From Verrucomicrobium sp. BvORR106 (lineage in GTDB: Bacteria > Verrucomicrobiota > Verrucomicrobiia > Verrucomicrobiales > Verrucomicrobiaceae): a DNA stretch of 46,195 bases. Below are positions 1-46,195 of this stretch, piece after piece (positions within the stretch are counted from its first letter, which is position 1; the number at the start of each line of letters is the position of its first letter). The stretch covers positions 1 through 46,195 of the forward strand of contig NZ_BATR01000088.1 in NCBI RefSeq assembly GCF_000739655.1, read 5' to 3'. The position numbers and the translations under genes are program-made. The notes under the pieces were generated by a model that saw only the letters and a list, made by a program, of their open reading frames with translations, ran no database searches and had not been told where the DNA came from.

Positions 1-1016
1 GGGGCGCTCACCACCGGGCGGCTCGCCGGGCCCATGGGGGCGGCTGGACCAGGGCGCTGGGCCACCGGAGCGGGGCCCAGGGGCTTCCCGGCAGGCGGTG
101 CCGAGGGGCGTCCGGGCGCAGGTGCCCCAGGCTTGCCAACAACGGGTGCGACGGGTTTGCCAGGTACGGGAGCCACAGGCTTGCCCGGAACGGGTGCCCC
201 AGGCCTGGCGATGACCGGAGCGCCACCCACTGGCGCGCCACCTGGGCGGGGGGCGACCGGAGCGGCCGGCACACCGGGACGACTGGGGCCTGCGACCGGA
301 CCCGCACCGGGGGGCAAGGGGCGCGGACCCGCGCCTTGGCCCGGGATCGGTGCCCGGGGCATGTTCGGAGCGGGAGGAAGGTTGGGTCTCGGGGCCAGAT
401 TCGGCGCAGGCGGTGTGCTGGCGGCAGGGGCGGATGATGGAGCCGGTGCCGGAGTTGCGGCTGAGGGAGTGGGGACGCCCGAGGGGACTGGAACTGCTAC
501 AGGTGCAGGTGCAGCCTCGGCCAATGCAACTGGCTTGACCTCAGCGTCCGTCGCCGGAGATTTTTCAGCCGCAGGCGTCGGCACTGGCAGCGCGCCTGTG
601 GGGGCGGAGCTTGGCAGCGGGATGAGCTGGGTGGAGCGGTGCCCGCCCTCCAGCTTCTCCGCATCGCGGCGTTTGTCCTCGGCAGAGGAGGTCCCTCCAC
701 GGGCCTCGCGCTCCCCACCGGGCAGTCTGGTATCGCGGAAGCGGGCTTCCAGGTGGCCGAAGTTCACCTTGTCCCCGGGCTTCAGGTGAGCCCGTTCCAC
801 CCGTTCGTCGTTGACGAACGTGCCGTTGGAGGAATTCAGGTCCACCACTTCATAGAAACCGTCAGGCTGCCTGAGCAGTTCCGCGTGGAAGCTGGAGATC
901 CCGTCGTTTTCGATCAGGATTTCGTTTCGGGCATTGCGCCCAAGGCTGAGCCGATCTTCGACCAGGTCGAAAATGAACTCGTTTCCGTTGTTGAGATTAA
1001 ACGCCAGATAGGGCAT
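1..1016 (-). CDS. FHA-domain protein with long Pro/Ala-rich tail (partial, runs off the window)
   Basis: Reading the minus strand from the ATG at 1016 gives an open frame to the window edge (about 338 residues). Residues about 10-90 form a forkhead-associated domain with the typical pattern LSLGRNARNEI, then SSFHAEL, then DLNSSNGTFVND; these are the GR, S-x-H and N-G phosphothreonine-binding positions. The rest is low complexity, rich in Pro, Ala and Gly, with short repeats of the type PGKPVAP (about 120-235 in DNA). FHA domains bind phosphothreonine peptides, often in Ser/Thr kinase signalling. No membrane segment is visible in this part. Sure of the FHA domain; the C-terminal half is outside the window, so the full function is unknown. 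Confidence 0.85.
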   Translation of the reverse strand, partial: MPYLAFNLNNGNEFIFDLVEDRLSLGRNARNEILIENDGISSFHAELLRQPDGFYEVVDLNSSNGTFVNDERVERAHLKPGDKVNFGHLEARFRDTRLPGGEREARGGTSSAEDKRRDAEKLEGGHRSTQLIPLPSSAPTGALPVPTPAAEKSPATDAEVKPVALAEAAPAPVAVPVPSGVPTPSAATPAPAPSSAPAASTPPAPNLAPRPNLPPAPNMPRAPIPGQGAGPRPLPPGAGPVAGPSRPGVPAAPVAPRPGGAPVGGAPVIARPGAPVPGKPVAPVPGKPVAPVVGKPGAPAPGRPSAPPAGKPLGPAPVAQRPGPAAPMGPASRPVVSA

Positions 1017-1084
1017 GGGACACTGGGCTGTGCGAAGAAGCCCATTTTAGGTTGCGAGCTTGCGTAACGAAGGAAAACCAGCGG

Positions 1085-1103
1085 TGAGTCACCGGGTGAC
1101 TCA
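1085..1103. promoter_or_regulatory. 19-bp perfect palindrome in divergent intergenic region
   Basis: Arms tgagtcacc and ggtgactca are perfect inverted copies around a single central G. The site lies between the divergent FHA-protein gene and the secreted lysozyme-like gene, just before the latter's possible starts. It has the size and symmetry of a dimeric repressor or activator site. Function is inferred from position only. Confidence 0.4.
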
Positions 1104-1136
1104 TTGAAAATGATCGTCACTCCGACTGCCAGAAAA

Positions 1137-1949
1137 ATGAAATTTGGCTTTAATAAAATCTCCATTTCAGGCCGGGTTTCGGGCCTGCTCCTGCTAATCG
1201 TCACCACCGTGCTCGCCCTTCCGGCGGAGGCGCAGAATCTCTCCGGGCCTCAACTGGAGCGCATCGGGCGCCGGATCTGGCAGAATGAATGCGCCGGGAC
1301 AGTCGAAGGCCTCACGAGCTGGAACAAGGGCGAATACTTCGCCTCCCTCGGCATCGGTCACTTCATCTGGTACCCCGCCGGTGTGCAGGGCCCGTTTGAG
1401 GAGAGCTTCCCGCCGCTGGTCCGCTGGCTCCAGCAGACCGGGGCTCCCGTGCCGCCGTGGCTGCTAAAGACCCCCGACTGCCCGTGGACCTCCCGCGAAT
1501 CCTTTGAGGCGGATCGCAACTCCCCCCGGCAGAAGGAGTTGCGCACCCTGCTGGCCCGCACCGTGGCCCAGCAGACGCAGTTCATCATCCACCGGCTGGC
1601 TGCGGCCACACCCAAGTTCAAGGCCGCTGCCGGGAAGGCGGCATCCCACGTGGAGCGGAACCTGGCGCTGCTCCAGCAGTCCGCCGCGGGCAATTTCGCC
1701 CTCATTGATTACGTCAATTTCAAAGGGGAAGGCCTCAATCCCAAGGAGCGCTACAACGGCCAGGGCTGGGGCCTCCTCCAGGTGCTGATCGAGATGCGGC
1801 CGACGGATGCTGCCGGGGCGCCGGCCGCGTTCTCAGAGGCGTCCAAGCGTGTCCTCACCCGCCGCGTCCAGAACGCCCCGGCTGATCGCAAAGAGCAGCG
1901 CTGGCTGGAAGGTTGGAAGAACCGCTGCGAGGGCTACAAGTCCGCTTGA
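1137..1949 (+). CDS. secreted protein with lysozyme-like motif
   Basis: The 270-aa product begins with a basic N-terminus and a hydrophobic stretch ending LALPAEAQ, a good signal peptide (about 33 residues). The mature part opens with NECAGTVEGLTSWNKGE followed by SLGIGHFIW. The spacing of the Glu, the Thr/Trp and the (S/T)-x-G-x-GH motif recalls the catalytic region of phage T4-type lysozymes (E, T, TIGxGH), so a peptidoglycan-active or lysozyme-fold enzyme is plausible. I chose the ATG at 1137 because it leaves a compact signal peptide; ATG at 1110 and TTG at 1104 are alternatives. No Shine-Dalgarno sequence is obvious. No assignment to a named family is certain. Confidence 0.7.
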   Translation: MKFGFNKISISGRVSGLLLLIVTTVLALPAEAQNLSGPQLERIGRRIWQNECAGTVEGLTSWNKGEYFASLGIGHFIWYPAGVQGPFEESFPPLVRWLQQTGAPVPPWLLKTPDCPWTSRESFEADRNSPRQKELRTLLARTVAQQTQFIIHRLAAATPKFKAAAGKAASHVERNLALLQQSAAGNFALIDYVNFKGEGLNPKERYNGQGWGLLQVLIEMRPTDAAGAPAAFSEASKRVLTRRVQNAPADRKEQRWLEGWKNRCEGYKSA

Positions 1950-2023
1950 GGCGAAATCGTCTCCGAATCCCCCATGGCATCGTGCTTGACTCCCCGAATG
2001 CTCTGACCTAAACACTCCGCCCC

Positions 2024-2449
2024 ATGGCCGAACAAACGACCCTCATCCTTCTCAAGCCCGACTGTGTCTCCAAAAATCTCTGTGGCGAAGTGCTCAAGCG
2101 CTTTGAAGGAGCCGGTTTCCAGATCCGCGGCCTGAAAATGCTCCAGCTGGACGACGCTGTCCTCGCTGAGCACTACTCCCACATCGCATCCAAGCCCTTC
2201 TTCCCGGATGTGGCCGCCTTCATGAAGCAGACGCCCGTGGTGGCAGTCGCGCTCAAGGGCGAAAACGTGATCGACACCGTGCGCACCCTGCTGGGGCCTA
2301 CGGATTCCAGCAAGGCTGACAAAGGCACCATCCGCGGCGACTTCGGTGGCGACATGATGGTGAACGTGGCTCACGCCTCCGATTCCCCTGAAGCCGCAGC
2401 CGCTGAGCTGAAGCGTTTCTTCAAGGACGGCGAAGTGTTCAGCTTCTAA
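2024..2449 (+). CDS. ndk: nucleoside diphosphate kinase
   Basis: A 141-aa protein of normal length for the family. It starts with the beta-strand pattern EQTTLILLKPDCV and contains the catalytic phosphohistidine in NVAHASD, which fits the family signature N-x-x-H-(G/A)-S-D. It transfers the gamma-phosphate between nucleoside triphosphates and diphosphates in the cytoplasm and balances NTP/dNTP pools. It stands alone between a secreted-protein gene and a strong terminator, so it is probably monocistronic. ATG at 2024 fits the family N-terminus; there is no clear Shine-Dalgarno sequence, as for many genes here. Confidence 0.97.
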   Translation: MAEQTTLILLKPDCVSKNLCGEVLKRFEGAGFQIRGLKMLQLDDAVLAEHYSHIASKPFFPDVAAFMKQTPVVAVALKGENVIDTVRTLLGPTDSSKADKGTIRGDFGGDMMVNVAHASDSPEAAAAELKRFFKDGEVFSF

Positions 2450-2479
2450 GCCTCCCAGATCGCAAAGCGATTTCCTTTA

Positions 2480-2518
2480 CGGGCGGATGGCGTGAGCCAT
2501 CCGCCCGTTGTTTTTTTA
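2480..2518 (+). terminator. rho-independent terminator of ndk
   Basis: A perfect 12-bp stem (2480-2491 with 2496-2507) closes a GTGA tetraloop and is followed by a T-rich run from 2508. It sits 30 bp after the ndk stop codon. Confidence 0.93.
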
Positions 2519-2560
2519 GTTAAAGGGTGGACTGGCTGAGCCTCGCGCAGCCGGCTGAGG

Positions 2561-2980
2561 TCAAGCGACTTCGTTCAGGCTGAGGTATTCCCGATTCCGC
2601 TCATCCACCTGCTGGTTCAGGGTGCAGTAGTCCCAGGCGTACCCGATGCCCACCAGGCCGCCGGTCAGCGCCCAGATGATGCCGGTGACCCACTTGCCCA
2701 TGTAGAAGCGGTGGATGCCAAAGATGCCCAGAAAGGTCTGGAGCACCCACGCCACCGAGTAGTCGATGGGGCCGGAGGTGAATTTCAGGTCGGCCTCCCG
2801 GTCCATCTTGGGGATCAGGAACAGGTCAACGATCCAGCCGACGAGGAAGAGGCCGAAGGTCAGCATCCAGATGATGCCGCTCACCCGTCGCCCATAATAG
2901 AAGCGGTGTGCGCCAAAGAAGCCAAAGATCCATAGGAGGTAGCCGATGGTTTTGCTGTGTGTACTGGAGGTATTGTTCAT
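2561..2980 (-). CDS. TM2-domain membrane protein (two tandem TM2 units)
   Basis: The 139-aa product contains two copies of the TM2 hairpin. Each pairs a G-x-(F/H)-RFYxG motif (FFGAHRFYYGR near residue 22; FGIHRFYMGKW near residue 88) with a following hydrophobic helix (GIIWMLTFGLFLVGW and GIIWALTGGLVGIGY). TM2 proteins are small inner-membrane proteins of unknown role. The gene faces ndk convergently and infC divergently. The ATG at 2980 gives a short polar leader before the first helix. Confident of the family, not of the function. Confidence 0.9.
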   Translation of the reverse strand: MNNTSSTHSKTIGYLLWIFGFFGAHRFYYGRRVSGIIWMLTFGLFLVGWIVDLFLIPKMDREADLKFTSGPIDYSVAWVLQTFLGIFGIHRFYMGKWVTGIIWALTGGLVGIGYAWDYCTLNQQVDERNREYLSLNEVA

Positions 2981-3325
2981 TGAGGGGTTTGCAGCGGTTG
3001 CTGCACGGCAAGTTTAGTGCACCAGGGGGATGAACCCAACCGAAACTGGACAAGATCGAACACGACAGAAAATTCACCTTGCAATCTTGAGAGGAGAGCG
3101 TATCCCTACCTGTCTGGCACATAAGGGCGTATTTGACTCGGCCCGCCAGGGATTTTTTCTTCAGCATGTCGTCCAACATTTCGTTTCGCCGCAGCCTCAT
3201 CCGTTTTGTACAGGATGTGAAAGAGTTGTCGGCTCGCGTATGTTAAGTGTGTCCCGTATGGTACCCACTGCGTTCATGCCCGTATGCTTTGGCATCCATG
3301 TTGGATGTCTTTTTGCCATTAACTC
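2981..3325. other. divergent intergenic region and infC leader
   Basis: About 345 bp between the TM2 gene and infC. I see no gene in it. It must hold the promoter and 5' leader of infC and, on the other strand, of the TM2 gene. An in-frame ATG at 3298 lacks a Shine-Dalgarno sequence and is not favoured as the infC start. Confidence 0.5.
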
Positions 3326-3342
3326 ACCGGAGGTGCGTCATC
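3326..3342 (+). promoter_or_regulatory. Shine-Dalgarno plus AUC start of infC
   Basis: A strong Shine-Dalgarno core (ccggaggt, 3327-3334) lies five bases upstream of an ATC codon at 3340. The ATC opens exactly at the start of the conserved IF-3 N-terminal sequence. Non-AUG starts (AUU/AUC/AUA) are the known hallmark of infC and allow IF-3 to repress its own translation. This is one of the few textbook ribosome-binding sites in the window. Confidence 0.8.
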
Positions 3343-4146
3343 AACCCTAGCTTCAATAACAGACCACGACCAGGCTTCAACCGTGGAGGCCGGTTCCAGG
3401 ATCAAACCCGCGTCAACGACCGTATTCGGTCTCCGAAAGTCCGTGTCATCGATGGTGCCACGAACCAGCAGCTCGGCGTTCTGCCGACAGGTCAAGCAGT
3501 CCGCATGGCCAAGGAGCGCGGGATGGATCTCGTGGAAATCTCCGCTTCCGCCGATCCCCCGGTCTGCAAGATCGTGGACTACGGCAAGTACAAGTACGAG
3601 CAGGAGAAGAAGAAGAAGGAGTCCGCCAAGGCCCAGAAGGGTGGCAAGCTGAAGGAACTCAAGTTCCGCGTCGGCATCGATCCGCACGACTACCTCATCA
3701 AGATCGCCCACGGGGAGGAATTCCTGTCCGAAGGCAACAAGGTCCGTGTCCAGCTCCAGTTCAAAGGTCGCCAGATGGCGCACCAGGAAATCGGTTTCAA
3801 GCTCGCCAAGCGCATCCGTGAGGATCTCCTGACGATGGGCCACGTGGACCAGGACCCGAAGATGGCCGGTCGTAACATCAACATGCAGATCTCCCCGTTG
3901 CCCGAAAAGCAGCGCCAGCGGAAGTTCGCCAACTTCAAGCACGGGAAGTTCCTTGACCCTGAGGAAGAGGACAACACCCATGAGGAGCACCATGAAGATG
4001 ACCACCATGATGAGGTGGAGGGCTCCAATGGCGACGCTCCTACGGGCGAAGCTCCTGCTCCCGCTCCCGCGCCTGCACCCAAGCAGAACGGTACCAAGGC
4101 GAAGCCTCGTCTGGTGATCGATCCGTCCAACGTGGATTCGGCCTAG
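3340..4146 (+). CDS. infC: translation initiation factor IF-3 with acidic/His and Ala-Pro tail
   Basis: IF-3 binds the 30S subunit, blocks premature 50S joining and proofreads the initiator tRNA and start codon. The N-domain runs from TRVNDRIRSPKVRVID to about residue 85, followed by a lysine-rich linker (KYEQEKKKKE) and the C-domain (ELKFRVGIDPHDYLIK to FANFKHGKF). At 268 aa it is about 85 residues longer than E. coli IF-3. The extra C-terminal tail is first Glu/Asp/His-rich (about residues 205-232), then Ala-Pro repeats, then a basic segment. The start is an AUC codon with a strong Shine-Dalgarno sequence. The usual rpmI-rplT genes do not follow; a HAD phosphatase does, 31 bp on. Confidence 0.95.
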   Translation: MNPSFNNRPRPGFNRGGRFQDQTRVNDRIRSPKVRVIDGATNQQLGVLPTGQAVRMAKERGMDLVEISASADPPVCKIVDYGKYKYEQEKKKKESAKAQKGGKLKELKFRVGIDPHDYLIKIAHGEEFLSEGNKVRVQLQFKGRQMAHQEIGFKLAKRIREDLLTMGHVDQDPKMAGRNINMQISPLPEKQRQRKFANFKHGKFLDPEEEDNTHEEHHEDDHHDEVEGSNGDAPTGEAPAPAPAPAPKQNGTKAKPRLVIDPSNVDSA

Positions 4147-4177
4147 TCTTGAACAGAACCCAGTGGAGCCAGCCAGC

Positions 4178-4882
4178 ATGAGCGGAAGCCCAAAGCATCG
4201 GCTGCTCCTTTTTGATATCGACGGCACCCTGCTCGACACCGGTGGGGCAGGTGCCGGAGCCCTGCTGGACGCTGCCGAGGAAGTCCTCGGCGTCCTGCGG
4301 GAAGATCTCCCGCCTCTGGATCTGGCGGGCGCGACTGATGGCGGCGTGATCCGCAAGCTCTTCGCAGATGCGGGCCAGCCCTTGCAGCCTGATCGCGCGG
4401 AGGCCTATTACGCCTCCTACCTCGGGCACCTGCAGCGCCGGGTGCGGCATGACGAATTTGCTGGGCGACTGCTCGGCGGGGTGGTGGACCTGCTCGCCCA
4501 GGTGGGCCAGGAAGATCGCTTCTCCGTCGGACTGCTCACGGGCAACATCCGCCGCGGCGCCGTCATCAAGCTGGAGCGCTTCGGTATTCACGGACATTTC
4601 CTGGACGGCGGCTTCGGCGATGATGGTGAGGATCGCAACCACCTCGGTCCCGTGGCGGTGCGCCGCATGGCCCAGGCCACGCAGCGGCACTTTACCCCGG
4701 AGCAGGTCATCGTGATCGGGGACACACCCCGTGATGTGGCCTGTGCCCATGCCATGGGGGCCAGATGCCTGGCCGTGGCCACGGGCAAGTTTGATCATCC
4801 CTCCCTGCAGTCCCTCGGGGCCTGGCGGGTCGAGGAAAATCTGCACGATGCGGCCCGCTTGATTGAGGCGTTCGCCGCCTGA
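4178..4882 (+). CDS. HAD-superfamily hydrolase (phosphoglycolate-phosphatase-like)
   Basis: The 234-aa protein has all HAD motifs: motif I LLFDIDGTLLDTGG near the N-terminus with the nucleophile Asp in DIDGT, motif II as LLTGN, and motif IV as VIVIGDTPRDVACA. The helical cap lies between motif I and II (about residues 25-100), as in class I PGP/beta-phosphoglucomutase-like phosphatases. It probably hydrolyses a small phosphorylated metabolite in the cytoplasm; the substrate cannot be told from sequence. I start it at ATG 4178; a GTG at 4163 would add five residues. It follows infC by 31 bp and may be co-transcribed. Confidence 0.88.
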   Translation: MSGSPKHRLLLFDIDGTLLDTGGAGAGALLDAAEEVLGVLREDLPPLDLAGATDGGVIRKLFADAGQPLQPDRAEAYYASYLGHLQRRVRHDEFAGRLLGGVVDLLAQVGQEDRFSVGLLTGNIRRGAVIKLERFGIHGHFLDGGFGDDGEDRNHLGPVAVRRMAQATQRHFTPEQVIVIGDTPRDVACAHAMGARCLAVATGKFDHPSLQSLGAWRVEENLHDAARLIEAFAA

Positions 4883-4913
4883 TCCTCTGCCTCCGGCCGG
4901 GTGATTCGAGGGC

Positions 4914-4947
4914 ATGAAAAATCCCGGGCCCTTTCGCGCCCGGGATT
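4914..4947 (-). terminator. rho-independent terminator of the DUF1080 gene (minus strand)
   Basis: A perfect 10-bp stem, aatcccgggc (4919-4928) with gcccgggatt (4938-4947), lies downstream of the minus-strand gene ending at 4996. Read on the minus strand it is followed by a short T run. It also sits after the convergent HAD gene. Confidence 0.8.
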
Positions 4948-4995
4948 CTAGGTAATAGCTCGGCAGTCTGGCTTGCAGCTGCCGCGTCAGGCTGA

Positions 4996-5778
4996 TCAGG
5001 GCAGCGGGCGCACCCAGTAGTTGCGCACGCGCACCGGGGGATCGTTCTTGTGATCCTGGAGACGCACGGGAGCTTTCTCGGGGAAGTCGCCGTCGTAGTT
5101 GGTGATGTTCTTGTGCTTGGTCGGGCCCATGATCTTCGTGTGCACCTGCACGCACACGCCGTTCACGAAGGTCGTCACATAGGCGGGCTCCACCACTTTG
5201 CCATCCTTCAGCTTCGGTGCGGTGAAGATGATGTCATAGGTCTGCCATTCGCCAGCAGGGCGCACGGCGTTCACCAGCGGCGGCGTCTGACCGTAGATGC
5301 AGCCCGTTACGCCATCGGCATAGGTGGGGTTGTTGTAGCAATCCAGCATCTGGCTCTCATAGCGATCCATGAAGAACACGCCGGCGTTGCCCTTCTTCTG
5401 GGAGTTGCCCTTGGTCTCCGGAGCGCTCATCCACTCGATGTGGAGCTGGCAGCTCGCAAACTGTTCCTTGGTCCAGCAGTCGCCGCCGGCAATCAGGAGT
5501 TCACCATTCTCGACCTTCCATGGGCAGGGTTTGCCATCCTTGCTCACCAGGGCGTCTGTGCTGCCGCCATCAAAGATCACCACGGCATCGGCCGGGGCGC
5601 TGGCATTCGTCTTCCCAGGAGCCACCACGGGCGGGGCGGGGCGCTTGATGTCATGCACGCGCCATTCGGTGCCAGGAATGATTGGCGTGTCTTCGTAGCC
5701 GATCGGGGAGGGCTTGTCTTCGCCATGGCAGGCTGCGGCAAAGACCGCGAGAAGGGTGAGAGCTGGTAGTTTCTTCAT
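4996..5778 (-). CDS. DUF1080 (3-keto-disaccharide hydrolase family) secreted protein
   Basis: The 260-aa product starts MKKLPALTLLAVFAAACHGE, a short signal sequence with a possible lipobox (AAAC), so it may be a lipoprotein. The body matches the DUF1080 beta-sandwich fold: a strand near WKVENGELLIAGG, then QLHIEWMSAPETKG, GNAGVFFMDRYESQMLDCYNN, GEWQTYDIIFTAP and a final PVRLQDHKNDPPVRVRNYWV. This family is greatly expanded in Verrucomicrobia and Planctomycetes, and members cleave 3-keto-glycosides. It stands alone with its own terminator. Family is near certain; substrate unknown. Confidence 0.92.
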   Translation of the reverse strand: MKKLPALTLLAVFAAACHGEDKPSPIGYEDTPIIPGTEWRVHDIKRPAPPVVAPGKTNASAPADAVVIFDGGSTDALVSKDGKPCPWKVENGELLIAGGDCWTKEQFASCQLHIEWMSAPETKGNSQKKGNAGVFFMDRYESQMLDCYNNPTYADGVTGCIYGQTPPLVNAVRPAGEWQTYDIIFTAPKLKDGKVVEPAYVTTFVNGVCVQVHTKIMGPTKHKNITNYDGDFPEKAPVRLQDHKNDPPVRVRNYWVRPLP

Positions 5779-5920
5779 GTGTCAGTGAGGGATGGATCAA
5801 CAAGGAGGTCTTCGTAGATAGAGAGTCACGCAATGGTGACGCGGGATCTTAAAGATAATCGTAAAATGTTGCAGTTTCCCCTTGCAACAAGCGGATAATG
5901 AACGACTCTATAAATCCAAT

Positions 5921-5997
<77 letters not shown>

Positions 5998-6006
5998 ATT
6001 TCAGAG

Positions 6007-6037
6007 AGGCCTTACAGTGAAAGCTGTAAGGCCTTTT
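6007..6037 (+). terminator. rho-independent terminator of tRNA-fMet
   Basis: An 11-bp perfect stem (6007-6017 with 6024-6034) with a six-base loop, followed by a T run, sits ten bases after the CCA end of the tRNA. Confidence 0.92.
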
Positions 6038-6539
6038 TGATGGAGTGATGGAGTGATGGAGTGATCCTCGCCGGCGACTGATGTCGTTTGCCCATCGGCC
6101 GCACAGCAGATTTAACAATCTGGGTAAACTCATCGAACCGAATGATGAAGAAGTCCCCTGGCCCATCGTGTTCTCCATCCTCACCGTGGTGCGCTTCTGC
6201 ACCCAGCCATCGGAGCTGAGCATTGAGACGGTGAGAGGTGGGATGCGGCTCAAGGGGCGTGATTTCGCTTAAAAGCAATACACCAATCCCTGTGCGAACC
6301 TCTTCCAAAAAAACGGAGTCCGTATCGCCCTGTTCCTGCTTTGCCAATCCTTCGTGCCTTTGTGCCTTCGTGTGAGAAAATACCTTCTCCACTACGCTGA
6401 GCTTCCCCACCGGCAGGATGCCGGTAACACGCACAGGCGGGACGCCCGTGTCACTCCGCCCCAGACCGCCATCCACTCGAGCGCAGCGCCTCAACCAGGC
6501 GAAGCCGTCTCAACCAGCAGCCGCCCCGGCGGCAGCGTC
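6038..6539. repeat. repeat-filled intergenic region between tRNA-fMet and birA
   Basis: No gene is supported here. It opens with three tandem copies of an 8-mer tggagtga (about 6041-6064); its reverse complement recurs in tandem near 16880-16908. At 6091-6124 lies a fragment of the cggccgcacagcagatt repeat, and at 6346-6380 a copy of the repeat whose core is tcacacgaaggcacaaagg (here inverted). Both parts belong to the composite repeat seen at 31429-31550 and 40700-40822. Confidence 0.6.
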
Positions 6540-7364
6540 TCAACTCCCCAGCCCTACGGGCCTCACTTGTTCCGCGCTCGTGAGCGTCATCACACTGCCG
6601 TCCTCGCGCTGCACCACCAGATGCCCTTCCGCATTCAGCGTGGCGGCGACGCCGCGGACTTCGGTGCCGTCCACCATGGCCGTCAGCTTCTTCCCCAGCA
6701 GCCAGCTGCGTTGGCGGACTTCATCCACCACCTGCGGATAATGCTCGTCATAGCGGGAGAGCAGGTGGTCCAGGTGCTTCAGCAAGGAGATGGCGATGGT
6801 GTTCCGATCCAGCGGCGTGCTGCTGCCTGTGGCCAGGCGGATCGACGTGGCTTGCTGGCTGAGCTCGGGTGGGTACGTGGTGGTGTTCACGTTCAGACCG
6901 ATGCCCAGCACCATGTAGGCGCTGCCACCACCGGTGAAGGTCTCGGCCAGGATGCCGGCCACCTTGCGGTCGTTCAGATACACATCATTCGGCCACTTGA
7001 TGGCCGGCTGCAGGTTGAGCTGGGGATTGAACGACTCGATCGCCCGGCAGATGGCCAGTGCGGCGAAGGTGGTGGTGCGAGGCCAGAGGTCCATCTTCAC
7101 CTCCGGACGGAGCAACACGGAGAGCAGCAGATCCTGCCCGGGCGGGGAGCTCCAGCGGTTTTCCCGTCTGCCGCGGCCGGCCGTTTGTTCCTCGGCCAGC
7201 ACCACCAGCCCGTGGGGATACCCGGCGCTGCCCAGGTCCCGCACATGGTCACTGGTGGAAGGCAGGGTTTCATGAACCTGTACTTCCGTGCCGAGCGCAT
7301 GACCGGCCAGAGCGGTGGTCAGGCGGCGGGGCTGGAGGGCGGTGTACTCGGGGGCGAGGGACAC
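6540..7364 (-). CDS. birA: biotin--[acetyl-CoA-carboxylase] ligase (BirA)
   Basis: Class I-type biotin protein ligase that activates biotin as biotinyl-AMP and attaches it to the carboxylase carrier protein. Motifs in order: LPSTSDHVRDLG, EEQTAGRGRRENRWSSPPG (the biotinyl-AMP-binding GRGRR loop), IKWPNDVYLNDRKVAGILAE and a C-terminal SH3-like domain ending GHLVVQREDGSVMTL. It lacks a helix-turn-helix, so it should not be a repressor. I start it at GTG 7364, ten residues before the conserved core. An in-frame ATG at 7448 exists but would lie within or before the terminator hairpin of the upstream gene. It is last in a minus-strand run after the haem genes. Confidence 0.93.
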   Translation of the reverse strand: MSLAPEYTALQPRRLTTALAGHALGTEVQVHETLPSTSDHVRDLGSAGYPHGLVVLAEEQTAGRGRRENRWSSPPGQDLLLSVLLRPEVKMDLWPRTTTFAALAICRAIESFNPQLNLQPAIKWPNDVYLNDRKVAGILAETFTGGGSAYMVLGIGLNVNTTTYPPELSQQATSIRLATGSSTPLDRNTIAISLLKHLDHLLSRYDEHYPQVVDEVRQRSWLLGKKLTAMVDGTEVRGVAATLNAEGHLVVQREDGSVMTLTSAEQVRPVGLGS

Positions 7365-7410
7365 GGGACGGGAAGGCTGAATTGGATGATGAAATAGGAA
7401 CCAAGAACCA

Positions 7411-7442
7411 AAACGGGCGGGCGGCATCAACGCCACCCGCCC
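7411..7442 (-). terminator. terminator of the tetrapyrrole operon (minus strand)
   Basis: Read on the minus strand, cgggcggg plus an inner ggc pair with gcc and cccgcccg around a short loop, followed directly by a T-rich stretch. It lies 40 bp after the cobA-hemD stop codon and before birA. Confidence 0.8.
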
Positions 7443-7479
7443 GATCATGATTCAACCCGCTGTGCGCGGCACCTGTTTT

Positions 7480-9006
7480 TTACTTTTTGGCGAAATGCTT
7501 TTCAATCGCCTTCACCAGGCCGGGGATGCTGTGCTCCTTGGCCTCGATGTCGATCCGCACGCCGTGCTTGCGCAGGGTGTCGGAGGTGATGGGGCCGATG
7601 CTGGCCACCTTGATGCCCTCTGGCAGCGGCACCTTGAGTTCAAGGAAATGCTCCACGGTGGAGCTGCTGGTGAAGGTGATGACATCCGCGCCTTCCTCCT
7701 TGAACTGGGTGATGGACTCGTGATCGGCGTCCTCCGGCACGGTGCGGTAGGCGATGGCCTCGTCCAGGATCGCGCCCAGGCCCACGAGCTCGTTGCCCAG
7801 GACCTCGCGGGTGCTCTCCGCTTTCACCCAGAGCACCGTCTGGTTCTCCACGCTCTGTTCCTTGAAGGCCTTGATCAGCCCCTCAGCCACGAACTTCTCC
7901 GGCATGAGGTCCACCGCCAGGTGGTAGGCCTTCACGCGCTCGGCCGTGCCGGGCCCGATGGCCGCGATCTTGGCTGCGCCGATGCTGCGGGCGTCATCAT
8001 AGAGCTTGTAGAACATTTCAAAGAACCGGTCCACCCCGTTCGGGCTGGTGAAGACGATCCACTCATACGTGTGAGAGTCCATCACGAGCTGGCCGAAGGC
8101 CTTCAGGTCCTCCGGCGGCTCGATCTTGATGGTGGGGATCTCCAGCACGCTCGCGCCCAGCAGGCTGAGTTGCTTGGTCAGGCCGCCGGCCTGCTGACGC
8201 GTGCGGGTGACCACGATGCGCTTGCCAAAGAGCGGCCGTTTCTCGAACCAGTTCAGCTTGTCGCGCTCCAGCACCACGGTGCCGATCACGCACACAGCGG
8301 GGGCCTTGAACCCGGTCTCCTGCACAATGCCGGCGATGGTCTCCAGCGTGCCCTCGATGGTGCGCTGGCGGCCCGTGGTGGCCCAGCGGGTGAGCGCAAT
8401 CGGCGTGTTCGGCTTGGCACCGTTCTCGATGAGTTTCTTGGTGATCTCCTCGATCCGCTCCACGCCCATGAGCATGACCTTCGTGCCATCGGCCTGCGCG
8501 ATCTTCGCGTAGTCCAGCGAGCTCTCCGGCTTGGTGGGATCCTCATGTCCCGTGAAAATGGTGAGCTGGGAGCAATGAGAGCGATGCGTGACCGGGATGC
8601 CCGCATAGGCCGGACCGGCGATGGCGGAGGTGATGCCAGGCACGATCTCAAACGCGATGCCCGCGTCCACTAGCTCGCCTGCCTCTTCCGCCCCGCGACC
8701 GAAGAGCACGGGATCGCCGCCCTTCAGACGGGTGACGATCTTGCCCGCACGGGCCTTCTCCACGATGAGCTTGTTGATGCCTTCCTGCGTGAGGGTGTGG
8801 TCCTTGGCCTTCTTCCCCACGTAGATCTTCTCCGCATCCGGCCGGGCGTAGCGGAGGAACTCCACGTTGCTCAGGTAGTCATACACCACCACGTCTGCCA
8901 TCTCGATGCATTCCTTCCCGCGGATCGTGAGCAGGCCCGGATCACCGGGGCCGGCGCCCACGAGGTAACAGATGCCGGTGGAGGAGGACTTGGAGGCAGC
9001 AGGCAT
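7480..9006 (-). CDS. cobA-hemD: uroporphyrinogen-III C-methyltransferase / uroporphyrinogen-III synthase fusion
   Basis: A 508-aa two-domain enzyme. Residues 1 to about 250 form the SAM-dependent uroporphyrinogen-III methylase (SUMT/CobA): YLVGAGPGDPGLLTIRG, then KGGDPVLFGRGAEEA and the AYAGIPVTHR segment; this makes precorrin-2 for sirohaem or cobalamin. Residues about 260-508 form uroporphyrinogen-III synthase (HemD), which closes and inverts ring D of hydroxymethylbilane, starting at RIVVTRTRQQAGGL. This fusion is known in Firmicutes, Planctomycetes and Verrucomicrobia. It is the last gene of the hemX-hemA-hemC-cobA/hemD set, so products of HemC pass straight to it. Confidence 0.96.
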   Translation of the reverse strand: MPAASKSSSTGICYLVGAGPGDPGLLTIRGKECIEMADVVVYDYLSNVEFLRYARPDAEKIYVGKKAKDHTLTQEGINKLIVEKARAGKIVTRLKGGDPVLFGRGAEEAGELVDAGIAFEIVPGITSAIAGPAYAGIPVTHRSHCSQLTIFTGHEDPTKPESSLDYAKIAQADGTKVMLMGVERIEEITKKLIENGAKPNTPIALTRWATTGRQRTIEGTLETIAGIVQETGFKAPAVCVIGTVVLERDKLNWFEKRPLFGKRIVVTRTRQQAGGLTKQLSLLGASVLEIPTIKIEPPEDLKAFGQLVMDSHTYEWIVFTSPNGVDRFFEMFYKLYDDARSIGAAKIAAIGPGTAERVKAYHLAVDLMPEKFVAEGLIKAFKEQSVENQTVLWVKAESTREVLGNELVGLGAILDEAIAYRTVPEDADHESITQFKEEGADVITFTSSSTVEHFLELKVPLPEGIKVASIGPITSDTLRKHGVRIDIEAKEHSIPGLVKAIEKHFAKK

Positions 9007-9085
9007 GATCGATGAAAAAGGGAGGCAGCAGGAAATAACGGAATCGAAATCGGACTCGAAAAGGGAAAACGAACAGGCAGACAGG

Positions 9086-10042
9086 TCAGAGCGCGGTGAC
9101 CAGCGCGGCCACTTCAGCGGCCAGTCCCTTGGGCGAGTGATAGGGCTCGGTGGAGGTCACCTCCTTGGGCGGGCGGCTCGGATCGGTCTCGTCAAAGACG
9201 CGCACCTTCATCTGCAGCACTCCGTTTTCGAGGAAGGTGTGCGCGCCGATCGGTGTCTGGCAGCCGGCCTTGAGGATGTGGAGGAACTCCCGCTCTGCGG
9301 TGACACGGGCGTAGGTCTCCTCGTGATTGATCGCCTTCAGGAACTCCAGGGTGTGGGCGTCATCCACGCGGGCCTCGATGCCGATGGCCCCCTGGCCAGC
9401 GGCGGGGAGGAACTCCTCACAGTTAAGGATCACCGCATGCAGCGGCTGGCCGTCCACCACCACGTGCTCGCCATCCAGCAGGGACAGGCGCTCCAGCCCG
9501 GCGCGGGCCAGCAGGATGGCATCCAGATCAGAGGGGACAAAGAGCTTGCGGATGCGCGTGGGCACATTCCCGCGGATCTCCACACACTCCACACCCGGGT
9601 TCAGCCACTGGAGCTGGCGGATGCGGCGCACGCTGCTGGTGCCCACCTTGGCCCCAGCCGGCAGAGTCGCCAGGGTGTAACCCTCGCGGGAGATGAGCAC
9701 GTCCTCGATGGGGGCACGCGGCAGCACGCCCGCGATGAAGAATTTCGCGTCCAGCACCGTTGGCACGTCCTTCAGGCTGTGCACGGCGATGTCGATCTCG
9801 CCACTGGCCAGGGCGATTTCGAGCTCCTTCGTGAAGATGCCTTTGTCCAGGCGGTCGCCATCGGTGAACTCGGAGAAGCGCAGGTCAGGGCGCTTGTCAC
9901 CCGTGGTGGCGATGACCTTGCGCTCCACACGCAGGTAGGGGTGGGCGGCGTGCAGCGCGGCCTCGACCATCTCCGCCTGGCGGAGGGCGAGTTCACTGCC
10001 GCGGGTGCCCAGTCGGATGGTGTCGGTGAATTGGGAGATCAA
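9086..10042 (-). CDS. hemC: porphobilinogen deaminase (hydroxymethylbilane synthase)
   Basis: Polymerises four porphobilinogens into hydroxymethylbilane in the cytoplasm. The core starts TIRLGTRGSELALRQAEMV, continues with HSLKDVPTVL and GTSSVRRIRQLQ, and has the cofactor-attachment cysteine in LKAGCQTPIGAH. There is no ATG between the end of hemA (10065) and the conserved core; I use TTG at 10042 (318 aa). An alternative ATG at 10105 would overlap hemA by 41 bases. It lies 23 bp after hemA and 80 bp before cobA-hemD, consistent with one operon. Confidence 0.94.
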   Translation of the reverse strand: MISQFTDTIRLGTRGSELALRQAEMVEAALHAAHPYLRVERKVIATTGDKRPDLRFSEFTDGDRLDKGIFTKELEIALASGEIDIAVHSLKDVPTVLDAKFFIAGVLPRAPIEDVLISREGYTLATLPAGAKVGTSSVRRIRQLQWLNPGVECVEIRGNVPTRIRKLFVPSDLDAILLARAGLERLSLLDGEHVVVDGQPLHAVILNCEEFLPAAGQGAIGIEARVDDAHTLEFLKAINHEETYARVTAEREFLHILKAGCQTPIGAHTFLENGVLQMKVRVFDETDPSRPPKEVTSTEPYHSPKGLAAEVAALVTAL

Positions 10043-10064
10043 GGCGGGCGAAAGGGGAAACGGG

Positions 10065-11153
10065 TTACGAATTGCGGGGCGTGAGCGGGAGGACGGGATT
10101 GTCATCCTCTTCGCGCTGGAGGGCTGCCCCGGAGGCGGAATCTTCTTGATAGCCGAACTTGCGCAACTGCTCTTCGATGATTTCCTCGCACAGCGCGAGG
10201 GCGCGTTCCCGCTCGCGACGGCCTTCGTCAGCGATGGCCTGGAGCGCATCCACATCGTAGAGGTACACTTCAGAGATCTCGTTCACGCGCGGATCCACGT
10301 CGCGCGGCACGGCGATGTCGATGATGAGCAGGGAGTGGCCGTGGCGCTTGCGCATCACGGGCTCGATGAGCTCCGGCTTCACCACAAAGTGGGGCGCGCT
10401 GGTGCTGCTGATGATGATGTCGGCATCGTGAAGCGCGCCTTCCCATTCATCGAACCGCAGGGCCTGACCGCCCATCTCCTTGGCCAGCTCCACCGCGCGG
10501 TCGTAGGACCGGTTGGAGATGAAGATGCTCTTCGCCCCGCGGGAGAGCAGGCTCTGGGCGCAGGTGCGGCTCATCTCCCCGGCGCCGATCAGGAGCACGC
10601 GGCACTGGCGCAGGTCAAAGATCTTCTCCGCCAGGTCCACCGCCACGCTGCCCACGGAGGTGGAGCCGCGCTGGATGTTGGTGCCATTGCGTACCTGCTT
10701 GCCCACGCTGAAGGCGCGCTGGAAGAGCTTGTTGAGCGTGCGTCCCGTGGCCCCGGCCTTGAGCGCCACATTGTAGGCAGCCTTCACCTGGCCAAAGATT
10801 TCCGTCTCCCCCAGCACCATGGAGTCCAGCCCGCTCACCACGCGGAAGAGATGCCGCGCGGCATCGGCGTGGCTCAGCTTGTAGGTCGTGAGCGCCTCCC
10901 GCTGGGCGGGGTTGAGCTGGAAGTGGTTCACCAGATAATCATGCAGCACCGCCAGCCCCTGCTCGGGGTTGTTGTGATCGCACGAGGTGAATATCTCCAC
11001 GCGGTTGCAGGTGGAGATGACCGTGCTCTCCTCGAAGCCCGGCAGGCCCTTGATCTGCTGCGCCGCCTCCGGCTGCTTGCTTTCGGCAAAGGCCAGCCGC
11101 TCACGCAACTCGATGGGAGTCGTGCGATGGTTCAGGCCGAGGCAGAGAAGCAT
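10065..11153 (-). CDS. hemA: glutamyl-tRNA reductase, short form
   Basis: Reduces glutamyl-tRNA(Glu) to glutamate-1-semialdehyde, the first committed step of C5-pathway tetrapyrrole synthesis. It starts MLLCLGLNHRTTPIELRERL and has the catalytic Cys in STCNRVEIF, the substrate loop SGLDSMVLGETEIFGQVK, and the NADPH-binding domain VLLIGAGEMSRTCAQSL. At 362 aa it is about 55-60 residues shorter than typical HemA (about 420). It ends soon after the spinal helix (CEEIIEEQLRKFGY) with a 25-residue acidic tail, so most of the helical dimerisation domain is missing. ATG at 11153 matches the family start. Confidence 0.95.
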   Translation of the reverse strand: MLLCLGLNHRTTPIELRERLAFAESKQPEAAQQIKGLPGFEESTVISTCNRVEIFTSCDHNNPEQGLAVLHDYLVNHFQLNPAQREALTTYKLSHADAARHLFRVVSGLDSMVLGETEIFGQVKAAYNVALKAGATGRTLNKLFQRAFSVGKQVRNGTNIQRGSTSVGSVAVDLAEKIFDLRQCRVLLIGAGEMSRTCAQSLLSRGAKSIFISNRSYDRAVELAKEMGGQALRFDEWEGALHDADIIISSTSAPHFVVKPELIEPVMRKRHGHSLLIIDIAVPRDVDPRVNEISEVYLYDVDALQAIADEGRRERERALALCEEIIEEQLRKFGYQEDSASGAALQREEDDNPVLPLTPRNS

Positions 11154-11230
11154 GGAGGGCGGGGAAGGGGAAAGGGATGCTGGGGTGGCGGGAGAAGCGG
11201 GGCGTAAAAGAACGGGCGGAATGGGGCGGG

Positions 11231-12010
11231 CTATCGGCCGATCACCACCCAGAGCGAGAGAAAGGGGACAAAGAAGCCCAGCACGGAGAGCCAGGCCGTG
11301 TGGCGGGCGGAGAGCGTGTGCCGCCACATCAGCAGCAGGATCACGGTGTACAGGCCCAGGATGCTCCAGGAGATGGTCATCTTCACCGTGCTGATGGGCA
11401 GGTGGATCTTGAAGGTGGACATCATGGCCACGGCCAGCAGCAGCACCCCCAGCGCGACCATGCGCATGATGGCGCGTGAGAGGTGGTGAATGGGCGGGAG
11501 CTGGCGGAACAGGGCGTGAATGCGGTGCTTCTTCAGCAGATGATCCTGCAGGAGGAACATCACGCCCGTGATGCAGGCCAGAGCGAAGGCGGCGTAGGCG
11601 ATCATCGCCAGCGGGGCGTGCAGATGCTCCCATACAGACATCTTAACGTGCTTCACGGAGCCCGGGTTGTCCGGCATGAAGAGCGCCAGCGTCTGCAGGA
11701 TGGCGATGAGAGGGGCGGTGAAGAGCCCCAGGAGGGAGAGCCGGTACGTGGCCCCCACCAGGAAGTAGAGGAGCACAATGCACCAGCCGATGAAGATGAA
11801 GACCTCAAACTGGCTCGTGAGCGGGCACCGGGCGTGCATCTCCCCCCGCAGGTAGAGGAAGGCGCACTGGAAGGCGAAGCCCACCGCCATGGGGAGGAAC
11901 TGCCACTTGTTCTCCTGCCAGCGTCCGGCCCGCAGGGCGGCGATCGCATGCACCACGCCCGCCATGAAGGCGACGGTGGAGAGGATCAGGAGCAGGCGGG
12001 TGAGTTCCAT
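11231..12010 (-). CDS. HemX/CcsA-family multi-spanning membrane protein
   Basis: A 259-aa integral membrane protein with about eight hydrophobic helices. It resembles the cytochrome c assembly CcsA/HemX family, with conserved histidines in SVWEHLHAPLAMIAYAAF and KIHLPISTVKM. The tryptophan-rich WWD haem-handling loop of true CcsA/CcmC is not seen, so HemX, the membrane protein encoded with hemA in Bacillus hemAXCDBL, is the better match. It is the first gene of the haem operon here, 77 bp upstream of hemA. ATG at 12010 is used; a TTG at 12031 would add seven residues. HemX is thought to modulate HemA level. Confidence 0.85.
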   Translation of the reverse strand: MELTRLLLILSTVAFMAGVVHAIAALRAGRWQENKWQFLPMAVGFAFQCAFLYLRGEMHARCPLTSQFEVFIFIGWCIVLLYFLVGATYRLSLLGLFTAPLIAILQTLALFMPDNPGSVKHVKMSVWEHLHAPLAMIAYAAFALACITGVMFLLQDHLLKKHRIHALFRQLPPIHHLSRAIMRMVALGVLLLAVAMMSTFKIHLPISTVKMTISWSILGLYTVILLLMWRHTLSARHTAWLSVLGFFVPFLSLWVVIGR

Positions 12011-12179
12011 GGGATTGGAAATGTGGACCAAACAGCGGGGAATGTCGAGCGCGGGACGGGCTTTCCGGAGAGGAAGTGGCCCTTCCGGGGTGGGGTGGGC
12101 CCACTGTCTGCTCTCCTTATTCTACGTGCTTGCCCTTGGCCCTCGCGCATGCACTTTGGCCCGCCCCTTCTGCCCCACC

Positions 12180-12715
12180 ATGAACGAAGACTCCCTCCTC
12201 CGCCTCCAGACTGCCATTCGCGATGTGCCGGACTTCCCCAGGCCGGGGTGCTTTTTAAGGACATCACCCCTGTCCTGGCCGACGCCGAGCTCCTGAAACT
12301 GGCGGTGGACGCCATGGAAGACGTCACCTCCGGGTGGGGCACGGTGGACAAGGTGGTGGGCATCGATGCCCGCGGCTTCATCTTCGGTGCCATGCTCGCC
12401 GCCCGCCTGGGCTGCGGCTTCGTCCCCGCGCGGAAAAAGGGCAAGCTCCCCTGGAAGACCCGCACCGTGGACTACGCCCTGGAGTACGGCACCTCCTCCC
12501 TGGAGATGCATGAGGATGCCCTCCTGCCCGGAGAGCGCGTCGTGTTGGCAGATGACCTGCTGGCCACCGGTGGCACGGCCGGTGCGGCGCTGGAACTGGT
12601 GGAGGCCATGGGCGCCAGCGTGCTGGGCTCTGTGTTTTTCATTGAACTGGCCTTCCTCAGCGGGCGGGAAAAGATCGACCGCTTCGGCCCCGTGAAGTCT
12701 GTGCTCGCCTTCTGA
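12180..12715 (+). pseudogene. apt: adenine phosphoribosyltransferase, reading frame broken by a single-base deletion
   Basis: APT salvages adenine with PRPP to AMP. The start at 12180 reads MNEDSLLRLQTAIRDVPDFPRPG and then goes out of frame; the rest of the enzyme (VLFKDITPVLADAELL onward) is in the next frame. Adding one G to the G run at 12245-12248 restores a perfect family sequence (DFPRPGVLFKDITP). The remainder is intact: VGIDARGFIFGAMLA, GFVPARKKGKLP and the PRPP loop VVLADDLLATGGTAGAAL. Either a sequencing or assembly error in a homopolymer, or a real frameshift. An internal GTG (12248) could give a product missing 23 residues. It is divergent from the haem operon. Confidence 0.85.
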
Positions 12716-12763
12716 CCCTCTTACCCTTCAGACTCCGCCAGCGTAAAATTCCTCAGCCGACAC

Positions 12764-15568
12764 ATGCCCCAGCTCATCAAGAAGCTCTCCACCCGCGCCC
12801 GCGAAGCCCTCGCCAACACGACCGGCAAGTCCCGGTCCAACAGCGAGGTGCTGCGGGCCTTCAAGCGGTTCCGCAAGGTGGAGGAGGCCCGGCTGCGCAT
12901 GCTGCATCGCGCCGGCGGCAGCGGCATGGAGATCTGCAGCATGCGCTCAGACCTCATCGATGCCGTGCTGAAGCACCTCTGGCAGGAGATGCTGCTGGGC
13001 GCGGACGCGGCCCTGCAGGCGAAGACGAAAATCAGCCTCGTGGCCACCGGCGGCTACGGCCGCCGCCAGATGAACCCGGGCAGCGATGTGGACCTGCTCT
13101 TCCTCCTCTCGGGCAACAGCACGCAGACCCCTCCCGGTCTGGCCCAGCTTGTTTCCTCCTTCCTCACCATGCTCTGGGACTCCGGCTTCAAGGTCGGGGA
13201 CTCCTCCACCCGCAGCGTGGGGGAGAACATCAAGCAGGCGAACGCAGACAACCAGGTGAAGACCGCCCTCATCGAGGCGCGGCTCGTCTCCGGTGATCCG
13301 GAGCCCTTTGCCGAGCTGGAGCTGCGTTTCGACAAGGAGTGCATGGACGGGCGCGACATCGAGTTCCTCCAGATGCGCCAGAAGGACCTGGCCGAACGCC
13401 ACGCCAAGCACGAGGACACCGCCTTCGTGCAGGAGCCCAACGTGAAAAACGGCTGCGGCGGTCTGCGCGACTACCACAACGCCCTGTGGATGTCCTACGC
13501 CAAGTACCGCACCATCGACCTGAAGGAGATCGTGAAGAAGGTGGAGTTCCCCGCCACCTCGCTCAAGGACATGGAGCGCGCCTATGACTTCATCCTCCGC
13601 GTCCGCACGGAGATGCACTACATCGAGAAGCGGGAGAGCGATGTGCTCACGCTGCGCCTCCAGGGCATCGTGGCCACGAACCTCGGCTACCGTCAGAAGA
13701 AGATCCTCAACCGCATCGAGGTCTTCATGCGGGACTACTACATGCACAGCAGCAACATGCTGCACCGCTGCAGTGAGCTGATGGACCGTTACCACCTCCA
13801 GGCGGTGGAGAACGGGAAGCCAAGCCTGGTGGCCCGCCTGCTGCGCAAGACCGTGCCCAAGGTGGAGAAGTTCGACGGCTTCGTCGCCAAGAACGACCGT
13901 CTCTACGCGGAGAGTGCGGAGATCTTCCTGGAGGATCCGCCGCGGCTCATGCGCCTCTTTGTTCACACCCAGCAGCGGCACCTGCGTCTCAGTCCGGAGT
14001 TGTTTCATCTGGTCCAGCAGAGCTGGGCGCTCATCAACATCACCTTCCGCTACAACAAGGCGGTGCGGGAGAGCTTTGAGGCCATCCTGAGCCAGCGTGG
14101 GGATGTGGCCCGCGTGCTCCGCCAGATGCACCGAGTGGGTTTCCTCGGCCGGTACATGCCGGAGTTCGGCGCGCTCACGTGTCTGGTGCAGCATGAGTTC
14201 TTCCACCGCTACACGGCGGATGAGCACACCCTGCGCACCATCGAGAAGATGGATGAGCTGGCGGATGCCACCCCGCAGAAGGGCATGGAGCTCTACAAGC
14301 ACCTCTTCCGCGAGATGCAGGACCCCTCCATCATGTACATGGCCCTGCTCCTGCATGATTCCGGCCGCGCGCTGAACACCAGCACCCACACGGACGCCAG
14401 CGCTGAGCTGGCCAACCGCGTGTGCCGGCGCCTCCAGATCAAGGGCGCCCGCCGCCGGCTCCTCATGTTCCTGGTGGACCACCACCTCACGCTCTACCGC
14501 ACCGCCACCACAAAGAACCTGGACGATCCCAAGGTGGTCTCCGACTTCGCGGAGGTCATGCGCAACAAGCAGAACCTGGACGCCCTGCTCGTCATGACCC
14601 TGGCCGACTCCCGCGGCACCAGTGACAAGAGCTGGAACTCCTGGAAGGAGAGTCTCATCCTCCACCTGTACCACAACACGGTTCGCTATCTCAACGATCC
14701 CTCCGATTTCATCAGCAGCATCTCCGCACCCCTGGAGGAGCTCCAGGGAGAGGTGCGCAAGAAGCTGGACTCGTACTACGAGCGCGAGATCGCCGCGCAC
14801 TTCCAGCACATGCCGCGGAGTTATTTCAACTTCCGCAGCCCGGACATTATCGCGTTTCACATCGAGGCCTTCCGGGGCTTCTTCCGCACTGTGGCCAAGG
14901 GGACCTCGCAGGAGGACCTCCTCCCCGGCCTCACCTGGGTGGAGCACCCTGAACAGGGCTGCAGCGAGCTCATTGTCGTCTGCTGGGACCGCCACCTCCT
15001 CCTCGCCCGTATCGCCGGCGCCCTCGCCGCCCAGAACATCAACATTCTGAGCGCCGATCTCTATCAACGCAGTGATGATGTCGTGCTCGACGTCTTCCGC
15101 GTCTGCCGCACCGACTTCAGCCCGGTGACCAACGAGCGCACCAAGGCCCGGGTGGAATCCAGCGTGAAGACCTCCTTCGAGACCGGTGAGTTCGACTTTA
15201 GTCAGGCCATCCAGGAAAACCGCCGCTCGCTCAAAGGGCTGGAAGACGTCGCCGCCGAGGTGCCCCAGCGTGTGTACATCAACAACGATCTCACCACCGA
15301 CTACAACGTCATCGAGATCCAGGCCCTGGACCGCATCGGTCTTCTGTATGACATCTTCATGGCCATCGGCCAGCTCGGCCTGAACATCTGCCACGCCCGA
15401 ATCAATACCGAAAAAGGCGTCGCTCTGGATGCCATCTACGTGCAGGACAAGGCCGAACAGAAAGTCGCGGACAAAGACGTGCTGAAAGAGCTGCAATCCC
15501 AGCTGGAAGAAGCCGTGTTTTCGTTTGGAAGACAAAGCAGCAGCGGCGCGCTCGCGCTGAGACGGTAG
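12764..15568 (+). CDS. glnD: [protein-PII] uridylyltransferase / uridylyl-removing enzyme
   Basis: Senses glutamine and (de)uridylylates PII proteins to control nitrogen metabolism. The 934-aa chain has the usual order. The nucleotidyltransferase motif is GGYGRRQMNPGSDVDLLFL (about residues 90-115). The GlnD-specific helical region contains EPNVKNGCGGLRDYH. The HD phosphohydrolase domain shows HEFFHRYTADEHTLRTIEKM and MALLLHDSGRA (about residues 480-600). Two C-terminal ACT domains (about 735-810 and 845-925) bind glutamine. Length is normal for GlnD. ATG at 12764 is 48 bp after apt. Note HDSGRA where enterobacterial GlnD has HDIAKG; the metal His and Asp remain. Confidence 0.96.
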   Translation: MPQLIKKLSTRAREALANTTGKSRSNSEVLRAFKRFRKVEEARLRMLHRAGGSGMEICSMRSDLIDAVLKHLWQEMLLGADAALQAKTKISLVATGGYGRRQMNPGSDVDLLFLLSGNSTQTPPGLAQLVSSFLTMLWDSGFKVGDSSTRSVGENIKQANADNQVKTALIEARLVSGDPEPFAELELRFDKECMDGRDIEFLQMRQKDLAERHAKHEDTAFVQEPNVKNGCGGLRDYHNALWMSYAKYRTIDLKEIVKKVEFPATSLKDMERAYDFILRVRTEMHYIEKRESDVLTLRLQGIVATNLGYRQKKILNRIEVFMRDYYMHSSNMLHRCSELMDRYHLQAVENGKPSLVARLLRKTVPKVEKFDGFVAKNDRLYAESAEIFLEDPPRLMRLFVHTQQRHLRLSPELFHLVQQSWALINITFRYNKAVRESFEAILSQRGDVARVLRQMHRVGFLGRYMPEFGALTCLVQHEFFHRYTADEHTLRTIEKMDELADATPQKGMELYKHLFREMQDPSIMYMALLLHDSGRALNTSTHTDASAELANRVCRRLQIKGARRRLLMFLVDHHLTLYRTATTKNLDDPKVVSDFAEVMRNKQNLDALLVMTLADSRGTSDKSWNSWKESLILHLYHNTVRYLNDPSDFISSISAPLEELQGEVRKKLDSYYEREIAAHFQHMPRSYFNFRSPDIIAFHIEAFRGFFRTVAKGTSQEDLLPGLTWVEHPEQGCSELIVVCWDRHLLLARIAGALAAQNINILSADLYQRSDDVVLDVFRVCRTDFSPVTNERTKARVESSVKTSFETGEFDFSQAIQENRRSLKGLEDVAAEVPQRVYINNDLTTDYNVIEIQALDRIGLLYDIFMAIGQLGLNICHARINTEKGVALDAIYVQDKAEQKVADKDVLKELQSQLEEAVFSFGRQSSSGALALRR

Positions 15569-15929
15569 CTCGGTAATTCGGTAAAACAGTAATTCAGTAA
15601 ACCGGTAATCCAGTAAGCTGGGAGACCAGCAGAGCGCGGGAGGGGGCGCGAAACCGCCCTCCCTCCGGTGGCGCTGGCCAGTAGCGCGAGCTTCACACGC
15701 CGCGCTCCCTACACCTGGATGCGAAGCATCTTTGGAGTGCGCGCGGGAACCGCCGCTTTCGCGCCCCTGGTGATACCCTATAACCCAGGCACCCCACCTG
15801 CGCCCCTGACCTCCACTTTGCTGTCTTCCTCCCCCGCATCTCCATCCGCACTCGCCCCCGGCTGCCCTTTACCTTCCACCCCTTGACCAACAAGGTAACA
15901 TCTAACGGAGAAACCTCTTTGCTCAGAAC
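15569..15929. repeat. intergenic region with dispersed 77-bp repeat (copy 1 at 15712-15788)
   Basis: No gene is supported in this 361-bp gap. Besides the tandem repeat at its start it holds a 77-bp element, from cacctggatgcgaag to taacccag at 15712-15788, that recurs almost unchanged and in the same orientation at 28054-28130. Only a few bases near gcgcccctggtg differ. The element contains a near-palindromic part around gcgcgcgggaaccgccgc. Confidence 0.75.
15571..15618 (+). repeat. three 16-bp tandem repeats after glnD
   Basis: Units cggtaattcggtaaaa, cagtaattcagtaaac and cggtaatccagtaagc follow each other without gaps right after the glnD stop codon. They are imperfect copies with the same 16-bp period. 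No coding or terminator function is evident. Confidence 0.75.
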
Positions 15930-16298
15930 ATGAAACTCCAGGCACCCATCCCTCTGTTCCGCATTTTTGACCATCAGCTCGCCCGGGCCTTCTATCTGGG
16001 CTGGCTGGGATTCAAGCTCGACTGGGAGCACCAGTTCAGCCCCAACTCTCCACGCTACCTTCAGGTCTCCCGCGACGAGCTGGTATTGCATCTCTCGGAG
16101 CACTACGGCGACTGCACCCCCGGCTCCAAGATCCTGGTCCATCTTGACGACGTGACGGCCCTTCACGCAGAACTCGCCACCCGCCCCAACCCCAACATGA
16201 ACCCAGGAATCGAAATCGCCCCCTGGGGGGCCAAGGTCCTGGAAGTCATCGACCCGTTCGGGAATCGTATCTGCTTCAATCAGGCGGTGAAGGAGTGA
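15930..16298 (+). CDS. glyoxalase/bleomycin-resistance-fold protein
   Basis: A 122-aa single-domain vicinal-oxygen-chelate protein. It opens with PLFRIFDHQLARAFYLGWLGFKLDWEHQ, contains LVLHLSEHYGDCTPGSKILVHLDDV and ends with the typical AKVLEVIDPFGNRICFNQ. Members include glyoxalases, dioxygenases and bleomycin- or fosfomycin-binding resistance proteins. The overall pattern (xxFYxxxLGF, H-L-S-E-H, DPFGNRI) is closest to the bleomycin-binding type, but the ligand cannot be told. It lies alone between repeat-rich gaps. Confidence 0.88.
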   Translation: MKLQAPIPLFRIFDHQLARAFYLGWLGFKLDWEHQFSPNSPRYLQVSRDELVLHLSEHYGDCTPGSKILVHLDDVTALHAELATRPNPNMNPGIEIAPWGAKVLEVIDPFGNRICFNQAVKE

Positions 16299-16376
16299 GC
16301 GGAGAGAGTGAGCAGAGAGAGGGGGCTGGAGACTCCACCCACCTTCCCTCCTGCCTCAACTTCCCCAAAGCCGACC

Positions 16377-16556
16377 GTAGTTGTCGACGTGAGGAGGCAC
16401 TAATTTCCTCGTCTATCACGCTGCGGCAAGAATGACGACCAAGGAGCCAACGCTCTCGCCAGAACGCTCGGGAGCGGAGCGCTTCGTAGTCGCACACCGA
16501 TCGCGCTATCCCCGTCGCAGACGCTTCAGCTAGTGCCTCCTCACGTCGACAACTAC
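16377..16556. mobile_element. MITE-like element with perfect 26-bp terminal inverted repeats
   Basis: Positions 16377-16402 (gtagttgtcgacgtgaggag, then gcacta) are the exact reverse complement of 16531-16556. The 180-bp unit has no coding capacity. Its right end, cctcctcacgtcgacaac, recurs near 28470 without the left end. The size, perfect terminal inverted repeats and lack of genes fit a miniature non-autonomous element; no transposase is present in the window. Confidence 0.7.
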
Positions 16557-16852
16557 AACCGCCTCTGCCTCAGCTCCGGCAGAGGGAATAACTCAATCGG
16601 CCATTGTCACCGCCGTCAGCCTGTGTGCTCGCGCGAAGCTGGACGACTCTGTTTGTAGTACAATCTAAAGATTGAACTGCGAACAGCTTCCCGCAGCCTT
16701 GGGCATCTCTTCATTATGGCCCTCTCTCCCGCCAGCAACCCGATGCCGGAGGCATCACAGCCATTAGCCGGATGGTTGAAGGAGCGTAGCGACTGATACC
16801 TCCGGAAATCTCCCCAAACGTATCCCATCCCGGAGGGATGGCAGCAAGGCCC
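16536..16852. repeat. dispersed repeat region, copy 1 (second copy 28471-28724)
   Basis: Two blocks match the second copy. Block a (16536-16587) reads cctcctcacgtcgacaac through ggcagaggga. Block b (16741-16852, 112 bp) starts cgatgccggaggcatcacag and ends ggcagcaaggccc, with about three differences from 28613-28724. A partial copy of the gttcgtagttcaaact palindromic repeat (about 16648-16694) sits between the blocks here only. Tandem 8-mers tcactcca follow at about 16880-16908. The 622-bp gap 16299-16920 holds no supported gene. Confidence 0.75.
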
Positions 16853-16920
16853 ATTCTCCCACTCCAACCCTCCAACCCTCCATCACTCCATCACTCCATC
16901 ACTCCGATCCCGCTCCCCCT

Positions 16921-17394
16921 TCAACCAAGCACCACAAACGTCACCCCATGCCCCTCCGCCACATCCGGCACCTCCACCTTCCCCGCCAGTTTCTCAATCA
17001 CACTCGCGGGCACCGGATCCTTCCTTCCAGCATTCCGCTTCAGCACATCTCTCAAATCAGCCTCCAGGTAAACGATCTCAATCCACGCGCCATACCCGGC
17101 AAACAGATCCACCCAGCGTTTCCTCAAACTCACGGTCAGGTTCGTGGCATTGAACGCAAAGTCCTCCCCGGCGCGCAGATGCTGGCGGCAACGCTCCCGC
17201 GCCTCCTGAATCACGCGTCCTTGGTTTTCGGTGGCATCCACATCCAGATCATCCCGCACCGCGTCCAGGGACACCACCGGCAGCTCCCGCCGGTTCCGCG
17301 CCAGCCAGGTGTCCTTGCCCACGCCGGGCAGGCCGCTCATCATGATCACGCGACATTTGTAATCCTCATGCGGCACATGGTGCAGATCGCCCAC
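16921..17394 (-). CDS. polynucleotide 5'-kinase half of HD-Pnk
   Basis: Phosphorylates 5'-OH ends of RNA or DNA. The P-loop reads MSGLPGVGKDTWLARN, followed by the kinase motif VVSLDAVRDDL (Asp and Arg as in T4 Pnk), FAFNATNLTVSLR and a lid region RNAGRKDPVPASVIEKL. The frame opens at GTG 17394 but has no plausible independent start before ATG 17343, right at the P-loop strand. Upstream in the other frame lies the HD half. Adding one base near 17415-17425 joins them as FANARARFLYFREAVGDLHH. HD-Pnk fusions are a known end-healing enzyme family (for example Runella). It is either split by a frameshift or by a sequence error. Confidence 0.85.
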   Translation of the reverse strand: MGDLHHVPHEDYKCRVIMMSGLPGVGKDTWLARNRRELPVVSLDAVRDDLDVDATENQGRVIQEARERCRQHLRAGEDFAFNATNLTVSLRKRWVDLFAGYGAWIEIVYLEADLRDVLKRNAGRKDPVPASVIEKLAGKVEVPDVAEGHGVTFVVLG

Positions 17395-18038
17395 GGCCTC
17401 CCGAAAATACAGAAACCGCGCCTGGCATTGGCAAAAGGATAGGGCCCGTCATAGCACCCGTGCTCCACCGCCACATCGCGCCAGAGGTTCAGCATCTCCT
17501 CGGTCCGTACGGTCCCATCAGCATCGCGACCGCGGGTGTCTGCCAGGGCAAAGAGATGCAGCAGCCGGTTCTTCACCAGACACGACAAACGGATCACCTC
17601 CTGCTCGGGGTGCGCCTTCTCCAGGAGATACGGAGGCCGACCGTGATAGCGCACCAGGCGCACGATCTCCTCGCGCAGCTCCAGCGGACATCCCAGCTCC
17701 GCCAGGACGCCCCGCGCCAGGCTGGCCCCGACAATGGAATGCCTTAGCGACCGCAACCGCCCGGTTTCCGGATCCAGCGCGGTGGTGGCCGGTTTGCCTG
17801 AATCATGCAAGAGCGCGGTGAACAGCAGCTTGAGTTGGTCCTCTCGACCCAGTTCCTCGTACCCCTCCAGCTTCTCCACCTCCGCACACACCATCAGGGT
17901 ATGCGTCCACACATCCCCCTCCGCATGCCAGATCGCATCCTGCTGGCACGCCCGCATGGCATCTGCCCACTCACTCCCCGCCGCCCAGCGGATGATCTCC
18001 TCATTCGAGCCCTTCGAAATGTCCTGCCAGTTTCTCAT
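17346..18038 (-). CDS. HD-domain 2',3'-phosphoesterase half of HD-Pnk (out of frame with kinase half)
   Basis: The 230-aa frame carries an HD metal-dependent phosphohydrolase: HAEGDVWTHTLMVCAEVEKL, then FTALLHDSGKPATT, then RHSIVGASLARGVL and VRYHGRPPYLLE. In HD-Pnk enzymes this domain removes 2',3'-cyclic phosphate or 3'-phosphate from broken RNA ends. The last about 25 residues (GFCIFGRPWAICTMCRM) are an out-of-frame reading of the linker to the kinase, with which it overlaps by 49 bp. ATG at 18038 is used. It follows the RNA ligase gene by 52 bp on the same strand, so ligase and healing enzyme form an operon. Confidence 0.85.
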   Translation of the reverse strand: MRNWQDISKGSNEEIIRWAAGSEWADAMRACQQDAIWHAEGDVWTHTLMVCAEVEKLEGYEELGREDQLKLLFTALLHDSGKPATTALDPETGRLRSLRHSIVGASLARGVLAELGCPLELREEIVRLVRYHGRPPYLLEKAHPEQEVIRLSCLVKNRLLHLFALADTRGRDADGTVRTEEMLNLWRDVAVEHGCYDGPYPFANARRGFCIFGRPWAICTMCRMRITNVA

Positions 18039-18090
18039 GCCCAATTTCAACTCATAACCCTTAACTCATAACATCTAACCCTGCCCCACA

Positions 18091-18819
18091 TCACGCCCAA
18101 ATATCCGCCCCGTCCGCCAACTCATTCGCCACCATCACCTGCTGCTGCCAGTGCGTGCTTTCCTTGATCTTCTCCACGAACTCCGGTCGCACGATCTTGG
18201 CCCGACCTGTGACCACGCCATCGGCCTCGGTCCGCAGATACAGACCCTCCATGCGATGATCCACACCACCCGCGCCGGGATGCACAAACTCCGAGACCCC
18301 GATCAACTCCTGCAACATTTCCTGCGTGGCAGCTCCCTCGTGCAGCACCGGCACCGTGGGGATGCCTGTGCCCTCCAGCAACTCCAGCCGCCGCTCCAGA
18401 GAGAGGAAGTGCCCGGCTTCTTTGTCATAGATGTCGAACTCAAAGAGGTAATGGGGCAGACCGCGATAGTGCACGCTGTGCCGCGCATAGAGCCACTCGC
18501 CAAAGAGGATGTACTGGTCCTCCAGCATCGTCTCCAGCACGGAGCGCTTCACGGCGGTCCATTGCTTGAAGAGATCATACTGCGGATGCATGCCCTCTGT
18601 GATCTCATGCCCGCGACATTGCAGAAACAGCTTTCCGTTGGTGAGGAAGTGGATGCCCACATTGGTGCCGTCCAGCTTCTCCTCCACAATGAGCGAGGGG
18701 TCTTTGACAAACGCCGCCGAGGCCTTGGGCCCCAGGTGCTTGTCATCGTCCGTGCCCTTTGAGCCAAAGAGATGCGGCGTGCGCGGGTACTTGATGAAGT
18801 TGTCTCGTGAAGCTCCCAT
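18091..18819 (-). CDS. ATP-dependent RNA ligase family protein
   Basis: The 242-aa product has the covalent nucleotidyltransferase motifs in order: motif [14 protein letters not shown] with the lysine that takes AMP, motif Ia/III-like [12 protein letters not shown] and [24 protein letters not shown], motif [11 protein letters not shown] and motif [11 protein letters not shown]. This fits the RNA_ligase (Rnl2-like) family that seals 3'-OH/5'-P ends. ATG 18819 gives [19 protein letters not shown], typical of the family start; longer readings upstream look non-coding. It is divergent from the AAA+ operon across about 230 bp and is followed by HD-Pnk, forming a heal-and-seal repair pair. Confidence 0.9.
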
Positions 18820-18875
18820 GGGGCGGGGGAGTGAAGGTGGAACTATTCCTGAAGGGAAAAAGACGTGGGTTTTTT

Positions 18876-18922
18876 CCCGCCCGGTGAATCTGCAGAATCG
18901 CTTCCGAGCCGCACCGGGCGGG
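18876..18922. promoter_or_regulatory. 11-bp inverted repeat between RNA-repair and AAA+ operons
   Basis: cccgcccggtg (18876-18886) is the exact reverse complement of caccgggcggg (18912-18922), with a 25-base spacer. It lies in the shared divergent promoter region. It is not followed by a T run on either strand, so it is unlikely to be a terminator. It could be an operator or a leader hairpin for the ligase mRNA. Confidence 0.4.
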
Positions 18923-19049
18923 GGCGGAGAATCCTCGCGAACTCTCTCAGACTCAACTGCGCCTTTTTGCAGGGGACCTGTTAAAAAACGCAGGTGTGTC
19001 ATGAAGGTGATGCTGGCATTTAGCTGACCATTTGTGTTGGATGCAGAGC

Positions 19050-22000
19050 ATGTCAGAGATGGACACCGCTTTTTACCTTGTCACCCGGACGCTTGAGCTG
19101 AGCCCGGAGGGCGATGATCAGGTGTTGGTGGAGTTGTTGCTGGTGCCGGAGGCGGCCACCTTTGGCAACCGGGTGCGTCGTGCCCGCAGCGAGCTGCTGG
19201 ATCTGGCAGGGGAAATCCTCAGCAAACATCCGCTGGATGAGCTCAACCGCCGTCTCGTGCGCAGCGAGCCCGCCCTGGCCAGGGTGGAGCTCACCGTGGA
19301 GCCTGCGCGACGCAGTGAGGCCTGGCGGGAGGGCGTTGCCATCACGCTGGAAGCCATTGTCTGGGATCAAGGCGCACATGCGGTCGCCACCGTGCCCGCC
19401 TTGAACATCGCTGTCATCGCGCCGGATCGTGAACGTCTGCCGGAGATGCTGGCAGATCACGTGCTGCTGGCCATCAAGCGGGAAGGGTTCAACCGGGATC
19501 TGCTCCAGCTCGCCCGTCTGGAACGAGGCACGCTGGAGCTCACCCGCCTGCACTGGACACCCAACCTGGGCACGGCCAAGGATCGCTGGAAACAACGCAA
19601 CAAAGAGCCAGGGAAGCAAGACGCGCTCGCGCAGCTCTGCACCCGCATGGAGGGCATCTTCCAGCCCAGGGTGTTCGAGGTGCAGTCCCAGGTGGCCCAG
19701 TTGGCGCGGCTCTTGAATCTGGAGAACAAGCCCAGCATCCTGCTGGTGGGCCCCTCCGGCGTGGGCAAGACCGCGCTGGTGCAGAAGCTGGCTGCGGACC
19801 GTGGAGATCACGGGCTGGGGCAGCGTGAGTTTCATCGTACCAGCGGGGCACGTCTCATCGCCGGGGCCTGCGGCTTTGGCCAGTGGCAGTTGCGTTGTCG
19901 CGAGCTGCTCCTGCGGGCCCGGGAGCAGGGGGTGGTGCTGCACCTCGGCAGTCTCTTTGAGCTGCTCAATGTGGGCCAGAGCAGCGCGGGCAACGAGAGC
20001 ATCGCCTCCTTCATCCGGCCGTACCTGGTGCGGCGGGAGGTGCAGGTCATCGCAGAGTGCACGCCGGAGCAGCTCAGCGTGGTGGAGCGCATCGACCCCC
20101 GCCTGGGCGATGCCTTCCGCATCATGAAGGTGGAGGAGCCCACGCCAGAGCGGGCCGATGCCATCCTGCTTGCGGCCTCCGTGGCCATGGCGGGTGATCG
20201 CGCGCGCTTCACCCGACCCGCCCTGCACCGCGTGGCGGCGCTGCACCGCCGGTTCATGGGCTACGCGGCCTTTCCCGGAGCACCGCTGCGCTTCATGCGG
20301 CGTCTGCATGAGAAGACGGTGGCCGACATTCTGGTGGAGGAGGCGGAGGTGTATGACGCCTTCACCAAGGAGACCGGCATGCCCCGGCGTCTGCTGGATC
20401 CCGCCCTGCCGCTGGACCTGGAGGCCGCCCGGCAGTGGTTCGAGGAAAGGGTGCAGGGTCAGCCGGACGCGGTCGCTGCCGTGGTGGCCATGATCGCCCG
20501 GCTCAAGGCGGGGCTCTCCCGGCCCGGACGTCCGCTCATGTCCCTGCTCTTCACCGGGCCTACGGGCACGGGCAAGACGGAGATGGCCAAGGCCCTGGCG
20601 GAGTTCCTCTTCCAGGCGGCGGACCGCATGATCCGGCTGGACATGAGCGAGTACAACCACCCCTGGAGCGCCCAGCGTCTGGTCAGCGGCAGTCAGGATG
20701 GGCGCGAGGGTCTGCTCACTGCGGCCGTGCGGGATCAACCCTTCAACGTGCTGCTGCTGGATGAGTTCGAGAAGGCCGACCCTGCGGTGTTTGACCTTCT
20801 GCTCCAGGTGCTGGGCGAGGCCCGCCTCACGGATGCGGCCGGTCGCACCGCGGACTTCAGCAACTGCGTGGTCATTATGACCTCGAACCTCGGTGCCCGG
20901 GAGTTCTCCCGCGGGCGGCTCGGCTTTCAGCAGGACGGGGAGACGTGGCGGAACGCGGTGGAGCACTTCACCGCGGCGGTGCAGGCTGTGCTGCGCCCGG
21001 AGATGTTCAACCGCATCGATTCCATCGTGCCCTACCGCCCGCTCTCCGAGGAGGTGGTGGAGGCGCTCACTCGCCGGGAGTTGACGGCGATCACCCAGCG
21101 TCCCGGCTTCGCGGGGCGCAAGCTGCGTCTGGAGGTCGCGGAGCCGCTCATCCAGCATCTGGCCCGGGAGGGGTATGATCCCCGCTACGGGGCGCGTCCG
21201 CTCAAGCGACGTATCGCCCAGGAGCTGTTGGCTCCACTGTCGGCGGAGCTGCCCTTCAATCTGGCACCGAAGAGTCTGGTGAAGGCGGAGCTGGGAGCGG
21301 ATGGGAAGGTGAAGTTTCAGTTCACCAAGCCGCTCCAGCAGGCGGAGCATCTCTCCGGCATCCAGATGCTGCAAGAGAGGCTGGAGCACATGACGCGCAT
21401 CCGGGAGTCCCTGGCCCAGCTGCGCATCTGCACCATGATGAATGCCTTGAGCGGGAACCTCCGTGTGCTGGAGGCCCGTCGTCGTCGTCTGAAGCTGAAG
21501 AGCCGCCGTCGGGGTGGGGAGGCCTGGGTGGCGCATGATCCGCGCTATGAGGCGCTCAAGGAATGTGTCACCACCGTGGACGGTGCGCACAAGACCCAGA
21601 CCGAGCATGAGGAGACGCTCATCCTGGCGCTGCATCACGGCCGCCCTGCCGATGCGCCGGCGGTTGATCCCATCAAACAACACGACGTGGAGGAGCTGGC
21701 GCTGACCGCGTTGGAAATGTTCCAACCGCCCCCTGAAACACTGGTGCTGGAGTTCCGCGGGCAGCCGGGTGTGTGTCTGGTGGACTTCGTCCGCGTGTAC
21801 CGCGCGCTCGCCCTGGCTGCAGGGGGCAAGGTGCAGGTGGGTTACTTTGCCAGGGAGGTGCCGGTCCGCCAGCGCGACGCCAGCGGCCTCCGTGCCTTTG
21901 TGGATGTGGATGAGAAGGACGTGCTCTGTGAATCCCTCGCCAAGGCCGATGGCGACAAGCTGAGCGCCATCGTGCTCTGGGTGACCGGGGGCCGCGCTCC

Positions 22001-22355
22001 CATCTACCTGAAAGGGGAGGGCGGCCTGCATCTCTCCCGCCGGAGCCGCCTGCCGGGCGACAGTGAGAACGCGAAGGGTAACTCCACGAACCAGGGGCAG
22101 CCGCCGGACTGGACCTGCCGGATCACCGTGTATGTGCCGGAACCGCCGGTGAAACAACTCAAGGACTTCCACCTCGCGCTGGATGGCCTGGTCGGCCAGC
22201 CGGATCTGGAGAGCGGCTTGATCCGCCGCCAGTATGATCCCGTGAAACAGATCGTGAAGGACGGCCCCAGTGGCGAGCGCGAGAGTGGCAAGTTTGATCC
22301 CGACTGGCTGCTGAGGGCGGCGCGTCAGCAGCTGCTGAAGGAGGCACTTTCATGA
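19050..22355 (+). CDS. double AAA+ ATPase with C-terminal release-factor-like (PCRF) domain
   Basis: About 1101 aa. Residues 1-200 are a novel domain shared with the next two genes. AAA1 has Walker A GPSGVGKT (about 233) but VVLHLGSL in place of Walker B and no Arg finger. AAA2 is Clp/Hsp100-like and intact: GPTGTGKT (about 503), [33 protein letters not shown]. The GYVG pore loop is absent, replaced by [11 protein letters not shown]. After a helical region (about 755-850) residues 880-1101 read like RF2: [34 protein letters not shown] and [14 protein letters not shown], with no GGQ segment. Start chosen at ATG 19050; ATG 19041 and 19059 are alternatives. First gene of a three-gene operon. Confidence 0.88.
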
Positions 22356-25300
22356 ACCGCAAGCTTTCCATCCCCGTGTATGTGGACCACCACCGCGAGC
22401 CGGGCGGGCAGGCGCGCTTCCGCGTGCGGCCGCTGCTGCCGCCCCTGTGTGGCCAATGGGAGGAGACGGATCCCCAGGAGGACCGTGCGCTGAAGCGGCT
22501 GGAAGAGCGCCTGCAACGGCATCTGGCGGAGCTCGTGACCAAGCCGGATCATCGCTCCCTGCTCACCTGGAGCTTCAGTCCGGAGATAACGGGGCACTCC
22601 GTGCGCCTGCGCCTTGAACTCCGCCGTCACTCGTATGAGGCGCAGTTCTTTGTGGCTGTGTTTGATTCCGGCGATCGCCGTCTGGCCGTCCTGCCACGAG
22701 GGGAGGGGCTCACCTTCCTTTGGCCGGCGGGCACCCGGCTTGAGGATGCGTTGCAGCGGGTGCTCACCGAGAACTTCCGGAAGCTGGAGAAGGAGTCTGA
22801 CGAGGTGGTGGACCTGGAGCCCTGGAGTTCCGGGAGCCAACCGCATGTCTCGCATGTGAATGTGGTGGTGCCGGGCAATCAGCGCCTGGCGGCGGAGAAG
22901 ACTGGGCTCGTATCCCTGGGCCAGGAGGATCCCATGGACGGGCAGCAGGAGCTCTACCGCGTGGGGCGCAGCCTGGACCGCCAGTACCCACAGGAACTGC
23001 AGCGGGCCCTGCTGCGGGAGACGGAGGTCACCGAGCTGACCGGCTGGTTTAGCCGCAAGAGCAGCCACCTGCCCATGGTGGTGCTGGTGGGCCCTCCCAA
23101 GGTGGGCAAGACGGCTCTCATTCACGAGTGCGTGCGTCGTATCATCGAGTCGCCGCGAGTCTCCCGTCGGGGCCAGTTCTGGCACGTCTCGCCGCAACGC
23201 GTCATCAGCGGCATGTCTTACCTCGGGCAGTGGGAGGAGCGCTGGACGGTCATGCTCGCGGAGCTGCGGAAGCGCCGGCATGTGCTGGTGCTGGATGATC
23301 TGCCCGGCCTCTTTGAGGCGGGGAAGAGCTCCGGCAGCGAGCTCACTCTGGGCCATGTGCTGAAGGCCCGCCAGGAGCATGAGCCCGTCGCGATCCTCGC
23401 TGAGGCCACGCCGGAGGTCTGGGCGCGTCTGCGCGAGATGGACCGCGCGTTTGCCAGCATGTTCCATGTCATGCACGTGCGGGAGACGGATGATGAAACA
23501 ACGCTCCGCATCCTGGTGCGCACCCTGCAGGCCATGCCGCCGGGGGCGAGAACGCGGTTTACCCTGGATGTGGTGCCGATGGTCATGCAGCTCCAGCAGC
23601 GCTTCGCGAGGGCGCGGGCCTTCCCCGGCAAGGCGGTGGAGATGGTGCAGGCCCTCGCCCAAGGGTTGAAATCTGCCGGTGAGAGTGTGGTGAACGGCCC
23701 GGTGGTGCTGGAGTGGTTCGCCAGCCGTCATGGCATCCGGCGGAACATGCTGGATGCCAGAGAGACGCTTGCCCCCGGCAGGCTCAGCAAGGCGTTCGCT
23801 CAGCGGATTGTCGGCCAGGAGCCGGCCATCGCCGCCATGGTGGACACGGTCCTCATGGCCAAGGCGGAGCTGCAAGACACCCGCCGGCCCATGGGGACAC
23901 TGTTATTCCTGGGTCCCACCGGCACGGGCAAGACGGAGTGCGCCCGCGCGCTGGCAGACTTTGTCTTCGGCAGTGAGGAGAAGATGCTCCGCTTTGACCT
24001 GAACGAGTACTCGTCCGCAGACGCCGCCCTGCGGCTCATCGGTGGTCCGGGGCGCGGCGGCCTGCTCACCTCCCGTGTGCGTCGCCAACCCTTCAGCCTC
24101 CTCTTGTTTGATGAGGTGGAAAAGGCGCATCCTGATGTGCTGGACCTGCTCCTCCAGGTGCTGGGGGAGGGGCGTCTCACGGATGCCCAGGGGCAGACGG
24201 CGGACTTCTGCAACTGCCTCATCATCCTTACCTCGAACCTCGGTGCCGGCGTGGGCAGCCGCAGCATGGGATTCGGCGCGGCGTCGGCTGTTGCCGGCGG
24301 GGAGCACTACATTGAGGCGGCCCGCAAACACTTCCGCCCGGAGTTCTTCAACCGGCTGGATCGTATCGTGCCCTTCCACGAGCTGCGGAAGGAAGACATC
24401 CTGCATCTGGCCCGGGCCATGGCGGAAAAGGCGCTCAAGCGGCAGGGCCTGCAGGATCGTCACGTGGACGTGATGCTGCAGGAGGAGGTGCTGGCCGCAC
24501 TGGCGGATCGTGGATTCGACCTGGCCTTCGGCGCGCGGGCCCTGCGTCGCGCGGTGGAAACCCATCTGGTGGAGCCGCTGGCGGTGAAGCTGCTGGACAT
24601 GCCGGGGGATGGTGCGGCGCTGGTCAATGTGAAGGCCGGAGCGGATGGAACCTTGCAGTTCGACCTGAATGCCATTCGTCAGGCGGGCCAGCGGATGATC
24701 TTTCCTCTGGAAGTATCGGACGAGGTGCTGTGGTCGCTCATGGAAGAGGCCCATGAGGAACTGGATGCTGCCGATGATCGACTGGACGATTGGGAGTTCG
24801 AGGAATCGGATGGTGCAGTGAGCCCGCTGAAGAGCTGGTATTACCATCTGCGCGGGGAGATCAGTCACTTGCGTGAGCAGTTGCGCCGGGCGGAGGATTA
24901 TCTGGTGGGGGAGGAGAAGGCCAGGAAACGGGCGGCCGCCGCACGGTCCAGCCATCCCGAGCCTCCGCGGAAGCGGGATGTCCTGCACATCCTGCCGGAG
25001 GAGGTGCTGGCCACGCTGCTGGATGATTTGCTGGCGAACCGCTTTGCAAGCCATGCGGTGGACGAGGTGCTGGCACAGGCCCGCCCCATGGATGAGATCC
25101 GCGGCCGTATCCTGCGTCTGCTCTGGCGGGCCCGGTATGTCAACAGCGTGTGTGATGAGAGCCAGGTGGAGCCGCAGATATGGAGATTGCGGCACCAGTC
25201 TCCGTCAGACATGTCGTGGATCTGGCTGCGCATGCCGTCGTGGCAGGAACAGGCCTTTGGCGAAAGCCTGTGGACCCAGGTAGAGGGTGATATCGAGAAC

Positions 25301-25597
25301 GGCATTGTCAGTCTCTTCGCCCACGGAGCGGAGGCTCTCGTGAAAACGGCGCAAGGGGCGTTCGCGTCGGTCAATCACGGTCACCTGCGTGTGTTCGAGA
25401 CCACAGTCACGGCTTGGCAGGGGCCAACGCCGCCGATGGACCCGGCAGTCATCCAGTGGATCGAGCTCCATGACCACATTCTCGATTTGCGGACCGGACT
25501 GCTGGTTAGGATGGATCTCCGCAACAACGCTGCGCTGGAGTTCGCCCTGGCCTACGGTGAGCCATCTGCTGCCGCCATTCCCCAAGAGAATCTCTGA
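22352..25597 (+). CDS. double AAA+ ATPase, second paralogue, with novel C-terminal domain
   Basis: 1081 aa. It overlaps the previous gene by ATGA and has a strong AAGGAGG seven bases upstream, so it is translationally coupled. The N-domain (1-190) is a diverged copy of that in the neighbours. AAA1 has Walker A GPPKVGKT (about 246), a retained acidic Walker B LVLDDLPG (about 312) and a pore-like SYLGQWEER, but lacks the Arg finger. AAA2 is complete (GPTGTGKT about 521, LLLFDEVEKAHPD, RPEFFNRLD, FGARALRRA), yet the pore loop is shortened to GGPGRGGLL. Residues about 740-1081 are helical, then mixed, with no family I recognise. Clp N-domain and ClpB middle domain are absent. Confidence 0.9.
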   Translation: MNRKLSIPVYVDHHREPGGQARFRVRPLLPPLCGQWEETDPQEDRALKRLEERLQRHLAELVTKPDHRSLLTWSFSPEITGHSVRLRLELRRHSYEAQFFVAVFDSGDRRLAVLPRGEGLTFLWPAGTRLEDALQRVLTENFRKLEKESDEVVDLEPWSSGSQPHVSHVNVVVPGNQRLAAEKTGLVSLGQEDPMDGQQELYRVGRSLDRQYPQELQRALLRETEVTELTGWFSRKSSHLPMVVLVGPPKVGKTALIHECVRRIIESPRVSRRGQFWHVSPQRVISGMSYLGQWEERWTVMLAELRKRRHVLVLDDLPGLFEAGKSSGSELTLGHVLKARQEHEPVAILAEATPEVWARLREMDRAFASMFHVMHVRETDDETTLRILVRTLQAMPPGARTRFTLDVVPMVMQLQQRFARARAFPGKAVEMVQALAQGLKSAGESVVNGPVVLEWFASRHGIRRNMLDARETLAPGRLSKAFAQRIVGQEPAIAAMVDTVLMAKAELQDTRRPMGTLLFLGPTGTGKTECARALADFVFGSEEKMLRFDLNEYSSADAALRLIGGPGRGGLLTSRVRRQPFSLLLFDEVEKAHPDVLDLLLQVLGEGRLTDAQGQTADFCNCLIILTSNLGAGVGSRSMGFGAASAVAGGEHYIEAARKHFRPEFFNRLDRIVPFHELRKEDILHLARAMAEKALKRQGLQDRHVDVMLQEEVLAALADRGFDLAFGARALRRAVETHLVEPLAVKLLDMPGDGAALVNVKAGADGTLQFDLNAIRQAGQRMIFPLEVSDEVLWSLMEEAHEELDAADDRLDDWEFEESDGAVSPLKSWYYHLRGEISHLREQLRRAEDYLVGEEKARKRAAAARSSHPEPPRKRDVLHILPEEVLATLLDDLLANRFASHAVDEVLAQARPMDEIRGRILRLLWRARYVNSVCDESQVEPQIWRLRHQSPSDMSWIWLRMPSWQEQAFGESLWTQVEGDIENGIVSLFAHGAEALVKTAQGAFASVNHGHLRVFETTVTAWQGPTPPMDPAVIQWIELHDHILDLRTGLLVRMDLRNNAALEFALAYGEPSAAAIPQENL

Positions 25598-25608
25598 CAT
25601 CTTCCCCC

Positions 25609-27921
25609 ATGGCAAAATCCCAACGTCATCCTGTGGTCCTCTGGCAGACCGGCGAGCGCGCCTGGAGCGGCCGTCTTCTCAATGACACGGCCACCGACGG
25701 CACGGCCAGCGGCGTCTCGACGTCGGATGTGCTGCGCCAGCTCAAGGAGTACCTCATCGCGGTGGACCGGGACGATCTGCTTTGGCTGATCGCGCCAGAT
25801 TTCCTTGAACCCGCCCTCCGCACGGTCAAGGTCGCGGCCGTGCCGGAGTACGAGTACCTCGTGGCCGGGAATGAGCAGCGGAAGCGCACGCTCCCCTGCC
25901 AGGAGCCGGTGCAACTGCGCCTGCCCTGTGTGGTGGGCCGGCGGGAGAGCGGTCTGGTCTGCGCCCTGCTGCCCACGCTGGATGTGCAGTTCGAGCTGCC
26001 CGGAGGAGACCGGATCGAGGAAATGGCGCTGCACTACGCCAGGCAGGCGCTGAAGGGACAGAACCCCGCCGATCTGCTGCGCTACCTGCCGCCCATGGAC
26101 TGTCGGCTGGAGGAGATCGTGTACTCTCCGTGGCAGAAGAAGGACAGCGTCCGCGTGGAGCCTCCGGAGCACCTCGGCAAGGTGGCCGAGCACGTGGGCT
26201 CGCCCGCGATCCGGCGTCACGTGCGCACCTGGGAGCGGGAGACGGATGTCGCCCGTGTCCAGGCAAGGCTGGACCTGAGCAAGGGCAGCACCCTGCTGGT
26301 AGGTGGCCCCGGCAGCGGCAAGACGGCGGTGCTGGTGGATGCCGCGCGGAAGGTGGAGCGTGAACTCGGCCTGGGCCCGGGCGAAGCCCGCTCCCAACGT
26401 TTTTGGATCTCCAGCGGGTCGCGCCTCATCGCCGGGCAGCGCTGGCTGGGCCAGTGGCAGGAGCAGTTGGAGAAGGTGATCGCGGAGCTGCGTGCTCTGG
26501 ACGGCGTGCTCTGTCTGGAGAGCCTCCAGGAGCTGTTGCGCCTGGGCGGCTCCAGCCCGGGCAGCAGCCTGGCGGCTTTCCTCGTACCGTATTTGCAAAC
26601 CGGCGAGCTGCGCGTGGTGGTGGAGGCCACCCCGGAGGAGGTGGAATCCTGCGAGCGCGAGCTGCCCGCCTTTCTGGATGCCCTGGGCGTCGTGCGTCTG
26701 GAGCCGCTCGACGAGGCGCAGCAGGCCCGCATTCTCGACCAGGCCGCCCGCTCGTTCTCCGACCAGACGCAGCTCGACTTCACCGCCGATGCCGCGCGCG
26801 AGGCCGGACGGCTCTGTCGACGGTTCCAGCCCTATGCCGGATTTCCCGGAACCCCGCTCGGCTTCATGCACGAGGCGCTGAACCGGGCCCGCGAGGCCGG
26901 GGCACCCGCCGTGGATCTCACCCACATGCGCGGGCTCTTCGCCACCACCACCGGTCTGCCGGACTGGCTGTTGGATGAGAAAGCGTCTCTGGATGCCGCA
27001 GCTCTGGCGCAGTGGTTCCACGAGCGCGTCGTGGCCCAGCCCCGTGCCGTGCAGTCGGTCTGCCGCCCCCTGACCAAGTTCAAGGCTGGTCTCAACGATC
27101 CCCAGCGACCACTGGCCGTGCTGCTGTTCACCGGACCCACCGGCACCGGCAAGACCCAGCTCGCCAAGACGCTGGGGGATTACCTCTATCCCAACCGCAA
27201 GGCCGCCGACCGCATGGTGCGCCTGGACATGAGCGAGTACGCGGGCTACGACGCCGCGCGCCGCCTGCTGGGTGAAGCCGGAGGGGAGCCGTCTGATTTC
27301 ATCAAACGCATGCGGCAGAATCCCTTCACCGTGCTGCTGCTGGATGAGGTGGAAAAGGCCTCCCCTGAGGTCTTCGACACCCTCATGAACGTCTTCGACG
27401 AAGGCCGTCTCACCGACACCCTCGGCCGCACCACCTGGTTCCGCAGCACCGTCATCATTATGACATCGAACCTCGGTGCCCGGAAAGGCGGCTCTCTCGG
27501 CTTCACCCCGGGCGATGCCGGAGCCTCCGCCCGCGTCGATCCCGCTGCTGCCGCCCAGTTCTTCCGCCCCGAGTTTTTCAACCGCCTGGATGAGGTGGTG
27601 GTGTTTGATCCCCTCGATCGCGACGCCGTCAAAGCCATCGCCCTGCGCGAGGTCGCCAGTCTGGAAGAGCGCGAAGGCCTTCGCGATCGCGGCATCAAGC
27701 TGCAAGTGAGCCCCACCCTCCTGGACAAAGTCTGCGAACAAGGCTTCGACCCCATCTACGGCGCCCGTCCCCTTCAACGCCGCCTGGAAGAACTCATCGT
27801 CACCCCCATCGCCCGCTGGCTCGTCGCCCACCCTGGTGCGAAAGAGGTTGTGCTCTCGGCCGATTGTGACTTGGAGGGCGGGGCCACCCGTGCGTCAGTG
27901 CGTCAAGGTGTTGACTCCTGA
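25609..27921 (+). CDS. double AAA+ ATPase, third paralogue, without C-terminal extension
   Basis: 770 aa, 11 bp after the previous gene. The N-domain (1-200) aligns with gene one around ALLPTLDVQFELPGGDR and LEEIVYSPW. AAA1 has Walker A GGPGSGKT (about 232), WLGQWQEQ at the pore position and a degenerate Walker B GVLCLESLQ, with no Arg finger. AAA2 is complete: GPTGTGKT (about 509), MSEYAGYDAARRL, VLLLDEVEKASPEV, TSNLGARKGG, RPEFFNRLDE and YGARPLQRRLEE. The pore loop is replaced by GEAGGEPSDFI. It ends soon after AAA2, so it may be the core hexamer subunit, with the two larger proteins as elaborated partners (inference). Confidence 0.9.
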   Translation: MAKSQRHPVVLWQTGERAWSGRLLNDTATDGTASGVSTSDVLRQLKEYLIAVDRDDLLWLIAPDFLEPALRTVKVAAVPEYEYLVAGNEQRKRTLPCQEPVQLRLPCVVGRRESGLVCALLPTLDVQFELPGGDRIEEMALHYARQALKGQNPADLLRYLPPMDCRLEEIVYSPWQKKDSVRVEPPEHLGKVAEHVGSPAIRRHVRTWERETDVARVQARLDLSKGSTLLVGGPGSGKTAVLVDAARKVERELGLGPGEARSQRFWISSGSRLIAGQRWLGQWQEQLEKVIAELRALDGVLCLESLQELLRLGGSSPGSSLAAFLVPYLQTGELRVVVEATPEEVESCERELPAFLDALGVVRLEPLDEAQQARILDQAARSFSDQTQLDFTADAAREAGRLCRRFQPYAGFPGTPLGFMHEALNRAREAGAPAVDLTHMRGLFATTTGLPDWLLDEKASLDAAALAQWFHERVVAQPRAVQSVCRPLTKFKAGLNDPQRPLAVLLFTGPTGTGKTQLAKTLGDYLYPNRKAADRMVRLDMSEYAGYDAARRLLGEAGGEPSDFIKRMRQNPFTVLLLDEVEKASPEVFDTLMNVFDEGRLTDTLGRTTWFRSTVIIMTSNLGARKGGSLGFTPGDAGASARVDPAAAAQFFRPEFFNRLDEVVVFDPLDRDAVKAIALREVASLEEREGLRDRGIKLQVSPTLLDKVCEQGFDPIYGARPLQRRLEELIVTPIARWLVAHPGAKEVVLSADCDLEGGATRASVRQGVDS

Positions 27922-28053
27922 ATCGGCATGCGAGCCCGCAGCCGGGTTGGAGTACCGGCTTCAGTCGGCTCAGTAGAAGCTGTTCGTAGTGAGACTCCCC
28001 AACCCTCCGACATCGCAAGCCCCCAGACGCGCCCTACACCCAATCGCCCCCAC

Positions 28054-28130
28054 CACCTGGATGCGAAGCATCTTTGGAGTGCGCGCGGGAACCGCCGCTT
28101 TCGCGCTCCTTGTGATACCCTATAACCCAG
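28054..28130 (+). repeat. dispersed 77-bp repeat, copy 2
   Basis: Near-identical, same-orientation copy of 15712-15788, starting cacctggatgcgaagcat and ending tataacccag. Differences cluster at gcgctccttgtg against gcgcccctggtg. Confidence 0.85.
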
Positions 28131-28470
28131 CCCTTCACAAGAGTCCCTGACTTCCAACTCAGCAGCTCGGGGAGCGCACGCATCCTGCGTGCTGTTTGCG
28201 GCATCTTGCCGCGAACGTCAACCAGCGCATGACATCAGGTCCAATCGACGTGGAGGTGTTGATATAAATGGGCCGATAGAGGATGCTGTCGGCCTTCCCA
28301 CCTGATCATCCTCATTGGAGGTACCCAGGGTCTCCGTCCACTTCGTGGCCTTTGCCCCTGGGCTGGGCTCTGTGGGCCTTTCTGGCCCAAACCCTCTGAG
28401 GGCACTTACTGAGGGCTGAGCCAGAGTCGGTTCCTTGGCGTCTATCCCAAACGCGCGCGATTGGTCCGTT

Positions 28471-28724
28471 CTCCTCACGTCGACAACCACAACCGCCTCT
28501 GCCCCCGTTCCGGCAGAGGGACTCGCTCATCCAGCCGTTGTCATCGCCATAGCCTGTGCGCTGTCGCGAACCTTGATCGCAACCCGCAACTTGCGCCCAG
28601 CAGCTCGCAACTCGATGCCGGAGGCATCACAGCCATTAGCCGGATGGTTGAAGGAGCGTAGCGATTGATACCTCCGGAAATCTCCCCAAGCGCATCCCAT
28701 CCCGGAGGGATGGCAGCAAGGCCC
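28471..28724 (+). repeat. dispersed repeat region, copy 2
   Basis: Block a begins tcctcacgtcgacaaccaca, the right end of the MITE-like element at 16377-16556, and runs through the ggcagaggga motif. Block b (28613-28724) matches 16741-16852 with about three substitutions over 112 bp. The part between the blocks differs from copy 1. Confidence 0.8.
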
Positions 28725-29178
28725 TCTCCTCCATCACGCCACCATCCACCCACACGCCTCAGGTCTTCTGTCTACTATCTGGAAGTCTGGCGTCTTCATC
28801 CCTATACGCTCCCCACCCAACTTCAGATTCATCCCATCAGTGTTCCGTTAGTGTTCATAAGTGGTTCCTCCTTATGAATCTCCACCATCATTGACAACTT
28901 CGCATTTCATGTTATCCATTCCCATCCACGTATGAAACCCCGTGTCCTGAAAATAATTCAGTCAGCCCTGCTTCGGCAAGGGCTCGGGATGACGTGGTCA
29001 TTCTCCTGAGAGAGAATTCGGACACTGTCAGATTTGGTTGCTTACCCCCGGGAGCCCTGCCGCAAGACGCGCCAGGGCCTTTTTGTCTTCAAGACACATC
29101 CACACCGTGCTTTCAGGATCCCGTGAGATGGATCCTGCCGGGGGAGCAGCGCCAACTGTCAGTGAACTCTCCTCAGTT

Positions 29179-31320
29179 ATGAGTGCCCGTTTCAACGATC
29201 AACTTAGTGCCCAAGGCCAAAACCAAACCCGAAGCACCAACGCCACCGCCAACCAGGCCCAGGCGCTGGAGAAGCTGCGCAACATCGGCATTGCCGCGCA
29301 CATCGATGCCGGCAAGACCACGCTGACTGAGCGCATCCTCCTTCACTCCGGCGCGATCCATTCGGCCGGCGAGGTGCATGATGGCAACACGACGACCGAC
29401 TTCTCCGACATCGAACGCGACAAGGGTATCACCATTTCCTCTGCGGCAGTGCCCGTTCACTGGACGCCGCTCGCGGAGGGTGGAGTGACCCCGCTTCATG
29501 CGGGTGAGCGTCATCGTCTCAATGTCATCGACACCCCGGGCCATGTGGACTTCACCGCGGAGGTGGAGCGCTCCCTGCGTGTGCTGGACGGCATGATCGC
29601 CGTCTTCTGCAGCGTGGGTGGCGTGCAACCCCAGAGTGAAACCGTGTGGCGACAGGCCGACCGCTACGGCGTGCCCCGTCTCGCGTTCATCAACAAGATG
29701 GACCGCGCCGGAGCCAGCTTCGAGCGCGTGGTGCAGGAGCTTCGCGAGAAGCTCGGAGCCAACGCCTGGCCCATCGTCCTGCCCGACGGCAGCGAGTCCG
29801 AACTTCGAGGTCAGCTCGATGTGATCCATCAACGTGCCCTTGTCTCGCAACCCGGATCGCCTCCATCTCAATCGGTGGAAGCGCTCACGGAAGCCCAACA
29901 AGAACGCGTGCGGATCGCTCGTGCGAATCTCGTCGAGGCTCTCGCGAGTCTGGATGATGAGGTGGCGGCCTTGTGGCTGGAAGGTCACGAGGTGCCCTCT
30001 CTCGTCCTGCAGCAGGCGGTGCGTCGGCAGACCCTTGCCGGTCGCTTCCTGCCCGTGCTCGGTGGCAGTGCCTATCGTCATGTGGGGGTCACTTCCTTGC
30101 TGAACGCAGTGGTGGACTATCTGCCCTCCCCGGTGGACATGGCCGCGTTGCGTCCGGTGCCTGCAGAGGTGCCGGTGGCGGCGCTGGCTTTCAAGGTCGT
30201 CCGTCATCCCCAGGCAGGCCGCCTCGTGTACGTTCGCGTGTACTCCGGCAGTCTGCACAAGGGCATGGAGCTCTACAATCCCCGTACCCGCAAGACAGAA
30301 CGTCTCGGCCGGTTGCTGCGTTTGTTCGCCGACCGTCGTGATGAACTGGATGCCGTGGGCGCGGGAGACATCTGTGCGGTGGTAGGCCTGCAGAGCGTGG
30401 GCACGGGGGACACCCTTTGCCTGCCCGGTGCCGGTCGCGAGATCCTTCTCGAGCCCCCGCAATTTCCTGAACCGGTGGTCAGCATGGCCATCGAGGCAGC
30501 CCATTCCAACGATCAAACCCGGCTGGCCACCGCGCTGGCCCGACTTAGCGATGAAGATCCTACTTTCCAGGTTCGCACTCATGAAGAAACCGGCCAATGT
30601 CTCATTGCCGGCATGGGTGAGCTGCACCTTGAGATCATCCGGGAGAAACTGTCCCGTGAGCACCACGTGGAAACCCGCGCGGGCGCTCCCGAGATTGCGT
30701 GTCGCGAGACGATCCAGCAGACCGCTGTGGCCGATCATGAGCTCAAAAAGCAAAATGGCGGCTCCGGCATGTATGCCCGCGTCAAACTGGCTGTCCAGCC
30801 GGTGGAGCGCGGTGCTGGGTTGTCGGTGGAAGACGCGGTCTCCGGCGGTACCATCCCGAGCAAGTTCCTCACGGCCGTCCATCGTGGTATCGCCGAGGCC
30901 GCCCGCAACGGCGTCCTCAACGGCAGCCCCGTGGTGGATGTGCAGGTGCGGATCCTGGACGGTGCCGCGCATGTGAAGGACTCCAACGAGCAGGCGTTCC
31001 GCCTCGCTGCCGGGGAGGCCTTCCGCGAAGCCCTGCGTGCCGCCCGGCCCGTGCTCCTCGAACCCGTCATGCGGGTGCAGGTGACCGTGCCGGAACAGCA
31101 TCAAGGCGACATCCTGGGTGACCTCAACCGCCGCCGTGCCCGCATCACGGGCATGGAAGCCGGGACCGATGCCCAGGCCCTGGCCATCGTCACTGCCGAG
31201 GTCCCCCTCGCAGAGATGTTCGGCTACGCCGGTGCCATCCGCAGCCTGTCAAAAGGCCGCGCCTCGTACTCCATGACCCCATCAGGATACGAACCCGCCC
31301 CGGAAGGTGCGGTGAGGTGA
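29179..31320 (+). CDS. fusA: elongation factor G paralogue (EF-G2-like)
   Basis: Ribosomal translocase or recycling GTPase, 713 aa from ATG 29179, close to normal EF-G length. G-domain motifs: G1 AAHIDAGKTT, switch I TTDFSDIERDKGITISSAAV, G3 DTPGHVDFT, G4 NKMDRAG. Domain II has RLVYVRVYSGSLHKG, domain III GMGELHLEII, domain IV GGSGMYARVKL and AAHVKDSNEQAF, and domain V VPLAEMFGYAGAIRSLSKGRASYSM. Canonical EF-G has MDWMEQEQERGITI; the TDF version here is like recycling-type mitochondrial EF-G2. It may therefore be a second EF-G rather than the main translocase, but this is inference. No Shine-Dalgarno is visible. Confidence 0.93.
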   Translation: MSARFNDQLSAQGQNQTRSTNATANQAQALEKLRNIGIAAHIDAGKTTLTERILLHSGAIHSAGEVHDGNTTTDFSDIERDKGITISSAAVPVHWTPLAEGGVTPLHAGERHRLNVIDTPGHVDFTAEVERSLRVLDGMIAVFCSVGGVQPQSETVWRQADRYGVPRLAFINKMDRAGASFERVVQELREKLGANAWPIVLPDGSESELRGQLDVIHQRALVSQPGSPPSQSVEALTEAQQERVRIARANLVEALASLDDEVAALWLEGHEVPSLVLQQAVRRQTLAGRFLPVLGGSAYRHVGVTSLLNAVVDYLPSPVDMAALRPVPAEVPVAALAFKVVRHPQAGRLVYVRVYSGSLHKGMELYNPRTRKTERLGRLLRLFADRRDELDAVGAGDICAVVGLQSVGTGDTLCLPGAGREILLEPPQFPEPVVSMAIEAAHSNDQTRLATALARLSDEDPTFQVRTHEETGQCLIAGMGELHLEIIREKLSREHHVETRAGAPEIACRETIQQTAVADHELKKQNGGSGMYARVKLAVQPVERGAGLSVEDAVSGGTIPSKFLTAVHRGIAEAARNGVLNGSPVVDVQVRILDGAAHVKDSNEQAFRLAAGEAFREALRAARPVLLEPVMRVQVTVPEQHQGDILGDLNRRRARITGMEAGTDAQALAIVTAEVPLAEMFGYAGAIRSLSKGRASYSMTPSGYEPAPEGAVR

Positions 31321-31350
31321 GGTAAGCAGGTAAGTAAATAGGAAATACGA

Positions 31351-31428
31351 GGAACCGCTGACTGACGCTAACGAACGCTCATGGTGAAAACCTGAGGGTT
31401 CGAGGTGTTGGTCAGCGGTTCTTTTTTT
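31351..31428 (+). terminator. probable terminator of the EF-G gene
   Basis: gaaccgctgac (31352-31362) pairs perfectly with gtcagcggttc (31411-31421) and is followed by seven Ts. The loop is long (48 bases), so it is weaker than the other terminators here, but the position 30 bp after the EF-G stop fits. Confidence 0.6.
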
Positions 31429-31836
31429 GTAGCGCAGATTGGCAATCTGCTGTGCCGCCGATTGGCAATCGTCCCGGTTCGCCGAAGCAAAAGCGCTTAT
31501 TCTCACACGAAGGCACAAAGGCACGAAGGACTGAATTGCTCGGATGCTCCTAAAGGAGGCGGGGGGTCCCAGCCCCGCTCAGTCACCGCACCCCTGCGCA
31601 TGCAGAGTCCCTTCCATCCGCACGCGGTTCGAAACTGTTCGTAGTTCAAACTGCAGTTTGCTCATGGCGCACCACCCCTGATCGACTGAGGCAATCTGAA
31701 GTTCGAACTGCAAACAGCCCCCTCCGCACCCTGTCCCGGAGGGACACCGGACTGTAGCCGGTGGTGCCAACCACCGGATATCGAACGCAGAAGCATTTGC
31801 GTCCCGGAGGGACGCCGGACCCCGGCATCGAACACG
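31429..31836. repeat. cluster of three dispersed repeat types between EF-G gene and convergent secreted-protein gene
   Basis: 31429-31550 carries the composite repeat tagcgcagattggcaatctg, then cgccgattggcaatcg and the tcacacgaaggcacaaagg core, copied at 40700-40822 and in parts at 6091-6380 and 35266-35330. 31635-31717 is an 83-bp near-palindrome of the gttcgtagttcaaact family. 31728-31822 contains two gtcccggagggac palindromes around an imperfect hairpin ccggtggtgccaaccaccgg; an inverted relative lies at 40580-40675. No gene is supported. Confidence 0.7.
31635..31717. repeat. 83-bp palindromic repeat, copy 1
   Basis: Starts ctgttcgtagttcaaactgc and ends gttcgaactgcaaacag, forming a long imperfect hairpin. 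Sister copies of the same length are at 38122-38204 and 43877-43958, all in gaps. Confidence 0.8.
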
Positions 31837-33042
31837 TCACTGGGACTTCTCCCACCAGCTCTGGACCGCATGGCGGACGCGATCATATTCACCGGGCGGC
31901 AGTTCCTCAAGATGATCCGGATGATGAAATCGAAAGTTCTGGCCAGCAATCTTTGAGAGGATGATTGCGGCACAGTCCCCCACAGTAAGCATGCGATGGG
32001 AAAACCAGGAGGTGCGGCTGAAGTTGACGGAACGGGTCGGTCGTTTGTCTGCGAGCGCCTCGATGAGCATGGGAACCGCAGGTCTGCCAATCTTTACGAG
32101 ACGATCCGCAGGTGAATCGTTCGGCTTGAGACTTGGCCAATTTTTCCCGATGAAGATGTCACAGGTACCCGGTTGGACGATCTGGTAGCCATTCTGATTC
32201 CTCAACCGGAAGATGTATTCCTGAACCTGGTCTTCTACTGACTTTGTTGCGAGGACATCGTCTTTCACGAAGTCATGGGTTGCATCCTCTGCTATCATTT
32301 CTTTCAAGAGGGTCGCAAGTTTGGCCGCTCTCGGGGCGTGAGGGCTGTTGGGGAACTGGCTTGCCCGCTGAAAGGCGGCGAGTACTTCCTGTCTTGATGG
32401 CAGCGCTGTTCTGCTCGGAACGTATTCGTCAATTCCTCCAGCCAGAAGGAATGCCTGCCACATCGCCAACTCCACAAACTCACGCTCCAGATACTCTCGC
32501 ATGCTTTTGGCTGGCTGGGCGCGGTTGTCACGGATGAGGCCGGCCGCCGCATAGAGGCTCTGAGCCATCACGGCATCGCCTCGACGCCAACAAGCGTGGG
32601 CAAGATAAAAGGCTTCAGACTTCGGAGTTAACTCCGTCCCAAAACGAATTTTAGGCGGCGATTGGGGCGCTGAGGCCAGACTTGAAAGGTAGGAGCGGCA
32701 GAATTGGTCGAAGGGGCACGCGACGAAATTCAGCTCGTCATAGCGAGGTGAAGTGGCCGTTTCCCTCCTTGGCCTCTCTACGGGGCACAGGTAGGCGTCC
32801 AGGATCGTGAGGGTTTCGTCTCTCTGTTGCAGGACAAATGTCAGTCTCGAAGGGGTGGTAACTGCGCCTTCCGCATTGGCTCGGCGGATCTCCGCCCATA
32901 CCGCATTTTTGAGGTCAGGAAATCCCAGGGTGTCAAACCACTCGAAGGACGTTCTGGCCTCTGATGAAAGTGGTGCCGGAGCAGCCATCGCGCAGATGCT
33001 TGCGCCCAGCAGGGACAGCAGAAAGACAAATGGGGATTTCAT
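31837..33042 (-). CDS. secreted HEAT-like paralogue family protein, short form (401 aa)
   Basis: Unrecognised family. It begins with a signal peptide MKSPFVFLLSLLGASICAMA and the family signature LSSEARTSFEWFDTLGFPDLKNAVWAEI. Later conserved parts are FYLAHACWRRGDAVMAQSLY (a TPR-like helix pair), MIAEDATHDFVKDDVLATKSVEDQVQEYIFRLRNQNGYQ, and a HEAT-like helix pair PADRLVKIGRPAVPMLIEAL followed by LTVGDCAAIIL. It stops at WWEKSQ, exactly where the longer paralogues continue into a second region. It corresponds to the N-terminal module alone. Probably periplasmic or exported. First of five minus-strand genes of this cluster by position. Confidence 0.85.
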   Translation of the reverse strand: MKSPFVFLLSLLGASICAMAAPAPLSSEARTSFEWFDTLGFPDLKNAVWAEIRRANAEGAVTTPSRLTFVLQQRDETLTILDAYLCPVERPRRETATSPRYDELNFVACPFDQFCRSYLSSLASAPQSPPKIRFGTELTPKSEAFYLAHACWRRGDAVMAQSLYAAAGLIRDNRAQPAKSMREYLEREFVELAMWQAFLLAGGIDEYVPSRTALPSRQEVLAAFQRASQFPNSPHAPRAAKLATLLKEMIAEDATHDFVKDDVLATKSVEDQVQEYIFRLRNQNGYQIVQPGTCDIFIGKNWPSLKPNDSPADRLVKIGRPAVPMLIEALADKRPTRSVNFSRTSWFSHRMLTVGDCAAIILSKIAGQNFRFHHPDHLEELPPGEYDRVRHAVQSWWEKSQ

Positions 33043-33147
33043 TTTTTCATGAAAGGTAACCAGGAAAATTGATGCTACGCAATCGCACCGTGGAGATCAG
33101 AGGCAGAGTATGGCGGCAACCGAGGTGATCGGTTCCCCCAGTCCCGT

Positions 33148-35145
33148 TCATCTCTTCCCCGTCCGCCTCTCAGCCCACTTCTTCAACCCCGCCGCCTTCT
33201 CCTCATCCCACTGCGTTGCCCCGGCCTTGGGCGTAAATGGGAAAACCTCCGGCTCGATCTTGTGCAGGGCCGAGAGGGCCACATCGCAGACGCGGGGTGA
33301 TTTTGGCCATCCGGTAGAAACCATGCCGTTGATCGGCGATGGGTCATTCAAGGCGGTGATCAAAAGCTGCAACGCCGCCTCCCTGCTGCCATCATCCCGA
33401 TGCACAAGAGAAGGTTCACCAGAACCAAACGCTTTATGATTCTCTGCCGCCAGCATCTTGGGCAGAGCGTCCACCACAGCAATACGCGTGCGAGCCGGCA
33501 GATCATCCCATCGCCCCTGCAACGCACGCAGCGCTCGGGAATCTCCGCAATCGGCAAGGAAGCTCGCGTAGGAACTCATCTCGGGATGCGAACGCGCACC
33601 GGCGTGAGACCCAGGTAGTTTCTCAAACTCCACGAGCGCCGTGGGCAGGGCCTCGGGATGCTGCCGGTCCCAGAGTTTCTGAATGGCCAGGAGCCTCGCC
33701 TCGGGATTGGGCGGTGTGTGCAGCATGGCTAGCAGTGTCGCATCCAATGAGGTGCTGTTCACGGCGCGAAACTCGCTCACCATGTCGTCAAGAATGCTTC
33801 GATCACGGGCGTTGCGGAGCCCGGCAATCAAGGCGGGTTCCAGCGCCTTCGGGTACTTGGCTTCCAGCACCCGCGCCAAGCCGAAAGGTGGGACGGTGCC
33901 GGACGAGAGCGCTTCCACCAGCGTTTGTTCCTCGCCTTTCGCCTGGACCTCCTGCCACCAGGCGTCGAGCAGCTTGTGGTCAATTTTGGCAGGGCTCTCT
34001 TCAAAGGTGCCCCACACAAATGGGCGAAAACTCCTCCCAGCAATTCGTTCCAGGATGAGCGTCGCGCAATCGCCGATCGTGAGTGTATGTTTGGTGAGGA
34101 TGAGCTCGCGGTTCGAGTAACTTGCGCGTGTGAAGCGCGTGTCACTCAGTGCCGCGATGAGTTGTGGCACGGCCGGGACACCTGTCGCAGCAAGCCGGTT
34201 CGCCGGTGATTCGTCCCTGCTTGAAAGAGAATCAAATATGTCCGGGGCAAACGGATAGGCGGATTGATACGCCCTCTGATCCCGCAACCGGAACACCAAC
34301 TCGCGCACCTGTTCCTCCATGGGCAGCTTGGCCATTTCCTCCTCAGATATCACGGGATGGCTCTTGTCCTCGGCGATCATCTGTTCCAGGAACTTTGCGG
34401 TTCTTTCTGCCTGAGGCGCTTCGTGGCAGTAAGGAAAGCGGCGGACTACTTCCATGAACGCGGCAAGGACTTCCGTCCTCGTGGGCAGGACGCGATTCTC
34501 TGGCCAGGGCTTTCCATTGCTGGTGAAAAGTCGGGCTGCCTGCCACATCGCGGCGCGCCCCATCTCCTGCTCCAGCAGATCTTGAAACTTCAGTCCTTCC
34601 GGCGGAGCCTTCCCGCCCTGACGTGTCGGTAGGTGAGATGCCTGGTCATAGAGCCCCTGGGCCAACTCCGTGTGCCCCCGCTGCCACGCCGCGTACGCCA
34701 TGAAGAAGATCTGGGATCGATGCCCCAGCTTGGAGTCCTTGATGCTCCACATCGCCGGCGTGAGAGCAAACTTTTTGAGGAGGTCGAGATACTGCCGGGC
34801 GGCCCTTTCAAATTCACGGGGCTCGAAAGTGACCCGGCCTATCGGATTTGCCGGATGGAGCTGCGCCGTCATTTCTCGCAGAATCAGGTCAGCGGTCAGT
34901 ACGTGAAATTGTTCCCCTTCTTGGCGGGTCACGAAACCCTGCACGGTACGATATTCGACCGGGCGGTTGCCTGTCTTCGATCCTTCACCCACCCACACCT
35001 CTGCCCATTTCGCCTCCTTGAGCTCCGGATAACCCAACGAGCTGAACCACGCAAAATCCGCCCTGGCCTCCGGAGAGAGAGGGGCCGCCGCACGCGCGGC
35101 AAGGGCCAGCGCGAACAAGAACGAGGCGATGAGGAGGGGTTTCAT
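33148..35145 (-). CDS. secreted HEAT-like paralogue family protein, medium form (665 aa)
   Basis: Signal peptide MKPLLIASFLFALALAARA, then the family N-module (LSPEARADFAWFSSLGYPELKEAKWAEVW), the cargo-like middle with FFMAYAAWQRGHTELAQGLY, and the HEAT-like unit GVPAVPQLIAALSDTRFTRAS. Beyond residue about 400 it continues WWQEVQAKGEEQTLVEALSS and further helical repeats (LLAIQKLWDRQHPEALPTAL) to ALHKIEPEVFPFTPKAGA, where it ends. It lacks the C-terminal domain of the 843- and 829-aa relatives. ATG at 35145; the upstream box GTATTCTCCA is shared with two other family genes. Function unknown. Confidence 0.87.
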   Translation of the reverse strand: MKPLLIASFLFALALAARAAAPLSPEARADFAWFSSLGYPELKEAKWAEVWVGEGSKTGNRPVEYRTVQGFVTRQEGEQFHVLTADLILREMTAQLHPANPIGRVTFEPREFERAARQYLDLLKKFALTPAMWSIKDSKLGHRSQIFFMAYAAWQRGHTELAQGLYDQASHLPTRQGGKAPPEGLKFQDLLEQEMGRAAMWQAARLFTSNGKPWPENRVLPTRTEVLAAFMEVVRRFPYCHEAPQAERTAKFLEQMIAEDKSHPVISEEEMAKLPMEEQVRELVFRLRDQRAYQSAYPFAPDIFDSLSSRDESPANRLAATGVPAVPQLIAALSDTRFTRASYSNRELILTKHTLTIGDCATLILERIAGRSFRPFVWGTFEESPAKIDHKLLDAWWQEVQAKGEEQTLVEALSSGTVPPFGLARVLEAKYPKALEPALIAGLRNARDRSILDDMVSEFRAVNSTSLDATLLAMLHTPPNPEARLLAIQKLWDRQHPEALPTALVEFEKLPGSHAGARSHPEMSSYASFLADCGDSRALRALQGRWDDLPARTRIAVVDALPKMLAAENHKAFGSGEPSLVHRDDGSREAALQLLITALNDPSPINGMVSTGWPKSPRVCDVALSALHKIEPEVFPFTPKAGATQWDEEKAAGLKKWAERRTGKR

Positions 35146-35265
35146 AGCAGCGTGGAGAATACCCCGTGCGCGGCGGAGGAGGCAAGGGGAGAGAATGGGG
35201 CAGTTCCCGATCCGGCATCCCTTCGGGACGAGACCCAAACGCCGCCAGCCTCGCATCAACGTGGC

Positions 35266-35330
35266 GGCGCAGATTCTTAATTTGCTGTGCCGCGATTGGC
35301 AATCGTCTCTATTTGCCCCGGAGATGGAAA
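35266..35330. repeat. partial copy of the gattggcaatcg dispersed repeat
   Basis: ggcggcgcagattcttaatt and tgctgtgccgcgattggcaatcg match the first half of the composite repeat at 31429-31550. The right end overlaps the last codons of the following minus-strand gene (stop at 35309), so the repeat may have supplied its C-terminus. Confidence 0.6.
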
Positions 35331-37840
35331 CGGATCAGGAAATCTCTTTCAGCGGGCAGCGTGGGTACAACTTGCAGTTCCTTTTCCAGCCGGGTCCACT
35401 TCGCGGGTTCGATGGCATCGGCAGGCATGCAGCTATCCCGTGAGAGCCCTCGCACCTGGTCGCCCGACTGCAGGGATGCTCCAAAGGTCACCTGGTCCGT
35501 CTGGGAGAGATCCCCGGGGGCGAGCACCACGTGCAGAACCACCCCGGTGAGGTCGCGGTTCCGGATGACCTCCACCACCATGCCGCCGATGCCCTGGGTA
35601 TCATGAGTCAACAGATGCCTGGAAAGGGCAGTCAGGGTTTCAGGGGCGAATGAGGTTCCCTTGAGATTCTGCAGGTGCTGTGTGAAGCGGGCGGTTGCCC
35701 TTTCCTGGGCCCCGCCCGCCGAGGCTTGAGCGCCCAGTTCCACATTCACCTGGGAGATTTGCAGGGACTTCGCCGCGGGCAACACAGGCAGTCTTGCATC
35801 AGGCCCGGGGAGCACAGGCTGGCCCTGCTGGGTGCGCCAGCGGTTGATGGAGGCAAGTCGCTCTTGTTCGCGTTGTTTCCTATCTGCGCTGGCGGTGAAG
35901 GGGTGAGTTCCGGGATCAATTTGATGGAGTGCCCAGGATGCCAGATCACAAATGCGCGGATCGATGAATGCAAAGTCCCGGTAGGATCCTGAGAGGCCTT
36001 CGTCCACCGCTCTGTCGCTCAGGGCTAGAATCAGCAGTTCGGTCGCCTTCGCGCTGGCCTCTGGCGATGGTCGCACTGGTTTGGCGACGAACGAGGAATA
36101 CCTGGGGTTTGCGGGAAGAAGATGGGCCATTTCGCGAACAAGATGTGATTTCTCCCGTGCATTCCGGAGGTTCCAGTTGCTGGAGAGAAGCTCAAAGGCG
36201 CGCTGCTCTCCGGTGGCAATGAGGAGTGAACCGAGTGTGCAGAGACGATTGGATTTTTCCGAATAGGGCGGATAGCCCTCCACGGCCTGCCACATTTCCA
36301 TCATGGCGCGCAGCGCCTCCGGGTGCTTCCTCTCCCAGAGCACCCGCGCTGCGACGATGCGCAGGTCCATTTCTTCTCCGCTCCCCAGGAACTTGAGCAG
36401 CAGTTGCGTGGCTTCTGCGGAGGGATTCGTCTTCAAGTGTTCGGCATAGCTCTCGGTGATCCCCCTCTGTTCCGCCACCTTGGCCCCGGCCAGGACGGCG
36501 GCATCCACTGCGTCGGGGTACTTCTCCTTGAGCTTCCGGACCAGTTCCCCCGGCCAGTTCTTTCCTGAAGCGATTTCATCCGCCAGCGCTTGTTTTTCGC
36601 CTTTCTTTTGGATGACCTGCCACCAGTCCTCGGCTTCCTTGCGGACTGTGGCAATGTCCTCCGGTGTGGAGGATCGTTCTGGACTGGATCGGCGCAGGAT
36701 GATGGAGTTTCCAGAGATGCGGCGCAAGATGATCGCGGCACAGTCTGCATTGGTCAGGATGTAGTGGGAGAATCGAAAATCCCGACCGTACTGCACGGAA
36801 CGCGTCAGGCGCTGGTCGGCGAGGGCGGCGATGAGTTGCGGTACGGCTTCATGCCCGAGTTTCACCAGTCGGTGAGCAGTTGTTTCATGAGTGCGTTCCC
36901 CGCGGGTGGCGAAGATGTCGCAACTTCCCGGCTGGCCCATCTGAAATCCGTTTAGGTCCCGCAAGCGGAAGAGGTATTCCTCCACCTGCTTTTCAACAGG
37001 GAGCTTTGAGAGTTCGACATCGTTCACGCTGACATGGGTGGCGTCTTCGGCGATCATACCCTGCAGGACAGTCGCCAGTTCCGTTGCCCGTCCGGCGTGG
37101 CGACTGTTGGGAAACTTTGCCGCAATCTCCTGGAACGAGGAGAGCAAGGTCGTCCGCGGAACCAGCGGAACTTCTTCTCTGACAATTTGCTCAATGCCTC
37201 CCGCCTGCAGGATGGTGCGCCACATGGCCAGCTCGCCCAACTCCCGCTCCAGGTCATGGCGCAGCCCTGGCAGATCGGTCTTCTCATGTCCCTGCCGGTC
37301 CGGAAGGGAGTCTGCCGCCTCAAACAGCGCCTGCGCTCTGGCGTAGTCGCCCTTTCGCCAGCAGGCGTAGGCAAGCAGGGCCGTCTGGGCACGGCGGGAG
37401 GGCTGTGGGAAAAGGTAGGCGGTGTGGAAGGGCGGATTTGCCCCCTGCTGGATGCTGGTCAGCAGCTCATCCATGTCCTTCTCCAGAGAGCGTGGAGTGA
37501 ATCCGACCCGGGCATACGAACGATCCGGCGGGGATGACGTCTGGAGGCGGGCCGTCGTTTGCGGGAGATGCAATGCGACAAAGGAAGTGTCATCATGCTC
37601 TGTGACAAAGAGCCGGTTGGTGACTGGGGTCTGGCCCGTGTACCCATCGTCCGTATAAGATCCCGTCCAGACCTCCGCCCAAATCGCCTCTTTGGGGTCG
37701 GGGTACTTGAGGGACTGATACCACTCGAAGCACTCCTTTGCCTTCGGCGAGAGGGCTGGGGTTTGGGCTTCCAGCGGGGAGAGGGCCAGGCCAGCCAGGA
37801 GAGGCAAAATCAACGACAGGTAAAGAACAGGGGATTTCAT
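35309..37840 (-). CDS. secreted HEAT-like paralogue family protein, long form (843 aa)
   Basis: Signal peptide MKSPVLYLSLILPLLAGLALS, family signature LSPKAKECFEWYQSLKYPDPKEAIWAEVW, TPR-like ALLAYACWRKGDYARAQALF, and MIAEDATHVSVNDVELSKLPVEKQVEEYLFRL. HEAT-like helices follow (LGHEAVPQLIAALADQRLTRS; VAARVLWERKHPEALRAMME). After the hinge ALHQIDPGTHPFTASA it has an extra C-terminal domain of about 170 residues (KSLQISQVNVELGAQ, MVVEVIRNRDLTGVVLHVVL, LEKELQVVPTLPAERDFLIRFHL) shared only with the 829-aa paralogue. ATG at 37840 with GTATTCTCCA seven bases upstream. Exported; role unknown. Confidence 0.87.
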   Translation of the reverse strand: MKSPVLYLSLILPLLAGLALSPLEAQTPALSPKAKECFEWYQSLKYPDPKEAIWAEVWTGSYTDDGYTGQTPVTNRLFVTEHDDTSFVALHLPQTTARLQTSSPPDRSYARVGFTPRSLEKDMDELLTSIQQGANPPFHTAYLFPQPSRRAQTALLAYACWRKGDYARAQALFEAADSLPDRQGHEKTDLPGLRHDLERELGELAMWRTILQAGGIEQIVREEVPLVPRTTLLSSFQEIAAKFPNSRHAGRATELATVLQGMIAEDATHVSVNDVELSKLPVEKQVEEYLFRLRDLNGFQMGQPGSCDIFATRGERTHETTAHRLVKLGHEAVPQLIAALADQRLTRSVQYGRDFRFSHYILTNADCAAIILRRISGNSIILRRSSPERSSTPEDIATVRKEAEDWWQVIQKKGEKQALADEIASGKNWPGELVRKLKEKYPDAVDAAVLAGAKVAEQRGITESYAEHLKTNPSAEATQLLLKFLGSGEEMDLRIVAARVLWERKHPEALRAMMEMWQAVEGYPPYSEKSNRLCTLGSLLIATGEQRAFELLSSNWNLRNAREKSHLVREMAHLLPANPRYSSFVAKPVRPSPEASAKATELLILALSDRAVDEGLSGSYRDFAFIDPRICDLASWALHQIDPGTHPFTASADRKQREQERLASINRWRTQQGQPVLPGPDARLPVLPAAKSLQISQVNVELGAQASAGGAQERATARFTQHLQNLKGTSFAPETLTALSRHLLTHDTQGIGGMVVEVIRNRDLTGVVLHVVLAPGDLSQTDQVTFGASLQSGDQVRGLSRDSCMPADAIEPAKWTRLEKELQVVPTLPAERDFLIRFHLRGK

Positions 37841-38223
37841 ACCTGTTTGGAGAATACTCCGGGTCCTGTCGGCGATGCAAGTGCGTTGTGTCGGGGTGGG
37901 GAGGTCCCGCGATCCCGTTTTCCCTTTCGGGAAGGGATGCATGGTATGTATTGACCTCATTCAGAGACTGCAGGATCAAGCTGTCTGCCGATAGTGCTCT
38001 CTACCTAGAACCCGGAGGGTTCGGTGCAATGGTGGACCCGCATTCCGCAGCTCAAAATCCCCTTGCGTTTGTTGTGGTGTGGTGAATCTAGGAAACAAAC
38101 AGATTGCGAAGCTTTTGGAAGCTGTTCGTAGTTCAAACTTTAGTTTGCCTCAGTCGATCAGGAGTGGCGCGTCCTGAGCAAACTAAAGTTTGAACTACAA
38201 ACAGTTTCCCGCTGCCTGCCCCC
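37841..38223. repeat. intergenic region with two dispersed repeats
   Basis: 38005-38072 (ctagaacccggagggttc to ccttgcgtttg) matches parts of the larger element at 40918-41235. 38122-38204 is the best copy of the 83-bp palindrome: ctgttcgtagttcaaacttt at the left pairs with aaagtttgaactacaaacag at the right. No gene is supported in this 383-bp gap. Confidence 0.75.
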
Positions 38224-40512
38224 TCACTTCGGCCGCGACTCGATCCACTTCGTCCACGCGTCTCCATCGGTGCCAAAAGACTCGCCCGTCAGGTCGATCA
38301 GCTCCGCAGCGATGAGGCGATGCAATCCGTCGTTGTTCATGTAGTCGTCCTCCACGCGGCCGAAATCCATGCGCAACATGCCGGCGAGAGCCCGCAGGGC
38401 CTCATCATTGCCGACGGAGGCAATGGCCGCGAAGCTGTGCTTGAGCGCGGAGCATGTCGCCAGATCATCTTCTTGGGGCAGCGCCCCGTCCTTCACGGTG
38501 GCCAGGAAATTGAGCAGCGGTTTGATGATCCGCGGATCCTTCGTGTCCCGGAGCGCGAAGAGGATGCTGGACTTATCCTCCCAATCGGGGTCGTCCAGCA
38601 GGCGGAGCAGCTTCGGAGCTGGCTCAGGGCCACGCCGGATGAGCTGCAGCTGCAACTTCCGCTCAGCTTCTGGCAAAAGATCGGGCAGCAGCTTCTTGAG
38701 GCCTTCCACCTGGGTCGCCGTCAGATCATCTTCCCTCCAGCCAATGCTAGACAGAGCTTCAATGCCGGGCTTCCCCAGATCCAAAATACTCTCGGTGTCA
38801 CCTTCTTGAAGGAGTCGGGAAACCAACGGTATCAAGATGTAGTATCTCTCCCGTCTGAGGAGATTGGCCCAATCTTGAAGCACCTCGGGGGCGAGAGGGG
38901 CTGGGTCAGCGCACAGAGCACCGATCACTTCGAATTGCGGCTTCGGTCCATCGAATTCCGAATCCTCTGCTTTCGAGGGGGCCATCGAAAACTTTACCAG
39001 GGCCTGGCGAACCCGTGCCGAGGGCATGATGGGCAGCCACTGCAGCGCGGGGGAATAGAACAGCACCGCCGATGCAGGAGTGAATGCGCGATCGTGAGCG
39101 GGATCGGTAGATAGCGCCCAGCCCGAGACCAGCTTCTTCTTATCCTGACTCAACAGGTTCAGGAAAATATCCTCCGCCCAGGCCACCTCGGGTTTCGCGG
39201 GTTTGTCGGCCACGGGCAGGAACGGGAAGGTGAAGAGACAGTGCACTGCATCAGGGAAAAGGGGCGAGGCGGGATCGGCAACGGCCTGTCTGAGCACTTC
39301 TCGTCCTCGTTCGTCGTTGCGGGCGGCCAGCATTCCCGCATACACCAGCTTGAGCGTGGGATCGATCCCCTCTGCCTCCATCTGCACAGCCAGGAAGTCT
39401 GACCTCTTTGCGGATTCATCCCGCTGCAGAAACTCGATCACCTGAGCGTTGTGAGAACACATCAGCAGGGCCCTGGTCTCGCCTCCCAGGTAGCCGTTGA
39501 AGACCGCCTCTCTGGCCTCCAGCACGGGCAGTCCGTCCCGCATGGGCACAGGCCTGCCGGAGATCCAGTGGTAGTTCCAGCCTTTTGGTCTGGTATCGAG
39601 AGGCTGCACCTTCGCGGCCCGCACCGTGTATTGAAGCACCAAGTCGCGATCCACCTTGGAGGTGATTTGGTCCAGCGCTGGCCGCAACTCGCGGACGAGC
39701 CGACCTGTGACCCGCGCACTCCCGCCATGGTGGTCCGAGTTGAACGTGAGCACGCGGCCCCCTGCCGAGGTGAGGCAGATCCGTTCTTCATCTCCTTTGC
39801 GCTCAAACCACCAGACGCCGTTCATGCTTCGCAGGCGCCCGGTGAGCACCACCTCCTGGCCGATCCTTTCAGCGAGCGAGGCGGCATGCCACTGGGCACC
39901 TTGCCACTGCCATCCGGTGCCAGCGGGGTGCAACCGTCCCCGGACGACGACCTCCCTGTTGAGCAAGTGGGGTGGCCATTCGGTGAGCCCGTCGATCGCT
40001 GCCTGTTCCTCCTGGCACCTGAGCCGGCCCCCGGCCACCGCGGTGCCGGTCATCTCGCAGTCCCGGTCCGCAAAGTCCTTGAACCGATGCGGGGCCGCGG
40101 GAATGCGTTGAAACTCCGTGACGTTGAAGCCGATGTTCAGTGATGGCCCCGCCTTCAGGCATTGCCCCCAGCGCCCCTTGACCGAAAGCCAGTCCCCCTT
40201 CTTGAGTTTCTTGCTCTCGCTTTCAGTAGGGCTGCCAATGAGGTGAAAACAAAGCTCATCGGTATTGCCCCTGCCATTGATACGTGCGGCAGTGATCGCC
40301 ACCTCAGCGGAACTTCTGTAGGGGTTGGTTTTGACGATGAACCCTTCGATCACCATTTCGTCCTTGGTTGAAAATGCTGCGCCATCGATGCGCAGCGTGT
40401 CAAAGGTGTTGAACGTCTCCGCAGGGCTGCGGGTGGGCACGCCCAGCCCGCATGACATCGCCACGATGGCGACTACCCAGCAGCGCACGGCAGGACGAAT
40501 TGCAGCGATCAT
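38224..40512 (-). CDS. secreted HEAT-repeat protein with OB-like N-terminal repeats (762 aa)
   Basis: N-terminal signal region MIAAIRPAVRCWVVAIVAMS ending near SPAET. Residues about 30-330 show recurrent short beta-type units with glycine turns (SVKGRWGQCLKAGPS, VVVRGRLHPAG, VVLTGRLRSMNGVWW, ARVTGRLVREL), suggestive of OB-like or similar small barrels. The second half is helical, with HEAT-like repeats (LLRLLDDPDWEDKSSILFALRD, IIKPLLNFLATVKDG, EALRALAGMLRMDFG), ending DAWTKWIESRPK. It sits among the secreted paralogue family on the same strand but does not carry their N-terminal signature. Function unknown. Confidence 0.8.
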   Translation of the reverse strand: MIAAIRPAVRCWVVAIVAMSCGLGVPTRSPAETFNTFDTLRIDGAAFSTKDEMVIEGFIVKTNPYRSSAEVAITAARINGRGNTDELCFHLIGSPTESESKKLKKGDWLSVKGRWGQCLKAGPSLNIGFNVTEFQRIPAAPHRFKDFADRDCEMTGTAVAGGRLRCQEEQAAIDGLTEWPPHLLNREVVVRGRLHPAGTGWQWQGAQWHAASLAERIGQEVVLTGRLRSMNGVWWFERKGDEERICLTSAGGRVLTFNSDHHGGSARVTGRLVRELRPALDQITSKVDRDLVLQYTVRAAKVQPLDTRPKGWNYHWISGRPVPMRDGLPVLEAREAVFNGYLGGETRALLMCSHNAQVIEFLQRDESAKRSDFLAVQMEAEGIDPTLKLVYAGMLAARNDERGREVLRQAVADPASPLFPDAVHCLFTFPFLPVADKPAKPEVAWAEDIFLNLLSQDKKKLVSGWALSTDPAHDRAFTPASAVLFYSPALQWLPIMPSARVRQALVKFSMAPSKAEDSEFDGPKPQFEVIGALCADPAPLAPEVLQDWANLLRRERYYILIPLVSRLLQEGDTESILDLGKPGIEALSSIGWREDDLTATQVEGLKKLLPDLLPEAERKLQLQLIRRGPEPAPKLLRLLDDPDWEDKSSILFALRDTKDPRIIKPLLNFLATVKDGALPQEDDLATCSALKHSFAAIASVGNDEALRALAGMLRMDFGRVEDDYMNNDGLHRLIAAELIDLTGESFGTDGDAWTKWIESRPK

Positions 40513-41289
40513 GGCATGGAATCATGCGGAACGGGCCGGATTCTGGCAAGCGGCAAATGGGGGAGGGCGCGGCAGCGATCCGGCGTCCCTCCGGGACGCG
40601 AGAGGGGAGGGCGTGGTAGTCCGGTGGTTGGCACCACCGGCTACTGTCCAACGTCCCTCCGGGACGAGAGCCAAGTGCCAGCAAACGCACCACAGCATGG
40701 TAGCGCAGATTGTTATTCTGCTGTGCCGCCGATTGGCAATCGGCCCTGCCCGCCGAAGCGGGAAACGTTTATCCTCACATGAAGGTACAAAGGCACAAAG
40801 GATTGAGCTGCTCGGATGCTCTTTCAGGAAGCAGTGTGCTGTTGGAAGCTGTAGGGAGTACAGGCTTCATTCAGGAATTGAAGAACCAATCCGGCTGTCA
40901 AAGATGAAGAGTTCTTTCTAGAACCCGGAGGGTTCACTATGAGTAGCCATGGGTGGAACGAGCGTAGCGAGTACAACCCATGGAAATCGAACGGGCAATT
41001 TCTACCGCGGAGCGGTAGGCCTGATGGTCCAAACTCGGATGGAGGTGAATTCGAGGGAAGCAACCAGCAGTGGGCGACGCGATGGGCTTACCACTCCGTG
41101 GTAGCAGGTCTGGACGTCAATCCACGGGTAGCCCTCGCTACACTCGGTCGACCCGTGGCTATGCATGGTGAACCCTCCGGGTTCGATGGAATGGTAAACC
41201 CGCATTCCGCAGCTCGAAATCCCTTGCGTTTGCTTGCAGGCCCTATGGTCTTGAATGGACGCCGGAAAACGGTGGTACCCGCACGCAAT
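40513..41289. repeat. 777-bp gap built from three repeat elements
   Basis: 40580-40675 holds two gtccctccgggac palindromes flanking an imperfect hairpin ccggtggttggcaccaccgg, the inverse of 31728-31822. 40700-40822 is the second full copy of the gattggcaatcg / gaaggtacaaaggcac composite. 40918-41235 is a hairpin-rich element bounded by 17-bp inverted repeats. Open frames across it merely read repeat DNA. No gene is supported. Confidence 0.75.
40921..41184. repeat. hairpin-rich element with 17-bp terminal inverted repeats
   Basis: gaacccggagggttcac (40921-40937) is the exact inverse of gtgaaccctccgggttc (41168-41184). Inside are stems ccatgggt/acccatgg around gagcgtagcgag, accgcggagcggt, and ccacgggt/acccgtgg around ctcgctacactcg. 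The overall shape is a multi-arm folded structure. Flanking sequence at 41181-41235 recurs at 38020-38072. Confidence 0.65.
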
Positions 41290-43779
41290 CTACAAGTCGG
41301 ACTCCATCGGCCCCAAGCAGATTCGCAAAACAAAATCGGCTTCTGGTGCAGCGGTGACGACCTTCTGAAAGTGCTCTTCAAATCGGGTCCAATACTCCCG
41401 GTCCACGGCGTTCCCCAATGCGACGGAGTTGTCGTCCATCAACGTCCCCCTGCCATCAACCTCAATGCTAAACACCCGCTGAAGCTCTGTGCCGATCAGA
41501 GGCATGCTGGGTCGCAACTGCAGGTTCAGCGCCACGCCGCTCAGATCACGACTTCGAACGGCTTCAACGGACAAGTTCGATGTCTTAACCGCTGATGAAC
41601 CGGCGTAGTCGAGCGCGATTTCGACCAGCAGGTCGGGTGTGAAGTTCCTGCCCTTCCACGACAGGACGTGCTTTTGCAGGCTCTTCAGATCCGGATGATC
41701 GCCGAAGTGACAGTTCACCTGGGAAATCTGCATCGCCTTTTCAGTGGGTAGTGGCGGAGAAGCTTCGGGTGTGGCGGGCTCGGGCTGTCCCTGGGATCTT
41801 CGCCAGTGGTTCTTCGCCTGAAGGATCGCCCTGTCACGATGGCTTCGATCACTGCGATTGGCATAGGCATACTCTTCCGGAGCTATTTCATGCAATGCCA
41901 TGAGCGCGAAGTCGCAGACTCGGGGATTTGTGTGGGTGTATTGCATGGTGCTCCCGCGGTATCCGGCGCTTCCGTCGGTGTCATCAAGCGCATCCACCAG
42001 GAATCTGATCACTGTTTGGTGCACCTCTCGAGGGGCTTGTTTGATGATCATGCCGTCGTCTGCCTTGCCGCTCAGAGACGCCCGGTACTTGTCTCTCAGC
42101 ACATCGATGATGCGAAGCCTGCGATTCGCAGGACGCTGGTCCCACTGGTCCAGAATCAGCGCCAGTGCCTGCTGATCCTTGGTCGCGGCGAGGATGCGGA
42201 GCAGGGCATCAAACTCGTCGTTGTGCGATGGTTTCAGTCGCAAGGGCAGAGCCTGCCACAGCTTGATCGCGGTTGGCAGGGCGGCGGGATGCCCGCGGTT
42301 CCACAGGGTGCGGATGGCATCGACTCGGAGGTAGCGGTTGGTATCTTGCTCCATCTGGCGCAGCAAAAAGCGTGTGGCGTCGTCAGAGGAGATCTGCCCG
42401 ACCTCGCCGAGGTAGTCGCTGGCACGGCCGGCGGCCTCTGCCTTCAATGCGCCCACGAGGATGGCGCGGTCAACCGCGAGCGGGTTAATTTTGGTCAGTC
42501 GTGCGATCTGTGCTCCGGATGGCCGCGTGCCGGAGGAGATTGCCTCAACGAGCATCGCTTCTTCGCCCTTTTTTTGAAACTCCACCCACCACGACAGGGC
42601 GTTCCTCCGCACCATCTCGATCCGGGCGGGCTCTTCGATAAACAGCATCCTTTTATCAGCGTCAGTAAAGTCGGTTAGACTGAGGTTCCTGATAACGGAT
42701 TCGCACAGGTCACCGACGGTCATGATCGTGTAGGTGAAAGGGTGGCGTTGCCCGAAGTAGAGGGTCCGGGTCGGAGTGGGATCCCCCAATGACTCGATGA
42801 GCAGCGGCACCGCGTGGATGCCCAGTGCAATCAGGGATTTCTCTGGCGGGAGCCCATCGTCCGGGCCGGTAGGGGGAAGATTCTCCGGCTGATAGGAATC
42901 CTTGTTTTGAAATCGCAGCCGGAAGATGTGCTCCCGCACCTGGTCATCGATGGGAAGCTTGCGCATCTCAGCAGTGGTGGGCCAGGGGCGCCCGGCCTCT
43001 TCAGCATTCATCCTTTCCAGACGGGTGCACAGACTGCGGGCTTCATCCACATGGTCGGATGCCGGGTAGTCCCTTGCCATCTGCTTCAGGGCCGAGATGA
43101 GCTCGTTGCGGGGTTGCAACGGATTGTTCCCAGAGAGGACCTCATCATCGCCGCCAGCCAAATCCAAGATGACCCGGAACAGGGCCGCTTTCCCGAGTTC
43201 CCGTTCAAGATCCCTTCGCATGCTGGAAGCGTTGGGTGAGTCGGAGGTGGCGTCTGGACTGGGGAGCCTGGCCGCCTCATCAAACAGCGCTTGAGCCATT
43301 TCCGTCTGCCCCCGCTTGAAGGCCACGTGAGCCAGAAAGAAAACCCGTGCCTTCTTTTCAAGCATCCAGCGACGACGCATGGAGATGGCCACTCTGTCCC
43401 AATAAGGCTCATGGCGCTCCGTCAGATAGCGACGGGCGTATTCGTGAAACGGCCGCACTTGATAGATGCATTCTTTGGTTGCCGTCTGCTTGGATGCCAG
43501 GGTTGCAGTGAGCAGGTCAGGAAACAGGACCTTGCATTGAACGCCGTCGTCCTGCAGCACAAAACCCAGCACCGTATTGGGCCTCATGTCCTCACCGGCG
43601 TACTGAATCATGCCTCCCGTCCGAATCTCCGCCCATCTGGCATGAGTGGTGTCTGGATACCCAAGCGTCTCAAACCATTCGAAGCACTCCTTCGCCTCCC
43701 TGGACACGGGTGGCGAAACGGCCTGTGATGCACCGGGCAGAGCGGTCAGGATGAACAACGCGATGAGCAGGGGTTTCAT
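41290..43779 (-). CDS. secreted HEAT-like paralogue family protein, long form (829 aa)
   Basis: Signal peptide MKPLLIALFILTALPGASQA, family signature VSREAKECFEWFETLGYPDTTHARWAEI, TPR-like FFLAHVAFKRGQTEMAQALF, LPIDDQVREHIFRLRFQNKDSYQ, and HEAT-like LGIHAVPLLIESLGDPTPTRT. The helical middle includes VDAIRTLWNRGHPAALPTAI. After ALHEIAPEEYAYANRSDRS it has the same C-terminal domain as the 843-aa paralogue (KAMQISQVNCHFGDHPDL, LSVEAVRSRDLSGVALNLQL, FEEHFQKVVTAAPEADFVLRI). The upstream sequence GTATTCTCCACGCTGC is nearly identical to that of the 665-aa gene. Exported; role unknown. Confidence 0.87.
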   Translation of the reverse strand: MKPLLIALFILTALPGASQAVSPPVSREAKECFEWFETLGYPDTTHARWAEIRTGGMIQYAGEDMRPNTVLGFVLQDDGVQCKVLFPDLLTATLASKQTATKECIYQVRPFHEYARRYLTERHEPYWDRVAISMRRRWMLEKKARVFFLAHVAFKRGQTEMAQALFDEAARLPSPDATSDSPNASSMRRDLERELGKAALFRVILDLAGGDDEVLSGNNPLQPRNELISALKQMARDYPASDHVDEARSLCTRLERMNAEEAGRPWPTTAEMRKLPIDDQVREHIFRLRFQNKDSYQPENLPPTGPDDGLPPEKSLIALGIHAVPLLIESLGDPTPTRTLYFGQRHPFTYTIMTVGDLCESVIRNLSLTDFTDADKRMLFIEEPARIEMVRRNALSWWVEFQKKGEEAMLVEAISSGTRPSGAQIARLTKINPLAVDRAILVGALKAEAAGRASDYLGEVGQISSDDATRFLLRQMEQDTNRYLRVDAIRTLWNRGHPAALPTAIKLWQALPLRLKPSHNDEFDALLRILAATKDQQALALILDQWDQRPANRRLRIIDVLRDKYRASLSGKADDGMIIKQAPREVHQTVIRFLVDALDDTDGSAGYRGSTMQYTHTNPRVCDFALMALHEIAPEEYAYANRSDRSHRDRAILQAKNHWRRSQGQPEPATPEASPPLPTEKAMQISQVNCHFGDHPDLKSLQKHVLSWKGRNFTPDLLVEIALDYAGSSAVKTSNLSVEAVRSRDLSGVALNLQLRPSMPLIGTELQRVFSIEVDGRGTLMDDNSVALGNAVDREYWTRFEEHFQKVVTAAPEADFVLRICLGPMESDL

Positions 43780-44022
43780 GGCAGCGTGGAGAATACCTCA
43801 GGCGCGACCCTGGTGGCAAGGTCAGAGGTGCGACCCCGTCCGGCGAGGGCAATAAGGAAACAACCCGATCATGAAGCGGTTCGTAGTTCAAACTTCAGTT
43901 TGCCTCAGTCGATTTGGGGTGTGCGTCCTGAGCAAATTAAAGTTTGCACTACAAACAGCTTCCAAACTCCGGCCCAGAGCATCTAACCCATAACTCCTAA
44001 CCTCTAACGCCTCCCCCCCAAC
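43780..44022. repeat. intergenic region with palindromic repeat copy 3 (43877-43958)
   Basis: The 82-bp copy starts cggttcgtagttcaaacttc and ends tttgcactacaaacag; it is the third member of the 83-bp palindrome family. The rest holds the upstream region of the 829-aa gene. No gene is seen. Confidence 0.75.
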
Positions 44023-44058
44023 AAAAAAGCGGGAGACGGCCAACGCCATCTCCCGCTC
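44023..44058 (-). terminator. rho-independent terminator of gnd (minus strand)
   Basis: A 13-base stem (44029-44041 with 44046-44058, one mismatch) and four-base loop; on the minus strand it is followed by six Ts. It lies just after the gnd stop codon at 44101. Confidence 0.88.
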
Positions 44059-44100
44059 TCAATTAACAATCAATCAGTCAGGCATTGCCTGCCACCCAAA

Positions 44101-45540
44101 TCACCCAATCACCTCAGGCCACTCGGTGTGGAAGAACTCGCCTTCGGGCTTGTCCAGGCGCTCATAGGTGTGAGCACCGAAGAAGTCGCGCTGGGCCTGC
44201 AGCAGGTTCGCCGGCAGGCGCTCGGCGCGGTAGCTGTCGTAGTAGCCCAGGGAGGCGGAGAAGGCCGGAGCGGGGATGCCGTTCAGGGTGGCGAGGGCCA
44301 CCACTTCACGCCAGTTCTGCTGGGTCTGGCTGAGCACGCCCTTGAAGAAGGGGTCGAGCATCAGGTTCACCAGGCTGGAGTTGGTGCGGTAGGCGTCCGT
44401 GATGCGGTTGAGGAAGCGCGCACGGATGATGCAACCGCCACGCCAGATGGCGGCGATGCGGCCGAGGTCGAGACCCCAGCTCTTCTTCTCGCCCATGGTC
44501 TTGATGAGGTCCAGACCCTGTGCGTAGGAGATGATCTTGGAGGCGTAGAGGGCGTCGTGCACCTTCTTCACCAGCTCAGCCTTGTCGGTCGTGATGTTGG
44601 CGGTCGGGCCGGTCAGCTCCTTGCTGGCTGCCACACGCTGCTTCTTCTGGCTGGAGAGGATGCGGGCCTCCACAGCGGCGTTGATGGTGCTGATCACCAC
44701 CGCGTTCTCCGCGGCGTTGAGGAGCGTCCACTGGCCGGTGCCTTTCTGGCCGGCCTTGTCCACGATGAGCTCGACGACGGACTTGCCGGTCTCGGCGTCC
44801 ACCTGCTCGAGGGCCTTGCCGGTGATCTGGATGAGGTAGCTCTGGAGGTCGCCTTCGTTCCACTCGTTGAAGATCGCAGCGATCTCAGCGGTCGTGAAGC
44901 CAGCGTGCTTGAAGATGTTGTAGGCTTCGCAGATGAGCTGCATGTCGCCGTACTCGATGCCGTTGTGGATCATCTTCACATAGTGGCCGGCGCCGCCGGG
45001 GCCGATGTGGATGACGCAGGGCTCACCGTCCACCTTGGCGGAGATGCTTTCAAAGATGGGCTTCATCACCTCCCAGGTGCTGGCAGGGCCGCCGGGCATG
45101 ATGGAGGGGCCTTTGCGGGCGCCTTCTTCACCGCCGGAAACGCCAGCGCCGATGAAGCGGAGGCCTTTTTCGCTGAGGTAGGCGTCACGGCGCTCGGTGG
45201 TCTGGTAGAAGCTGTTGCCGCCGTCGATGACGATGTCGCCCTTGTCCAGGAGGGGGATGAGTTGCTCGATCACCGCGTCCACGGCGTCACGGTCGCTGTC
45301 CTTCACTGCGGTGGACTTCACCATGATCTGGATCTTCCGGGGAGTGGCCAGGCTCTGCACGAACTCTTCCAGAGTCTTCGCGCCCACCAGTTTCTTACCC
45401 GGATGCTTCGCGATGAACTCGTCCGTCGTGGCGGTCGTGCGGTTGAAAACGGAAACCTGGAAGCCGCGGCTTTCCACGTTAAGGACAAGGTTCTGGCCCA
45501 TCACGGCCAAGCCGATGAGTCCGAAGTCGCTTTTTGACAT
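44101..45540 (-). CDS. gnd: 6-phosphogluconate dehydrogenase (decarboxylating)
   Basis: Oxidises 6-phosphogluconate to ribulose-5-phosphate and CO2 with NADP+, in the oxidative pentose phosphate pathway. 479 aa, the long dimeric form. It starts MSKSDFGLIGLAVMGQNLVL (Rossmann fold, NADP binding with FNRTTA). It has the substrate motif IVIDGGNSFYQTTERR, GVSGGEEGARKGPSIMPGG and HYVKMIHNGIEYGDMQLI with the catalytic Lys, and the C-terminal IAAIWRGGCIIRARFL with QRDFFGAHTYERLD. ATG at 45540 fits exactly. Followed by its own terminator; probably a single-gene unit, divergent from moaE. Confidence 0.97.
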   Translation of the reverse strand: MSKSDFGLIGLAVMGQNLVLNVESRGFQVSVFNRTTATTDEFIAKHPGKKLVGAKTLEEFVQSLATPRKIQIMVKSTAVKDSDRDAVDAVIEQLIPLLDKGDIVIDGGNSFYQTTERRDAYLSEKGLRFIGAGVSGGEEGARKGPSIMPGGPASTWEVMKPIFESISAKVDGEPCVIHIGPGGAGHYVKMIHNGIEYGDMQLICEAYNIFKHAGFTTAEIAAIFNEWNEGDLQSYLIQITGKALEQVDAETGKSVVELIVDKAGQKGTGQWTLLNAAENAVVISTINAAVEARILSSQKKQRVAASKELTGPTANITTDKAELVKKVHDALYASKIISYAQGLDLIKTMGEKKSWGLDLGRIAAIWRGGCIIRARFLNRITDAYRTNSSLVNLMLDPFFKGVLSQTQQNWREVVALATLNGIPAPAFSASLGYYDSYRAERLPANLLQAQRDFFGAHTYERLDKPEGEFFHTEWPEVIG

Positions 45541-45774
45541 GGTAGGGTGTAGGTGGTTGGCGGTGTGTTGAGACGCCCGACGCCCGGAATTGGGCGGGGA
45601 GGGAGTTAACCTCCCTGAGGCAAATCGCAAACGGGAAATTATTCATGGGGACCATGAGCCAGCCCGGGTGGAACACGGGATTTGCCCCCGGTTGCCGCGA
45701 CCGGTCGGGGCGGGGGACTCCAGCCACTTGCGCTTGATGTTTCCCCGGCGGTGTCGCATTGGTCACCCCTGCCC

Positions 45775-46195
45775 ATGCCCGACTCGCCGCCCGCCAGCGC
45801 CTCCGCTTACACCTTCCAGTTGACCGCCGACCCCATCGCGCCGGAGGCGGCGGTCTTTGCCGCAGAAGAGGGGGCGGAGGTCCAGTTCCTCGGCACCGTG
45901 CGGGGCCAGGAGGAGGGGCGGGTCATCACGGGCATCGACTACAGCGTGTACCGCACCATGGCGGAAAAGGAGCTGGAACGCCTCTGCCAGCGTGGCCAGA
46001 CCGAGCAGCCGCCCCACCGCGTCTTCATCCAGCACCGGCTCGGCTTTGTCGCCGACCGTGAGCCCAGCATCCTCATCCGCGTGCAGACCAAGCACAGCGC
46101 GGAGGCCTTCGAGATCTGCCGCTGGTACCTCAAGGAGATCAAGACCACGGTGCCGATCTGGAAAAACGCCGGTGTGGGCGGAGGCGGAATAAACT
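45775..46195 (+). CDS. moaE: molybdopterin synthase catalytic subunit MoaE (partial at window end)
   Basis: MoaE with MoaD converts precursor Z (cPMP) to molybdopterin. From ATG 45775 the frame stays open to the end of the window (140 codons). Conserved parts: EGAEVQFLGTVRGQEEGR, IDYSVYRTMAEKELERL, HRVFIQHRLGFVADREPSILI, HSAEAFEICRWYLKEIKTTVPIWK with the catalytic lysines. The usual ending shortly after PIWKKE is replaced by a glycine-rich NAGVGGGGIN, so the C-terminus is atypical or extended. A MoaD partner is not in view. Confidence 0.92.
   Translation, partial: MPDSPPASASAYTFQLTADPIAPEAAVFAAEEGAEVQFLGTVRGQEEGRVITGIDYSVYRTMAEKELERLCQRGQTEQPPHRVFIQHRLGFVADREPSILIRVQTKHSAEAFEICRWYLKEIKTTVPIWKNAGVGGGGIN

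Follow-up and report, generated by a model that had tools for sequence, protein, structure and literature searches.

A local array of putatively exported repeat proteins in Verrucomicrobium whose short members end at module borders

Gene array and family membership

The window, that is, the whole 46,195-nucleotide stretch of DNA analyzed here (Verrucomicrobium sp. BvORR106, contig NZ_BATR01000088.1), carries an array whose ORF calls follow one another in the order 829, 762, 843, 665 and 401 aa. Four of these genes encode members of one family:

31837..33042, minus strand: 401-aa family member; consists of the N-terminal and TPR-like regions plus the core, without HEAT-like solenoid and without C-terminal domain
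33148..35145, minus strand: 665-aa family member; the C-terminal domain is the only missing part
35309..37840, minus strand: 843-aa family member; full-length
41290..43779, minus strand: 829-aa family member; full-length, with the least conserved core of the four (26/39 consensus columns)

The original prediction of four same-strand genes of these lengths, forming a single paralogue family, was borne out: the ORFs and lengths are confirmed, and the proteins are homologous over their shared length at 30–40% identity (32–35% to the 829-aa protein, 30–39% to the 843-aa protein). The term "tandem" fits only in part; the genes are neighbors on the same strand, but a 762-aa gene without detectable kinship lies between the 829 and 843 genes. 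No relationship to the family was detected for this neighbor (hhalign probability 0.3%), its profile drew only weak matches from the PDB, to alphaRep chains and one ribosomal protein, and in one congeneric genome the gene stands intact beside gnd, and no intact member of the family was found throughout that genome. Neighborhoods inspected by eye revealed no common neighbor that might serve as a shared operon partner.

The open frames around the 665 and 843 genes run longer (703 and 883 aa); two features speak for the internal ATGs adopted here, namely N-termini that look like signal peptides and a promoter-like element ending 10 nt upstream of precisely these codons. From the 665 stop to the next start there are only 105 bp. 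A genome-wide search for further members, suggested at the outset, brought the number in this genome to five, namely the array four and a full-length 829-aa protein on contig C78 (all 19 and all 29 first-look candidates scored).

Domain organization

The full-length proteins are predicted to comprise a signal peptide, a small beta-rich N-terminal domain, TPR-like helices, a core, a HEAT/ARM-like solenoid and a C-terminal alpha/beta domain. The AlphaFold2 model of the 843-aa protein has a mean pLDDT of 79.6 and a pTM of 0.62. The modules map as follows:

36602..37021, minus strand: core module of the 843-aa protein, residues about 274–413; most conserved region, from the alignment
31840-32262, minus strand: core equivalent in the 401-aa protein, from the alignment
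33937-34344, minus strand: core equivalent in the 665-aa protein, from the alignment
42568-42975, minus strand: core equivalent in the 829-aa protein, from the alignment
35819..36598, minus strand: HEAT/ARM-like solenoid of the 843-aa protein, residues 415–674 (AlphaFold2 model; VIA-align Z up to 11.1)
35312..35827, minus strand: C-terminal alpha/beta domain of the 843-aa protein, residues 672–843 (AlphaFold2 model)
41293-41793, minus strand: C-terminal domain equivalent of the 829-aa protein

The signature FxWFxxLGYPD-x-K-x-A-x-WAE, initially ascribed to all four proteins, is present in each, but in a looser form (FEWFDTLGFPDLKNAVWAE, FAWFSSLGYPELKEAKWAE, FEWYQSLKYPDPKEAIWAE, FEWFETLGYPDTTHARWAE). 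Conservation peaks in the core, with the consensus LRDQNGxQxxQPGxC...SPAxxLxxIGxPAVPxLIEALxDxRxTRSV...FSH..LTVGDCAxxIL...WW and a mean pairwise identity of 0.375 in the alignment of family proteins, as against 0.21–0.27 in other regions. Its consensus columns are kept at 36/39 in both the 401- and 665-aa proteins, 34/39 in the 843-aa protein and 26/39 in the 829-aa protein.

The predicted HEAT-like units appear mostly as helical pairs in the modeled structure, and residues 415–674 align with HEAT/ARM structures (fold class criterion: a right-handed solenoid of paired helices), at a Z of up to 11.1 and an rmsd of 5.2 over 226 residues, where the tool, VIA-align, names about 13 for repeats. The Pfam match, however, is weak: HEAT_2 (PF13646) is found in three of the four array proteins at E 0.0006–0.02, with scores (665, 20.5; 843, 15.5; 829, 18.6 bits) below the gathering score of 27.7 bits, and has no match in the 401-aa protein. 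Across the family, 12 of 15 members match HEAT_2 at E ≤ 0.05 (best E 3.4e-5). In fold searches with the full model, the solenoid dominates the matches. The proposed TPR-like pair likewise finds some sequence support, but a weak one, with TPR_8 at E 0.11 in one array protein.

Modeled alone, the C-terminal domain reaches a mean pLDDT of 91.2 and runs strand-helix-helix-strand-strand-strand-strand-helix-strand, which weakly suggests a POTRA-like fold with extra strands. Its 17 best VIA-align rows are chains of the Omp85 family (BamA/TamA/Toc75), at Z 5.4–4.2, the maximum of 5.4 lying under the Z of 8 above which a match exceeds a common arrangement; among these rows is 5ayw, which we take to be an Omp85-family chain. 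The best Foldseek match of the domain was to kinesin (E 0.072), with none at E ≤ 0.001. A Pfam scan of the C-terminal domains of 12 members returned no POTRA family at E ≤ 5, bearing in mind that a TPR or POTRA family missing from match lists is not thereby proven absent.

No family in the scanned libraries (Pfam, NCBIfam, PHROGs, PADLOC) covers the protein. NCBIfam matched none of the 15 family members at E ≤ 0.01, and six proteins were without a PHROGs or PADLOC match at the same threshold; a phage or defense link was rejected on this ground. Literature searches located nothing on Verrucomicrobium spinosum with HEAT repeat and nothing joining POTRA, Verrucomicrobia and TPR; the accessible part of PMC12419801 contains no fusion of a POTRA domain with a HEAT repeat.

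A promoter-like element with fixed spacing

Each array gene is preceded by a promoter-like element at the same distance from its ATG:

43777..43819, minus strand: TTGCCA-N18-TATTCT-N10-ATG before the 829-aa gene
37838..37880, minus strand: TTGCAT-N18-TATTCT-N10-ATG before the 843-aa gene
35143..35185, minus strand: TTGCCT-N18-TATTCT-N10-ATG before the 665-aa gene
33040..33082, minus strand: TTGCGT-N18-TACCTT-N10-ATG before the 401-aa gene; weaker, with the same spacing

The pattern TTGCNN-N18-TAYYYT-N10-ATG, defined after inspecting these same genes, has six matches, at the four array genes and the broken orthologues in the congeneric genomes G003 and G001, and none at any other of the 5,535 ATGs in the nine stretches scanned (330,998 bases, both strands counted). 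It is absent from the fifth member on C78 and from G014. Across the genome (8.69 Mb), GTATTCTCCA-N7-ATGAAA occurs exactly as written three times, in front of the 829, 843 and 665 genes, and once more with 2 mismatches; the reversed control has none.

Distribution among relatives

The family profile was found in 5 of 57 relatives (all first-look candidates scored), in at least 17 of 288 genomes from the order (with 3 candidates scored in each) and in at least 8 of 387 genomes of the phylum (2 candidates scored per genome), the own genome being included in each count. The core profile was found in at least 6 of the 387 phylum genomes (at most 10 candidates scored), a count to be read with the knowledge that the profile was built with the window sequences and those of five of the six matched genomes, the sixth being the own genome. 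G238 (order) and G540 (phylum) match in the HEAT part only and are not members. A family search of genome contigs gave two loci, L016 being the G001 copy; separately, the G059 sequence was seen by eye to be the same as that of L015. In G003 the one family copy has a frameshift and an internal deletion, and in G001 the one copy has an internal deletion and a change of frame; scoring all first-look candidates gave no further member in either genome. These broken copies suggest that the family genes are dispensable.

Ends of the short forms

As originally predicted, the short members end at module borders, the 401-aa protein just before the HEAT-like solenoid and the 665-aa protein between the solenoid and the C-terminal domain. 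In the alignment, the 401-aa protein stops at residue 411 of the 843-aa protein, whose AlphaFold2 model has helices at 393–413 and 415–425, and the 665-aa protein at about residue 671, the last solenoid helix spanning 654–671. The hidden extensions that a frameshift might have left were sought by tblastn, in which C-terminal segments from 14 relatives served as queries; the targets were 543 bases around the 401 stop and beyond it, and another 145 bases at the 665 stop. No remnant of the missing parts emerged. Nothing credible was returned: the best match (E 0.007) is an 8-aa piece of the 665 gene's own end, and the next has E 0.011 at 25% identity, while a control stretch of 520 bases gave 1.8e-27 for the best other relative. 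The congeneric copies, though now broken, preserve the same regions. G003 keeps the 401 C-terminus at 91% identity over 100 codons (dN/dS 0.10), its orthologous end reading SWWEKSK*, and G001 keeps the 665 C-terminal part at 68% over 269 codons (dN/dS 0.22), its end lying about 7 residues further on.

Behind the 401 gene lies a dispersed repeat:

31729..31821, no strand assigned: dispersed repeat, its border 15–17 nt after the 401 stop; matched at least 42 times in this genome (of 65 first-look candidates, 40 were scored)

Insertion of this repeat was considered as the direct cause of the 401 stop and rejected; the two are near, the border lying 15–17 nt behind the stop.

Origin of the short forms

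Loss of C-terminal modules at domain borders is, in our judgment, very probable, and it has to be weighed against several other histories. That the 401 and 665 genes were truncated by frameshifts or misassembly is exceedingly improbable: the contig does come from a draft assembly of 209 contigs, but neither stop is followed by a coding remnant, G003, whose genome is a single contig, has the same 401 end, and G001 has nearly the same 665 end. It is also unlikely that the short forms are relics of genes whose death is in progress and which have lost their function, like the copies in the two congeneric genomes. The single broken copies in G003 and G001, with no other member in either genome, and the dispersed repeat starting so close behind the 401 stop would fit such decay, whereas the 401 and 665 genes are intact throughout, with signal-peptide-like starts, promoter spacing and 36/39 core columns, and the dN/dS values relative to the congeneric copies, 0.10 over 100 codons and 0.22 over 269, point to constraint, part of which may predate the death of those copies.

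The supposed "modular loss or gain" holds as modular change and can be refined to loss rather than gain, because the full-length state occurs in 12 of the 15 compared proteins, distant ones included; this state is the commonest and likely ancestral. The C-terminal domain extends to proteins with only 20–26% identity to the 843-aa protein and is absent only in the 401- and 665-aa proteins and in G024 (the comparison left out the broken G001 and G003 copies, G146, which is cut by a contig end, and the partial hits G131, G071 and G238). A short ancestor to which solenoid and C-terminal domain were added later is very improbable; the distant core-bearing G331, G308 and G355, outside the order, are without a recognized C-terminal domain of this kind, but they are frames of 633–845 codons with other C-terminal parts, and three families of the order contain full-length proteins. 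Given loss, was it stepwise? The series envisaged at the start is nested in length, but nested descent, in which loss of the C-terminal domain in one ancestor gave the 665 type and later loss of the solenoid in one of its copies gave the 401 type, is rather doubtful. The 401 and 665 genes adjoin, and a 401 + 665 clade is not rejected (lnL 5.45 lower, AU p 0.121), so that the history may have been a stepwise 843-665-401 one; moreover, in the G003 copy a start of the 665 type is followed by a body of the 401 type, which indicates that the 401 and 665 loci recombined. The best tree, on the other hand, pairs 401 with the full-length 843 form with moderate support (91/93) and leaves 665 without a firm place (63/11), and G024, from another genus, lacks the same last domain while grouping with the full-length G144 at 100/100, so this domain has been lost elsewhere too. 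The fewest changes on the tree for the C-terminal domain are three, and a tree that unites the three short proteins in one clade is rejected (p 0.00025; long branches involved).

Possible function and meaning

In the four array proteins the N-terminal stretch is the only strongly hydrophobic part (19-residue mean 1.8–2.1, vs. at most 1.37 elsewhere); several relatives have weakly hydrophobic N-termini (down to 1.24). To judge from these signal-peptide-like N-termini, the family proteins are probably exported. Neither a catalytic motif nor a membrane anchor was recognized in them. A role as an exported protein-binding scaffold is conceivable, though doubtful; no conserved partner gene speaks for it. 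Taken as a whole, our explanation of the family as undescribed exported repeat proteins of Verrucomicrobiales, here forming a local array, is put forward tentatively, as plausible though not quite probable.

Under this explanation, the array duplicates would have lost whole C-terminal modules, the 401-aa form its solenoid and C-terminal domain and the 665-aa form its C-terminal domain. Each gene may be transcribed by itself, with little or no leader. The proteins may act as scaffolds that bind other proteins, either in the periplasm or at the outer membrane; their core and N-terminal part would form the binding head, and the solenoid and C-terminal domain would supply a further binding surface and a docking piece. 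The short forms would then retain the head and forgo docking. A bolder version, quite unlikely in its entirety, is that this is a new Verrucomicrobiales envelope scaffold family whose POTRA-like domain docks to another envelope protein, and whose local duplicates were trimmed at module borders into a graded set: one form docked and bearing the solenoid, one undocked but still bearing it, and one reduced to the head. These variants would be produced together from near-leaderless transcripts that have their promoter type in common, and would compete for the ligand of the core or share it. If true, the array would be a compact natural deletion set of one exported repeat protein, pre-cut at domain borders, and, standing beside congeneric genomes with only a broken copy, it would make the job of each module directly testable. 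The core itself is a conserved module still lacking a name, with a patchy occurrence also beyond the order, and the array would illustrate trimming at natural joints with the central part kept.

Comparison with known systems

The predicted solenoid resembles HEAT/ARM solenoids (alphaRep, importin-alpha and AP2 structures) in the predicted paired helices of residues 415–674, as judged by structural alignment; it differs in being fused to other domains and probably exported, and the HEAT_2 scores of the array proteins are below the cut-off or absent. The likeness to BamD/YfiO is weak, and a common repeat type is all that can be claimed: the TPR-like region of the 843-aa protein, alone among the four, matches YfiO (E 0.0035; 17.6 bits, under the gathering score of 25 bits), and the N-terminal family profile meets BamD chains in this region at E 0.46–0.71. 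With the POTRA domains of the Omp85 family (BamA, TamA, Toc75), the C-terminal model shares the order strand-helix-helix-strand-strand in its residues 23–104; it departs from them in the extra strands and helix behind the POTRA-like part, in the low Z and in having no sequence match. In Omp85/ShlB proteins, moreover, POTRA is followed by a C-terminal beta-barrel, whereas the family domain, with no beta-barrel after it, is itself the last of its protein.

Locus and family members

The four homologous, putatively exported repeat proteins, called here by their lengths in residues (401, 665, 843 and 829), had been described as same-strand neighbours, and an ORF check bore out both strand and lengths. 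On the minus strand the genes run in the order 829, 762, 843, 665 and 401, on a contig (C122) that is the entire window within an 8.69-Mb draft genome.

Neighbouring genes
29038-31320 (+): EF-G gene, flanking the family array on one side
38224-40512 (-): 762-aa exported-looking protein; HEAT_2-like stretch (E 0.0005, below the cut-off)
44101-45630 (-): gnd, 6-phosphogluconate dehydrogenase-like, flanking the array; named from sequence, without a family scan

Direct comparison detected no kinship of the 762-aa protein to the family, and among 57 relatives searched its orthologue was found only in the congeneric genome G001 (82% identity). The genome-wide search for further members that the original prediction had called for yielded one, a full-length gene on contig C78, and none beyond it, bringing the members in this genome to five.

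The intergenic regions contain several repeats. A dispersed repeat with ends GTCCCTCCGGGAC lies at 31729-31821 and 40579-40665 and has at least 42 matches in the genome (40 of 65 candidates scored); a second family (31620-31718, 38114-38219 and 43873-43966), whose members carry an inverted repeat centred on GTAGTTCAAACT, also has copies in the corresponding stretch of the congeneric genome G003; and a third pair (31429-31560 and 40700-40832) contains runs like GAAGGCACAAAGGCACGAAGG and is 81-88% alike. Elsewhere, 16921-19002 (-) encodes an RNA ligase (PF09414) and, after it, HD and AAA_33 domains, the HD-AAA_33 protein being in two overlapping frames (17346-18050 and 16921-17394) versus one 372-aa frame in the relative G014 (L033:5628-6746), and three successive genes (1107, 1081 and 770 aa) with ClpB-type AAA_2 and D2-small domains span 19032-27921 (+).

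Core and module borders

The 843-aa protein was modelled from eight aligned members (mean pLDDT 79.6). The prediction starts at the N-terminus with a hydrophobic helix and a small part rich in strands, continues through helical pairs and a core into a helical solenoid, and closes with an alpha/beta domain. The core (residues 274-413) is the most conserved region, with mean pairwise identity of 0.375 versus 0.21-0.27 in the others. It matches no Pfam model at curated score (best unrelated matches, E 0.0004-0.03), and none of the 15 family members has an NCBIfam match. A recognizable core also occurs in otherwise different proteins of the same order (G131, G071), class (G355) and phylum (G308, G331), the distant G308 having two neighbouring core-bearing genes (L067 and L071) about 2 kb apart.

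That the short members end at module borders, as originally predicted, holds in this model: the C-terminus of 401 corresponds to residue 411 of 843, two residues before a helix end and four before the solenoid starts, and that of 665 to about residue 671, at the end of the final solenoid helix. A 670-aa protein from another genus of the same family (G024) stops at the same place as 665.

The same place in relatives

Among the three congeneric genomes at least 99% complete, that of the window has five intact genes, and G001 and G003 have one broken copy each; the fourth, G002 (76% complete), gave no family match. The G003 copy, between EF-G and gnd on one contig, is a chimera: its upstream region and start are of the 665 type, and the body that follows is of the 401 type. 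Its frame changes, an internal stretch is missing (401 residues 30-108 are followed by 301-401), and it has the C-terminus of 401. The G001 copy is 665-type; its residues 1-97 are in another frame than residues 323-664, and it ends about seven residues beyond the 665 end. EF-G and gnd share one contig in G003, G014, G004 and G024 and lie on two in G001 (L035 and L036), reflecting either rearrangement or an assembly break. G014 has one full-length gene at this place and G004 none.

A shared upstream element

The sequence GTATTCTCCA is common to the upstream regions of 829, 843 and 665, seven nucleotides before ATGAAA. Genome-wide, the combined pattern has three exact matches, which are these genes, and one more with two mismatches; its reversed control has none. 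The pattern TTGCNN-N18-TAYYYT-N10-ATG, devised after inspecting these genes, adds a TTGC resembling a -35 box at constant distance. Across nine stretches (330,998 bases with both strands counted; 5,535 ATGs) it matches, besides those three genes, 401 and the two broken orthologues and no further ATG; the C78 member, the gene of G014 and the 762-aa gene are without it. A simple sigma-70 scan, with 3.2 sites expected, returned five, including that of 829. Since synonymous sites are near saturation among the window paralogues, the promoter-like element appears to have been maintained either by selection or through exchange among the copies, and such exchange is seen in the G003 chimera. With a -10 box 10 nucleotides ahead of the ATG, the transcript would have next to no leader.

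Origin of the short forms

Extensions hidden past the short stops had been named as what would overturn the idea of a truncation series, and an artefact is one rival account; a search found no remnant after the 401 or 665 stop, and a control stretch of similar size was readily detected. A second account is gain of the solenoid and the last domain, to be set beside the presence of the last domain in 12 of the 15 proteins compared, spanning three families of the order. The fewest changes on the tree number three, on a topology of low resolution (of its 12 inner branches, 2 are starred and 7 open) with long branches in play. G024 groups firmly with the full-length G144 protein (support 100/100), and a tree uniting 401, 665 and G024 in one clade is firmly rejected (p = 0.00025, long branches again in play); these results therefore support loss of the last domain on two or more occasions. 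Stepwise descent, a third account in which 401 would have passed through a 665-like state, meets a moderate grouping of 401 with 843 (91/93) and a clade of 401 and 665 that is not rejected (p = 0.121); nor is one of the four window genes (p = 0.223), and that of all five members is borderline (p = 0.048).

The short forms may also be dying copies, and the broken G001 and G003 orthologues bear on this reading together with dN/dS (Nei-Gojobori). For 401 versus G003 it is 0.10 over the last 100 codons and 0.26 over 48 codons of the N-terminal part; for 665 versus G001, 0.22 over 269 codons and 0.43 over 93; for comparison, the 762-aa gene gives 0.25 and EF-G and gnd 0.06-0.10. These values therefore point to constraint on the short forms for some of their history.

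Proposed role and comparison with known systems

No enzymatic features were recognized in the family, and a hydropathy scan found no second strongly hydrophobic stretch in the four window proteins. The most economical reading, which we favour tentatively, is that of an exported scaffold whose binding head is conserved: the full-length protein would present the core and the N-terminal part as the head, and the short forms would be versions left undocked or reduced to the head. The literature searched described neither this family nor its domain combination; the repeat types are of known kinds, while the combination and the family are absent from the libraries scanned. The solenoid (residues 415-674 of 843) aligns with HEAT/ARM structures at Z up to 11.1, short of the value of about 13 that the tool considers telling for repeats, and its matches (alphaRep, importin, AP2 and PP2A scaffolds) are all HEAT/ARM-type solenoids. 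For the C-terminal domain, modelled alone with 12 members (pLDDT 91.2), Foldseek gave no significant match (the best, a kinesin, at E 0.072) and Pfam no POTRA match, and we therefore speak of a predicted POTRA-like order of elements and not of a POTRA domain. The top 17 VIA-align rows, at Z 5.4-4.2, are Omp85-family chains that align over the first five elements; a designed protein follows at Z 4.1.
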